Positions 1 to 64,000 of a stretch of DNA of 64,000 nucleotides are shown here, piece after piece (the stretch's first letter is position 1; each line of letters starts with the position of its first letter). Both the position numbers and the translations under genes were made by a program. Under the pieces are notes generated by a model. That model did not search any database and was not told the origin of the DNA. It saw only the letters and a program-made list of their open reading frames with translations. The stretch comes from Oryzias latipes (taxonomy: Eukaryota > Chordata > Actinopteri > Beloniformes > Adrianichthyidae), in assembly GCF_002234675.1 (NCBI RefSeq), contig NC_019879.2:24671855-24735854 (forward strand), given 5' to 3'.

Positions 1-573
1 AAATGTGGATTCACAGTTTGAATTGTGTTTTGAATTGTGTTCTTCTTTTCTGAATCAGAATCATGTTTATTGTCCTATGCAAAACTTACACTGATATACG
101 AAATGTCGTTCCAGTACAACCTGAACAATAGTGATGGGTAGATGAGGCCTCGTGAATCGTTTCGACACATTGCCCAAACTGTCTTGATACTGTGTCGATA
201 CTGTGTCACTTAATACTGCCTCCTGCTGGACCAAAAATATCACTGCAGGCAACCCAGTTTTGAGAAATTCTGCTGATATACTTATTACATTTAATCTAAA
301 CACAATATTTGTCAACATAGTTCCTCGTTCCCATCTCTCGCACTAATGCCCCAGCATTGAGGAAGTGATTTTAAATTTCACAGTTCTGCAGAACAAATGC
401 TACATTTAACCTCCAAAATATAAGATGATTTATTTCAAATAAGAGTCCGTTTGAAATGGATTTGTATTCTGTTGGATCAAGCGGAAACCAAGAGGAACGG
501 GGGCCAAAAAGCCAAAAACACTATTAAAACTATTGAATAATTCTACGAACCTCATTAAACAACACATCCAACA

Positions 574-2821
574 TAGGGGTGTTAGAAAAATCGTTTCGGC
601 AATATATCGCGATAGTTCATTTGGCGATACTTGTATCGATTCACAATGCTGCTAGGACGATATTTATTTAATTATTTCTGAGCGTCCTTCAGTGTCTGAC
701 TCTTGTTTTCCACTTCCCCTCTGACCGCTATTTGGCAGTAGAGCACACGACGCATCTTTGAGCAGCAATACACCACACAAGACAACAGGAAGACAGTAGC
801 TAGAGGCAGTTTGTTCTGTTGTTATGAGACATAAACTTCTTAGTTTTTACTTGGGATGAGCACTGAACTGAAACTCTGTGCCACGTTGTTGCCAGCAACA
901 TATGAACATGCGGATTGAGGTGCTTTTTAGCGGCTCAGATAAGAACGAGTGAAGCACTGCAGCTTCACGGTGGCTAATAGTCTAATGCACTTAGCATCAG
1001 CTAAAATTCTATTGGCAAAGTGGGCCAAAGTTCTGCAGAACCTCCAAGCAATGGATTCTAGTTTAGCGACCAGATCGATCAGAGTGATGTGTACAACGCT
1101 CTCAAAAAAAAGGGCAGCATTGTGGCGATGACCATTACTGGTTTACTTCCGTTTGTGTGAGAAAGCCTGGCTGCAGCTGCAGTGCAGGCCGTGATGTAAA
1201 CAAAACATTTTTGACACATTAAGCGTCTCCTTCATCCTGTCATGCTGCTGCATCATCATCACACTTTATTGTTTCTTCAAAGAGTTAGCCCCCCCCCCCC
1301 CCCCCCCCCCCACTTCATTTTTTAAGGACCTGTTTTACGCTCTTTTTGAAAGTATTGGAGAAGCTACATTAAGCAATATTGAAAATAAACAGCACTTCAT
1401 TTCCTTCATCACACTTTAAGATCTTTATTGGTTATGGCACATTCATTCCTTTTTTTTCTTATACTCAAATATATTTTGTTGTGGAAATCAGACAATGTTG
1501 ACTGACTCCTACCTTTCTATACTATATCGGATAAACAAGATGGCGCCGTGAACGGACGCCTGTTGCCAAAGCTCCTGTAATCATGTTTGTAACATGTTGT
1601 AATCTTTTTTTTTTCTTTTTCCTTATTCTTCTCGCCCCAAAGCCGCTGTGTGAGCTGGCGGTCTGAGCTCTGCTCGGAGAAATAGTTCTACCGGGAGACA
1701 CGGTTCTCCTGAGTCCGGCAGCTCGCTAACCCAGAGCGGCAGGACGTATTGCAGTTTGAAGCGTCCCACATGTAACAAAGCATCCTCCGCTCTCCTCAAC
1801 TCAAAACTATAAGTCCGGCTGCTCTGCTCAGAGACACAGTCCGCTTGGTCCACCGGTAGCCGAGCCCGAACCGCACAGAGTCCGGACGTCAGAAGGCACT
1901 CCTCCCCGGCACCCCCCTCGCGAGCTCAGGGAGAGGCGAGGAGCCCACGGGGCGAGGGCAGAGCGCAGAGGAGTCCGCGCTTCGCACCGTGCATCCGCGG
2001 AGCAGCCGGTCGGTCCTGTTTGAGCTCAAAGCTTTCTCTGAAGCACCAAACCATCTATGCATGACATAAACCAGAGCAGTAGTGACACACGATCGGAATA
2101 ACTGTTTACATGAACAACGGTCGGATCAAAAATCGGCATAACCCACCTATCTTGATCGGAAAGAAGTTTTGATCCTAACGAGTCTGACCGGGGCAGAATA
2201 TTCCAAACGGCGTGTTTACATGACGCATTTTTCTTCCAATCAGGCATTCTTTCCGATTACTTTTGTCCATGTAAACGCAGCTAGTGGCTGCAAACATTGA
2301 TGGAGAGGAGGTCACTGAACAAGCTCTTACCCATCATGGACAACCCGGCCGACCCTGTTCTGGACAAACAGTGGAGCTGCTTCTCTAGGATGCTCAGACA
2401 GCTCAGCTCCAAAACTGTCCGACACCGGAAATCCTTCCTACCAAATACGACAACACTTTACAGGGTAGCAGATAACTTTTGCACATTTTTGCACATCTTT
2501 GCTGGTGCTGTCTGTAAATAGCTCTTTAAATTATACAACCTTATGTGTTTACATTCATGTTAACATCTTTTGTTTTTTATATTCTATTTTCTCTTATGTC
2601 TGCTATACTTCTTTTACCGCTACGGTAACAAACAAATTTCCCACGTGTGGGATCAATAAAATATTTCTGATTCTGATTTTAAGTTATGAAAATAAAAGCT
2701 ATTGGCAAAGCAGATTATCAAAATAAAAGCACTATGAATTTGCCTGGGTAAAAGCAAGTTATATATGAGATACAGTTGCATATGTACCGTATCGCCAGAT
2801 TCCTGCCAATACATAACCCTA
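574..2821. mobile_element. hAT-like MITE with an internal LINE insertion
   Basis: It starts TAGGGGTGTTAG and ends with a degraded complement. It is the same family as the element at 39337-40429, sharing the subterminal region with repeated ATCG-type motifs. Alignment between the two breaks at about 1530 and resumes near 2681, where a LINE fragment sits. It contains a 23-base poly-C run at 1289-1311. Confidence 0.65.
1531..2680 (+). mobile_element. LINE-like fragment nested in the hAT-like MITE
   Basis: It starts with an AAGATGGCGCCGTG-type 5' region. Near the end it encodes a short peptide (2297-2520) resembling the 3' end of fish non-LTR polyproteins (a HRKSFLP-type motif). It closes with a TGGGATCAATAAA tail and TCTGATTCTGATT. 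The middle is deleted and no reverse transcriptase remains. The clade is not assigned. Confidence 0.5.
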
Positions 2822-3439
2822 AATTAACACCTTATGTAAAGATTCGGTAAAAAAATTTAAATAAAAAAAGCCAAACACAGGTGGGCGAGGAAAACAGGGG
2901 CGCACGAGTTCGAGAATTTTTCAACAGCTGGAAGCTGGGCGCGCAACCGAGGCATCAAAAATGTTTTTTTCCTTCTACTCTGTTAAACTCACCGCTAGAC
3001 TGATTTAGCGCACAAGTGACAGAAAAATAGCTTAAAGACTCATGATAAAACTAACTAAAACCCACCAAATTGACGCGGAAACTGACCAAATCAAATTTTC
3101 TCCGCAAAATCTACATCAAACCCACCCATTTGAGTGGAAGTATAATGTGGCAACACTGCTGGTAGACGCGCCTTCTTGTTTGGCTCCTCTGTGACACACA
3201 GACACAGTGGCTATATCTGTCACATGACCTCTCCTAAAGTGAATCTACTTTAGGAGCTCGACATGCAAGCTGACGCGTCGGTGTTGCTGGACCCATCACT
3301 ACTGAACATCAGAGATACAACAGAAATACACACATACAGTTCAAAGTTGACTGAGGCACAGTCACGTTAGGTGCACCTTTTGTATTTACTCTTTATTAAA
3401 CATTCCTGTAAGTTTAACCAGATTTACTTCTCTAAACAG

Positions 3440-6400
3440 AAGAACCACGAACAATTTAGCAATAAAACTTGATGAATACTGGAAGGAGATGCAGCACAGG
3501 AGGAAAAAAGAAAACCCAAACAACTCCATACCGGTGGAGGACACCATGTAGGTATAATCTGCTCTGACTGGCACCTTGTAATCATGGAAAGTAGTTGAAC
3601 CAAACTGACTCTTCAGGAAGCGACCGGACCAGAACTGGGTGCAGTGTGATGGCTGCCTGAAGTGGCGCAGAGTCCCAGATGGGATTGATTGCAAGAAGCT
3701 GCCGGATGAATGGTTCTGCCGGATGAACCCGGACCCTCAGTTCAGGTAAAATGATGTTAGTCTTCTTGATTTTGGTTTGATACTTTGGAAATATTGAAAG
3801 TCTTACTTTTGGCCACTTGCTCCTAATTGAATTAGTTGTGTATAGTTAAGAAAACGCTCTTCAAAAAAAGGTCTCATGTTGAGTGACAACCAGGCTACAT
3901 GGAGAAGATGCAAGAACTTTTCTTGACCTTAAGAAAAACAGCAACTCCCATTAATTAAGCTCCAGCTGACCCACGGCGAAGCACGGCTGTCATGCTGACC
4001 CAGCCGTCGCCCAGCGGGATCCTCGGTTCTCCTTCCTCCGCGGAGCTCGGCGGCTGGCTGCTGAGCGCTGGCATAGACCCAGCCGTCCCCCAGCACCTGG
4101 GTCCGCTCCAGCCGCGGGGAATGTGTTGATCTAATATATTTTTTCAAATGTTAACGCATATGATTTATAAAAAAGGTGCTCAATAGCCCTGGACCTATTG
4201 TCCTGCTACAACAAAGATGATTTTCCTGCCAACAGACCGTCAGCAGCCGTCTCGCTGCATGTCTGCATTTAAAGCACGAAGAGAACGTTTCTCATTAAAA
4301 TGCAGAATAAAACAGAAACATTTTTCTTTAGAAATGCATTTGTAGTTCACTCTGTGTTAATATAAAACTTTTGTCACAATTGAACGTTTATCAGAAGAGT
4401 TATTGAAGCAGGAAGTCCGAATCTGTGAAGATCATTCTAACTTTACAAAGTCCTCTGAATCCTGCACTCTGGTTTTAGTTTTGACACAAGTGAATGTGTC
4501 AGAATTCAGAGCGCAGTTGTAGCGCACTTGTGATTTGCGCCAGCAGATTCGAGCACACGCAGAAGCACATTTGAGAAGTTGTAATCACAGATTTGAAGTC
4601 TTAACTCTAAATGAACACATGCAAATGGGAATTTGTTTGTTCACAGCAGAAGATTTTTACACACAGATGCAGATTTTTGGTGTGCAAGTTCTCACATTCT
4701 ATATTACAAGTTCTCAGATCAAATCAACAAGTGCGTTCTTTTTGGAGCATATTTACCTTTATAACTGTGATTTGGACAGCAGAGAGCTTGTTCAGGAAAT
4801 CAAGAACTTGCCTAACTTGCCATCAATGACTCTAAGTCTCCTTGAGCTCATCATTTCCATGTCTGATAAGGATCTATCAGAAATCTATTCTAACTTTTGG
4901 ACTGCTCTCAGGATTGGACTCACCTTGCCAGTCACTGTGGCTCAAGCAGAGAGGAGCTTTTCAAAACTCAAGTTGACCAAGTCATACCTAAGGTCACCAA
5001 TGTCTCAGGAGTGACTCGCTAACCTTGCCGTTGTTAGTATCAATCATTCAGTGGGGGAGCAGATTTTATGGGATGACGAGTTTGCATCAAGGAAGGCTAG
5101 AAAGGTTAGGTTTTAGTTAGTGTTTTCTGTTCTTAATGCAATGGTGCTGGGGTTGGACTCTCTACCACTCTGGAGTTGCTCATGGTGAAAGGCAGCAGGC
5201 TGGTGTGGGCTTACTTATGAGCCCCAATCTCAGCCGCCAAGTGTTGGAGTTCATCTCAGTGGACAAGAGGGTCATGTCCCCCGCCTCCGGTGGTTTCGGC
5301 TTACGGTCCAAACAGCAGTTTGAAGTAACCAGCCTTCTTGGCGTTTCTGGAAGGTGTACTGGAAAGTGCCCCAACAGGGGTCTCCATTGTCCTCCTGGGG
5401 GACTTCAATGCCCACATGGGCAATGACAGTGGCACCTTGAGGGGCGTGATTGCTGATCTGATCTCTGATCTGAACCCAAGTGGTGTTTTGTTATTGGATT
5501 TCTGTGCTTGTCATAGTTCCTCCATAACGAACACCATGTTCGAGAACAAGGGTGTCCATCAATACACCTGGCATCAGGACAACCTAGGCAGGAGGTCAAG
5601 GATCGACTTTGTAGTTGTTTCAGGTGACCGTCAGCCTTGTGTCCGGGAATGGATGAAGTCCGCCCTGAGTACCTCAAGTCTCTGGATGCTGTGGGAGTGT
5701 CTTGGCTGACACGTCTCTACAGCATCTCGTGGCAGTCGGGAAAAGTACCACTGGATTGGCAAACAGGGGTGGTGGATCCTCTCTTTAAGAAGAGGTACCG
5801 GAGGTTGTGTTCCAACTACCCCAGATCCAGGAACAACAGTGCGTTTTCCATCCTGGTCGTGGAACAGTGGACCAGCTCTAGGGTGCTGGAGGGTTTGTGG
5901 GAGCTTGCTCATCCAGTCCATATGTGTTTTGTGGATTTGGAGAAGGAGTTTGACAGCGTCCCCGTATCCTGTGGAGGGTGCTCTGGGAGTATGGGGTCCA
6001 GGGAGCCTTACTGAGGGCTGTCCGGTCTCTGTATGACTGGAGCAAGAGCTTGGTTTGCATTGCCGGTAGTAAGTCAGACCTGTTCCCAGTTCACGTTGGA
6101 CTCTGGCAGGGCTGCCCTTTATCACCAGTTCTGTTCATAGTTTTCATGGACAGAATTTGCAGCAAGGGGCCGGAGGGGGGCTGGTTTGGGGACCACAGGA
6201 TTTCCTCTCTGCTCTTTGCAGATGATGTTGTCCTGTTGGGTTCATTGAGCCAGGACCTCCAGCGTGCATTGGGGCGGTGTGCTGTCGAATGTGAAACGGC
6301 TAGAATGAGGGTCAGCACCGCTAAATCTGAGGCCATGGTTCAGGTTTGGTAGTGACGGATGGATGGCGTTCAGTTGAATTCACAGAAGTGTCATTGTTTG

Positions 6401-9400
6401 AAAATTGATGATGGAGTCTTTGACATATCAAAATACATCTGTGAAGGAAAAAGCCTGGAGCGAGATTTGTTATATTTGAACAATTTCAACATTTCACACA
6501 AAGCCTCTTGCAAATGTGAGTACATGGGCTAGTATCAGTTAGCAACAGGCCAGTGTGAACACTATATGTTAAAAGTGCATTCAAGAACCTGCGTTCAACG
6601 GGTTCTTGAATGGACCACACATGCTCATTGTGGACGTAGTATTAATGTTTCTCCTTTTTGCTCCTTCAGGAGCTGCAACGTAGAGGAGGAGCCAGAAGAC
6701 TCAGATGATGAACAACCATCATATCGCAAAACCTACAAAGAACAGTGAGATCGGTTTCATTTTCAGGAGGGAAATATAAAAAAAATACTTGCATGAATTT
6801 TTAAACAACTTAATTTACTACAGGGAGAGGGAGGACAAGATGAAAAAAGAGAAAATACAACAGGTACACCATCTGCTACTGTGAAGCAGTTTTATTTAAT
6901 TCTGTTATTTAAATGTTTTACTGCTAAAGTTAATATTCAATTCTTTAAATATTTTGAAATGTTTTCTGTTGTAAGGCTCGACAAATTCTTGAACAGCAGG
7001 AGAAGGAGCGTTTTGCTGCGATCGCGGCACAAAACAGCGCTCTCAAAAAGCAACATGACAAGCTGAGACGACAGCTGCGTCAAATGGTACATCTGCTTCA
7101 TTGCTGAAACGCGACCTTTGCATATGCTTTGAATGTACGGTCACAAAAGATGCTTAGATCCGGTGGAAACAAGAACCATTGGCTGCAAAGTTCGACTGGG
7201 GTGAGTGTTGCCAGACAGCAGAGGGTAGAGGCGTGGAAGAGTTTAGCAGAGGTGGCTTTTGTGGTGATGGAGACACTGTCAAATGAGGTTAAACAGGACC
7301 ATGATGTTTGCAGATGACACTGTGATCTTTAGTGGGAACAGGTGGAGGAACATCTAGAGGTGGAGCTTTGGGAAGGAGAAGAATGAAGGTCAGCTCCAGC
7401 AAGACAGCGTATTTGTGTGTAAAGGAACGCATCTCAAGTGGAATAATGAGGTTACAAGGAGCAGAGAGGCAGAAGGTGGAGAACTTTAAGTTCTTAAACT
7501 CAACAGATTATGGAAAAGAGGTGAAGAGTCGTTTGTAAAGTGATTGACAAGTGTCGGCAAGAATGAGAAGAAAAGCATAGAAGACTGGTGAAAGCAGCAA
7601 TGTAGTTGGTGATTTAGAGACAGGAGGCTGAGCTGGAGGTGGCAGAGCTGTTAATGTTTAGGTTCTCTTTGGGATTGACAAGGATGGATACGAACAGGAA
7701 TAATAGGATTTTATAAATTGAAAACGTTCAGGCTTTTAGTCGATTTCTATGGAAATGTTCTTCATCTTAAAATGCAATCTCACAGCATGCATAGAGTAAA
7801 GCTACATACCAGTAAATGTTTTACAGTTGTTTTTTGTGATTTATAACCAAGAATCATATTTAAAACTGTTATTTGAAAGGGATGCCAATAATAAGTGAAA
7901 TAATATAGAAAAATAATATTGAAGAAAAATGAAAAAAAGAAAACCCTGAAAATAATTTCTGTCCAGGCTGCGGTCCAGCTTGGGATGCAACCATTTACTT
8001 TCCCAATGATTCGGTTCACAGTTTTTTTTCAGTCGATACGGTATATGATCTGTGTATTGCAAAGCAACAACATTCACTCATTCATTCAACTTAAAAAAAC
8101 GTTTTTTCCCTTTGGGTTCAGGGGGCTCCTGGAGCCTATCCCGGCCACTCGTGGGCGAAGGCAGGGTACACTCTGGACAAGTCGCTAGTCTGTCGCAGGA
8201 CCATAATCACACACCCATTCACACCTAGGGGCAATTTAGAGTAACCAATTAACCTTTGAAGCATGTTTTTGGACAGTGGGAGGAAGCCGGAGTCACCGGA
8301 GAGAACCCACGCAGGCACGGGGAGAACATGCAAACTCCACACAGAAAGGTCCCCCGTTGATATTCTGTTTCAGGTCCCGGGGGGCCTTCTTGCTGTGAGG
8401 CAAGACCGTTAACCATTGGGTGCAGCCAAAGCAAAAACAAAATATAAAATGTGTGTCGTGTGACACACATTTTGTGACGTGTGACGTAATAAAACAATAA
8501 ATCCTTCTTAAATTTAGCAAAACGCCTGTTTAATACGTTCAATGTAAAGAGACTGGATTGCAGTATGGATGCAATAATTCACTTTCCCTTTGATTCGGTT
8601 CATTGCTGTAACATACAGTTCCGTTTTTGATCCAGAATTGAGTCATCCCCAAATCCAACAGGGTTTTTGTTTTTCAGAACACGCTAGAATTAATTCAGAA
8701 TGTATCACAGAAATATGTTGGTTGGATTTACGGCTTACATCGATGACCAAACGTGTTTAAGATGATCAATAGTTCACAGGGACTCTGTCTCTTGTGCAGT
8801 CTCCTTCTACCTCCTCAAACGTGGGCAGCAGCTCCCTCCAGGAAGGTACTGTGAGGGCTGTGACCCCTCCCCTCAGAACTACTACTATTTCACAAGCGGG
8901 TAAGGAAAGCGCTCCTTGTTCAATCCTTTGATTTTTAAATAGTTTGAAATATTTTTTTTTCTTTGAGCAGCGATGAGTCCTTCCATGAACAACGGACTTC
9001 CAGTGGTTACTGTTGTGTCTTTGGTGTCTGCCAACCCCCCTGCTCTGTGAGTGACTCCTACACTGCAAAAAAAGAAAAGTTGGTAGAACTTAAAATTGTA
9101 AGGCAACAAACTTCGGTAAAATTTTGAGTTAAGGACCGAAACTCAATATTTTAAGTTTTGTGTTTTGGTTGTTTTCAAACTCATTTATCTAAGTTCTTCT
9201 AATTCAGTTGTAAGTTGTATGAACTCAAAAGTTCAAGTTGGATTAACTTTGAATCGTAATTTTGAGCAACTCAGATTTAAGTTACAGTGACCTAAAATGT
9301 CACGTCATCCTAGTTCTGAATCTTAATTTTTCACAACTCATGCTTAAATGTACAAACTTAATTTTTTAGGCTGTAACAACCGTAAATTCCGATTATTGAT

Positions 9401-12400
9401 GGCTTCTCCAAAGGTTGAAATAACTTAAATTTGAGTTTTGAGAGCACCTCTGTTTTTGACTTTGAATACAGCTTCATAATTACACATAGTTTTTACCCTG
9501 CCACATTTCCATATTTCTTTATACAACCTAGATCTTTTCAAGATCATTCGGGCACAGGTGAGTAGTTACTGCTCACCTGCATGTGTGCAGTGGGACAAAT
9601 ATTTAAATTTGTCCATACCCTATGACTACAACAACATGAGGGTCACTTCTCTTCATAGCTCTCTAACTCAAGGTGTGGGAATCAACACTTCCCATGAGTC
9701 TTAGTTGCCATGGGCGGGGCTAAGGCCCGGTTCACCAAAGCATTGTTTACAAAATGGCTGAAGCCCTGGGGGTGTTCCAGAAAGAAGGTTATAGTTACAA
9801 CGGTAAGTTTGTGGCTAAGGACGTTGATAACCTAAGCTTTCAGTTCCAGTGTTTCAGGATATGCCAAGTTGCCATAGCAACTCATGCTCTGAACATAACC
9901 TGGTCTGGAGCAGGTTTAGTTGAAGGTTAGTTTGTTTACAGAGAGGTGAAGCAGCATGGTGTGTCCATTTGAAGATGATTTAGTGGATGAAGAAGCTCAG
10001 ATAATACTTTTTCCACCATGAGAGGGTGATAAAACCACATATGGATGTTGGAAAGATAAACTTTTTTACTTTGATCTAACGTAATTATTTGCTTCAGTTA
10101 AGATAAATATATTTTTTTGTGTAGTCATCTTAAAAATAACATGTAGTTATCAGACAGTTATTTTACTTTCATTCAAATTAATTCAATTAAGTAGGTGTAA
10201 CTTTGATGCTGCTGTTAGATCGGCACCGCAAGGAATTGTGGGATACAACGTACTTTATGTACTTGCTAATACTTATGTCATTAAATAAGAGTTAAAACTT
10301 CTGCAGACACTTCTTAACAAACCACTCAATCAGTGGACATTGCCAACTCCAAAAGTTGGCATTCCCGCATTTCACAATTAAAAAAGATAAGTTCACAGAA
10401 CTTTATCACACTGTAATGAAATACAACTTAGATATATAAGTACAGACAACTCAATAAATAATGTTGAACTGTACGACTACCTTAACTTGCTGAACTGACT
10501 TAAATTGTTGAATTGATTAGTAGAACTTAGATTATATAGTTATTACAACATAAAAGATTTTGTTAAGTCAAAAAATTTAAGTTGGATTTATTACAGTGTA
10601 AGACTGAAGTGTTGATTATGCAGAATATATCTGGATTCCATCTACTGTTTTTGCCCTGTTGGTGCCAATATTTTGTCCTCTTTTAGAATTTTAAAATCCA
10701 GTTTTATGCAGTTATATCAATAGATTTTTTTCCTTTTCTTTTTTGCTCACCTTTCTTGCGTTCGAATTTTCTCACTACTCACTACTTAGAGCAATATATA
10801 GTGTGCTCGCCATTTTTTTAGGCTGTTCAAATCTACAATTCTAACATTTAATGCCCTGATAGTTTCCCAGAAGTCTCTGCAACAAAACTATTTTCCATTG
10901 ATGGTCACTAGATTGGCAAATCTAAAAATACACCAAAATGCATTGCGTTTGGATGATTTACTGTTTGAAATTAATGTATTTAAATGTATTTTTTATAAAT
11001 CATTTAACTTTCAGGATACAGTGGATTTGTAGTCTTCATAAAAGGTTCATATTTATTATTTTTTTTACATCTGCAAATGGATGAGCTGAGCGTAATTCTA
11101 CGTTCACACCGACTGTAACTGACTTATTAAATTTGTGTCTGCTGCCTCTTTTTCGATGCTCCTCAAATTTGCTGCTCAATACTTCTGTTACTGCAGGGGT
11201 TTTGGGAAGCACCCAGGTGCAGAGAGGAGGAGCCAGAAGGTTCCAGGAACACAGGTCTTTAAGAACTGATGAGTCCAAAAATACTAAACAAAATCACTGC
11301 AGCAGGCAGGCAAACTTGAAACTCGAAAACACTTTAAGGACAGAGGAACTCGGGAGCATCAAACAACATCAAAACTATGGATCAGCACAGGAGGAAGGGA
11401 AAGACAGGATTTAAATACATACAGAACAGACGAGACACAGGTGGAAACAATGAGAGCCGATGGGGACTAAAAGTACAACACGAAACAACAGCAAAACAGA
11501 AAGCCTATCAAAATTAAACAGGAACTGAACTCAAAACTATGACAGAAACAAAAGAGAACCAGAACACAAAAGCAAGGAAACTAAAACTGTGACAACTTCT
11601 CCAAAAAATTATTTATAAACCTGAGGCTCCAGTTGCAAGTGGGAGGAGCTACTATTATGTTTAAGCATTGACTGTATATCTCATTTCCAATGCCCAGAAG
11701 ACACAGATGATGTTGAGAGTTCAGGTTTATTTATTTTAAAAAGAGCTTTTTCAAAAGTATTGATACGCACATTTCCATGTCTGAGTTCATGAGGTCATTT
11801 AAAGTCTTTTTTTTCACCTTCTACTCCAAGAGCTGCATCTGAATGACGTCACTTTCAGCAGAGCTTCTGTGTCTCTGTAACCCGGTTTGGTAACTTGCTG
11901 CCCCAAGGACAGAAAAAATAAAAACAAAAATCATAATCTCTCAATGCAAATTAAAAAAATTATCATGAAGACCCACTCCAAACATCTTCTGATCTATTTT
12001 AAAGATCAGTGGCAGGACGGAGAGCATATCTATGTTTGCCATGAATGACATATGACGTGAATAATTAATTCATTCACATAAATTAATTATTGCGTAGGAA
12101 CAAGATATTGTTTTGTGGGAACGAGATATTATTTCGTTCGCACAACTAAATTATTGCGTGGTGGGAACTAGGGACCGGTATCGTTAAGGCTTTAACGGTA
12201 CTACTACTCTTATTGGTACTGCTTATCGATCCGGTATTCTAACAAAACTTTTATCGATACTTTTTGTGGATGAAAAATAAATAAATAAATAACAAATTAA
12301 GAACAAAGTGTTTTATTTCCTCGTTATGCAACAACATTGTTTTCTTTTAACAAAACAATTTACTTTATACATGATAATGTAACAATACAAACCTGGTGGG

Positions 12401-15400
12401 CGTGTGGATGTGCTAGACCAGGGGTCGGCAAACTGGACCTCTCAAAGAAAAATTTTGATCAGTTTCCCACTGAGATGAAAGCAGAGAGGGAGCCGCAACA
12501 CTAGGTGTGTTAGAAAAAGGTTTTTGCCGATATCTAGTGATAGTTCATTTGGCCATACTTGTATTGATTCGAAATGCTGTCAGGATATTTATTTCCTAAT
12601 TTATTTTAATTATTTTTATTCTTTATGAGCGTGATGTTTCCTTTGATCTTTTGTCCATTTTCCACAACCTTGAACAGACATTTCCATCTGTCAAACACCC
12701 AGAGTTAAGATGAATGAGATGATGGAAACAAATTCACTTTGATGCAGAGTCCTTTTTATTTTTTGTTTTATTTAAATCCAGTAAACCCAATAAATTATAT
12801 TAATTTTTTGAATGATAACTATTTTTTATTAGTAAGCAGCTGTTAGTTTGTCTGGAATCATAAGCGGTGAGTCTAAGCCCCGCCCCCGCCTCTCTACCTG
12901 TTCGTTGTTTCCCCCACATGGAACCCACCCTCCAGTGTGTTCAACATACGGTCATCATAGGAGCACGGTGACAAGATAGTAGGGGCGCCCTGACACAAAT
13001 TTAATTCATTTTACGCAGAAATGGGTGGTCTTAGTCCAGGGGGATAAAAGGATTATTTGGGGGGGGGGGGGGGGGGGGGGCGCTCATGTGTCCCTACGAT
13101 ATCGCCACTGACTGTCTTTGTAGAAGAACTTTACATCCCATAACAGACTCTGTAGACACACCCACTCCGTGCGTTCACGCTGCTCTCTTCCTCCTGCTTA
13201 CTCGCTCTACCTGACAGTGTTAAAGGCACCATGACAATCTGAGAGCATGATAGTTATTTTACAAAACCCCAGAGAACCGCAGCACAAGGAGGAAAGAGCC
13301 GCATTTTGGAGCGTTTAGCTCTTTCCGCCATCGTATATCTTTGGTAGCGTTGTGTCCACGTCCTTGTCGGGTCTGTGCGCACGCCGCGTACTGTCTGAAC
13401 AACAGCCCCGCCCTCCGTGCACACAAATAGCCAGACAGACCCCTCCTCTTCAGCTAAAATAGCTAAATTAATATAATCATTAATTAACGGAAAATTGACT
13501 GAACTGGTGAGTTCAATATGGCAGATAGCGTTATTTTGTGGGACACACAAAAAAAAGCGACTTCTCCAGTACCGATATCAGAACCGTTGAGATCAGATCT
13601 TAACGATACTGCGGTCTTGAAGAATGTTGCCCCAGGGCTCGTTCAATACCGGGGCTCCGTACCCATCCCTAGAGGGAACGAGATATTCTTTTGTGGGAAC
13701 AAAATATTTATTGTTTTACCGATGTCATTTCATGGGCTCAGTACACCTCGATATCAATAAAGAAATACGCAATTTGAAGCTTAATCTTCTGAACATTTCC
13801 CCTCATCATGAAAGAAATGTTACAAGAACATGTTAAATACACCCAAACCACCATTTTCATTAGAGTAGGAATTTACATTTTATGAGGAGAACGATCAGGT
13901 TCTCCTCCATGTTTGTTTTGGACAAAATAACGAATATATTAGCATATATTTAATATTTTAATATCACATAAAAGTCACACCTGAGTATGTGGCATCCCTG
14001 GCAAAAACATGCAAAAAAAACAACAAACATCACTTTACTCCAAAAAATACGGTATATAGTCTTTTAAGGTTTGGGCAGTGATTGACTTTGTCTGCTTCTT
14101 TTTTAACGATGATCCTAAGTTTGTTGTTTTTGCTTTTCAACAGAAAAAGAACACAGCCTTCTCCTCTAAGTACACCAAAAAGGCCCAGAGTGAATCTCCC
14201 ACACAGGATCTCTGGAACATTGGCAGAAAGGGACACACGCTCTCCATCTGTGCCCCCTCATATGGAGGATTTAGACGACACCACCACCATTAACTACATT
14301 TCCATTTTGGAGTCTAGTAGCACTCCAATGCCAGCAAAGCCTGTTGATGATGTAACCAAAGTGCAAAAGGAGCAGACAGAAGAGGGCGTAAATGGTGTCA
14401 GCATGCTGTTGGATTGCACTGACGACGCTGCCGTGGAGTCCCCCTCGGAAAAAAACACTGCAGAAACGGGACGTCCCACAGTCACCGTCAGTGGGACGGA
14501 GGAGAGCCAAAGTCTAGCTGAAGGGAATCAAACTGTTGAATCAAACAGAGAGACACATGTTGAGAAGAGTACTACTGAGGTACAGAAGCAGCAGGATGAT
14601 CTGTTGGAGCTTCTCCAAGACGCCATCCAGGAGAGAGACGGCTTCAAAGAGGAGCTGCAGAAAGTCACCTGCCAGCTGCAGGAAATGCAAAAAAAACTGT
14701 CTGAGGCGAGCCAGAAGACGAGCTCCAAGCAGTCATTCCAGGCGGAGAAAAGTGAAGAAAGGGACTACAAGGCTTTGTTTGAGAGGGTCAAGCAGAAAGT
14801 GCAGGATCTGATGAAAGATAAACAGGCTTTAATAGCAGCTGCAAGAAGAGAAACTAAGCTTAGTGCTGAAGAAAAAGACATTGATGAGATTTCACTTCAA
14901 GTTGGATGTTTGGTGCAGGAGCTGGATAAAAGAAACCAGGAGCTGGACGAGCTCCGTTTACAGGTGGGTAACTCAGTTTCTAATGTTCACATGTCTTGAT
15001 AAAACATTTCTTACTTGAACACTAACATAGACTGACTCTGAAAGGCTGCAGTTGTTTTAGTATCAATTGATTGTAAAACTAAAGGGTGGGATGAGGGTCA
15101 GAACCATCAAGTCCAAGCCCGTGGAACTTGATCAGAGGAAGGTAGTTTGTCTTCTCCAGGTGGGTAGAGAACTCCCGCCCCTGGTGGAAGAGTTTAAGTA
15201 TCTCGGGTTCGTGAGAGAGGGAAGATCGGAGCGTGATATTGACCGGTGGATTGGAGCTGCGTCTGCTGTTATGCCGTCACTGCACCAGTTCGTTGTGGTG
15301 AATAGAGAGCTGAGCCAGTTGGCGTCTAGCTGCCAGGGCTTGGAAAACGTTAAAACCATAAGTGTCACAGTGATGAATAAAAAGCAAATGAAATGTAAAC

Positions 15401-15813
15401 GATAATATTATTGATTTAAGCAGCTCATTTCGTATTTTGGTTTCATCAACATGCTCTAAACCTGTTACTGTTCTCCATTGGTGTTCACCATCAGCTCAAC
15501 AGCCTGGAAGAGGAAAGATTAAGGCTGGCTGCTGAGTGTGCAGAGAAACCAGGAGGATCAGCAGAACCTGATGAAGCCAGGAGGAGGTTTGTCTGTTGAT
15601 AAATCATTCTACTATATTGAGAGTTAAATGACTAACAATCACCTCTAAAACTGTTTTTTGTTTTGTCCCTTTAGTTTGATTGAACTGCGTCAAAACGTCG
15701 GGCGGCTTCTTGTCTCCTCCATGCCGGCTCTTGAATTGGATCAAGTGAATTATGAATGTAACGTCATCGATGAAATCCTGGAGCAATACCTGTCCGGCAT
15801 AGATTCCAACTGA
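3440..15813 (+). CDS. morc3: MORC3-like gene, copy 1, exons 10-19 (5' part lies left of the window)
   Basis: MORC3 is a nuclear GHKL-ATPase whose CW zinc finger reads methylated histone H3K4. Exons seen, numbered after copy 2: 3440-3547, 3617-3745 (CW domain, with four Cys and the conserved Trp residues), 6670-6744, 6824-6863, 6976-7086 (basic coiled coil), 8800-8899, 8971-9046, 14144-14963 (a PKRPRV-type nuclear signal, a DYISILE-like SUMO-interacting motif, then coiled coil), 15495-15586 and 15675-15813 (C-terminal domain, stop TGA at 15811). All junctions have GT and AG ends and phases agree. With the 1118 nt of copy 2 exons 1-9 added, the protein would be about 935 aa, near the family's usual length. 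ATPase exons are outside the window. It is the only copy here with an intact 3' end. Exon 17 lacks a segment present in copy 2. Family assignment is firm; a or b paralogue status is not resolved. Confidence 0.93.
4730..5116 (+). pseudogene. hAT transposase C-terminal remnant
   Basis: The conserved hAT dimerisation-region pattern is visible ([16 protein letters not shown] followed by SYLRS and SQE). A TGA at 5012-5014 interrupts it, and the same frame continues to a TAG at 5114-5116. No N-terminal part is present. It lies in copy 1 intron 11 and is not present in the matching copy 2 intron. Confidence 0.75.
5130..6352 (+). pseudogene. LINE (non-LTR retrotransposon) remnant with endonuclease and reverse transcriptase
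   Basis: At 5338-5640 an endonuclease-like frame is readable ([10 protein letters not shown], then [11 protein letters not shown]). From about 5640 the sequence jumps to reverse transcriptase: a GCPLSPVLF block and FADDVVLL with the catalytic Asp pair near 6220. Several frame changes and a large internal deletion separate the parts. It lies in copy 1 intron 11. Another piece of what looks like the same family is at 15067-15345. Confidence 0.8.
7190..7700 (+). pseudogene. RTE-like LINE remnant in copy 1 intron 14
   Basis: Short stretches match a common fish non-LTR element, including the FADDTVI catalytic block at about 7303-7330 and a KVSSSKT-like block. The same remnant is in the same intron of copy 2 (42660-44130), so the insertion predates their duplication. 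It is badly decayed. Confidence 0.6.
8110..8430 (-). repeat. Common fish SINE-like repeat, copy 1 intron 14
   Basis: Read on the minus strand, the block contains the familiar fish motif of GTGTGGAGTTTGCATGTTC followed by CCTCCCACTGTCC further on. It has no coding capacity. The copy 2 partner intron lacks it at the matching place. Confidence 0.5.
9061..10598. mobile_element. CACTG-ended DNA element in copy 1 intron 16
   Basis: Ends CACTGCAAAAA and TTTATTACAGTG are flanked by TA on each side. The interior is AT-rich with many AACTTAAGTT-like short inverted motifs and no long frame. Copy 2 has the uninterrupted flank at about 45891. It is a non-autonomous element of uncertain superfamily. Confidence 0.6.
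11186..11594. mobile_element. Solo LTR (409 bp) in copy 1 intron 16
   Basis: It begins TGTTACTGCAG and ends AACTGTGACA (TG...CA ends), flanked by the exact 5-bp duplication ACTTC at 11181-11185 and 11595-11599. The matching copy 2 sequence at 46394-46398 has a single ACTTC and no insertion. No internal retroelement region is present, so it is a solo LTR of an unassigned family. Orientation is unclear. Confidence 0.75.
12169..13671. mobile_element. hAT-like non-autonomous element in copy 1 intron 16
   Basis: Ends TAGGGACCGGTA and TACCCATCCCTA are flanked by 8-bp repeats GTGGGAAC (12161-12168) and GAGGGAAC (13672-13679). It holds part of the MITE family seen at 574 and 39337 (about 12500-12620) and a poly-G run at 13059-13080. 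No transposase is visible. Confidence 0.65.
13680..14143. other. Remaining intron 16 of copy 1, no recognised feature
   Basis: This is AT-rich intronic sequence. The last part before exon 17 (from about 13980) is conserved with copy 2 (53810-53996). I see nothing else in it. Confidence 0.5.
15067..15345 (+). pseudogene. LINE reverse-transcriptase tail fragment in copy 1 intron 17
   Basis: A readable frame shows a VEEFKYLG block followed by [12 protein letters not shown], typical of the region downstream of the RT catalytic core in a common fish LINE. It appears to continue from where the 5130-6352 remnant stops. The matching intron in copy 2 has been deleted. Confidence 0.65.
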
Positions 15814-15825
15814 TGCCCCCCCCAA

Positions 15826-15831
15826 AATAAA
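15826..15831 (+). terminator. Polyadenylation signal AATAAA, copy 1
   Basis: The hexamer lies 13 nt past the stop codon of MORC3 copy 1, in a segment conserved with copy 2. It implies a very short 3' UTR, unless a later signal (AATAAA-like sequence near 16068) is used. Confidence 0.6.
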
Positions 15832-15839
15832 GACATATT

Positions 15840-16655
15840 TTACAGATGAAAAAGGTGGAACGCTCATCATGATGGTCCTGCATAAACCTGGACTGATGAA
15901 AATGTCCCTTTCAATCACAAAAACAATCCTTTGGGTCTGGGAAGAACTTTCTTAAAAACGCTTGTAAAGCCATTTCTTTCTTTTCAGTGTTAATACTGTC
16001 TGTTATTTTTCACTCATTTCAAACCCTGTTTAATGTTTTCTTTTTTATACTCAAGCAAAAAAAATACAAATAAAAGAACTGCATATGTTTTTAAACTGTT
16101 TTATTACATTTATTGTTATTATATATTTGCTTTGCTTCTCACTCCTATATAGATCATGAGATGAATTCTTGTGTGACCATCTATGGTAGTATGGATGCTC
16201 GAACTGTTTTGTTGTAAGAGTTTTCTTTCCCGGAAGCAAATTCAGACACAGTGACATTTCACACGCAGGAGTGCGACACCAGCTTTAAACTGTTGTTTTT
16301 AAGATGCTGTGTAGACGTTTTTTTCTCTTTTGCAGCTGTGTGATTTTCTGCTCTTTTCAATCCTTTAGAGCTGCCAAAGAAATTGTAATCTATGGGCCGC
16401 CCTAAATTCAATAAATGCGGAAGGCAGACATTTGGGAACTCAGAGCTGATTTGGAGATTTGCATGAGTAAATGTTCTGTCTGTCTCTCCTCAAGAAAGGC
16501 ATCTAGTGAGTCTGTGTCCTTCCTTTCTTCATGCATATATTTGGGAAATGTTGGTTTATCTCTAAATTCAACAATATGAAAAACCCAATAATTGAAACAT
16601 TATTTGCAAAAGCTATTTTTTTGTGATTAATATACACACAAGTACTGGTACACAC
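15840..16655. other. 3' flank of MORC3 copy 1, no gene
   Basis: AT-rich sequence; its first 250 or so bases match the copy 2 3' flank from 55027. No coding or RNA gene was recognised. Confidence 0.5.
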
Positions 16656-16657
16656 AT

Positions 16658-17230
16658 ACAGTGCACAGCATAAATGAGTACACTCCACTACATTTATCAG
16701 AAAACCTTTACTGTCCCTTCAAAATCAAGATTTTCTGTGAAATACTAGGCTACAAAATACACCTACAAAGGTGCGCCATTGATTGCAAACAAAATATGTT
16801 CATTTGTGCACACAAGTGATTTTTCTAGCAAATTAATTTAAGCCCATGTGGCAAAAAGGAGTACACCCCAGTCCTAGTCTTAGGAGGAAAGCCGAACTTA
16901 AGACCACAACATTCTAATTAACAGGCATTCAACCACAAGTGAGTTTAGTGATTCATTTAAGAGGTGTCCAGCACACAGATGACTAGAAAAGGGCATTTCT
17001 TAACAAAGAAAAGCCCCTCCCATTTCATGCTGTCAGTAATGGCTCTCCATGGAAAAGAAATGTCACAAAATCGGAGAAGGGAAATCATTTCTTTGCAGAA
17101 AAAAGGTGAGGGGTACAAGAAGTTTAGCTAAGCTTTACATGTCAGTCAAAACACTATCACAAAAGTAATCCAAAAATTTAAGAAAGATGGAAGTGCAACC
17201 ATCTAACAGAGACATTCATGGGAGCTAACA
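16658..17230 (+). mobile_element. Tc1/mariner-like element, 5' part, right-truncated
   Basis: It begins with the TIR TACAGTGCACAGCATAAATG. The inner sequence resembles a Tc1-type transposase N-terminal region with many disruptions, and the element ends abruptly near 17230. A relative sits in the same place downstream of copy 2 (55436), so the insertion predates that duplication. Confidence 0.65.
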
Positions 17231-17370
17231 ATGAGTTTTATTGCTAGAGGAGACAAGCCCGCTTGGAAAGCCTGGCGGACAGTGGCGGACTGCGACGCCA
17301 TCTTGGTGAGGTCGTCGGCGCCCACATGACAATGCTTTCTATATGCCTTTGGTGGCATCTAAGTATCATT

Positions 17371-17408
<38 letters not shown>

Positions 17409-17990
17409 AAATATAAACATAATATGTTGTTATTAAACATCACCACAGGAGCGTCTTCTGATGAGAAGGAAAAAATCACCACGCAAGTTCACTTGAGTGA
17501 CCGTTTCCCGTGACGCTATACGTCTAAGGGGCCGTTCGAATGGCTGAAAGCGAGCACGCCTGCTTTACTGATGAGTTTGATTGACAGATTCATTAGCCAA
17601 TGTTAACATTAGTTGACCTGCAGTGTGAAGAGAGTCGCAATATTCACTGCAGAGAAATCTCTCACAAATGTGGGGAGTGGGAGCGGGTTTGTGAATGCAC
17701 ATTCTAAAATTCGCACAATCTGTGAGTTCAAATTACAAGTGTACCTAAAAATCATGTTTGTGAAGCATCTGTTGTGCATTTCTGAAAAATGTATTGTGTA
17801 TTTCTGAAAAATATATTGTGATTTTGTGAAACACAGCATGCACATTTGTGAGAAACACTTATTGTGCATGTGTGAAACAGAACGTGTGGATTTCCAAATT
17901 TTATAATGCACGTTTGAGTAAAATTACAGTTGTGAATCAGAGCGTGTGTATTTGTAAAACAAGTTGTGTGCATTTCTGATTATTGAGACT
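17231..17990. repeat. Low-complexity stretch with (TA)n and degenerate TGTGCATTTCTGA-type repeats
   Basis: A (TA)n run occupies 17375-17402. From about 17690 to 17980 a loosely repeated unit of 25-35 bp (TTGTGCATTTCTGAAAAAT-like) recurs several times with much divergence. No gene is visible. Confidence 0.45.
17375..17402 (+). repeat. (TA)n microsatellite
   Basis: Uninterrupted TA dinucleotides. Confidence 0.95.
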
Positions 17991-17994
17991 GAAT

Positions 17995-18293
17995 TAATTA
18001 TATAGTGTGGACTTCAGGGTGTGTGTGAATCCCCATGTTTCTACAAAATGATTTAACTCTTTTGATCCGTAGCATGGTCCGTTGTCATTGTCACTTATGA
18101 CAATCTCTGGAATGCCGTGTCTTCCCATTGCTGCTTTGAGTGTACAACTGTAAAGTCTTTCTAGCTCAAAATACCTGCTTAGGTAGTCCACTATGACAAT
18201 GTAGTCTCTTGAGTTCCACCTAAACAGGTCAGTCCCTAGCACTTGCCATGGTCTTTGAGGAATAGCATGTGATAGTAAAGGTTCTCTGGACAC
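17995..18293 (-). pseudogene. LTR-retrotransposon integrase core fragment
   Basis: On the minus strand it shows an integrase core pattern: GTDLF with the first catalytic Asp, a DYIVIVDYLSRY block, and ISDNDNGP around the second Asp. It differs in sequence from the integrase of the gypsy element at 18503-25866. It ends before the catalytic Glu. Confidence 0.75.
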
Positions 18294-18502
18294 ATGGATT
18301 AACTGATAACATTTTTACATTCAGTGTTTTTCATGTTCCTTTCTTACGACGGAGTTTTAGGGCCACGGTGAGGAAAAAAAATTCTGGCCAACATGACGAG
18401 ATTAAAGTCGTCATGTCGACTTTAATCTCGTCATGACGAGAAAAAACTCGACACAAAGTTTCGAGAAAAAACTCGTCGTGTCGACATAAAAGTTGAAATA
18501 AA

Positions 18503-19467
18503 TGTGACCGAACGCCCTCTTACATTTGTTAACCCAAATGGAGACTGGATTTGATAGGTTAAAAACATATAATTTATTAAAAACTTGACACAGATTCCAT
18601 AAAAGAGAAAGTTAAAATGGACTCAGACAGTTGGACCGCACTCCAACACTGCATGAGGGCGGCTGCCTCCAAGATCGCCTCAGCCCCACTGCACTGGCGG
18701 GTAGCCACAAACACCACCAAGGGAGATACCTGATCCAACTCCCACCAGGAGTACCTGCTCAGGGTCCAAATACACACAAAAACACACCACAACCCAAACA
18801 GTGATTAAAAGAAAATACAAAACAGAAGAGGTGCACCTGAGCAGGTCACCACTAATTTATGGGCTGAAAACAGGGGGGTCCCCCTTACACAATACCATAT
18901 ATGGCACCCACCAGCTACCATAAGGATAAAAGGAGGAGGCAGCTACCCTCAGCCAGGTCCAGACACCAAGATACTAAAAATGAGCACAACAGTTTAAAAA
19001 AAATGGATAAAAGCAAGGGTGTCAAGCTTGATTAAAACATTAAAAACAATGACTAAAAACACTAAGCAAAACAGCAGTGGCAACTCTGCTGGAAAAAGAA
19101 AAATAAGTTAGTTCTCCCCTGGGACAAACACATGCTTTACAAACCCTTATATTACCTCTCATGCCCCAGGGTCAGAACTCATGCCACCACCTGTTAATAT
19201 AAATAGAATTTAAAATGTTGCAAACTCAAATGCTAAAAACTTTAGTAAAAGGACTCAAATGATTAAAAGCTTTAGTAAAAACGGTCCACATGTCAAGCTC
19301 ACCTACCAAGGCCAAACCAGGAAACCAGCATCTAGATTGAACTCCCACTGCTGCTATTTATCAGCCTTGTGAGCCAATCACAGCTCAACAGACAGGTGCT
19401 GGCCATGAATGCTAAACTATGGAACACCATGAGGGACAAACCACCACCCACAGCTCTGTCTGTCACA
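18503..19467 (-). repeat. Gypsy LTR (3' LTR in element orientation)
   Basis: It is 965 bp with TGTGA...TCACA ends. Compared by eye with the other LTR it differs by two substitutions near 18611 and one base in a poly-A run near 19000. Confidence 0.95.
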
Positions 19468-19472
19468 TTTTA

Positions 19473-19485
19473 CCCCCCCTTTTTT
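19473..19485 (-). other. Gypsy polypurine tract
   Basis: On the minus strand the run AAAAAAGGGGGGG lies five bases before the 3' LTR, where plus-strand priming is expected. Confidence 0.75.
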
Positions 19486-19532
19486 GTATCCGTGCCCCAC
19501 GGATACAAAAACAAAAAAACAAATCTACCTAC

Positions 19533-22500
19533 TCAACACCATGGTCGAAAATAGGCAGTAATGCAACCCTCTAGCTCAGCTACCTGGGAGTTCGTAGCCC
19601 CATCTGCCTGATTTAACACTGATGCTGGGAGGTGATGCAGGTTTCTATGTCGTCCTGCTGTGGCGCGTGTAGACCTCCTCGGACCTTCTGCATCAGACCC
19701 AGGGGGTAACACAGGAGCTTGGAAAGGTTCTGTAGCAGGGACGCACTCTTCCTGAGGTGTAACATTGTCCACAAGGTCACCTTGAAGGAGGGTTTGTGCA
19801 TAGAATGGTTCAGGTTGGCCACCTCTGGGGTCAAGCATGACCCATGCACCCTGGTCATCCTCCTCACCACCCGACTGCATTCCGGTTACCTGAGGCACTT
19901 CCTGCATGTGAGGCAGCTCTGAGGCCCGATCCACATTGGCTGCCTTCATCATGGTTCGGTGGACTTGACGAATCCTACCCAGATCTTGAACGGGTGCAAC
20001 TGAGTATACAACTCCATCTGGTTTAGGGGCCTGTATTACCTTATGTAAAACAGGACTCCAGGCATCTTGAATCCTGGTGCGACCGCGCATGGTGCAGTTT
20101 TTCAGGTACACTAGCTGCCCCTCTGCCAATGGATCACAGAGGGTTTGGCGGTCATGCCGGTCTTTGCGTTTTAGGGCAGCTGCCTGTAGACGTTCCCTGG
20201 CGCCATGGAAGGCCACTGCAAGGCGGCGCTGATGTTCTCGCACCCAGTCAGTCACTTGCCCCCGTTCTGGCTCTTCAATCCTGCCCAGAAGGAAATCGAC
20301 CGGCAGTTGAGGTTCTTGGCCAAACATCAAGTAGTACGGTGACTCACTTGTTGACTGATGAGTAGTGGTATTGTAACAGAACACCAATTGAGGCAGGTAT
20401 TCTGGCCAGTGTCTTTTCCTCTCTGCTGGCAGTGACCGCAACAGGTCATGCATTGTCCGATTGAACCGCTCACACTGCCCATTTCCCTGGGGGTGGTATG
20501 GTGTAGTCCGGGATTTCTGCACTCCGTACAGGTTACACAGCTGACCGACAACAGCATTTTCAAAGCTGCGTCCTTGGTCGGAGTGGAGGCGAGCGGGAAC
20601 ACCAAAACGGAAGAACCACTCCCGAACAAGGGCGCTGGCCACCGTTGCGGCTTTCTGGTCTCTGGTAGGCACCGCCTGTGTGAATTTAGAAAACACATCC
20701 GTCATTATCAAGACATGCTCTCTCCCGTCAGTAGCTGGCTCCAGAAGGGTAAAGTCCACTGCTAATATTTGGTTTGGGCGGGAAGCCAACAAATGCCCCA
20801 TGGGTGCACTGAGTTTGGGCTGAGAGGTCTTTGCCAGGATACATCGTGTACAGTCTTTGCACCATTGTTTAACGTCATCGCTCATTCCTGGCCAATAACA
20901 TCTCTGCCTTACTAGCTCAGTGGTACGTTCAATCCCCTGGTGGCCATGGTCATCGTGCAGCTGCTGCAGGACTTCTTCTTTGAGGCACATAGGCAACAGC
21001 AGTTGTAGGATCTCCTCCCCTCCATCTGGCCGCTGTACCTTTCGAAAGATCAAACCATCCTTACTTGTGACCTTGTCCCACTGCCGTAACAGTACTCGAA
21101 CCGGTCCTGACAGTTTGTCCCGAGCACTGGAACTTGGGGCTTTCTGTGCCTTCCAGAAGTGAAGAAAGGCACCAATAGTGGGGTCTGCTTCCTGTAACAA
21201 TTTGAGATCATTTAGAGTATATGAGGGAAAAGCAGAGACGGCATACTGGGTAAACTGCGGTTCCTGTCGAACAGCTTGATGTATAGCAACCGGGATGGCT
21301 ACTCCTTCCAACATTGACTCAGTGTTCATCCTTGTCATTGCTGTGGGTGGCTGCCTGGACAATGCATCTGCATTTGTATTAGCCCGCCCTGGTCGATATC
21401 TTACATCATAGTTGAATGCCGACAGCTCGGCCACCCAACGATGCTCAGTTGCCCCCAGCTTGGCTGTCTCCAAATGACTTAATGGATTGTTATCAGTCCA
21501 CACGGTGCAATGTTGGCCCCACAAATACTCCCGAAACTTTTCAGTCATAGCCCACTTCATTCCGAGAAACTCTAGTTTCATGGAACTATAGTTTTTCTCT
21601 GCTGGGCTGAGGCTTCGACTGGCATAGGCGATGGGTCTAACCCTGCCATCCTGCTCTTGAGACAAAACTGCTCCAAGGCCTGCATGGCTTGCATCCACTT
21701 CCAAAATAAACGGGAGGTTAAAATTGGCAAATGCCAGAGTGGGTGAACTCACCAGTCTCCTCCTAAGCTCATTGAAAGCTGCCTCACATGCATTGCTCCA
21801 GTGGCTCTCCAGGGGTGGTTCTTTTCCTTTTCTGCCTGCCAATTCAGCAACCAGGCGATGTAATGGCGCAGCCAGCTTTGAAAACCCCTCCACGAACCGC
21901 CTGTAATAACTGGCAAATCCAAGGAAGGACCGAAGCTCAGAGACAGTTGTGGGGTGTGGCCAATTGGCCACAGCTGATACCTTGGATGGGTCCGTAGATA
22001 CCCCTTCACGGGAGACCAGATGGCCAAGGTAATTGACCTCCTTCCTGAAAAAGCAACACTTTTCCAGCTTAACTTTTAGTCCTTCTCTGTGCAGTCGACC
22101 CAGCACCCGATCCAGACGATTTAGGTGGTCCTCTACACTGGAAGAGAACACAATAATATCATCCAGATATAGTAGGAGGGATTGACAATGTTCTGCCCCA
22201 AACATCCTCTCCATCAACCGCTGAAAAGTAGCTGGTGCGTTGCACAAACCAAAGGGCATCCGGTTGAACTCAAATAGCCCAAATGGTGTGCAGAAAGCAG
22301 TCTTCGGGCGATCTCTCTCATTCACCGACACTTGGTTATAGCCGCTAGCCAGGTCGAGCGTGGAAAACCATTTGGCCCCACAAAGGGCATCCAAAGACTC
22401 CTCAATGCGGGGAAGAGGGAAGGCATCTTTCCTAGTCTTGCGGTTAAGCTGCCGGTAATCGACGCACATTCGGAGGGAACCATCCTTTCGCACCAGGACA

Positions 22501-23000
22501 ATAGGAGAGGCATAGGGGCTACTACTTTCCCTGATAACCTGACTATCCAACAGCTGTCTCAAGTGGGCCTTCACCGCCTCATAATCAGAGGGGGGCAACC
22601 GCCTATACCGCTGTCTAACAGGCTTGTCATCGAGCAGAGGGATTTCATGTGAAATCAGGTTAGTACAGCCAAGATCACTTTCAGACGCAGAGAAAACTGA
22701 CTCATGCCTCAACAGAAATGTCCTCACTTGTTCCTGTTCGGTCTCCGATAGCTCAGACAGATCAATGTTCTGTAACTGTTGGCCAACACTACTAACGTGA
22801 CCCTCGTGGACCTTGATAGAGGCTGTAACCCCAGACTCCTCTGGAATCTCACAAATCCCTGAAGGGAGCCCTTGAACTGTGGCTTGGACCAGATTACCCA
22901 CAATGCTGCGGGGGTACAGTTTTGTCTGCGTGAGTGCTACATTCACAACTGGAATGAAGGCTGTGCCATTCTCTACACGGACCAAACAAGGTGAAACCAA
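19533..23000 (-). CDS. pol: Gypsy pol: reverse transcriptase, RNase H, integrase
   Basis: The open frame is 1155 aa. Reverse transcriptase: catalytic Asp in STLDLASGY (about residue 216) and YLDD at 278-281. RNase H: FILEVDASHAG (Asp436) and TDNNPL (Asp503). Integrase: HHCC zinc finger around 682-720, then catalytic Asp749, Asp808 and Glu844, with the Asp-35-Glu spacing kept. No chromodomain is recognised at the C-terminus. All catalytic residues checked are present. The frame opens at about 23018, just after stops, and overlaps the end of the protease frame, so this part is cut off from gag and protease by a frame change. Confidence 0.93.
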   Translation of the reverse strand: MVSPCLVRVENGTAFIPVVNVALTQTKLYPRSIVGNLVQATVQGLPSGICEIPEESGVTASIKVHEGHVSSVGQQLQNIDLSELSETEQEQVRTFLLRHESVFSASESDLGCTNLISHEIPLLDDKPVRQRYRRLPPSDYEAVKAHLRQLLDSQVIRESSSPYASPIVLVRKDGSLRMCVDYRQLNRKTRKDAFPLPRIEESLDALCGAKWFSTLDLASGYNQVSVNERDRPKTAFCTPFGLFEFNRMPFGLCNAPATFQRLMERMFGAEHCQSLLLYLDDIIVFSSSVEDHLNRLDRVLGRLHREGLKVKLEKCCFFRKEVNYLGHLVSREGVSTDPSKVSAVANWPHPTTVSELRSFLGFASYYRRFVEGFSKLAAPLHRLVAELAGRKGKEPPLESHWSNACEAAFNELRRRLVSSPTLAFANFNLPFILEVDASHAGLGAVLSQEQDGRVRPIAYASRSLSPAEKNYSSMKLEFLGMKWAMTEKFREYLWGQHCTVWTDNNPLSHLETAKLGATEHRWVAELSAFNYDVRYRPGRANTNADALSRQPPTAMTRMNTESMLEGVAIPVAIHQAVRQEPQFTQYAVSAFPSYTLNDLKLLQEADPTIGAFLHFWKAQKAPSSSARDKLSGPVRVLLRQWDKVTSKDGLIFRKVQRPDGGEEILQLLLPMCLKEEVLQQLHDDHGHQGIERTTELVRQRCYWPGMSDDVKQWCKDCTRCILAKTSQPKLSAPMGHLLASRPNQILAVDFTLLEPATDGREHVLIMTDVFSKFTQAVPTRDQKAATVASALVREWFFRFGVPARLHSDQGRSFENAVVGQLCNLYGVQKSRTTPYHPQGNGQCERFNRTMHDLLRSLPAERKRHWPEYLPQLVFCYNTTTHQSTSESPYYLMFGQEPQLPVDFLLGRIEEPERGQVTDWVREHQRRLAVAFHGARERLQAAALKRKDRHDRQTLCDPLAEGQLVYLKNCTMRGRTRIQDAWSPVLHKVIQAPKPDGVVYSVAPVQDLGRIRQVHRTMMKAANVDRASELPHMQEVPQVTGMQSGGEEDDQGAWVMLDPRGGQPEPFYAQTLLQGDLVDNVTPQEECVPATEPFQAPVLPPGSDAEGPRRSTRATAGRHRNLHHLPASVLNQADGATNSQVAELEGCITAYFRPWC

Positions 23001-23665
23001 AAGGCCATCCGGTAACGGCTACTAGCTGGCTCCAGCAGAACAGACGAGACATTGCCAAAGTGTGGTGCGCAAGTGGCCGCTACCAACTTAACTGTACCTC
23101 CCGGTATTAGAATAGGTCTGCGGCCTCTGACCTTGGCCAGGCCTGTTCTGACTGGATGACGCCGGGATTGATGACAATACTGTAGTGCCTGTTGCCATGG
23201 AGGTGAAGCATGCACTAGGGGTGGGAGATCAAACAAAGAAGGCCCATGCTGACCAAATAGCACATCATAGCACTGATTGATTACATTCATCCCTAAAACA
23301 CCAGGCACCGCAGGACGAGGCTGGCCCGGGGGATCTTTGACCACTAGCCACCCTCGTTGAGGAATTACTTTTCCCAGCACCTCAACCGTGAACTCTGCGT
23401 AACCTGTGTAGGGAATGTCCAAACCATTGGCCGCACGTAGGTGCAACCAATGACAGTGCTGAAGGTCATCTTTAAAATGCTCCAAGAAAAAGCTCTCCAC
23501 CATTGTAGACACCATTGAACCGGTGTCTAACAGACAGTTCACAATTACCCCTCCCACTCTAACAGCTACCTTAGGGCACTGTGCAACAAGGGAGGTCAAG
23601 TTAGGGTCAACTGAATTCTCACTGTTAGAGCCAGTAAGGTCCCCTTCCAACGTGTGGCTCAGCAT
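22973..23665 (-). CDS. pol: Gypsy aspartic protease region
   Basis: The readable 230-aa frame has the retroviral-type protease signature LLDTGS near residue 46. It is in the -1 frame relative to gag, consistent with ribosomal frameshifting; the first Met shown is not necessarily a start. It stops at TAG 22973-22975, where the reverse transcriptase frame continues in another phase. Since a frame change between protease and reverse transcriptase is not usual, I read it as a mutation in this copy. Confidence 0.85.
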   Translation of the reverse strand: MLSHTLEGDLTGSNSENSVDPNLTSLVAQCPKVAVRVGGVIVNCLLDTGSMVSTMVESFFLEHFKDDLQHCHWLHLRAANGLDIPYTGYAEFTVEVLGKVIPQRGWLVVKDPPGQPRPAVPGVLGMNVINQCYDVLFGQHGPSLFDLPPLVHASPPWQQALQYCHQSRRHPVRTGLAKVRGRRPILIPGGTVKLVAATCAPHFGNVSSVLLEPASSRYRMAFWFHLVWSV

Positions 23666-23676
23666 GCTGGAGGGAA

Positions 23677-24717
23677 CTAGTTTCCCACAACCTGGGAATT
23701 AAGACCACTATCCCCCTGTTGGGGGGATAGGGTAGAAGGGCTCCGAGTGCGAACGCGTTCATTATCACATTCTTTTGCATAATGACCCACTTGCTGGCAT
23801 CGCCTACAAATGATGGCTGCACGGTTTGGCCGAGTTTGCCGCGGTGCTCTCTGTAATGTAGCCATAGCATCAGTCAGCTTATTAATCTGCTCCTGTTGCT
23901 TTAAGATTAGAGCACGCAACTCCACCAGTTCAGGGCCAATGACACCAACTGAGGGAGGGGGGGCGCCAGGCTTCACATTTGAACCTTGCATAGCACAAAT
24001 AGAAGGGACTGGATAAATGCCACCACGACGATCCTCCCCTGGTCTACCTTCACGTTCCCACTGAATTGCTGTAGTCCGTGCCTCCCACATAGACATTTGC
24101 GGGGTTATACGCACCAGCCTTTTTAACTCCCTACGAAGGTCTGGGTCCAGGACATGTTCAATAAACTGGTCGCGCAAGAGTTTGTCTGATTGAGGCACAG
24201 ACTCAGGGGAGGTCTGCTTAATCTTGTCCATGACTGAGAGCAGGGCATGAGAATACTCTTGGAGGGATTCACCCTCCTGTTGTGTTCTGGAGAAAAATTT
24301 CTCTTGCAAGGCTACATAAGAACTTGAACACCCATACAGCTCCTTCAGAATATTGATAATCTTTTCTGGGTCTTCCCTCTCACATCTCGGCCTATATCGT
24401 ATCTCCTCTTTAGCCTCACCCTCTAAATGGTCAAAGATGAAAAACGCTTTATCAAGAGCACCTAGGCGTCTAGCACGTACACAAGCTTCAACTTCCTCCA
24501 CCCAGTCATCGATACCCACCCCCACACGCCCTCGGAACACTGGACACTTTCGCTCCCTGGGGAGGTACATCAATCTGTCCAACAAAGCCGGGCTTGGTGG
24601 GTCCACAAAGTCTCTGGGATTAGCCGGGCCGGCTGAAGCTTGCTGCTGTAGCAGCCGATCATTGGCCTCCTGAAGCTGGCGAACCTGGTCTCGTAACTGC
24701 TCCACTTCATCTGCCAT
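23677..24717 (-). CDS. gag: Gypsy gag polyprotein
   Basis: The 346-aa frame starts with a coiled-coil-like N-terminus (about residues 1-25). A capsid-like helical region follows, of the type also found in PNMA/ARC-like proteins. Near residue 305 is a CCHC zinc knuckle (C-x2-C-x4-H-x4-C) for nucleic-acid binding. The ATG is the first after the primer-binding site in this frame. It ends at TAG 23677-23679, directly after a -1 slippery heptamer. The frame is intact. Confidence 0.9.
   Translation of the reverse strand: MADEVEQLRDQVRQLQEANDRLLQQQASAGPANPRDFVDPPSPALLDRLMYLPRERKCPVFRGRVGVGIDDWVEEVEACVRARRLGALDKAFFIFDHLEGEAKEEIRYRPRCEREDPEKIINILKELYGCSSSYVALQEKFFSRTQQEGESLQEYSHALLSVMDKIKQTSPESVPQSDKLLRDQFIEHVLDPDLRRELKRLVRITPQMSMWEARTTAIQWEREGRPGEDRRGGIYPVPSICAMQGSNVKPGAPPPSVGVIGPELVELRALILKQQEQINKLTDAMATLQRAPRQTRPNRAAIICRRCQQVGHYAKECDNERVRTRSPSTLSPQQGDSGLNSQVVGN
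23680..23686 (-). promoter_or_regulatory. Gypsy -1 ribosomal frameshift heptamer
   Basis: On the minus strand the gag frame ends G GGA AAC followed by TAG, a canonical X XXY YYZ slippery site. The -1 frame leads into the protease frame. The site also forms part of a short inverted repeat (GGGAA, TTCCC). Confidence 0.75.
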
Positions 24718-24880
24718 CGCTGAGATGGAGTCTCTCTGAAGCGCTGGGCTGGCAATGTAGCACCCTCGTTATTCAAGTCCCACGGTGTGCCCACTGCTGT
24801 TTTGCTTTTAAAAACAAACTAAAAAGACATTTAAAAAAACAAAAATCCAGATCCAAGTCTTAAATTCAGTAGAGGAATCC

Positions 24881-24899
24881 GATCCTGCCGACAACGCCA
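24881..24899 (-). other. Gypsy primer-binding site, serine-tRNA-like
   Basis: On the minus strand, three bases after the 5' LTR, TGGCGTTGTCGGCAGGATC matches the complement of the 3' end of vertebrate tRNA-Ser (AGA type) with one mismatch over 18 bases. The tRNA comparison is from memory. Confidence 0.65.
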
Positions 24900-24902
24900 C
24901 TT

Positions 24903-25866
24903 TGTGACCGAACGCCCTCTTACATTTGTTAACCCAAATGGAGACTGGATTTGATAGGTTAAAAACATATAATTTATTAAAAACTTGACACAGATTCCAT
25001 AAAAGAGAAAAATAAAATGGACTCAGACAGTTGGACCGCACTCCAACACTGCATGAGGGCGGCTGCCTCCAAGATCGCCTCAGCCCCACTGCACTGGCGG
25101 GTAGCCACAAACACCACCAAGGGAGATACCTGATCCAACTCCCACCAGGAGTACCTGCTCAGGGTCCAAATACACACAAAAACACACCACAACCCAAACA
25201 GTGATTAAAAGAAAATACAAAACAGAAGAGGTGCACCTGAGCAGGTCACCACTAATTTATGGGCTGAAAACAGGGGGGTCCCCCTTACACAATACCATAT
25301 ATGGCACCCACCAGCTACCATAAGGATAAAAGGAGGAGGCAGCTACCCTCAGCCAGGTCCAGACACCAAGATACTAAAAATGAGCACAACAGTTTAAAAA
25401 AATGGATAAAAGCAAGGGTGTCAAGCTTGATTAAAACATTAAAAACAATGACTAAAAACACTAAGCAAAACAGCAGTGGCAACTCTGCTGGAAAAAGAAA
25501 AATAAGTTAGTTCTCCCCTGGGACAAACACATGCTTTACAAACCCTTATATTACCTCTCATGCCCCAGGGTCAGAACTCATGCCACCACCTGTTAATATA
25601 AATAGAATTTAAAATGTTGCAAACTCAAATGCTAAAAACTTTAGTAAAAGGACTCAAATGATTAAAAGCTTTAGTAAAAACGGTCCACATGTCAAGCTCA
25701 CCTACCAAGGCCAAACCAGGAAACCAGCATCTAGATTGAACTCCCACTGCTGCTATTTATCAGCCTTGTGAGCCAATCACAGCTCAACAGACAGGTGCTG
25801 GCCATGAATGCTAAACTATGGAACACCATGAGGGACAAACCACCACCCACAGCTCTGTCTGTCACA
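24903..25866 (-). repeat. Gypsy LTR (5' LTR in element orientation)
   Basis: It is 964 bp and about 99.7% identical to the other LTR. Element transcription should start here and run leftward on the minus strand. Confidence 0.95.
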
Positions 25867-27031
25867 TAAAGTTTCGAGATTAAAGTCGCAATGTTGCGCG
25901 CGAGCAGTGAAGCTGAGTCTTTCAGGAGTATTCAGTGTTATGGCTGTTAGTGAGCTAGTGGCTTTGTATTTAAGAGTTTACGACAGAGTTTTATGGCCAC
26001 CAAAAAAAAGAAATTTTATTAGGAGATAAAAACTCGTAAATTTACGGGAAAAAAAGTCATAGATTAACAAGGAGAAAACCCCGAAGTTGTCTGTTTATCG
26101 GAGCCTAGCTTGAAGATGAAAGATGTAGAGCCTTTTGTGAAGCTTTATTTTCGGATTATAGGTTTAAAACAAAGAGATGCTGAACCTTTTGGCGACTCAA
26201 AATCAGATTATTGTTAGTGGAGCCGTCTTTCCGGGTATTTGTAAAATAAGGAGCTCAGAGAAACGTTTGGGTGTAGTGGATCGCTGCAGCCTTTATTCTC
26301 CTTTTCATTCACATAACCTGAAGTTCATCTGTCACATTACGTCACGAATCTGTCATCCGATCACCAATGCGGAAGTAAACAGTGTTACATACGCCCCCTC
26401 CTGCAGATGAAGCGACCCGTTTGATCATTAAAAAACAAAGATGAATGAAAATAGTCTGTTATATTAGCATTACAACGTTGAAAAAGGCAAAAAGTGCTTC
26501 TCCTCCTCAGACGGAAGCATCACACAAACATAGAGATCTTGTCTTTGGTGGAGGAAGAAAGGATTCAAGCAAACAGCTGCAGGGACACCCGATGCCGGCT
26601 TCATCATCGGGCTGCAGAGTATGGAGGCAGAGATCCTGCAAACCAACCATCAATAAATAAAACTTTAATAACTTGTAAATCAAACAAATGAGCTTCCAGA
26701 CATTTGGAACGTTATCAATAAACATTCAGCTCACCTGTTCAACTAAGTTTAGTCGGTCTAATCTGCTTCTGCACGGCGTTCACCTGCTGCTCTGCATTAT
26801 CACTTCCACAATAATCTCGTAAATTTACGAGTTTTTTTCTCTCGCGCGCAACATTGCGACTTTAATCTCGAAACTTTATTTCGACTTTTATCTCGACAAG
26901 ACGAGTTTTTTCTCGAAACTTTGTGTCGAGTTTTTTATCGTCATGACGAGATTAAAGTCGACATGACGACTTTAATCTCGCCACGTTGGCCAGAATTTTT
27001 TTTCCTCACCGTGGCCCTAAAACTCCGTCGT

Positions 27032-27714
27032 ACTTTCTTGAACGAATGTGGGTCACAGAGACACAGAATTTACTGCTGAAAGGGGCTTTTGCCGGCATAC
27101 GGAGAGCATATCTGTGTGACTGTGAATCACTTATGACGTGAATAATTATTGCGTTCGCACGAGTTAATCATTTCGAGGGAACGCAATAGTATCTTGTGGG
27201 AACATTACAAACTTAACATGAATGTGTTTTTCAATAACAGAAACAAAGAAACAGTTGTGGATTTTACTTTATAATAATAATAATAATAATAAGCTTTATT
27301 TGTATAGCACCTTTCAAGATATAGAATCACAAAGTGCTTTACAGTAAACATAAAGGCAAGAAACACACGATGTAAAACACATATAGAAATAAGACATGGG
27401 CTTCTTCATGCATTCAATCGAATGTTACGTTTGCATTCAGCATTTATTCACCTGTCAAACACATTTATTAGATGAAGTAATGCATCTGGGAAAAGTCTGT
27501 GTGTGCTTAACAACTGCATCAAGAAGATACAGTTTTCATGTCAGGGAAGGTCTGTCCACATCTATCTTTATCTCATCATTGATACTGATGTCATTGACAG
27601 ACATGTCGTGATTGTTTGTTAAATAATTGCTTCAATAAAAATAATAAATAAATAAATAAGGCTCAGAATACAAACCATTACCAAATTGAAAAGAAGAGAA
27701 AAATACCCTGTGGC
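27032..27714. other. Upstream of MORC3 copy 2: repeat remnants
   Basis: At 27272-27360 an (AAT)n run and TTTGTATAGCACCTTTCA form the 3' tail of an antisense L2-like LINE. The segment 27090-27200 resembles 12020-12165 in copy 1 intron 16 (a GTGGGAACGAGATATT family). No gene was recognised. Confidence 0.45.
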
Positions 27715-27844
27715 TGTATCGGTCACGTGAACTTTCCTGGATAGATACGCGCACTGACACTAGGTTTCACTTTCTTCTAATCTCTAGTAAGGTGAGTCGA
27801 CGCGTCCGTGTTGCAGAACCATCAGCATCTGTTTCATTGGAAAC
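27715..27844 (+). promoter_or_regulatory. Proximal promoter / 5' UTR region of MORC3 copy 2, hAT-end-like
   Basis: It contains a CACGTG E-box (about 27722), a GACGCGTC motif and no TATA box close to the start. Two blocks (about 27715-27742 and 27807-27832) resemble the right end of the hAT-like element that ends at 3301, with roughly 80% identity by eye. The last 15 bases before the ATG, beginning ATCTGTTTCATTGG, are shared with copy 3, and similarity between the copies stops immediately upstream. Promoter function is inferred from position only. Confidence 0.45.
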
Positions 27845-30800
27845 ATGGCAGCGCAGGCTGGTGGCGGGGTTCCGTTGAGCACGGTAAGTTTCACTTTCTT
27901 TGGCTGGTTACAATGATTTAAAACGTTTACTTTTAAAATATAAAAAAATCGAGTTTGCATTTGTGGTTAATAAAATCACAAACACTGCGGTGTTGGTGGT
28001 GTTTATCACCATTGAAATAACCCATAATGTTTTAGGATGTTGTATGTATACCCAAAAACTAAAACGTTGTAAATTCGAATTCGGATTATAAAATGTATTT
28101 TAACATGAAAACGTCTGTTTACAATTTGGTTAATCAAAAGTCTTTAGTCAGGGTTGTATTTTTATTTTTTCATTTTTAACGTTTTTTTCCAGGAATATAA
28201 AAACTCACCGTTAGAGTGAACTGACAGGAGTTTCCTGATTTTATGACGTCACTACTGACACAAACAACAACTGTCTAATTAAATTATTAAGTATAAAATT
28301 AAATTAACATAAATGGTTCATTGTCTTTTCAAATGGTATTTTTGGTTCTGTTTTTTCTTTTTAAATCCAAACATTGTGATGTTTTTTTATTTGTTGTTTT
28401 GAACCTCATAAAATTATTTTTCTAAATCCTTCATGCTGTAAAATACATGCTAGTTGACACTTGGAAATATCTTTAGAATGAAATATCTTGTGTGTTTTCC
28501 TGGAACTTTGCTTTGCATTTAAAGACCCACCATGTCATGACAATCTTTTGATCTGTTGTAAAGCAGTTACAAACACATGTGAGAAAAATCACACATCTGT
28601 CTAGAAAAATATTATATTTAACAAATTTTCTCATTATGTTTGTCTCTCATTTGGAATTAAAGTTTAACATCAAGTCAAACTAACTGGTTTTTGTTGCAGC
28701 TTGCACCAAAGTATCTCCACACCAACTCTACCAGCCACACCTGGTCCTTCAGCGCCATCGCTGGGCTCATCGGTGAGTCATCATCATGAAGTGTATTACC
28801 ATGTAACTTATTACGTGATTATTTAAATAGTAAGTAAGAAGAAGGTTGACATGTTTGTGATCGTTGCTAATCCCACTTTCCCAGACAATGCCTATGATCC
28901 AGATGTCAGCGCCAAACAGTTCTGGATCGATAAAACTATGATTAAAGAAAAACTGTGCCTCACCTTTATGGATAATGGAAATGGACTGGACCATGAAACT
29001 ATGCATAAAATGCTCAGGTACAGATTATATTGTGTTGTAGTTTTTTAAAGTTATAGAAAATGGGTTCTTTCTTTAAACTTCTCTTTACATTTCTGAAATG
29101 TTAAACAATATTCTTTCCTTCTTTACTTTTGTTTGAAATGCACACCACAGAAACTGATTCTTAATTTCATTGCAAAAGTGACAATAACATATATACTTTC
29201 TTATTTTAGTTTTGGATACAGTGACAAGACTGCCATAAAGGGACACGTGCCCATTGGGATGTATGGAAACGGCTTTAAGTCTGGATCTATGCGTCTGGGA
29301 AAAGACGCCATTGTCTTTTCCAAGTCAGAGAGTGGAATGTGTATTGGGATGCTTTCCCAGACCTACCTGGAATTGATTGGTGCCAATCAAATTCAAGTAC
29401 CGATTGTTTGCATCACAGAGAGGAATTTGATCAGCTATATCCTTTTTAACTGACAATCTTTCATTTATTCGTTCATCCTATCTGGACGATTGGCGGTTAA
29501 CATGTTCTGTGTAACCTGTTTGACTGTTCTGTTTGTCTGAGCTTTGAATTGATCACACATTGTTTTTCTGTTTGTTCCAACATGTTCTTTGCCTTTTTCC
29601 TTCACTGTCTTCACTTTCAGTTAGAGAGGAGCACAGAGCCAGTCTTCAGGATATTCTGTGCTATTCTCTTTTCAAAACACGGGAGGAACTGCTCGCTGAA
29701 CTGGACGCCATCACCTCTTCCTTCTCACAAACAGGCACACGAATCATCATTTGGAATCTGCGCAGGTCTGTCTGTTAATGTCATTTGGTGTTTTTAATAG
29801 TCTTGATATGCGGTTGCATCAATACCTCACAGTGAGGAGGTGCTGGTTCAAATCCCAGCAGGGTCCTCTTTGAGTGGAGTTTGCATGTTCTGCAAGTGAT
29901 TACTCCGCATGACTCCTGCCTCTTTTTACAACCAAATGTTTATTAGTGGCTCTAAATTTTCCTCTTTGAAGTGAAAGCATCTGTAGCTCTGAGTTCGAGC
30001 CATGAGATGATTTGGCTTGGCGATCCGCATGACCCTGCAATGACAGCAGGAAATAAAGATGAATGGACTAAGAGGACGCATTCTGGAAAACTGCATCTCC
30101 AAGAGACAATTAGACCCATGGTGGCATGTATGTTGCCAAATAAAGGCATCCTTCCTGGTGCTGTGGCACGGTGATGATCACTGCACAGAGTTTGTTCCCA
30201 GAGGCAGCAAATTTACAGTTTAGTGTTGCCACACTGTGAGATCTACTGACTGACCTCTGTGGTGTGAATCTTAGTTGGTTTTCAAAACTTTAGTGTGAAA
30301 GTTTGATGACCATTGTACTAAAAAAAAGGTATAATCAACTAATAGGTATGCAATGATTCACTTTTCCCACAATTTGGCTCAAACCTCAATTTTTGTATCA
30401 TGGTTTTGTTTCGGTTCAATAAATGATTTGTGTATAAAAAAACAGCGACGAAAAACTGTCAACTATCAGTTGACTGATACTAAGCCTGGTGTAACGTAAT
30501 ACAGTGTTCTCTTGTTTATCTTGGGAGTTATTAGACAAAACCCAAAATAGCTAAAATCTGCAAAGTAGGATCACAGAGGTTTTGAGAAGTAAAACTCCTC
30601 GCTACATACTATACATTTTTCTCAGGCAGACATGAACATTTTCATACTTTCTTTTTGTTAAAACTCTCAATCAATCAAACTTTCGTAGAAAATACACCAG
30701 CTAAAGATCTGATAGTGATCAAAGACTTGGTCTGAATGCTTTCTGTACAAGAGACAGTGTATATAGGAGAATAATTGACAAGGTCAACAGCCGATCAGGA

Positions 30801-30951
30801 TGCTGAACACAAGGCACTTAGAGGGCATGTAACATGCAGAATTAAATTTTTGGATGGAGCTTTCGTGTATTTCGTCATAAGTGAGGAACCGCCCCTTCCA
30901 GGAAGAGTCTGCGCTGCCAGCCCCACCCCCAGGCTAACACACGCACGCACG

Positions 30952-31018
<67 letters not shown>

Positions 31019-34000
31019 CCCACTGAGCTAGTGGTGATCGGCGAAAATGCTTTCATTTTATATGCACAATATGGACACCTATAATTGTAAAAGTTTGGAT
31101 GATGTTTTTTTTTTGTGGGAGAAACGCAGACACACTGCTGGGGCCGACTATAGGTTGACGTCATGAAATGGGTGGCATCCACGACAAAGTGAAAGGTGGT
31201 GCCTAAGAGATCGAGTCATCTTGCTTCCGGATTGAAGAAAAGCTCAGGGAATTAACTAAATTTGACTTGTTTTTTAAAAAGATCTTTTGTGTACCAAAGG
31301 TAAAATATGATTATTTACTTGGATATTGTTTTCTATAAAAAGGCTTAAGCATAGCATGGTCTTAAATTGGTCAGTGCATCTAAAATTGCACTGAAAAAAA
31401 TCAGTGACAACATAAAAGGTAACCTGGAATATAGTCCGAAACAACAGTAAATCAAATAGTAAATCCTTCTGTAATTTAGCAAAGCAAACATGTTTGACAC
31501 TTAAACATCTGCAGTAGGGATTCAACGACTCACTTTCCCCACAATTGGGTTCAAAGGTGTAACGTACAGTTTGGTTTTCAACCAAGAATTGTGGCATCCC
31601 AAATGCTTTTGAAACATAAATGTCTGGTAGCTCATTATTCTTTCTGATGTGTTTTTTTAACAGAACGGCTACAGATGCTACAGAGTTTGACTTTGAGACG
31701 GATCGCTATGACATCCGAATTCCCTCTGAGGTCTATGAGGCAATCGGTGACCCTTCAAAAGTTTCGGACAGGATGACATCCCATATTCCTGAGACTGTTT
31801 ACTCTCTACGGGTGAGAAGCAGAACATTTCCCCAGCTTTTGTTTAGTTGACATGTTTGTCTGTATGATTGTTTCGGTAACGCTGTAGTTTGAGTTTGTCT
31901 GACTGGACGATGTGCATGAATGAATATCTTGTCTGTATTGATTAAAGTTACTGTGTTTATTGTGTGCAGGCATATTGCAGCATTCTATACCTAAAACCTC
32001 GGATGCAGGTGGTGTTACGAAGTAAGACGGTCAAAACGGTGCTAATTGCTAAAAGCCTGGCCTGCATGAGAAAGGACTTTTACAAACCCATCTTCCTGGT
32101 ATCCTTGCATGGAAGTATCACTGCTGTACTTTTGTAAAAGTTTCTTTTCCTGCTTTATATGTTGTTTCCTTAAATGTTGTTCTAGAACAAACGTGTTCCC
32201 ATACATTTTGGTTTCAACACCAAATCAAAAGATCAGTACGGTGTCATGATGTATCACAAAAATAGGCTGATCAAAGCTTATGAGCGTGTGGGCTGCCAGC
32301 TCAAGGTGAGTAGCGTCCACAAAAGACTTTTAACTCAGCATGACCTTCAGGGTTTGTAATGTTAGCATGTGCTGCATTTTACAGGCCAACAACATGGGTG
32401 TTGGCGTCATTGGGATCATAGAGTGCAACTTCCTGGATCCAACACACAACAAGCAGAGTTTCATTGAGTCTGATAAGTACAGGTATGAACAGAAAATGTG
32501 GATTCACCGTTTGAATTGTGTTCTGATTCACAGTTCGTCCTTATTAAACATTTCTGTAAGTTTAACCAGAATTTCTTCTCTAAACAGAAAAACCATGAAC
32601 AATTTAGGAATAAAACTTGAAGAATACTGGAAGGAGACGCAGTACAGGATGAAACAGGAAGACCCAACCAACTCCATACAGGTGGAGGACACCATGTAGG
32701 TATAATCTGCTCTGACTGGCACCTTGTAATCATGGGAAGTAGTTGAACCAAACTGACTTTTCAGGAAGCAACCGGACCAGAACTGGATTCAGTGTAATGG
32801 CTGCCTGAAGTGGCGCAGACTCCCAGATGGGATTGATTGCAGCAAGCTGCCAACTGAATGGTTCTGCCGGATGAACCCGGACCCTCAGTTCAGGTAAAAT
32901 GTTAGTTTTCTTGATTTTAGTTTGATGCTTTGAATCATTAAAAGTCTAACTTTTGTCCACTTGCTCCTAATTGAATTAGTTGTGTATATTCAATAACTCG
33001 TTCTTCAGAAAAAGGTCTAATGATGAGTGACAATCTATGGAAGCGATTCTGTAGCATAATTAAAAATAAAAGTCAAAACCAGAAATGCTTTTTCATTTTC
33101 AAAATGAAGCTGCATTTTTTGATTCAAAATTAAATTGAAAAATCAATCCTTCAAAATGCTTTTTCCTTTTCTACTTCAACACTGCATATTCTGTCACTTA
33201 ATTAAAATGATAAAGAAAAAAGTAGTTGAGATTTCCTTATCAAAAAGATATCTGGTGAATGTGTAGCAAAATTAATTTATAAATGTCTAATTTGACAATT
33301 AAAATGCTTTTTAATTTTCAAAATGTAACTGCATCAAATGACTCAAAATTAAAATAAAAAATCAATACTTCAAAATTAATTTCATTTCTACTTAAAAAAC
33401 GCTTATTCTGTGTTATAATTAAAACGAAAATGCAAAAAAGATTTCTTGGTGGCCCTAAAACTCCGTTGTAGAGCAGCCAGCAGGCGAAGCAATTTTTAAT
33501 CGTCTTTTTAATGCTGCAGCCCGTGCAAGACAGGAGCTAGTGATAATGACGTTTGAGATATCTTTAACTTTCATTCTGCCTATGCAAAACAGAATTACAG
33601 ATATCTGCAATTGTCATTTAAGATGTGTGACGAGTTGAATGTTGTTTTCAATGACGTCATTGCAGACATCTGTAATTCAGTTTTGCCTAGTCAAAACTGC
33701 ATTATAGATATCTCTCTCGGTTGTCTTGAATTACAATTCCAACTATTCAAAATGTAATTACGACTAATCAGATAAACGTTGGTGATATCTACAATGTTAA
33801 TTCCGGATAGTCAAACTTAACTTTTAAATGTTAAAATGACTTGCGATAGCCGGTGTCCGATAAATGCATTTAGACATTAAAGAAAAACACAATTAGAAAC
33901 AATAGACCACAACAAGAATCAAGTTTCTCATGCACAAGGGAGAAGAAAACCAGTGTGACAGAAGTCAACCACCACGCTGCTCTTCTCAAAGGTTCTGCTT

Positions 34001-37000
34001 CTCCCTGTGCTCCTTCTATTAAGAACACAAGAAGGAGGTAACAATTTCAAGACAAAGAGAAAAAGTTCATTACGGGGTGTCGTATAATGACCTAAGTTCA
34101 GTTCTAAGTTCTAAGTTCAGACAGTATTCCTTATCAGCTCAGGACAGTGTGTCGTAAAACCCCCTCATCCTTGCTGGGATGAGAAGCATATAAACAAACA
34201 AACAACTGTTTTATAAGGTAAAAAGGTCAATCTGAGTTAACATTTAAACAAATACCTTTAACCAATTACATTTTCAACAATGATAATAATAAAACAATTT
34301 CCTTCACAGCCGGACACACGGAGAAAGCACAATGTCATCGCCCCGCCTCCTCGGTGGAAATGCTTTTTCGAGTTGAATATTGCGACAATGTTCGCAAGGT
34401 GGATGTTAAAATGTAAATGCAATCACCTCTTTGCATTTTCATTTTAATTATGACGCAGGATAAGCGGTTTTTAAGTATAAAATGAAAAAGCATTTTGAAG
34501 GATTATTTTTCATTTTAATTTTGAGTCATATGATGCAGTTACATTTTGAAAATTAAAAAGTATTTCTGTTAATCCATTTTATTTTGTCAAATTAGACATC
34601 TCTAAATTTTGCTACACATTTACCAGAGAACCTTTTGAAAATGAAATGTCAAATACTATTTTTATGATCATTTTAATTAAGTGACAGAATAAGCGTTGTT
34701 GAAGTAGAAAATGAAAAAGCATTTTGAAGGATTGCTTTTTCATTTTAATTTTGAGTCAAAAATGCAGCTTCACTTTGAAAATGAAAAAGCATTTCTGCTT
34801 TTGACTTACATATTTAATTATGCTACAGAATCGCTTCCATAACAACCAGGCTACATGGAGAAGATAAAAAATCTTCTCTTGACCTTAAGAAAAACAGTAA
34901 CGGCCATTAATTAAAAAAAAGTTTTAGCCAACCAGCTTACTTCCTAGCCCATTAAACTAGGATTGTCAACCTCAAAGACCTCAATGGCCAGCCTCCTGCT
35001 GGTTTTCCAAAAATCCTGCCTTAACTGCCATTGATTATCTGGATAAGGTGTGTTTAGCCAATAGGAAGCTTCAATGTTGGGTTGGTTGGAAAAAATGTTG
35101 AACGCTGGCCCTGGCCTGGAATCTGACACCCAAAACCTTGTAAACATTTCAAAGGCAGTTTAACCCTTTAACACTGGAGATCTGGTTACATGTGGTAACT
35201 AATCTCTATCCCTCCAGTTCGCTGTGGACATCATGATGATGACCCAGTAAATTGAAATGTTTGAGAGCTCTCCTTATATATAAGGTCTGGTTTGCATATC
35301 GGGATCTAAGAGGTCCACTTAATTTGGTCCAGAACAAGTCCTGAACTTTGCGTTTGGTCTTTACTCAGACTGCCTTTCAATTGGACATTTCTGTTTCGAA
35401 CCTGTTACGTCCTTCTTCAGGGAGGAGGGAGAAAATATGTAACATAAAGAAAAAATGAACAACCGGGCGGGGTTAAAGTTGGCCACGCAGTCGTTTATTC
35501 GGTGACATGCATAAAAACCAAGAAAACTAAAGGAAACTAACCAACAAAACACCAAAGGTGGAATAAATGATGGTATAACTTAAACTCTCAGGCTTTATAG
35601 CAAGATAACTACGACAGAAATGCAAAACACAGAATTACTCAAAATGCAAACAAAGACTACAAGGTTAAATTTACTAAAAGGACAAAACCAGAATCAAACA
35701 GACAAAATAAAGGCTGATGGTTATTCCAGTTTAAGCTGATCCCCGGCTAAATCTGTTATCAGCACGGCTAATGTTGTTAGCACGTATGTATTAACCTAAT
35801 CCTAACCCTTCTTCAGTGTCAGTTCGGCCAAAAAAAGCACTGGCCGCTTTAAAAATCTATAAGCGAACGTGCACTTAGTAATAATCCAAACAATAAAAGC
35901 CCGTTTGGAAGATCATCTCTCTGTGTTGGTCGGAGCTTGGTTTGTTCACATCAGGACTTCTCTTCCTCTATGGATTTATCAGACATATCACTGTCGTACA
36001 TGTCATCGGACCAACGTACAGCCAATCAAATAATGGTCAAATAGTGGAGGATTCTCAAATATATACCAAACCAGAGAGCTCAATACAACTGGCTGAGAGA
36101 TCCATTTAACACAGCAGCACCGGCTGATTTGAGCTATTCTGAGGAGGATCAGTTCAGTGAAATCACGTCAGACTCCACCCTGAGGATGAGGTTTACTGCA
36201 CAGACACTCCCTGAATTCTGCTGGGTGTGGAGGGGGAGCATCTTTGAAAACAAAGAACAGAGCTAGGCTCAATAATGAGCATGACTTAAGTTAAGAGTTG
36301 CAGTAACAAACCTGCAACCTCATTTTGAAAAGATGTGTAGCACAAAGCAGGCACATTGCAGCCATTACACAACTTTTGTTTCTTTTTTGCACATAGTTTC
36401 AATATTATTGTTCTTACAAAGTTAATGATGCTTTATTTAATTTTTCTTTTGTCTCTAGCTGCAACTCCTCCAAAGGGGGAAACAAAAGAAAAAGTTTAAG
36501 GACCACTGACTTAATGTATTTAGCACAGTGTTTTTCAACCTTTTTTGTGCAAAGGTACACTTTATCCTTGGAAAAAAAAAACAACGGCATACCAGCATCC
36601 AAAAATTGAAAACTGAGGAAATCTATAGTCTATATTGATGTACAGTCCGTCCACCATCTCATGTTATATTTTTGTGATAATTGTGGCAGAAAAAGCTGGA
36701 AGTTGCAGATGTTTTTTCTAAAAGATGTAATAAAAGTTAAGTTAATTTTTCATAATAATTTTCAACTAAATTATGTGACAATTTACCCTGGTAGTTGTTT
36801 TTCCCTCCAGTTTATTAACATGTAATTTTATGTAACCTCACAAAAACTAAATATATTCTTTCTAAATAGTGATTTATTTTTTTTACATTTTTTTTCAATG
36901 TTGGTGCAAAGGCAACTATAATTTTTGAATTATTATATGATCACAATATGTTTGATAAATTCTACACAAAAAGAACAACATTCTATCTGTTTATTGCAGC

Positions 37001-40000
37001 TACATAAAAAGTGAACATGTTGAAATGTTATTAGTTTTTCTTTCTAAAAATATCCTATTTCTTTTTAGGTGAATAAATTGTTTAAATTGAATTTAATTGC
37101 GTCTGTTGGCCACTTCACCTTAATCCTGTTTTTAAATGTTGTTATTACTTCTACTAAAGTTTATCTTTTCCTTTATCAAAAGTGACTGAAGTCTGAAAGG
37201 GAATTTGTCCTTCAATCCAGACATTATTAGAAAAGTGTTTCAGTTAGAACAATGACTTGGACCAAACTCTGGGATGTTTGGCTGTTAATAAACACCAACC
37301 CTGAAGGAGAACTAAACTGTTGACCTCTGATTTCATCAAGAAAATTTAAAAACTGTTTGATGTGTGTTCGTTGTGGTTTCAAGACGTTTAACAGGGAGGA
37401 CTCATTGTAGCGCAGAGATGCTGTCACTGTAACCCAATGCATCATGGGAGAGTAGTGCGAAAACTGACGCTGATGCCAGACAGACTCACTTCTCGGATCT
37501 TCATTGCTTCATTGCATACTTTATGAGCCAAGTCAGAACAAGGAAGCGAGGTGGTAACCACTTCTGATTGGTCAGACTGATGACGTATGATTAGGCAGAA
37601 GAAGCATTTTTAACTTTTATGTTAATTTTCACAGCATCTTATTTTAAAATCTCGTGTGTCCAAATAAAAAAAATTACTCATGAAAAATGCTATTTTCTCT
37701 TCATATTTCAACATTTATTCATGAAAACAAAACAATAGTTCAGATACAAATCTTAATGGTAATGAAACCCATTTAAACAGAACTGATACAAAGTCCAAAG
37801 TCCATATCTGCCACCAGAAACCATCAATACGAGACAGAGACACCTCACTGGTTAGAATCTAAATCAATCAGCAGTTTGATGGCAGCTATGTCACGCTAAA
37901 CTAGAACTTATGAGAGCAAATTCAAAGATGGGGTAAAAGCAAGATGACACACAACGCATGTGAAAACATTTGTGTTGCAAACACATAAATATTTTTTGAA
38001 ACCACAAAAAAAAAAAAATAATGACCGGCTGCGGTGGTCATTTTGGTCCAGTTATTTGCTGCAGGGACAAAGCCTATTCAGACTGAGGAAACTCAGAGTG
38101 AACCGGAGCTCAGTCTAATGTGAAAACAACCTGTACCATCTCAAAAGATGGGTCAGAGAATGGTTCCTGGTCCCAGACCAGGGTTGGCTTGGGTGTATTC
38201 AGACTGGACATTTGGTCTGGATTGTCGGGGGAAACAAACTGGTTCACTTTAAGCGAAGCAAATGTGTCCTGTTTTAAGTGTTCCTCACTCAAATCATTAC
38301 ATAAAACACTTTTTGGGGGGTGGGGGGGTATTAGAGGTTAAACCTTCAAATTTTACCCCATAATACTGAGTCAATTTCCCGCGTTTGGGAACCACTTAGT
38401 TGAGACCAACCAAATGGTTCCTCATTTGTGGAGAACCAATGTGGAGAACAAATGTCACACACTCAGGTGGGTGACGACTAATGGGACTTTAACCTAAAAA
38501 AATGTCACATGACCACAGTACATGTTGACATTAAAACATTTCAGGTTGTGTCAAATGGATAAGTTGACCAATTAGTTAATTGTTGTTCTTAAAGTGTTGT
38601 CCTGGTATTCTTTGGACAATCTTTACATAGATGAACTGTTTTCTGTACTTTACAATATTCACAATCACTGATAACATATATTTCACTCTAAATGTTCTGT
38701 TAAGACCTGTATACCTAAAACTTAGGAAAATCATCCACTTTCCTCTAATTACAAGGATAAAAAGGATCTTTTCTATGAAAATCTAGGTTGTGCTCATAGT
38801 CAGTCCTTGGTGAATCACCAATCAGATGTTCAATCATCTGCTTAAACCCTTGAGTTTTCAGTTCTGTGCTATGAAGTCTTCAGGTTTGTTATTAAATTGG
38901 CCAGAGGGAAGGAAATGTGATCATTTCAGAGCAGCTGGTGGTTTGTGCTTTTCAGTCTGGAAAAGGTCACGAAACCATTTGTTGAGATATTGTTCTCAAG
39001 TGAAGAAAATTGAAGATTTTTGACAGTTTTTTCCAAAGAATCCTAGAACTGAGACCTGTTGGACTCCGTAGCTAACTCAAGTGCAATGAGAGGACCGTCA
39101 ATTTACATTACAAAACTGGTACCTGTCGTATGAATAGGATTCAAACCATTGGAGGGCACATCCTCTGATCTCTATGTCATGATCTAATCTTTGGAGTAAA
39201 ATACTGTGGTCGATAGTGTCAAAGGCTGCACTGAGGTCTAACAGGACCAGAATAGAGAGTAGTCCCTTTTGAGGCCAGTAATAAGTCATTAGAGACTCTG
39301 ACTAGTGTAGTTTCAGTGATGTGGTGAGGTCTGAAATAGGGGTGTAAGAAAAAATCGATTTGGCAATATATCGCAATACGTCATTTGGCAATACTTGTAT
39401 CGATTCAAAATGCTGCCAGATCGATATTTATTTAATTATTTCTGAGCGTCCTGTCTGACTCTTGTTGTCCACTTCACCCTCCGACCGCTAGTTGGCAGCA
39501 GAGCACACGGAGCCTCTTTGAGCAGCTCTCTCTCTCTCTACTCTGCACAGGAAAACAGGCAGACTGCAGCAAGAGGCAGCTTTTTTTCTGTTGTCAAGAG
39601 ACATGAACTATTTAGTTTTTTACTTGGAATGGATACCAAACAAAAACTCTGAGCCATGTTGCTGCCAGTAAGATATGAAAACGTGGATTGCAGTGCTTTT
39701 TAGCGGCTCAGATAAATAAGATAGACAATGAAGCACAGCAGCAGCTTATAAGCTAATGCGCTTAGCTAACATGCTAGCAAAGCGGGCTAAAGTTCTGCAG
39801 AACCTCAAAGCAATGGATTCTAGTTTAGGGACCTGATGGATCAGAGGGATGTGTACAATGCTCTGAAAAAGGCTGACATTGTGGGGATCAGCGCTACCAG
39901 TTTACTTCCGCGTGTGAGAAGCGTGGCCGCAAAGGTGCAACAGAGCAGATATGTGAACAATATGTGTGTCCCCCACCCTTTATTTTTAAAGCACCACTCA

Positions 40001-43000
40001 GGCTCCTGAACTGTTTAAAAGCACTAGAGAAGTTACATTAATGCTGAAAATAAACAGCATTTTATTTCCCCAATAGAAACTTATTGGTTAAGGCTCATTC
40101 ATTCTTTGTTTTTTCTTACACTTAAAAAAAAATATATATATATATTTTAAATCAGACAATGTTGATTGTTCCCTTTCTATTATTTAACTTACCAAAATAA
40201 AAGCACTATGAATTTGCTTTGGTAAACGCAACTTATATATGAGATACAATTGCAGTGCTCAACATTGTGATCATTAAACCGAATTTGACCATTTTATTAC
40301 AGTGGAAGACATTAAAATTCAGGTTGAGTTTTTTCAAAGTCATATTTAAAAAAACACAAAACATTTTTCGGTAGGGCGCGTATCGGGATACGTATCGTAT
40401 CGCCAGACTCTTGCCAATACACACCCCTAGTCTGAACCCTAAATGAAAATCTTCATAATGGCTATTGTCCTGTAGGTGGCGATAAAGCTGCTTAACTAAA
40501 ACTCTTTCTAGGAGTTTTGAAATAAAGGGGTGATTTGAAAGAGGTCTATGGTTGGCAGATTGCCAGGATCTAAACTTTGTTTTTTCAGCAGAGGTTTTAC
40601 AACTGCATATTTAAAAGACTGTGGCACCTGTTTCTAGAGAGGTACTTATATATAGTTAATATTAATTTATTTATTATGGTGAAGTGTCTTTAAAAGACAG
40701 TGGGGATTCGGGTTGGGCGATGTCCCTTAAATTGGCCGTTGACGATGTTTGCTGTCAACCATCGGGATGGACGATGATATCGTCGTGGGGGGGGGGCTAT
40801 TTTTAATTTTTCTGTCTTATATAATTGCTATTCATTATTTTACTTTATTACCTTATTTATTTTATTTCCCAAATAATGACTCATCCGCGATGTTTCAGTA
40901 TAAACTGAGGGAAGTGACTTTAACAAAAAAAAGTAACAAACAAAATAGAAAAGAAGTGGTCCGCTCCCGCACTTAACTAGTCAAGTGGACTGGCGGAGCG
41001 CGGATTTACAGCTTTGTGTTTGAGGGGAAGGGGGGGGGGTGCTTTGTTACATGAGCGGTATGTGTGGGAGATTTAGGACTGCGATCCGTCCCGCAGCTCT
41101 AGGGGAACTAGAGAAGCTACCAAACTCAGAACCGGGTCTAAAAGTGTGTGTCTGAGCACAGCTCGGATCGTCAGCGCACACACACAGCGGCGGTGTGAGC
41201 TTCAAAGCAGAAATGTCGCTCAGTCCTTAGAAAACGTTCAAACAATCACGTGGATTGTGTTTCGAGTCGCGTCCCGACAAAATAAAGGCTGATGTTATTC
41301 CCACATGTTTACGTGCAGCCAGGATGCAGATAGCAGCACCACCCAAAGCTAATGTTGTTAGCCCGTGTTAGCATACTGCTAATTGTGGCTTCTTTCCGGC
41401 TCCGCTCTTCAACAGAAAAAGCGCTGGCCACACGGATTAAAATTAAAACAGGCGAACAGGTGATTCATAATAATCGTAACATTATTAAAAGCACGTTTAG
41501 AAGATCGTCTCGTATATTACGAAGCTGACATGTCAATGTATATAGCCGCTCGGCGGAAGTCATATCCTCAGTCATTCCGGTTTTTCAAACCCTACTGTGC
41601 ATGAGCGAATGATTTAGTCCGACCGAAAGTGTGAACGTTTGTTATATTCTGAAAACATTTTTCTGGGACCATGTACACGGTTGGATTCTAATCCGACCAT
41701 TGATCCGATCAAGATATTTTGCACATGTAACCGCGGCTTAAGGTGTCTACTCGCAGCGTGGCATCATGATGGTGTCTCTCCATCGGGATGTCAGTCACCC
41801 ATCACGATGGACGATGGTATCGTCCATCGGCACAACCCTAGTGGGGATTGGGTCTAAGAGCCAAGTTGAGGTTTTGGCGGACGTAATAACTGATGTTCAT
41901 ATATCAGAATACATCTGTGAAAGAAAAAGTCTGGAGCCAGATTTGTGAGATTTGAACCATTTCGCACAAAACCTCTTCCAACTGTGAGTACATGGGCTAG
42001 TATCAGTTAGCAACAGTCCAGTGTGAACACTATATGTTAAAAGTGCATTCAAGAACCTGCGTTCAGCGCGTTCCTGAATGCACCACACACGCTCGTTGTG
42101 TACGTAGCAATAATGTTTCTCCTTTTTGCTCCTACAGGAGCTGCCACGCAGAGGAGGAGCCAGAAGCCTCAGATGATGAACAACCATCATATCGCAAAAC
42201 CTACAAAGAACAGTGAGATGGGTTTCATTTTCAGGAAGGAAATATGAAAAAATACTTGCATGAATTTTGAATGATTTTTGAATGAACAACTTAATTTATT
42301 ACAGGGAGAGGGAGGACAAGATGAAAAAAGAGAAAATACAGCAGGTACATCATCTGCTACTGTGAAGCAGTTTTATTTAATTCTGTCATTTAAATGTTTT
42401 ACTGCTAAAATTAATATTCAATTCTTTAAATATTTTGAAATGTTTTCTTCTGTAAGGCTCGACAAATTCTTGAACAGCAGGAGAAAAAACGTTTTGCTGC
42501 GATCGCGGCACAAAACAAAGCTCTCAAAAAGCAACATGACAAGCTGAGACGACAGCTGCATGAAATGGTACATCTGCTTCATTGCTGAAATGCGACTTCT
42601 GCATGTGGTTTCAATGTACAGTTATATAGGATAATTAGATCTGGTGGAAACAAGAACCATTGGCTGCAAAGTTTGGGGTGAGTGTAGCAAGACAACAGAG
42701 GGTGGAGGTATGGAAGAGTTTAGCAGAGGTGGCTTCTTGTTTGCTGTGGTGATGGAGAGACTAACAAATGAGGTTAAACAGGACAATGATGTTTGCAGAT
42801 GACACTGTGATCTGTTGTGGGAGCAGGGGGAGGAAATCTAGAGAGGTGAAGCTTTGGGAAGAAGAAGAAATAAGGTCAGCTGCAAGAAGACAGCGTATCT
42901 GTGTGTAAAGGAACGCATCTTAAGTGGAATAATGAGGAGCAGAGAGGTAGATGGTGGAGAACTTTAAGTTTGGCAAGAATGAGAAGAAAAGCATAGAAGA

Positions 43001-46000
43001 CTGGTGAGAGCGGCAATGTAGTTGGTGATTTAGAGATAGGAAGCTTAGCTGGAGGCAGCAGAGCTGAAGATGTTGAGGTTCTCTTTGAGAATGACGAGGA
43101 TGGATAAGATCAGGAATGAATCCATCAGAGAAACGGGTCGTGTTTAATGTTTTGAAGATAAATGCAGGGAAGCAGACTGAGATGTTTGGACACGTTCAGA
43201 GAAAGAGCACGATGATGTTGGTAAAAGGATGCAGAGGTTGATCAATCAATCAATTTATTATTTGTATAGCACTTTTTAAGCAGAAGCAACCAAAGTGCTT
43301 CTGCTTAAAAAGTTAAAATCACATAAAATCAGAGACAATATGATACAATATGATACAATAAAGAATGAATAAAAGCAATAAAACAATAAAACAGTAAAAG
43401 AATAAAATTAACAAGCTGACCCACTAAATCCGCTCATTGGAGTTAAAAGCCTGACTAAAAAGATGAGTTTTTAAAAGTGACTTAAAATCACCGACGGTTC
43501 TGGCTGACCTCACAGGGAAGGGGAGAGCATTCCAGAGTTTAGGACCTGCAACTGAAAAGGCTCTGTCTCCCCGAGTCACAAGCCGAGTCCTGGGAACCAT
43601 TAAAAGCATTTGATCTTCAGATCTTAGGACTCAACATGGACGGTACACATGTAACAGCTCAGAAAGATACAGTGGTGCCAGACCATTCAAACATTTAAAA
43701 ACCAAAAGTAAAATCTTAAAAGTGATCCTAAAAGACACAGGCAGCCAGTGAAGAGAGCATAAAAGTGGAGTGATATGCTCACACCGTCTGGTCCCCGTTA
43801 GCAGATGGGCCGCCGAATTCTGAACCAGCTGGAGACGGCGGAGCAGAGAATGGTCAATACCACTGTAGAGAGAGTTACAGTAGTCCAGTCTGGAGAGGAT
43901 TAAAGCATGAATCACTTGTTCCACAGCATGAGGAGGTAGATATGGCTTAACTTTGCTTATTAGCCTCAAGTGATAAAAACTAGACTGGACAACTGCACAG
44001 GTTGATGCTAAGAGACCCAGAAGAAGACCAAGGACGAGGATTATGGATGTAGTGATGGACGTTAGGGTAGTTGGTGTGAGTGAGGAGAAGACAGAGGGGA
44101 GGATTCTCTGGCGCCCCCTAAAGGAAGCCAAGAACAAAGAAGTCACAGAAAACCACAGTTATGTTATAGTCAATTCCAGGTTTGAACTTTTTATAGAAAG
44201 AAATTAGTTCTTGTCATTTTTCTCGCAACCTTTTTTTCTGTGCACGTACTTCTATAAAAGCCTTCTATTATTGAATGTAAGTCATGAAAGAGTTTAGACA
44301 TTTAAAGCAAAAAAAGAAGTTTCAGAGTAAATAAAGGAAAATAAAGCTTTGGTTTTTACAAATATGGTGTACGTAGCAAGGGAGAGGGAACAATTTGCCC
44401 AGGTGAATTTCTCTAGCAGTCACATTTATTAAAAAAATGTTCATAAAATTTAGTCTACAATAACTAAAATTCTTGTTTTAACCTTTTGTTTTGCAGCTTA
44501 GGATTTCACCTACCTCTAAAGCAGTGCTTCTCAATTATTTTTGCCAGGCCCCCCCTAGGAAAAAGAAACACTTTTGCGCCCCCCCCCCCCCCCCCACACA
44601 CACACACATACACACACTCACACACGCGGTGACAATATATTAGGTTAGTATCTATGAAAATTTTGTAAGTATACCAAAAATGGTATCTTTTCACATTTAC
44701 AAAAGAAATAATCAATATAAACCCACTTTCAACAAATATTATATCTTATCTTTATTTTGCCACAGAAACCCTGTTCTAGTCTAAAACAGAAAAGAAGCTT
44801 AAAGTGCTTGAAATTAAAAAATCTGTCAGTCCTTATTTAAACTAGAAGCATTTTGACCAACTGAACCGTTTGATGCTGAGAAAAATAATTCAATCAATAA
44901 ATAATATTAAATGTAAATTCATCTGAAACTTTATTACAGCTGTTACAAACTCTGTGATATAACAGATAATAGGAAATCAATAGTGGAGCAGATTTTTTTT
45001 CCAAGCACTGCCACCTCTCCCCGTAAAAATTGCACGTATTACCTGTGCCTAAAACCGCTACTACTGCTCACCAACCCCCCCTGGCATCGCATCTCCCGCG
45101 CCCTGCACGCCCCACTATTTGAGAAGCACTGCTCTAGAGTAAAAAATATATTTTTTATGTCCAATAATAATTAATAATCAATGATTATGTCCAATAATAG
45201 GATTTTATAAATTGAAAAGAACATAAAAAAAATGTGCTTAAAACAGTTTCTATCGATTTGTATGGAAATGTTCTTCATCTTAAAATGTAATCTCACAGCA
45301 TGCATAATGGAAAGCTACATAAATATTAAAGATCTGGTTTTGTGATTTAAAACCAAGAATCATATTTAAAACTGTTGTCATTCGAGGTTATGGCAATATT
45401 AAATGAAATAGTAAAGAAAAATAACAATAAAATAATAGGAAAGAAAAAAATAACAAAGGAAAACCCTGTAAATGTTTCTCTCCAGGCTGAGGTACAGCTT
45501 GAGATGACACACAGGTGTGGATGTACAGGCTGGCAGCTCTCAGATGCATCTCTTTGGTTGGGTTTACTGCTTACATTTATGACCAAACATGTTTAAGATA
45601 ATCAATAGTTCACAGGGACTCTGTCTCTTGTGCAGTCTCCTTCTACCTCCTCAAACGTGGGCAGCAGCTCCCTCCTGGAAGGTGCTGTGAGGGCTGTGAC
45701 CCCTCCCCTCAGAACTGCTACTATTTCACAAGCGGGTAAGGAAAGCGATCCTCGTTCAATCCTTTTTTATTTTAAATAATTTTAATTTTTTTTTCTTTGT
45801 GCAGCGGTGAGTCCTTCCATGAACGACGGACTTCCAGTGGTCACTGTTGTGTCTTTGGTGTCTCCCAACCTCCCTGCTCTGTGAGTGACTCTTTTCCCTC
45901 TGATGTGATCATGCAGAACATATCTGGATTCCATCTACTGTTTTTGCCCTGTTGGTGCCAGTATTTTGTCCTCCTCTGGGATTATGAAATCCAGTTTTAT

Positions 46001-49000
46001 GCAGTTATATCCATAGATTATTTTTTCTTTTTTGCTCAGACCCTTGTTGCATCCGAATTTTTTCACCACTCACTACTTAGAGCACTAAACATGGGGCTCC
46101 TAATTTTTTCTGGAAAAAAAACAATTGTCCATCAATGCTCACTAGATTGGCAAATATAGACCACAATGCATTGCGTTTGGATTATTTACTATTTGAAAAT
46201 AAAAAATTTTTTATAAATCATTTAACTTTCAATCATCAGGATACAGCGTATTTGTCGTCTTAAAATGTTCATATTTACCCATCATTAAATGGGTGACCTT
46301 AAGCTCAACGTAATTCTGCGTTCACACCAAATGTAATTGACAAACTTGTGTCTGCTGCCTGTTTTCCGATGCTCTTCATATTCGCTGCTCAATACTTCTC
46401 CATAAATGTGTTCATAAACCTGATGCTCCAGTTGCGAGTGGGAGGAGCTACTGTCAAGTTTTTAGCCTCATTGCTACATTTACTTTATATCTTATTTCCA
46501 ATACCCAGAAGACCCAGATGATGTTGAGAGTTCAGGTTTATTTATTTTAAAGAACTCTTCAAAAGTATTGATAAGCACATCTGTCACACATGTCTGAGCT
46601 CATGAGGCCCTTTCATGAGGAATTTTTTTTCCCCCAGCGAGGTTCTCTATCTACTGCAGGAGCTGCATCTGAATGACGTCACTTTCAGCAGAACTTCGAT
46701 GTTTCTGTATCGAATTACATAAATGCCAAAAATAGAAAGGGCGTAAAGACAACTAAGCGGGCGTATTTAGAAACTGAGTGAGTGAAACTTACAACTGTGA
46801 TGGCGCAATTCTAACCAAGCGACCCCGTATTTTACAACTGAACGGCTGAAATCCTAACTGAGCAGTGATCCCGCTCGGTCAGTTCTCTTTTGCGCCCTCA
46901 CCTGGATTTACGCTCAGTGTTAAGGGGGCGTTTTTGTCACTTGGGGGCGGTATTCAGGGGTGTGTTTGTCACTTAGGGGCAGGAACATTTCTGGTTGATC
47001 TGATTGGCTGAAATTTGCATGTCAAGCAGCGGGGCGGGACTTTCATTTTGGGGCTTTAATAGAAAAGGAACGGTGGCTGTAACGTGGAGTAAAAGCATTA
47101 AAAGGGTAACAAATGCAGTGAATTTCACATGAGAAAAACTTACACCACAAATAAACCAGCTGCACTTTCTTACCTTAGTTTTGGGTCGTTGGTTAATGTT
47201 TTAATCCACGTTACATCCGCGTTTTTTTTCTATGATTGCCTCTAACAGGGGGGGGGGGGGGGGGCACAAACAAGTTTGACACAAAGAGCTGACATCTCTA
47301 ACTGTGAAAGTCAAAGAGCCACAACACACACTGACCTGCCAGACAAACACACAATTAAAGCCATATTATGTGCCATAACCCCCTCCTATCATTACAACAG
47401 CGCCGTTTCAGTTTTGAGTGTTTTTTTCTGTGTTTAACGTTAACACACATACCGGTGAAACGTGCACGCTGGTGTGTGTTTAAAAAAGGCAGCGAGCGCA
47501 AAACTGAGTTGGTTGTGATTTATTTTTTCAGTCATCATTCAGCATTTATAATCCATCAAAGTCCTCATCTTCTGTATCTGGAACAGCTGGACTACATCTC
47601 TATCAAACACGCCAGCTTCCCTTTCCTCATCATCAGAGTCCGTCTCTTTGCTATGCGGCTCCAAAGAACAGTGACAGCAGACACCTCAGGCCAAGTTTAA
47701 GTCCTGCAGTCCCAAAGTGTGGCGTAACTCGCCCGTTGCTGCGTCCCGGTAAGAGGGCAGGATGGACGAACTACCCCTGGCTGCAGCCTGCAGAATGGGT
47801 CATCATAGTGGAATGCTTTGATTGCAGAGGAATGTGAACACGCTGTGGAATGTTAGCCCCGCCCATGCTGAGGCCGTCTTCTTCTTTGGTGGTTTTACAA
47901 GTTTCCATGTGCAATATTGCCACCTACGGGTTTTTAAGGAGTTTTTCCTTACTGTGAAGGGGGGGTCTAAGGGCAGGAATATCAGTTTAGCTTAGTCTTT
48001 TTTGTTAAAGTTTAGTATTATCCTAATGCATTCTTTGTATTCATGATCCCTTTTTCATTGTATGTGCTAAAATAAAATAAAAATATTTAATTGAATTAGG
48101 GAATTTCTACCATGATTCCTGCCTTCTTATGCCTTTTACAAGTTTCCATGTGCATGCATTAGGGAGTTAATAAATTCTGTCTGGCCTCACAGACTCAAAA
48201 AAATAACTCATTGGATGAACTCAATTTAATTGTTTTGTCAGGATTTACATCCAATAAATATGAGTAACCCCACCTCAAAGAAAATTCTTCCATGTAACGA
48301 AATATAATCGAGTTAGTCGAACTAAATTTTATCAAGAAAGGCAAAGGAAAAAAAAACAAGCATCAGCGGTCTAATGCTAGATTCGAACTCAGAACCTCTG
48401 AGTTACTAACCCGCTAACTAAGCCACTGAGCTATCACCCGGTGATGAAGCAAGGCCGCCGGTATAATTAAATAGATTCCTTAATTCTATAAATGGGGCTC
48501 TTCGTGTATCGTCTTATTGAGAGAAGCCGAGTTGAAACGATTTCATGCCACAGTTTCGTTTTTTACGTGGAAAAAACGAACTAAAGTTTTCACTTTTGAA
48601 AAGTCGAAGGATTTGAAGGACTAATAGTCATACAGGCATTACATTAGACGAAGGAGTTGAACATTTTAATAGTTCAATGGTTAAAATAGGTGAAAAATTG
48701 TAGCCGTGAGACGACAAAAAGAATAAAGAGAAACAGGAAAACAGCATTCAACAGCATGCCCCTTACTTGAACTCAATTATTTTGGATTACTGGAGTTATA
48801 GGGGAAACTATTAATACATTTTGTGTTAGGTCAATTAAATGTAGATACAATCTTTTAAAATAAATATTTTTAAATAAAACAAACAGAATTTTATTGTGTT
48901 ACATGAAAGAGGGGCTTGAATCATTTTTTTGAGTGATACATAAAAAAAATTGCACCATTCAAATTTTCCTCCCCTCTGTTCTCTTCCTTCCTCAAACAAT

Positions 49001-52000
49001 TCACAATGACACAAAATGTGCTCCACTGATTCTTCCCCTTTCCTGCAATCACAACTGCTGTGACAAAGGTGAATCAAATGCACGGGCTCAGCGTGGGCGG
49101 GGTTAACATTCCACAGCAGACGGGCTTAATGTGGGCGGGGTTAACATTCCACAGCGTGTTCACATTCCTCTGCGTTCAAAGCATTCCACTATGTTGACCC
49201 ATTCTGCAGGCTGCAGCCAGGGCTTACTCGGATGGACAGCTTTTCCCGGTCATCTGCTGGAAGTAGCAGCGCTCAGCCTCGAGTCGATCTTCTTACGCAG
49301 GCCTTTCCTTTTCCGCGGAAACTCAGCTGCTGCTGCGTCTTCTTGTCTTGTCGGAGTTGGTTTTCCAGCGTTCCCACTTGTGAACCATGGATTCATTATT
49401 TTGATTTCTCTGGCAGCTGAGGTTCGATAAGTTAGAAAGATCTTGAATCTTCACAGATTCAGACTTCCTGCTTCAATATCTCCTCTGATCAACGTTCAAA
49501 TGTGTCAGCAAGTATCCCAATCCTTTTGTATTAACACAGAGAGTGAACCACAAATGCATTTCTGAAGAAAAAAGATCGTTTTTTTGCCTTTTAATCAGAA
49601 TTGTTTGCTTTAAGCTGTGAATACAGACATGCAGCAGCCGGCTGCCAAGGGACCGTCAACAAAGTGCAACCTCTATGAACTGTGAAACACCACTGTGTAA
49701 AAATCAATAATCTTACAAAAAAATCATAAAATTATCATAAAGCATATTATTGTTACAATACATATTTTGTAGGAAAGTCCATCTTAATTTTATCTTGTTG
49801 CATATACTTTTTCAAATTTTAATAGAAATGAATCATGACTAAAGTTATCAGTAACTTGACACGACCTTATTGTCATACTAAAACAAAGACTGTCAATAGT
49901 TCACTTTGTTTATTTATAGGAATTTTTCATATTTACAAATGGATCAGATGTGGTCAAAAATCCTCAATAGCTCTGAAGGTGCCAGATTTTTTTTTTGCAT
50001 AATCTTTGTTGCAGTAGGACAATGAGGTCATGATTAGTCAGTACAGGAGGTTTGGTGACAGAAGCTTTAGTATCTTCAGAGCTATTGAGCATTTATGTTA
50101 TGATTCATATCTCTATTAAATTTTAAGAACTATAAGAAATAAAATAGAGGTTGACTTTCTAACAAAATTTAGTATAATAAATCATAATGTAGCATGACTA
50201 TGCTGACGAGTCTTCATTACCAGTTCATATAAATATAGACATTTATTCGCTTTTTAAAAGTTCACTGATTTTTACAGAATGCTGTTTCACAGAGGTTGCA
50301 CTTTATTGACGGTCCCTTGGCAGCCGGTTCGCTGCTCTGTTTGCATTCACAGCTTAAAACGAACAATTCTGATTAAAAGGCAATAAAAACGAACTTTTTT
50401 CTTCAGAAATGCATTTGTGGTTCACTCTCTGTGTTAATACAAAATGAGTGAGATACTTGCTGACACATTTGAACGTTTATCAGAAGAGTTATTGAAGCAG
50501 GAAGTCCGAATCTGTGAAGATCTAATTTAACCGAACCACAGCTGCTCTATTCCCGTGTTCCTCCGCGTAGCTGATAGCTGCAGTTTAAACTATGCCTCAT
50601 AATCGTGTCTCTTTGCATTTCCAGGGTTTCCAAAACGAAGTTGTTCTGCATTATTCACATATCTGCTCCTTTGTACTATGGGGGGGGGGGGGGGTGTCTT
50701 CTTTCACGTCCTCTCCTCTCTCCGTACTGTCATCATGCTGCTGTTCTCTCCTAGATCCTCTTTACCGAAGTCACACAATAACACATTAGGGCCGCTCTGT
50801 ACATTTTGGAGAAAATGTAAGACTTTCACCTTATGGTTGTGAAAGTACTGAATATAGAAAATATGATAAAAGGCAGAGAGCGACATGCAGCTTAAGAGCC
50901 GCCTGTTAACCCCTCCCCCCCCCCCCCCCCCCCCCACTGAAAAATGAAGGTCCCGCCCCTCTGCCTCGCCGATAGGCCATGCAAATTTCAGCCAATCAGA
51001 TCAACCAGAAAGGTTCCTGCCCCAAAAGTGACAAAAACGCCCCCTTAACACTGAGCGTAAATCCACATGAGCGCGCAAAAAGGAATTGACCGCGCAAGAT
51101 CGCTGCTCAGTTAGAATTGCGCCTGCGCGGTTTTAAGGTTCACTCACTCAGTTCCTAAATACGCCCGCTTAGTTGTCTTTACGCCCTTTCAGTTAATGGC
51201 AGAAACGTAATTCCATATTTCTGTAACCCAGTTTGATGACTTGCTGTCCCGCAGTAGTCAGAGGAAGGAGAAAAAAAACAATAATCATAATGTTTAAATG
51301 CAAATAAAAAAATATCATGAGATTCCAGCTCAGACAAGGAAAACAAAGACATGGATCTATATGTCTGCAAGTTGATGCATCAGAATGGAGCAGAGCAGGA
51401 AGCTTGTGTTTGTACATAAAAACTACAAGTTTTTTTCAGCTGCATTTTTTTTGTCTGCTCCTGATTTACCGCGATCTCAATAAATACTCAGAAGCGCAAT
51501 TTTACGCCAGATTTTCTTAAAATACCCCCTCCCCCAGTAGGCACAGCCCTTGCATGTGGTCTCTATTTGTCCACCAGCGAAATATCAAGAGATCAGAATT
51601 GTTGGTACTGTTGGTCTTTAGTAAATCTCCTTTGTAACATCAAAACACGCTGTTCTGCTACTGCCGTATTGTTTGATTTTCACATCCATCTGTCTCAGAG
51701 GTAGACCAATGACATAGTGGTTGTCCTTTAGCTCGACTGATTCTGAAACCAGCTCTACAAAGCGATGATCTTCCCTAAACCATCCAAGCTCCTCATCTTG
51801 ACCAACAAACGTGATTTCATTTTGTCTTTCCAACACTGATAGTAATTGTTTACTTTCACCAGCTGATTATAGGTGTTTGATGTGTTGGTTGACGATGAGA
51901 CTGATTCATATTTTGAACTCTACCTTGCTGAGTCTTTGAGTCCATCTGATCTGCAGCTGTGTTTTGAGTCTAAGCATCCACTTGTTTTACTTTAGTACTG

Positions 52001-54872
52001 ACGACCGGATGTGAATGAGACTGCCGAACTCAAACACTATTGTGAGATTGTTGTCCATTAACTCTTGGCTCAAATGATTTCGAATAAGGATTTCATGTTT
52101 GTGTTTTCCTTTGTTCTCTTTCAAAATAAAAATGTGTTCCATCAGATCCGTTATGTGAAGCAGCTTTTGCTTAACTGAGCTCTGCTGGTAAACCTTTACT
52201 TTAGCCACTGATGCTGCTATCTCAGTCTCGAAATTCCGTTCTTTCCTTTTCCTGAGCTGTTCCTCTTGCATGCTAAAACATGCTTTTGTTTTAATATTTT
52301 CTGTCTTGCCATTAATGCAGCAATGTCTGCTTCTGCTTCAACGCATACTGAAGATGCTGAGGATAGAGATGATCTACTCCTACTTGACTGACTTTTTATT
52401 TGATCTTCTGCTGCCAATGTTGGTAACTTTGTTACTTGGCTTCACATCATCTACAATTACATCATCGCTGTTATTTGAGCCATGAGAAATTTATGATCCG
52501 GAGGCTTTTTTTGACTAGTGAAGGTTCAACACATGACTCAGACTGTTGTGGATGAGAGGTTTCTCCTGGCGTGGGAGCTTTAGGGTCACATGACTGGCCA
52601 TATACATTTCAAAGCCAACTTCCAACTTCAGCTAGAAATGCGGCATTAAATCTATATATGCTTGAAAACTACTTATTTTGCAGTGTTTGTTCATCTAATG
52701 GAAGTAGTTGAATGACAGATTCATGAAGCTGATGCACATCTTTCATTAATGTCTTTAAGTTATCAGAGTGAGACTGAACAATCTTTACATTTTCTTGAGT
52801 TTGCATAAATTCTTTGAGGTTTCTTATTATAGTTTTAATTTCATTAACCTTTCTTTGACGTTCTTTCTGTAGCTTTTCACTCTTGCTTTTCAGAGCTTTA
52901 ATTGTGAGCTTTGACTTTCATCTTTATTTTTAACACCACAGTTTGATCTAGAATCGTTTGGCTCTAATTTATTGTTTAAACGTCAGGATGAGTTATCATT
53001 ACTGTCCGTCTTCAGGCGCATACATCTGTTGTGTGTGCTTCCATACCTCAAGTCCAATGATTTTATTAGTGAACGCCATATCAATCTGTTGATGAATGAA
53101 CGTAGTAGGCCACTGCGCTCCAATAGCACCTGTCATGTCCAGCAGTTTCCAATTTCAGAAGTGATCAAATAAACTTTAAGTCATCCAGGCTAATAATTGC
53201 ACTGATCGATGTCTCTGAGAGTCATAATTTGTTGACTTAATTGTTGCAGCTAAACAGCGTTGAGGGCCGGCATGGGCTAAACTCCGGCTTCTCTGTCAGA
53301 CGGGTGTTCCAATAAAACTCCAAACTTCTGCCAGCTATGAAGTATTTATTTCATTCCTCTGCAGGTTTCAAACCCATACAATCCAAACAAAGAATAAATG
53401 GAATACTCCAGCAGTGACAAACGTCCAGTTCCATGCAAATAACTCAGTCAACAAATTATATGACCACAAGTTCATCCCACTCCCTGATCCATTGATTTAC
53501 GCCACGAGTGAGTCAGTGAGCACCTTTCAACCTTTGTGCCACACACGCCCACAGCAACACACCTACCACTTGACTGATGACGCTGTGCTTCACCTGTGCA
53601 ACTTCCATTATGGCTCCTACAAACACCAAAACCACCATTTTCATTAGAATGGGACTTTAAAGTTTATGAGGAGAACGATCAGATTCTCTCTCTTATTCTG
53701 TGTTGCTGTCAGTAGCAACTATGACGCATACCTGTAGAGCCCTATAGCGGTTGTTAATGGCAAAATTCCCTATATTCTAGCATATATCTAATATTTAAAA
53801 ATAACATACAAGTCACACCTGAGTATTTCGCTGGCCCTGGCCAAATCATGCAAAAAAAAAAAAACTTGTACTACAAAAAATACAGTATATAGTCTTTTAA
53901 GGGTTTGGGAGTGGAAAGGGATTTTGAACATGGCCAAAAACTTTGTCTGCTTCTTTTTTAACAAGGATCTTAAGTTTGTTTTTGTTTTTTCAACAGAAAA
54001 AGAGCACAGCCTTCTCCTCTGAGTACACCAAAAAGGCCCAAAGTGAATCTCCCACACAGGATCTCTGGAACATTGGCAGAAAGGGACACACGCTCCCCCT
54101 CTGTGCCCCCTCATATGGAGGATTCAGATGACGACATTTCCATTTTGGAGGCTTGTAGCACGCCAAAGCCAGCAAAGCCTGTTGATGATGTAAGCAGAGT
54201 GAAAAAAGAGCAGACAGAAGAGGGCGTAAATGGTGTCAGCATGCTGTTGGATTGTACTGACGACGCTGCCGTGGACCCCCCCTCTGAAAAAACCACTGCA
54301 GAAACGGGACGTCCCACAGTCAGTGCCACCACCCAGACAGAGGTGTTCAATGTAAAGCTGGAGAAGGAGAGCCAAAGTCTAAAAGAAGGGAATCGAACTG
54401 TAGAGCCGGGCACATTTAGCACAAATGCCACACAGAGCTTGAATGCCCAAAGTCTGAAGACGACTGAGATCAAGCAAGAGAAGAACAGTCAGGGTGAGGA
54501 GAACATGCAGAACGGAGAGACACATGTGGAAAAGAGTACTACTGAGAAGCAGCAGGATGATCTGTTGGAGCTTCTCCAAGACGCCATCCAGGAGAGAGAC
54601 GGCTTCAAAGAGGAGCTGCAGAAAGTCACCTGCCAGCTGCAGGAAATGCAAAAAAAACTGTCTGAGGCGAGCCAGAAGACGAGCTCCAAGCAGTCATTCC
54701 AGGCGGAGAAAAGTGAGGAAAGAGACTACAAGGCTCTGTTTGAGAGGGTCAAACAGGAGGAGGTTTGTCTGTTGATGAATCTTTCTACCATATTGAGAGT
54801 TTAATGACTGTAACAATCCCTCGAAATCAGGATGTATAACTGTTTTTTTTTTCATCCCTTTAGTTTGATTGA
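27845..54872 (+). CDS. morc3: MORC3-like gene, copy 2, whole gene with altered ATPase residue and truncated C-terminus
   Basis: Exons: 27845-27883, 28700-28772, 28885-29017, 29210-29436, 29615-29765, 31664-31811, 31970-32098, 32186-32305, 32385-32482, 32588-32695, 32765-32893 (CW), 42138-42212, 42305-42344, 42457-42567, 45636-45735, 45805-45880 and 53997-54762, then the last exon from 54864. The sum to 54762 is 2523 nt (841 codons). The ATG at 27845 has a good Kozak context (A at -3, G at +4). GHKL motifs DNAYD, DNGNG and GNGFKSG are present, followed by the transducer-like region, CW finger (about residues 409-452), coiled coils, nuclear signal and SUMO-interacting motif. Oddities: residue 35 is Gly where family members and copy 3 have the catalytic Glu; a deletion removes the distal coiled coil and exon 18, so joining to the last exon reaches a stop at 54870-54872. 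Otherwise the frame is open throughout. It may encode an altered protein of about 843 aa or be an early pseudogene. Confidence 0.92.
27884..28699. other. Intron 1 of copy 2, no further feature
   Basis: Ordinary intron with a GTAAGT donor and a TTGCAG acceptor. Its first 400 bases match intron 1 of copy 3. Confidence 0.7.
28700..28772 (+). other. morc3: Copy 2 exon 2 with Glu-to-Gly change in ATPase motif I
   Basis: The exon encodes the start of the GHKL fold. Codon 28763-28765 is GGG (Gly35). The aligned codon in copy 3 exon 2 (62323-62325) is GAG (Glu). The difference is one A-to-G change at 28764. In GHKL ATPases this Glu is the general base that activates water for ATP hydrolysis. A second difference, Ser for Pro at residue 29, lies just before it. 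The following Asn39, which coordinates magnesium, is kept in exon 3. Confidence 0.95.
29437..29614 (+). other. Probable U12-type AT-AC intron 4, MORC3 copy 2
   Basis: No GT donor fits the end of exon 4, but the exon is followed directly by ATATCCTTT, the minor-spliceosome 5' splice consensus. Near the other end is TTCCTTCAC, close to the U12 branch-site consensus, about 10 nt before the AC at 29613-29614. Using AT-AC the frame continues through Ser-Phe-Ser-Val-Arg. An AG six bases further on (29619-29620) would also keep frame, but it is missing from copy 3. The intron is 178 nt long, identical in both copies. Confidence 0.8.
29818..29905 (+). repeat. tRNA-derived SINE-like fragment in copy 2 intron 5
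   Basis: GGTTCAAATCCCAGC is a B-box-like pol III element. GGAGTTTGCATGTTC follows, the usual companion in fish SINE-like repeats. It is truncated at both ends. Confidence 0.5.
30937..31013 (+). repeat. (AC)n microsatellite in copy 2 intron 5
   Basis: An (ACGC)n start passes into an uninterrupted (AC)n run. Confidence 0.98.
32099..32185 (+). other. Probable U12-type GT-AG intron 7, MORC3 copy 2
   Basis: The donor reads GTATCCTTG, which fits the U12 5' consensus and fits the U2 consensus poorly. TTTCCTTAAAT lies 10-20 nt before the CTAG acceptor and closely matches the U12 branch-site consensus. Exons 31970-32098 and 32186-32305 join in phase 0 across it. The intron is 87 nt long. Confidence 0.82.
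33036..34841. mobile_element. Fold-back element with long inverted repeats in copy 2 intron 11
   Basis: Ends TATGGAAGCGATTCTGTAGC and its complement are exact for 20 bases. Inverted similarity runs for several hundred bases through AAAATGCTTTTT-type repeats. Direct repeats ACAATC (33030-33035) and ACAACC (34842-34847) flank it. Copy 1 has the empty site at about 3883-3895. No coding frame. Family unknown to me. Confidence 0.75.
34848..38800. other. Copy 2 intron 11, mid part, no recognised gene
   Basis: AT-rich intronic sequence. Around 35400-35900 lies a block that resembles 41280-41510 inside another element. Open frames here are short and show no family motifs. Confidence 0.45.
39098..39289 (-). 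pseudogene. LINE reverse-transcriptase fragment
   Basis: On the minus strand it reads [18 protein letters not shown], the RT block with the first catalytic Asp, for about 60 aa. Related non-coding sequence continues on both sides of the hAT-like MITE at 39337 (to about 40690), so the MITE split this LINE. Confidence 0.75.
39337..40429. mobile_element. hAT-like MITE
   Basis: Ends TAGGGGTGTAAG and ACACCCCTA are flanked by 8-bp repeats GTCTGAAA (39329-39336) and GTCTGAAC (40430-40437). It is the same family as 574-2821. No coding capacity. Confidence 0.78.
40708..41840. mobile_element. hAT-like non-autonomous element
   Basis: Ends TCGGGTTGGGCGATG and CATCGGCACAACCCTA are flanked by the exact 8-bp repeat GTGGGGAT (40700-40707 and 41841-41848). 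GATGGACGATGATATCGTC-like motifs lie just inside both ends. No transposase. Confidence 0.78.
42660..44130 (+). pseudogene. RTE-like LINE remnant in copy 2 intron 14, split by an L2 insertion
   Basis: This is the partner of 7190-7700. The MFADDTVI block is at about 42788-42812, and the 3' part (44007-44130) has the typical GGCGCCCCCTAAAGGAAGC end. It is interrupted by an antisense L2-like LINE at 43243-43998. Confidence 0.65.
43243..43998 (-). mobile_element. L2-like LINE 3' fragment
   Basis: On the minus strand it encodes the C-terminal part of a fish L2-type polyprotein: a [12 protein letters not shown] block, [21 protein letters not shown], then a LWNALP block. It ends in the TTTGTATAGCACTTT-type 3' tail. 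Direct repeats AGGTTGAT flank it at 43235-43242 and 43999-44006. There is a frame break between the two readable parts. Copy 1 lacks it. Confidence 0.82.
44522..45131. mobile_element. hAT-like MITE in copy 2 intron 14
   Basis: Ends CAGTGCTTCTCAA and TTGAGAAGCACTG are exact inverted repeats, flanked by CTCTAAAG (44514-44521) and CTCTAGAG (45132-45139). A poly-C run lies near 44580. Confidence 0.78.
47935..48095 (+). repeat. Fish repeat with GGAGTTTTTCCTTACTGTGAA motif
   Basis: The motif and an AATAAAAT-type end match the 3' part of a repeat family also seen at 55738, 57850 and 60480. Confidence 0.45.
48365..48457 (-). repeat. tRNA-like pol III unit (SINE head) inside the fold-back element
   Basis: On the minus strand, TAGCTCAGTGG matches an A box, and GAGTTCGAATC about 40 bases on matches a B box. 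The acceptor stem does not pair well, so this is a SINE-type relic rather than a functional tRNA. Confidence 0.4.
51618..52970 (-). pseudogene. Pao/BEL-type LTR retrotransposon relic (gag and pol start)
   Basis: On the minus strand, fragments resemble Pao/BEL gag: a serine-rich [13 protein letters not shown] block and coiled-coil stretches with Leu/Lys/Glu. After 51836 an [14 protein letters not shown] block recalls the start of Pao/BEL pol. Frames are broken many times and no LTRs were found. Clade assignment is moderate. Confidence 0.6.
52971..53800. other. Copy 2 intron 16, right part, no recognised gene
   Basis: There are short frames without family motifs. Sequence from about 53810 to exon 17 matches copy 1. 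Confidence 0.45.
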
Positions 54873-55002
54873 ACTGCGTCAAAACGTCGGGCGGCGTCTT
54901 GTCTCCTCCATGCCGGCTCTTGAATTGGATCAAGTGAATTATGAATGTAACGTCATCGATGAAATCCTGGAGCAATACCTGTCCAGCTTAGATTCCAACT
55001 GA
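54864..55002 (+). pseudogene. Last MORC3 exon of copy 2, read out of frame
   Basis: The exon is nearly identical to copy 1 exon 19 (15675-15813) and still has its acceptor and ancestral stop codon. It needs to be entered in phase 2. Copy 2 exon 17 now ends in phase 0 at 54762, so the third codon of the exon becomes TGA. The conserved C-terminal domain it encodes is therefore not made from the expected splice form. Confidence 0.85.
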
Positions 55003-55019
55003 TGCTTCCCCTCCCTCAA

Positions 55020-55025
55020 AATAAA
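55020..55025 (+). terminator. Polyadenylation signal AATAAA, copy 2
   Basis: The hexamer is in the same place relative to the ancestral stop (55000-55002) as in copy 1. It remains although the copy 2 frame now reaches a stop earlier, at 54870. Confidence 0.6.
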
Positions 55026-55435
55026 GATATTTTTTTACAGATGAAAAAGGTGGAACGCTCATCATGAAGGTCCTGCATAAACCTGGACTGATGAAAATGT
55101 CCCTTTCAATCACAAAAACAATATTTTGTTTATGGAAAGAACTTTCTTAAAAACGCTTGTAAAGCAATTTCTTTTTTTTTGTGTGTGTTCATACTATCTT
55201 TACTTAATGTTCCTAAAAGAACATTAAGTTTCATCTGAGAACCAAATACATGACTGTCTATATATATTATCTTTTCTTTTTTACTCATTTTGAACCCTTT
55301 TTATTTTTTTATTTTTATACTCAAGCAAAAAAACTCCAGATAGAAGAACTGCATATGAAAAACCCAATAATTAAACATTATTTGCAAAAGCTATTTTGTT
55401 GTGATTGATATACACACAAGTACTGGTACACACAT

Positions 55436-56516
55436 ACAGTGGTCAGCATAAATGAGTACACTCCACTATATTTATCAGAAAACCTTTAGTGTCCCTTTAG
55501 AATTAATGTTTTCTGTGAAATACTGTACTACAAAACACACTTATAAAGGTGGGCCATTAATTTCAAACAAAGCAGTGATTTTCCTAACAAATTAATTCAA
55601 GCCTGTGTTGCAAAAATGAGTACACCCCAGTCCTAGTTAAGGCAAAAACCCAAACTTAAGACCACAACATTCTGATGAACAGGCATTTAACCACAGGTGA
55701 GTTAAATGATTCATTAAAGAGGTGTCCAGCACACAGGTGGGAACTGTGTGTTAAACTAAACATCCCTGCGCTTTTACCCTACTTTGCGGTAAGGACAAAC
55801 CTTTAAAAAAAACAGATCCCAGAAAAAAAAAGAAGAAACCTCAGGGCTGCCCACATGAAGGAGGGATCCTCCCCCATGACAGACAGGCGATGTACCAGAA
55901 CTCATAGAGAAGAATTAGCTTATCTAACTCTATAACTACATGTTTAAAACGCCCACTAACGGAGGGGAGTGGAAAAGAGGGACAATGCATGAATTGCACT
56001 GCACCAAAATAAAGGCATGGATAACCAGATGATAAATGACCAAGAAGAGAGGAGTGAAGGAGTGAATGTGGGGTGAAGGTGATTGAATGGGTCAGTATGT
56101 GTCCTGATCCTAACCCAATCGAACACCTGTGGGGAATTCTGAATTTGAGCGTCACTAAAAGATTATTTTTGAAGAACGGAAAATGATAGATGTTGCAAGA
56201 TGTGACCAACTTGTTCATTCCATGCCTAGAAGACTCGGTGCTGACCTTCAAAATCACGGAGCTCATACAAAATACTAGATGCAGTAGTTTTTGTTGCAGG
56301 GTGTATTTACTTTTGTTTCAACCAATTTAAGTAAAACTGAAGATGATGTGTTCTAAGTTAGATCATTAACCGTGATTTCATGTTATGGAGTTAAACATGT
56401 TTTCAATAAAACTCAACCTTGTGGAAAGTTTGGAAATTCTTCTTTTGTTCATTGAGTTACTGATTAAATTAGTACTTTTTAAAGGGGGTGTACTCATTTA
56501 TGCTGAGCACTGTATA
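55436..56516 (+). mobile_element. Tc1/mariner-like element downstream of copy 2
   Basis: TIRs TACAGTGGTCAGCATAAATG and CATTTATGCTGAGCACTGTA mark the ends, with TA at the target. At about 56090-56275 the plus strand encodes the Tc1 transposase C-terminal motif DPNPIEHLWG with a degraded tail. A second repeat is inserted at about 55738-56078. It matches the truncated element at 16658 downstream of copy 1. Confidence 0.8.
55738..56078 (-). repeat. LINE 3'-end-like repeat inside the Tc1 element
   Basis: Antisense relative of 57850-58520, sharing the CATGAAGGAGGGATCCTCCC and ACAGGCGATGTACCAG blocks. Confidence 0.55.
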
Positions 56517-57624
56517 GCGAGTCACAAAACATTGATTCAACAAAGTGCGCTTGCGTACTGACAACCTCTGTAGGAGCTAAAAGCCTAGAAACTGTTTAGC
56601 AAATTCTAGCACTTTGAGCTACTGAGATGTGTGACGCCAGACCTGCTTCCATTTCCCTGTACGATGAAGAAAAGTCTTTCACTCCCATCAACTTGGCAAT
56701 TAATTTGATTCTTATTTGCATTACTGAGAACTGATTTGACTTCTTTTACCTCATTTCCCGCACCAGCGTTCAAAAACCTTTTCTCCATCTGGCTGATGCA
56801 CATCTGTCTGAGGTCAAATAGTCAATCTCAATTCATAATAGACAGCAAAAAATGGCAACAGCGACACCCACAGGACATATTACTCAATAGAGCTACAAGA
56901 ACGTCAGGGATGGTAGACTCCTCGCAAGTACAATCAGGATCTGATGAAGAGTTTACATGTTTTATAAACGACTTAAGTGTTTTTATTTTCAACATGTTAC
57001 AACAATGTCTCTGACATTCATGTCGCAGCAGTGACATCATCAACAAGAGACGGCGTAGTCAGTGAACAAACTGCAAGACTATTTCAGTCATTATATGAAA
57101 AAGAAAAATGGCTTACAATTAATTGGTTTTGTCAAGAAATATAAACTTAACCCCTTGCAAAAAGTATGTTCTTTTGATTTTTTTCCAACATTTATGTATA
57201 CTATTGTATTTAGTATTTAACATGTTATGTTTTATGTGAGCTTTAAATGTTACGTCAGGTAATTGTGATTGTTATTCTATGTATTGTTGTTGCTGTTTTT
57301 ATTGCTGTTCTTTAATATAACTCAGTTGTAAATCAAGTTTTTTGTATATTAAATAATAATAAATAATGATTATAATAATGATACAATACTAATGCAATGA
57401 CATCACTTTTGGGGGTATTTCGGGCTAAAATGAAAAAAATGTTGCTTTATGACAGCAAAAGAAATTCAGATAAAAAAAGAAAATTTTGTATTTTGATTTA
57501 GTTTAAACGGCGCTACATTTCACTGCCAGTTACTTCAGATCAGAGTTAGCTAACTTGCTTTTGTTTCATTTTTCTTTTATAATTAACCTTTTCTTTGACA
57601 GACGTGTCATTGTTTTGTTTTTTT
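56517..57624. other. Intergenic stretch, no recognised gene
   Basis: Minus-strand frames at 56606-56803 and 56828-57046 read as degraded protein sequence with a QMEKRF block, but I cannot name a family. The rest is AT-rich. Confidence 0.35.
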
Positions 57625-57628
57625 TTAA

Positions 57629-57831
57629 CCCTTGTGCTATCCTATGACCCCACCCTTACATTGACGTGTTCTCCCTACCATGACAAAGGTGGATAAAGGT
57701 GGAAAGATTTCATGTAATAAATGGATACCAGTGAAGATCACAAATCAGTGAAGAAAAAAGGTAGAGCGCACTGTCTAGTGGGTCTAGATGACCCAACTCC
57801 CTATGTTAAAGTGCCTAGGATAGCACAAGGG
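57629..57831. mobile_element. piggyBac-like MITE (203 bp)
   Basis: Ends CCCTTGTGCTATCCTA and TAGGATAGCACAAGGG are inverted repeats. TTAA lies on the left and TTAC on the right, consistent with TTAA insertion. Confidence 0.75.
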
Positions 57832-57849
57832 TTACACCTGATGAGTGTT

Positions 57850-58520
57850 TTTTTTAAACTATTTTCCACCACACTTGGGTCTGAATTAGTCTGCGGCTCG
57901 TCTGTGCTCCTGTACCTGATCGTGTGCCATGTCTCTGCTTCTGCACCTACACTTGGTCGTGGATCCTGCCTCTGCCTCGTCTCGCGCCACCAGCCGTCCC
58001 CTCTCTCATCTGGATGAAGCCTGTCTGCTGGACTATTTAAACACGTAGTTAAAGAGTTAGATAAACTAATCCTTCATTAGGATTTCTGGTACATCACCTG
58101 TCTGTCCTGGGGGAGGATCCCTCCTTCATGTGGGCAGCCCTGAGGTTTCTTCTATTTTTTCTGGGATCCATTTTTTTTCTTCTTCAAATTTGTCCTTACC
58201 ACAAAGGAGGGTCAAAAGGCAGGGGTGTTTAGTTTAGTTTAGTTTAGTTTAGTTTAGTTTAGTTTAGTTTAGTTTAGTTTAGTTTAGTTTAGTTTAGTTT
58301 AGTTTAGTTTAGTTTCGTTTAGTTAAGTTTAGTTTAGTTTAGTTTAGTTTGGTTTAGATTGGTTTAGTTTGGTTGAGTTTAATTTTAGAATGTGCCTTTT
58401 GAATTCTATGACTTTATATTTTCTTATGATTCATATTCATTATACAATTACTGTTATGAAGCCCATTGAGATGACTATTGCTGTAATATTGGGATATATA
58501 AATAAATTGAATTGAATTCA
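57850..58520 (+). repeat. LINE 3'-end-like repeat with (TTTAG)n expansion
   Basis: It carries the GGAGGATCCCTCCTTCATG block, then a pentanucleotide array at 58228-58385, and ends TATATAAATAAATTGAATTGAATT as fish LINE tails do. Confidence 0.6.
58228..58385 (+). repeat. (TTTAG)n pentanucleotide array
   Basis: About 30 tandem copies of TTTAG, perfect for the first 85 or so bases and then with point changes. Confidence 0.97.
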
Positions 58521-59640
58521 ATTGAAACAATTTTTCAAAGCAGCATTAGGTTTTTCCAGGCCAATAAAGGGCTGCATGGTGGTTTAGTGGTTAGCTCTCT
58601 TACCAAAAAGGAAGAAGGTCTTGGTGCGATTTGCGGTTGTCTCTTTTTTTTGCTTGGCGTTTGCTTGTTCTCCTCATGTATGCATGATACTTCAGCTGGC
58701 TCTCCCTGTCCGAAAACATACTTCATAGGTCAATGATTTATTCTGAATTGTATGTGCGTGTTGCCCAGCAACCGGGTGGCAACCTGGCAGGAATGTGCAC
58801 CGACTTTGCTCAACAGTAGCTGGGATTCTGACAGGGATGAATGTAGAAGGTGGATGGACCATCAATATGCAGACATACATGTGATATTCTCATCTAATCA
58901 CTGGAAGCAAATCTTGAGCCGAGACCCTTGTCTTTTTCGGACACCCCCCTTAAGCAGGTTTTCCTCCTCAGTACGTGACATGACAACATGTTGCCTTGGT
59001 TTCCCAATACAATGTTTTGTAATCAACTTTAAAAAAACTATTTAATGTGTTTTAACATATGGACTTTACTGTGTTTGTTTGAACTCAAGATGGTGCTACA
59101 CCTCTTGTTAGGCAAATTCGTTTTTGATTAAAAAAAAAACATGCCACTTTCAATATTTACATAATAATGTTTTTTGTTGGCAAGCTTTAGCTGTTGCACT
59201 AAGAGGAAGTAAGATATTGCTACATTTCCTGAGTTTTGAGTCTTGTTCACTTGACTGATATTCAACTTGATTTCAGGGAGTATACAAAAAAGGGGGTTAG
59301 GACATCTGGATAGTTCACACACTCAAAGAGGAAAAGAAGAGTAATTTAAAAGTAATATTTTAGAAAACAATACTATCATAAATATGAAAATTTATTTCAT
59401 TTATTTCAAATTTGAAAAAGCAGTTGAGGTTTTTATTGTTCAGAAAACAGACTTTTTTCTTTTTTTTACTGAATCCAGGCTTTTATGCTGAAAAGAGGAA
59501 AACCGGAAGAGACCCGCTAACAAGATGTTTAAATTGTACAGTTAGCCAATGATTTAGATTTTTTTTTTTTAAAACCCTGTTTTTTAATTATGTGGGGGGG
59601 TGTTCAATAATATGAGGTTCAAAAATATGAGTCGTTTGCT
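58521..59640. other. Intergenic stretch upstream of copy 3, no recognised gene
   Basis: At 58570-58720 a decayed SINE-like block with GTGGTTTAGTGGTTAGC is visible. The rest is AT-rich with no long frame. Confidence 0.4.
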
Positions 59641-59723
59641 TTAATGAAAAATAAACATATTGTTTTTTGCTTCAAGAGGAAGTCGCTTAGGCTCCGCCCA
59701 CCACAATCTGTTTCATTGGAAAA
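59640..59723 (+). promoter_or_regulatory. Proximal 5' region of MORC3 copy 3
   Basis: A GC-box-like CCGCCC lies near 59695 within a short GC-richer patch. The shared ATCTGTTTCATTGG block follows and then the ATG. The E-box and GACGCGTC block of copy 2 are absent. The transcription start is not visible. Confidence 0.35.
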
Positions 59724-62700
59724 ATGGCAGCGCAGGCTAGTGGCGGGGTTCCGTTGAGCACGGTAAGTTTCACTTTCTATGGCTGATTAAAATTATTTAA
59801 AACGTTTACTTTCAAAATGAAAAAGTCGAGTTTGCATTTGCGATTAAGAATAATCAAAAACACTGCCGTTTTGGTGGTGTTTATCACCGTCTAATAACCC
59901 ATTAGTTAGGATGTTGTGTTGTTAGCCACCCATGATTTACAACATTGTTCAAGTTCTGATCGTTAATTTGAACATGACAACGGCTGGTTACGTTTGTTTT
60001 TTACAAATAAATCTATGCTGTGTTGCCCAGTCTTTACAAAGTCAGGGTTGTATTTTTATCTTTTAATTTTTAATGGTTCTAATCTTTCCAGGAATATAAA
60101 ATCACCTACTCAACTTGACTGGAGTTTTCTAATTTTATGACGTCACTACTGACATAAACGACAACTGTCTAAAAAGTAACTTAGTTATCATACACTTGAT
60201 AAAATAAAATGAACATAAATGTTTCATTACCCTTTCGTACCCCATTTGTGCTTTTGGTTTTTTGTTTTTTAAATCCAAGCATCCAAGCAGTTTATTTGTT
60301 GTTTTGAACCTCCATAAGGATTTTTCTGAATCCTTCATGCTGTAAAATGCATGCTAGGGAGTAAGCCTTCACTTCATTCCCATCATCCCTTTGCACCCAC
60401 GCTCTTCCTGAAGCTCACAGACCCTTAAAACCTCAAGCTAACATTAGATGCAACAAAAATGTCGATAAATATCGGACCTGTTCTCTTTTTATTTATATAG
60501 TCCAATATCACAACACAGTTGTCTTAACAGGGTTCACACCAGTTATTATATTGTACAGAAACATAAAATCAGTCATAATACAAAAGCTGATTGCTAAACT
60601 AAGCTAAACAGACTAAGCTAAAGTGGGCATTTCCTCCTTCTCGGTAAGGAAAAACTCCTGAAAAAAAAATATAGCGGGGGGGAAGAAACCTAAGGGATGT
60701 CAACATGAAGGAGGGACCCTTTCCCAGGACGGACAGACGATGTACCAGGACTGTTAAAGAAGAATTGGCTTATGTATCTATACGACTACATGTTTTAATA
60801 GTGTAGCAGATGGTTTTCACCCAGATGGAACTGGGGGGCAGCTGGGGGTGGGAGACGAGCCAGAGGCAGGCTCCACGGCCAAGGACAGGGGCAGGAGCAC
60901 AGATGAGCCAACGGGAATCTGGACTCCCTGTCATTCCCCCGGAGGGGAGCGGGAAAGAGGGACAACGCATGAATCACACTGCACCGAACCGAAGCATGGA
61001 GAACTAAATGATAGATAAATGATGAAGAATAAAGGAAAGTAGAAGTAGATGAGAATAGAAGACAGAACCCAGGTGCACCATACTTTCCCCCTCTAACTTT
61101 TAGCAGCTTTCTATCAACTAAAGTTTATTAAAAATGGAAATAAAACATGTTGAATTACTGTATGTAAGTTGCATGCACTATGGCACATTTAGAAGATGGC
61201 AATAATAATAGCAATAATAAAAATCAACATTTTTAGAATATCAATATTAATATAATCTCAATCTAAGCCCACGTAAACCACGCAGGGGGAATGGGCCGCT
61301 CTGTTCCCTCTTCAGAGAAATGTGTGTATTGGTTGTAATGAAAACTGTAAGTATTCCCCCAAACCTCATGACACTAGGTGAGGTAGGTGAAGCAATAAGT
61401 TAAATATTATCTGATTGCTCACTAGCCTGTCCAAAGAAGAATGTTTTTAGCCTAACTCTGAATGTAGAAACCGTGTCGGCCTCTTTACATGAGCTGGAAG
61501 TTTATTCCATAATATTAATTTTTTTAAATATCTCCTCCATTATTAAAAAACTAAATAAATGCAACAAGAACATGTTAAAAACACAATTGGGTAATTATTT
61601 GATCTTGTCTGTAAGGTTCAGGATCTGTTGATGCAGATTTAGCAAATCTCTGGTTTCGTCCTTCAATTCAGAAAAATTAATCTTGTTTATTTGATTTTGA
61701 AATATTGTAGTTCACCTACAATATCAATACTTTTAAATGTGTGTGTGTGCATTCTGTCACGTTATATTTTTGTCCCAAAAAATATGTCCAGTCTACTTAT
61801 GACCTTGGATGTTCTGAAACTGTTTACATTATTTTTAGCCAAAACTCAAAAGCTAATTTTTCCCACTGCTTTTGTTTAAAATACTGCACTCCTAGTGTTT
61901 TATTTCATTTAGGTTTTGCTGTTTGCTGTTAAAGCTTTAATGTCCCAGTAAATGCTTTAGAATGATCTGTAACTGTAAAAGCTCCTTTTTAAAATAACCT
62001 TCACAAACAAAGCTTCTCTGCCTTATTCTTGATGTCATTGTTGGTCACTGTGTCTTTTGTAATATAATTCCTCACTGGTAAACCCTACACTCCTTTAATT
62101 GTGTGTTATCTGTATGTTTACCTGCATTTACAAACACACGTGAGAAAAATCACACATCAGTCTAGCAAAATATTATATCTGACAGATTTTCTCATTATGT
62201 TTGTCTCTCATTTGGAGTTAAAGTTTAACATCAAGTCAAACTAACTTGTTTTGTGGCAGCTTTCACCCAAGTATCTCCACACCAACTCTACCAGCCACAC
62301 CTGGCCCTTCAGCGCCATCGCTGAGCTCATCGGTGAGTCATCATCATAGTGTATTACCATGTAACCTATTATGTAAATCTAAATAGTAAGAAAAAAGAAG
62401 GTTGACATGTTTGTGATCGTTGATAATCCCACTTTCCCAGACAATGCCTATGATCCAGATGTCAGCGCCAAACAGTTCTGGATCGATAAAACTATGATTA
62501 AAGAAAAACTGTGCCTCACCTTTATGGATAATGGAAATGGACTGGACCATGAAACTATGCATAAAATGCTCAGGTACATATTATATTTGTGTTTTAGTTT
62601 TTTTTTTTTTTTAAGTTATGAAAAATGAGTTCTGTCTTTAAACTTCTCTTTATATTTCTGAAATCTTAAACAATATTCTTTCCTTCTTTACTTTTGTTTG

Positions 62701-63337
62701 AAATGCACACCACAGAAACTGATTCTTAATTTCATTGCAAAAGTAACAAAAACATATATATATATTTTGTTCTTATTTTAGTTTTGGATACAGTGACAAG
62801 ACTGCAATAAAAGGACACGTGCCCATTGGGATGTATGGAAACGGCTTTAAGTCTGGATCGATGCGTCTGGGAAAAGACGCCATTGTCTTTTCCAGGTCAA
62901 AGAGTGGAATGTGTATTGGGATGCTTTCCCAGACCTACCTGGAAAAGATTGGTGCCAATCAAATTCAAGTACCTATTGTTTGCATCACAGAGAGGAACTT
63001 GAGCAGCTATATCCTTTTTAACTGACAATCTTTCATTTATTCGTTCATCCTATCTGGACGATTGGCGGTTAACCTGTTCTGTGTAACCTGTTTGACTGTT
63101 CTGTTTGTCTGAGCTTTGAATTGATCACACATTGTTTTTCTGTTTGTTCCAACATGTTCTTTGCCGTTTTCCTTCACTGTCTTCACTTTCGGTTAGAGAG
63201 GAGCACAGAGCCAGTCTTCAGGATATTCTGCGCTATTCTCTTTTCCAAAAACAGGGGGAACTGCTCGCTGAACTGGACGCCATCACCTCTTCCTTCTCAC
63301 AAACAGGAACACGAATCATCATTTGGAATCTGCGCAG
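59724..63337 (+). CDS. morc3: MORC3-like gene, copy 3, exons 1-5 (continues past the right edge)
   Basis: Exons at 59724-59762, 62260-62332, 62441-62573, 62782-63008 and 63187-63337 encode the first 207 codons. Each has exactly the same length as its partner in copy 2. The ATG is in a good Kozak context. Motif I is intact: residue 35 is Glu, followed by Leu-Ile and then the metal-binding Asn39 within DNAYD. DNGNG and GNGFKSG follow, so this copy should bind and hydrolyse ATP if the rest is sound. Intron 1 is about 2.5 kb against 0.8 kb in copy 2 because repeats were inserted. Exon 4 to 5 uses the same apparent U12 AT-AC intron as copy 2. The CW domain and 3' exons are beyond the window. Sequence upstream of the 5' UTR is unlike that of copy 2. 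Confidence 0.92.
60480..61050 (-). repeat. LINE 3'-end-like repeat in copy 3 intron 1
   Basis: It is antisense, starting TTTATTTATATAGTCCAATATCACAA on the plus strand and sharing the ATGAAGGAGGGACCC and ACAGACGATGTACCAGG blocks with 57850-58520. It accounts for part of the larger intron 1 of copy 3. Confidence 0.6.
63009..63186 (+). other. Probable U12-type AT-AC intron 4, MORC3 copy 3
   Basis: This has the same 178-nt length and the same ATATCCTTT donor as copy 2. Here the downstream AG is changed to GG (TTTCGG instead of TTTCAG), so only the AC at 63185-63186 remains as a matching acceptor. In the AT-AC reading the A-to-G change is silent (TCA to TCG, Ser), as expected if those bases are exonic. 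Confidence 0.8.
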
Positions 63338-64000
63338 GTCTGTCTGTTTTACATTTGGTCATCCGCCAATCGGCATGCAGAACACAATGAGCTTAAAGAG
63401 CTTATAACATGCAAAATTAACTTTTTGAACTTTAAGTGTATCATAATAATTTCTCATGAAAAGCAACCCCAAAGCGGTATTTTGATCCGTTCACGCATTT
63501 CTGAGTATTCCTCTAAAAATCTGGAGTCTGAGCACCAGCCCCTCCCACCCACGAAAACGAGCGGGTTCTCACGAGCTGACATAGATAAGTGAGGACCCGC
63601 CCCTTCCAGGAAGAGTCTACGCTGCCAGTACCGCCCCCCAAGCTAACACACACACAAACATTCTTCACGAAGCTAGCAGTTGTTTGCTAAAACGTTTTCA
63701 TTTTATTTGCACAATATGGACATCCATCATTGTAAAAGTTCGGATGTTTGTTTTCGTGGGTGAAACGCAGACAGACTGCTGAGGCGACTCTAGGTTGACG
63801 TTATGAAATGAGCGGCACCCACAAGGAGTGAAAGGCGGAGCCTCAGAGATCGAGTCGTCTTGCTTCTGGATTGGAGAAGAAAAAAGCCTCTTGAATTGCA
63901 CTGAAAAGAAAATCAGCAACACTACATAAGGTGAACTGGAAAAAAGCGCGGAACAACTGTACATCAAATAATGAATCCTTCTTAAATTTAGCGAATCAAA

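Follow-up and report, generated by a model that had tools for sequence, protein, structure and literature searches.

When one copy of a tandemly repeated ATPase gene lacks the catalytic glutamate, is it a gene on its way to decay or does it encode a partner that holds ATP without turning it over? The question is raised by a stretch of 64,000 nucleotides of Oryzias latipes (medaka) DNA (the whole stretch analysed, hereafter the window), in which three MORC3a genes follow one another head to tail. It bears on a wider problem: what ATP hydrolysis contributes to silencing by MORC proteins, beyond the binding of ATP, is unsettled, and the published mutants of MORC2 and MORC3 considered here disagree. 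With a confidence slightly better than even, the analysis leans towards the view that copy 2, the middle gene, is a constrained MORC3a pseudo-ATPase, one case of a teleost pattern, that would tune silencing through dimers.

The MORC3a array and codon 35 of its middle copy

All three copies were modelled in full with flanking DNA added, and the complete models encode proteins of 935 (copy 1), 843 (copy 2) and 998 aa (copy 3). Copy 1 starts left of the window and ends at 15813 (span −5661 to 15813, with exon 2 located 4.7 kb to the left), copy 2 extends over 27845-55002 and copy 3 runs from 59724 past the right edge of the window. A search of the genome DNA with exons 2-3 of copy 2 returned three sites, which correspond to these copies, although more diverged copies could escape such a search. 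The features of the array are the following.

3440..15813, + strand: copy 1 from exon 10 to exon 19, with exons 1-9 outside the window on its left; gene complete, Glu35
27845..27883, + strand: copy 2 exon 1, start codon
28700..28772, + strand: copy 2 exon 2, GHKL motif I (...SAIAGLI, then DNAYD...), with residues A15, S29 and G35
28885..29017, + strand: copy 2 exon 3, DNA... and DNGNG, identical to copies 1 and 3
29210..29436, + strand: copy 2 exon 4, GNGFKSG
29437..29614, + strand: copy 2 intron 4, AT-AC (U12-type), boundary letters identical in the three copies
29615..29765, + strand: copy 2 exon 5
31664..32482, + strand: copy 2 exons 6-9 (singly 31664-31811, 31970-32098, 32186-32305 and 32385-32482), S5/transducer domain with the HNKQ motif and its Lys363
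32588-32695 and 32765-32893, + strand: copy 2 exons 10-11, CW zinc finger
42138-42212, 42305-42344, 42457-42567, 45636-45735 and 45805-45880, + strand: copy 2 exons 12-16
53997..54762, + strand: exons 17 and 18 of copy 2, fused by a deletion so that exon 17 runs into the end of exon 18 with a shift of frame
54864..55002, + strand: final exon of copy 2, translated in a shifted frame as FD*
59724-59762, 62260-62332, 62441-62573, 62782-63008 and 63187-63337, + strand: copy 3 exons 1-5, Glu35; exons 6-19 lie right of the window; gene complete

The intron that follows exon 4 begins ATATCCTT and is present in all three copies; an AT-AC intron start of this kind is typical of the minor (U12) spliceosome. 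Exon 14 of copy 3, 3.7 kb right of the window end, reads tgtacg at the usual acceptor position, so that its start probably differs from the usual one, and P0005, whose end matches copy 3, begins exon 14 later. Between copies 1 and 2 the minus strand holds a young LTR retrotransposon (18503-25867), whose end repeats are 99.7% alike over 966 aligned bases; in the three stretches of this element that were searched, integrase, RNase H and zinc-knuckle domains scored above the cut-off and PNMA just below its own. The stretch that separates copies 2 and 3 contains TTTAG repeated perfectly 17 times (58228-58312), after which imperfect repeats continue.

The reading of the middle copy as a protein without its catalytic glutamate proved correct at the level of the codon: positions 28763-28765 of copy 2 are GGG (Gly), where copy 3 has GAG (Glu) at the same place. 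Copy 1 also carries GAG at codon 35 and human MORC3 (P0204) has Glu at index 35. Asn39, DNGNG and GNGFKSG, described by the same reading as preserved, are unaltered in copy 2, and the role of general base that it gave to Glu35 is the one described for the related ATPase MORC2, in whose active site Glu35 is described as the general base, Asn39 binds magnesium and a transducer lysine completes the site (PMC5811534). Ten catalytic-site residues were checked in copy 2 and all of them are kept except residue 35; the nucleotide-binding Asn39, DxGxG, GxG and Lys105 remain, together with the transducer lysine. The latter, Lys363, is taken here to correspond to Lys427 of MORC2 on the basis of the HNKQ motif rather than of an alignment.

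An NCBI protein of O. latipes, P0002, is letter for letter the copy 2 model minus exon 14; the two share Gly35 as well as the unusual C-terminal ending EEFD. This protein is listed on a contig of 36,041,365 bases, whereas the contig of the window has 31,148,813, which implies a different assembly, possibly of the same strain, and makes a single-assembly error at codon 35 appear unlikely. In P0002 the GHKL ATPase (HATPase_c_3), Morc6_S5 and CW zinc finger domains follow each other in this order, all above the Pfam cut-offs, and residues 1-461 match MORC3 structures with an E value of 1.3e-190, 6O1E and 5IX1 ranking first. Structure prediction of P0002 gave a model of low confidence (mean pLDDT 52.3, pTM 0.41), too poor for a fold search. 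The tree described below groups copy 2 with fish MORC3. Copy 2 shares with MORC3 (6O1E, 5IX1) the GHKL ATPase, S5 and CW domains and eight ATP-binding residues, and differs from MORC3 proper in having Gly for the catalytic Glu35 and in having lost the conserved C-terminal segment.

Tests for selection on copy 2 and the deletion at its C-terminal end

The most serious alternative is that copy 2 is an early pseudogene, that is, a surplus tandem copy which lost Glu35 and its C-terminus under relaxed selection and whose protein is useless. This explanation is possible, if rather doubtful, and it has to be set against the fact that exons 1-16 of copy 2 are open and have usable splice signals, with no stop, splice or frame damage. 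It also fits poorly with the dN/dS check that had been proposed for the ATPase exons. Over the ATPase and S5 regions (409 codons), copies 2 and 3 differ by 15 synonymous and 16 nonsynonymous changes, which corresponds to a dN/dS of 0.28 (Fisher p 0.0006). These regions thus look constrained with respect to copy 3, so that neutral decay of the other ATPase exons, the outcome that the sequence-only reading had named as fatal to its case, is not what was found. Similarly, 20 of 1067 nonsynonymous sites in exons 1-11 differ between the two copies, a much smaller share than the 43 of 753 sites in short introns (p 2e-5). When the changes found only in copy 2 were counted over the full alignment, 18 were synonymous and 21 nonsynonymous, which is too few of the latter (P 0.0024 to 0.014, depending on kappa) given that 72-76% of copy-2-only changes would be nonsynonymous under neutrality, and this count likewise argues against the pseudogene. 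For exons 1-11 the equivalent figures are 9.5 synonymous and 11.5 nonsynonymous, a marginal result (P 0.044 to 0.10).

Other comparisons gave higher ratios. For exons 1-5 alone, dN/dS between copies 2 and 3 is 0.48; the CW part reaches 0.54, which is not significant, and exons 2 and 5, each of which offers few changes, reach 0.90 and 0.81 when compared singly with copy 3. Exon 2, with three nonsynonymous differences and one synonymous difference between copies 2 and 3, speaks for the pseudogene, as does the low divergence of these two copies (dS about 0.06-0.08), which leaves little time for decay to become visible. The likeness between copies 2 and 3 could come partly from gene conversion. 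In the ATPase and S5 regions, the pairs that involve copy 1 have dN/dS values of 0.51 and 0.52 (p 0.052 and 0.047). The changes that belong to copy 1 itself, 17.5 synonymous and 57.5 nonsynonymous over the full alignment, give no sign of constraint by this measure, and many of those in exons 1-11 are located at residues 374-439.

A further point in favour of the pseudogene is a frame-shifting deletion on which the sequence-only reading was silent. Compared with copy 1, some 0.78 kb is missing from copy 2 between exons 17 and 18; the junction is located within 54754-54762 and shows short microhomology, and the deletion corresponds to 14796-15577 of copy 1. Because the resulting fusion of exons 17 and 18 shifts the frame, the last exon is read out of frame and the conserved C-terminal 46 residues are lost. 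This segment (LRxxVxxLL...VIDEIL) is present in copies 1 and 3 and lies out of frame in copy 2. The ATPase region of copy 2 does not look like one in neutral decay, and the most fitting description of the copy is a constrained ATPase-S5-CW protein whose tail has been shortened, neither an untouched gene nor a plain pseudogene.

Loss of Glu35 in other teleosts

Protein searches were performed with three queries (the copy 2 model, P0107 and P0091), which gave 1923, 1650 and 1679 matches over the threshold, and the union of the best 120 from each search made up a set of 231 MORC3 proteins. Among these matches, 215 of the 224 proteins in which site 35 is filled have Glu, and eight of the remaining nine are well aligned and carry Ala (5), Gly (1), Met (1) or Gln (1). 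Because all three queries are themselves Glu-less, 8/224 is not an estimate of frequency. The Glu-less proteins are distributed as follows.

Oryzias latipes copy 2: Gly35; Glu-bearing copies present in the same species
Oryzias melastigma, two proteins: Ala and Ala; Glu-bearing copy present in the same species
Mastacembelus armatus: Met; the sister is without the stretch that holds the site
Tachysurus fulvidraco: Ala; Glu-bearing copy present in the same species
Tachysurus vachellii: Ala
Chanos chanos: Ala; Glu-bearing copy present in the same species
Denticeps clupeoides P0205: Gln; Glu-bearing copy present in the same species

The ninth protein, Silurus P0146, has Cys at column 35 and was excluded from this set since the letters of its exon 2 could not be aligned, and in P0106 an apparent gap at the site turned out to conceal the motif AELIDN. 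Among the matches listed, the Glu-less proteins span six lineages in five teleost orders, the two Oryzias species being counted apart. In five of the six lineages the same species has a Glu-bearing copy, and in the sixth (Mastacembelus) the site is missing from the sister. Although labelled isoforms X1 and X2, the two records of Denticeps differ at 25 of 440 shared residues and were therefore taken as two genes. In T. fulvidraco, Chanos, Denticeps and Mastacembelus the paired copies come from source contigs of equal length and probably lie on one chromosome.

A quick tree without bootstrap was built for 78 hand-picked proteins of the 231 plus copy 3; it covers residues 38-445 and so excludes site 35. 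It needs at least seven changes at site 35, and an origin in one clade was rejected. Two of the seven changes fall in Tachysurus, where a Glu-bearing copy is placed among the two Ala copies (support 81); for this reason six lineages are stated rather than seven, the tree keeping the two Oryzias species apart. The Glu-less pair of O. melastigma has longer branches than its Glu-bearing sister, which speaks for the early pseudogene. A link between the loss of Glu and changes at Trp28, Pro29 or Ser31 was considered and dropped, since some of these changes are shared by Glu-bearing sisters (Tachysurus, Chanos) and 25 of the 215 proteins with Glu also vary at these residues, in one case through a gap.

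N39, D67, G69, G71, G98, G101, G103 and K105 are kept in all eight Glu-less proteins, and across the set of 231 proteins these ATP-binding residues deviate in one of 1823 filled cells, compared with 11 of 454 cells for the hydrolysis residues 35 and 363 (the Cys of Silurus included), a comparison that treats related proteins as independent. Column 35 ranks 160th in conservation among the 445 columns of this set, partly owing to the losses themselves. In addition, all eight Glu-less proteins retain the three Pfam domains. Between residues 38 and 445, 59 columns are invariant in the Glu-bearing proteins, and these columns changed six times in the eight Glu-less proteins, compared with 35 changes expected without constraint, as calculated from terminal branch lengths only. 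Of the six changes, five occurred in or beside the CW region (Q414, W425, D430 twice and L437); the sixth, E186, belongs to the ATPase part. That the residue was lost in six lineages while the invariant columns were so largely spared speaks against the early pseudogene; such sparing would be expected if ATP binding and the fold matter and turnover does not. Lys363 is altered in two of 230 proteins, the Gln35 copy of Denticeps and P0150, which has Glu35. The Denticeps protein (P0205) has both hydrolysis residues altered (Gln35, Met363) and its ATP-binding residues intact, and its Glu-bearing sister has Lys363.

The C-terminal segment gives a less regular picture. Among the matches listed it is absent from five of the eight Glu-less proteins and from 42 of the 215 Glu-bearing ones, some of which are partial models, and thus it does not strictly define the MORC3 family. 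The association between the loss of Glu and that of the segment (Fisher p 0.012) is only a hint, given the partial records and a profile built from 8 of the 15 listed seeds, those that match the pattern. A rule by which the loss of Glu always accompanies that of the C-terminus was discarded, since three of the eight keep the segment. In view of the deletion in copy 2 and of these proportions, an overall loss of function is possible.

Proposed mechanism, published mutants and remaining alternatives

If the constrained pseudo-ATPase is expressed, its intact pocket would still bind Mg-ATP and, without Glu35, the attacking water would not be activated and ATP would not be turned over. If ATP closes the N-terminal dimer and hydrolysis reopens it, a dead copy that dimerises with an active copy, or with itself, would probably alter the residence time of the dimer on chromatin and in this way tune silencing by MORC3. 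In the teleost pattern, one MORC3 member has dropped Glu while another in the same genome retains it.

Published work on engineered and disease-type mutants points in two directions. In MORC2, ATP binding is reported to close the N-terminal dimer and hydrolysis to open it, and variants in which hydrolysis is slowed match or exceed the wild type in silencing (PMC5811534); following this logic, a Glu-less copy would keep dimers closed for longer. The variants S87L and R252W, which hydrolyse slowly but still bind ATP and dimerise (PMC5811534), offer a model for a long-lived clamp; they differ from the fish proteins in that they affect other residues, have residual activity and gain silencing in human cells, and they are not paralogues. 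On the other hand, Morc3 E35A in mouse ES cells is reported to be present at low protein levels, to be mislocalised and to miss its targets (PMC8516933), and MORC2 E35A is reported to form less stable dimers and to have almost undetectable ATPase activity (PMC11185635). This behaviour means that a dead copy could be a weak or poisoning partner. In the engineered E35A proteins of MORC3 and MORC2 the residue is identical, and five of the eight natural proteins also have exactly Ala; however, E35A is a single change in an otherwise normal protein, whereas the natural Glu-less proteins differ from their sisters at many residues. We infer, as the sequence-only reading had suggested, a partner effect of the clamp or dominant-negative type, although the unstable mouse Morc3 E35A goes partly against it. 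The dead copy would most likely be a dimer-level modulator of the active copies, acting through either a longer clamp or poisoning.

Pseudoenzymes in general are duplicates without a catalytic residue in which the fold and the ligand site are kept. In the open-licence PMC literature searched, no report was found of a natural loss of Glu35 in MORC3, of MORC3 arrays in medaka or of a pseudoenzyme in MORC3; pseudoenzyme paralogues are already known, and one that recurs within MORC3 seems to be a new case. A broader and more tentative proposal is that, in at least six teleost lineages, one MORC3 copy has repeatedly been made into a hydrolysis-dead, ATP-holding partner that, as an asymmetric or long-lived clamp or as a decoy, would regulate the silencing of transposons, viruses and interferon genes beside an active copy. 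If the repeated loss has been selected, it would represent a clear convergent evolution of pseudoenzymes in an antiviral, transposon-silencing gene. For the question of what hydrolysis does, fishes in which a Glu-less and a Glu-bearing copy coexist provide a ready-made natural experiment, and one of them, medaka, is a genetic model animal.

Two further explanations have to be weighed. The dead copy could act as a decoy or guard whose binding surfaces absorb viral antagonists or set the threshold of the interferon response. Such a role is suggested by reports that MORC3 is antiviral, is inhibited by viral factors and triggers interferon when lost (PMC13373173) and that teleost MORC3 dampens interferon (PMC10775979), and it would agree with the lack of any sign of constraint in copy 1 (57.5 nonsynonymous and 17.5 synonymous changes), which either an arms race or a relaxation of selection could produce; the sequence, however, holds no specific pointer to a decoy, and this explanation is considered improbable. 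That Gly35 stems from a mistake in the assembly or in a base, or from a rare allele that became fixed in a single inbred strain, is very improbable: both O. latipes assemblies may come from one strain, but the identical protein is found on a contig of another size and like losses occur in other fishes.
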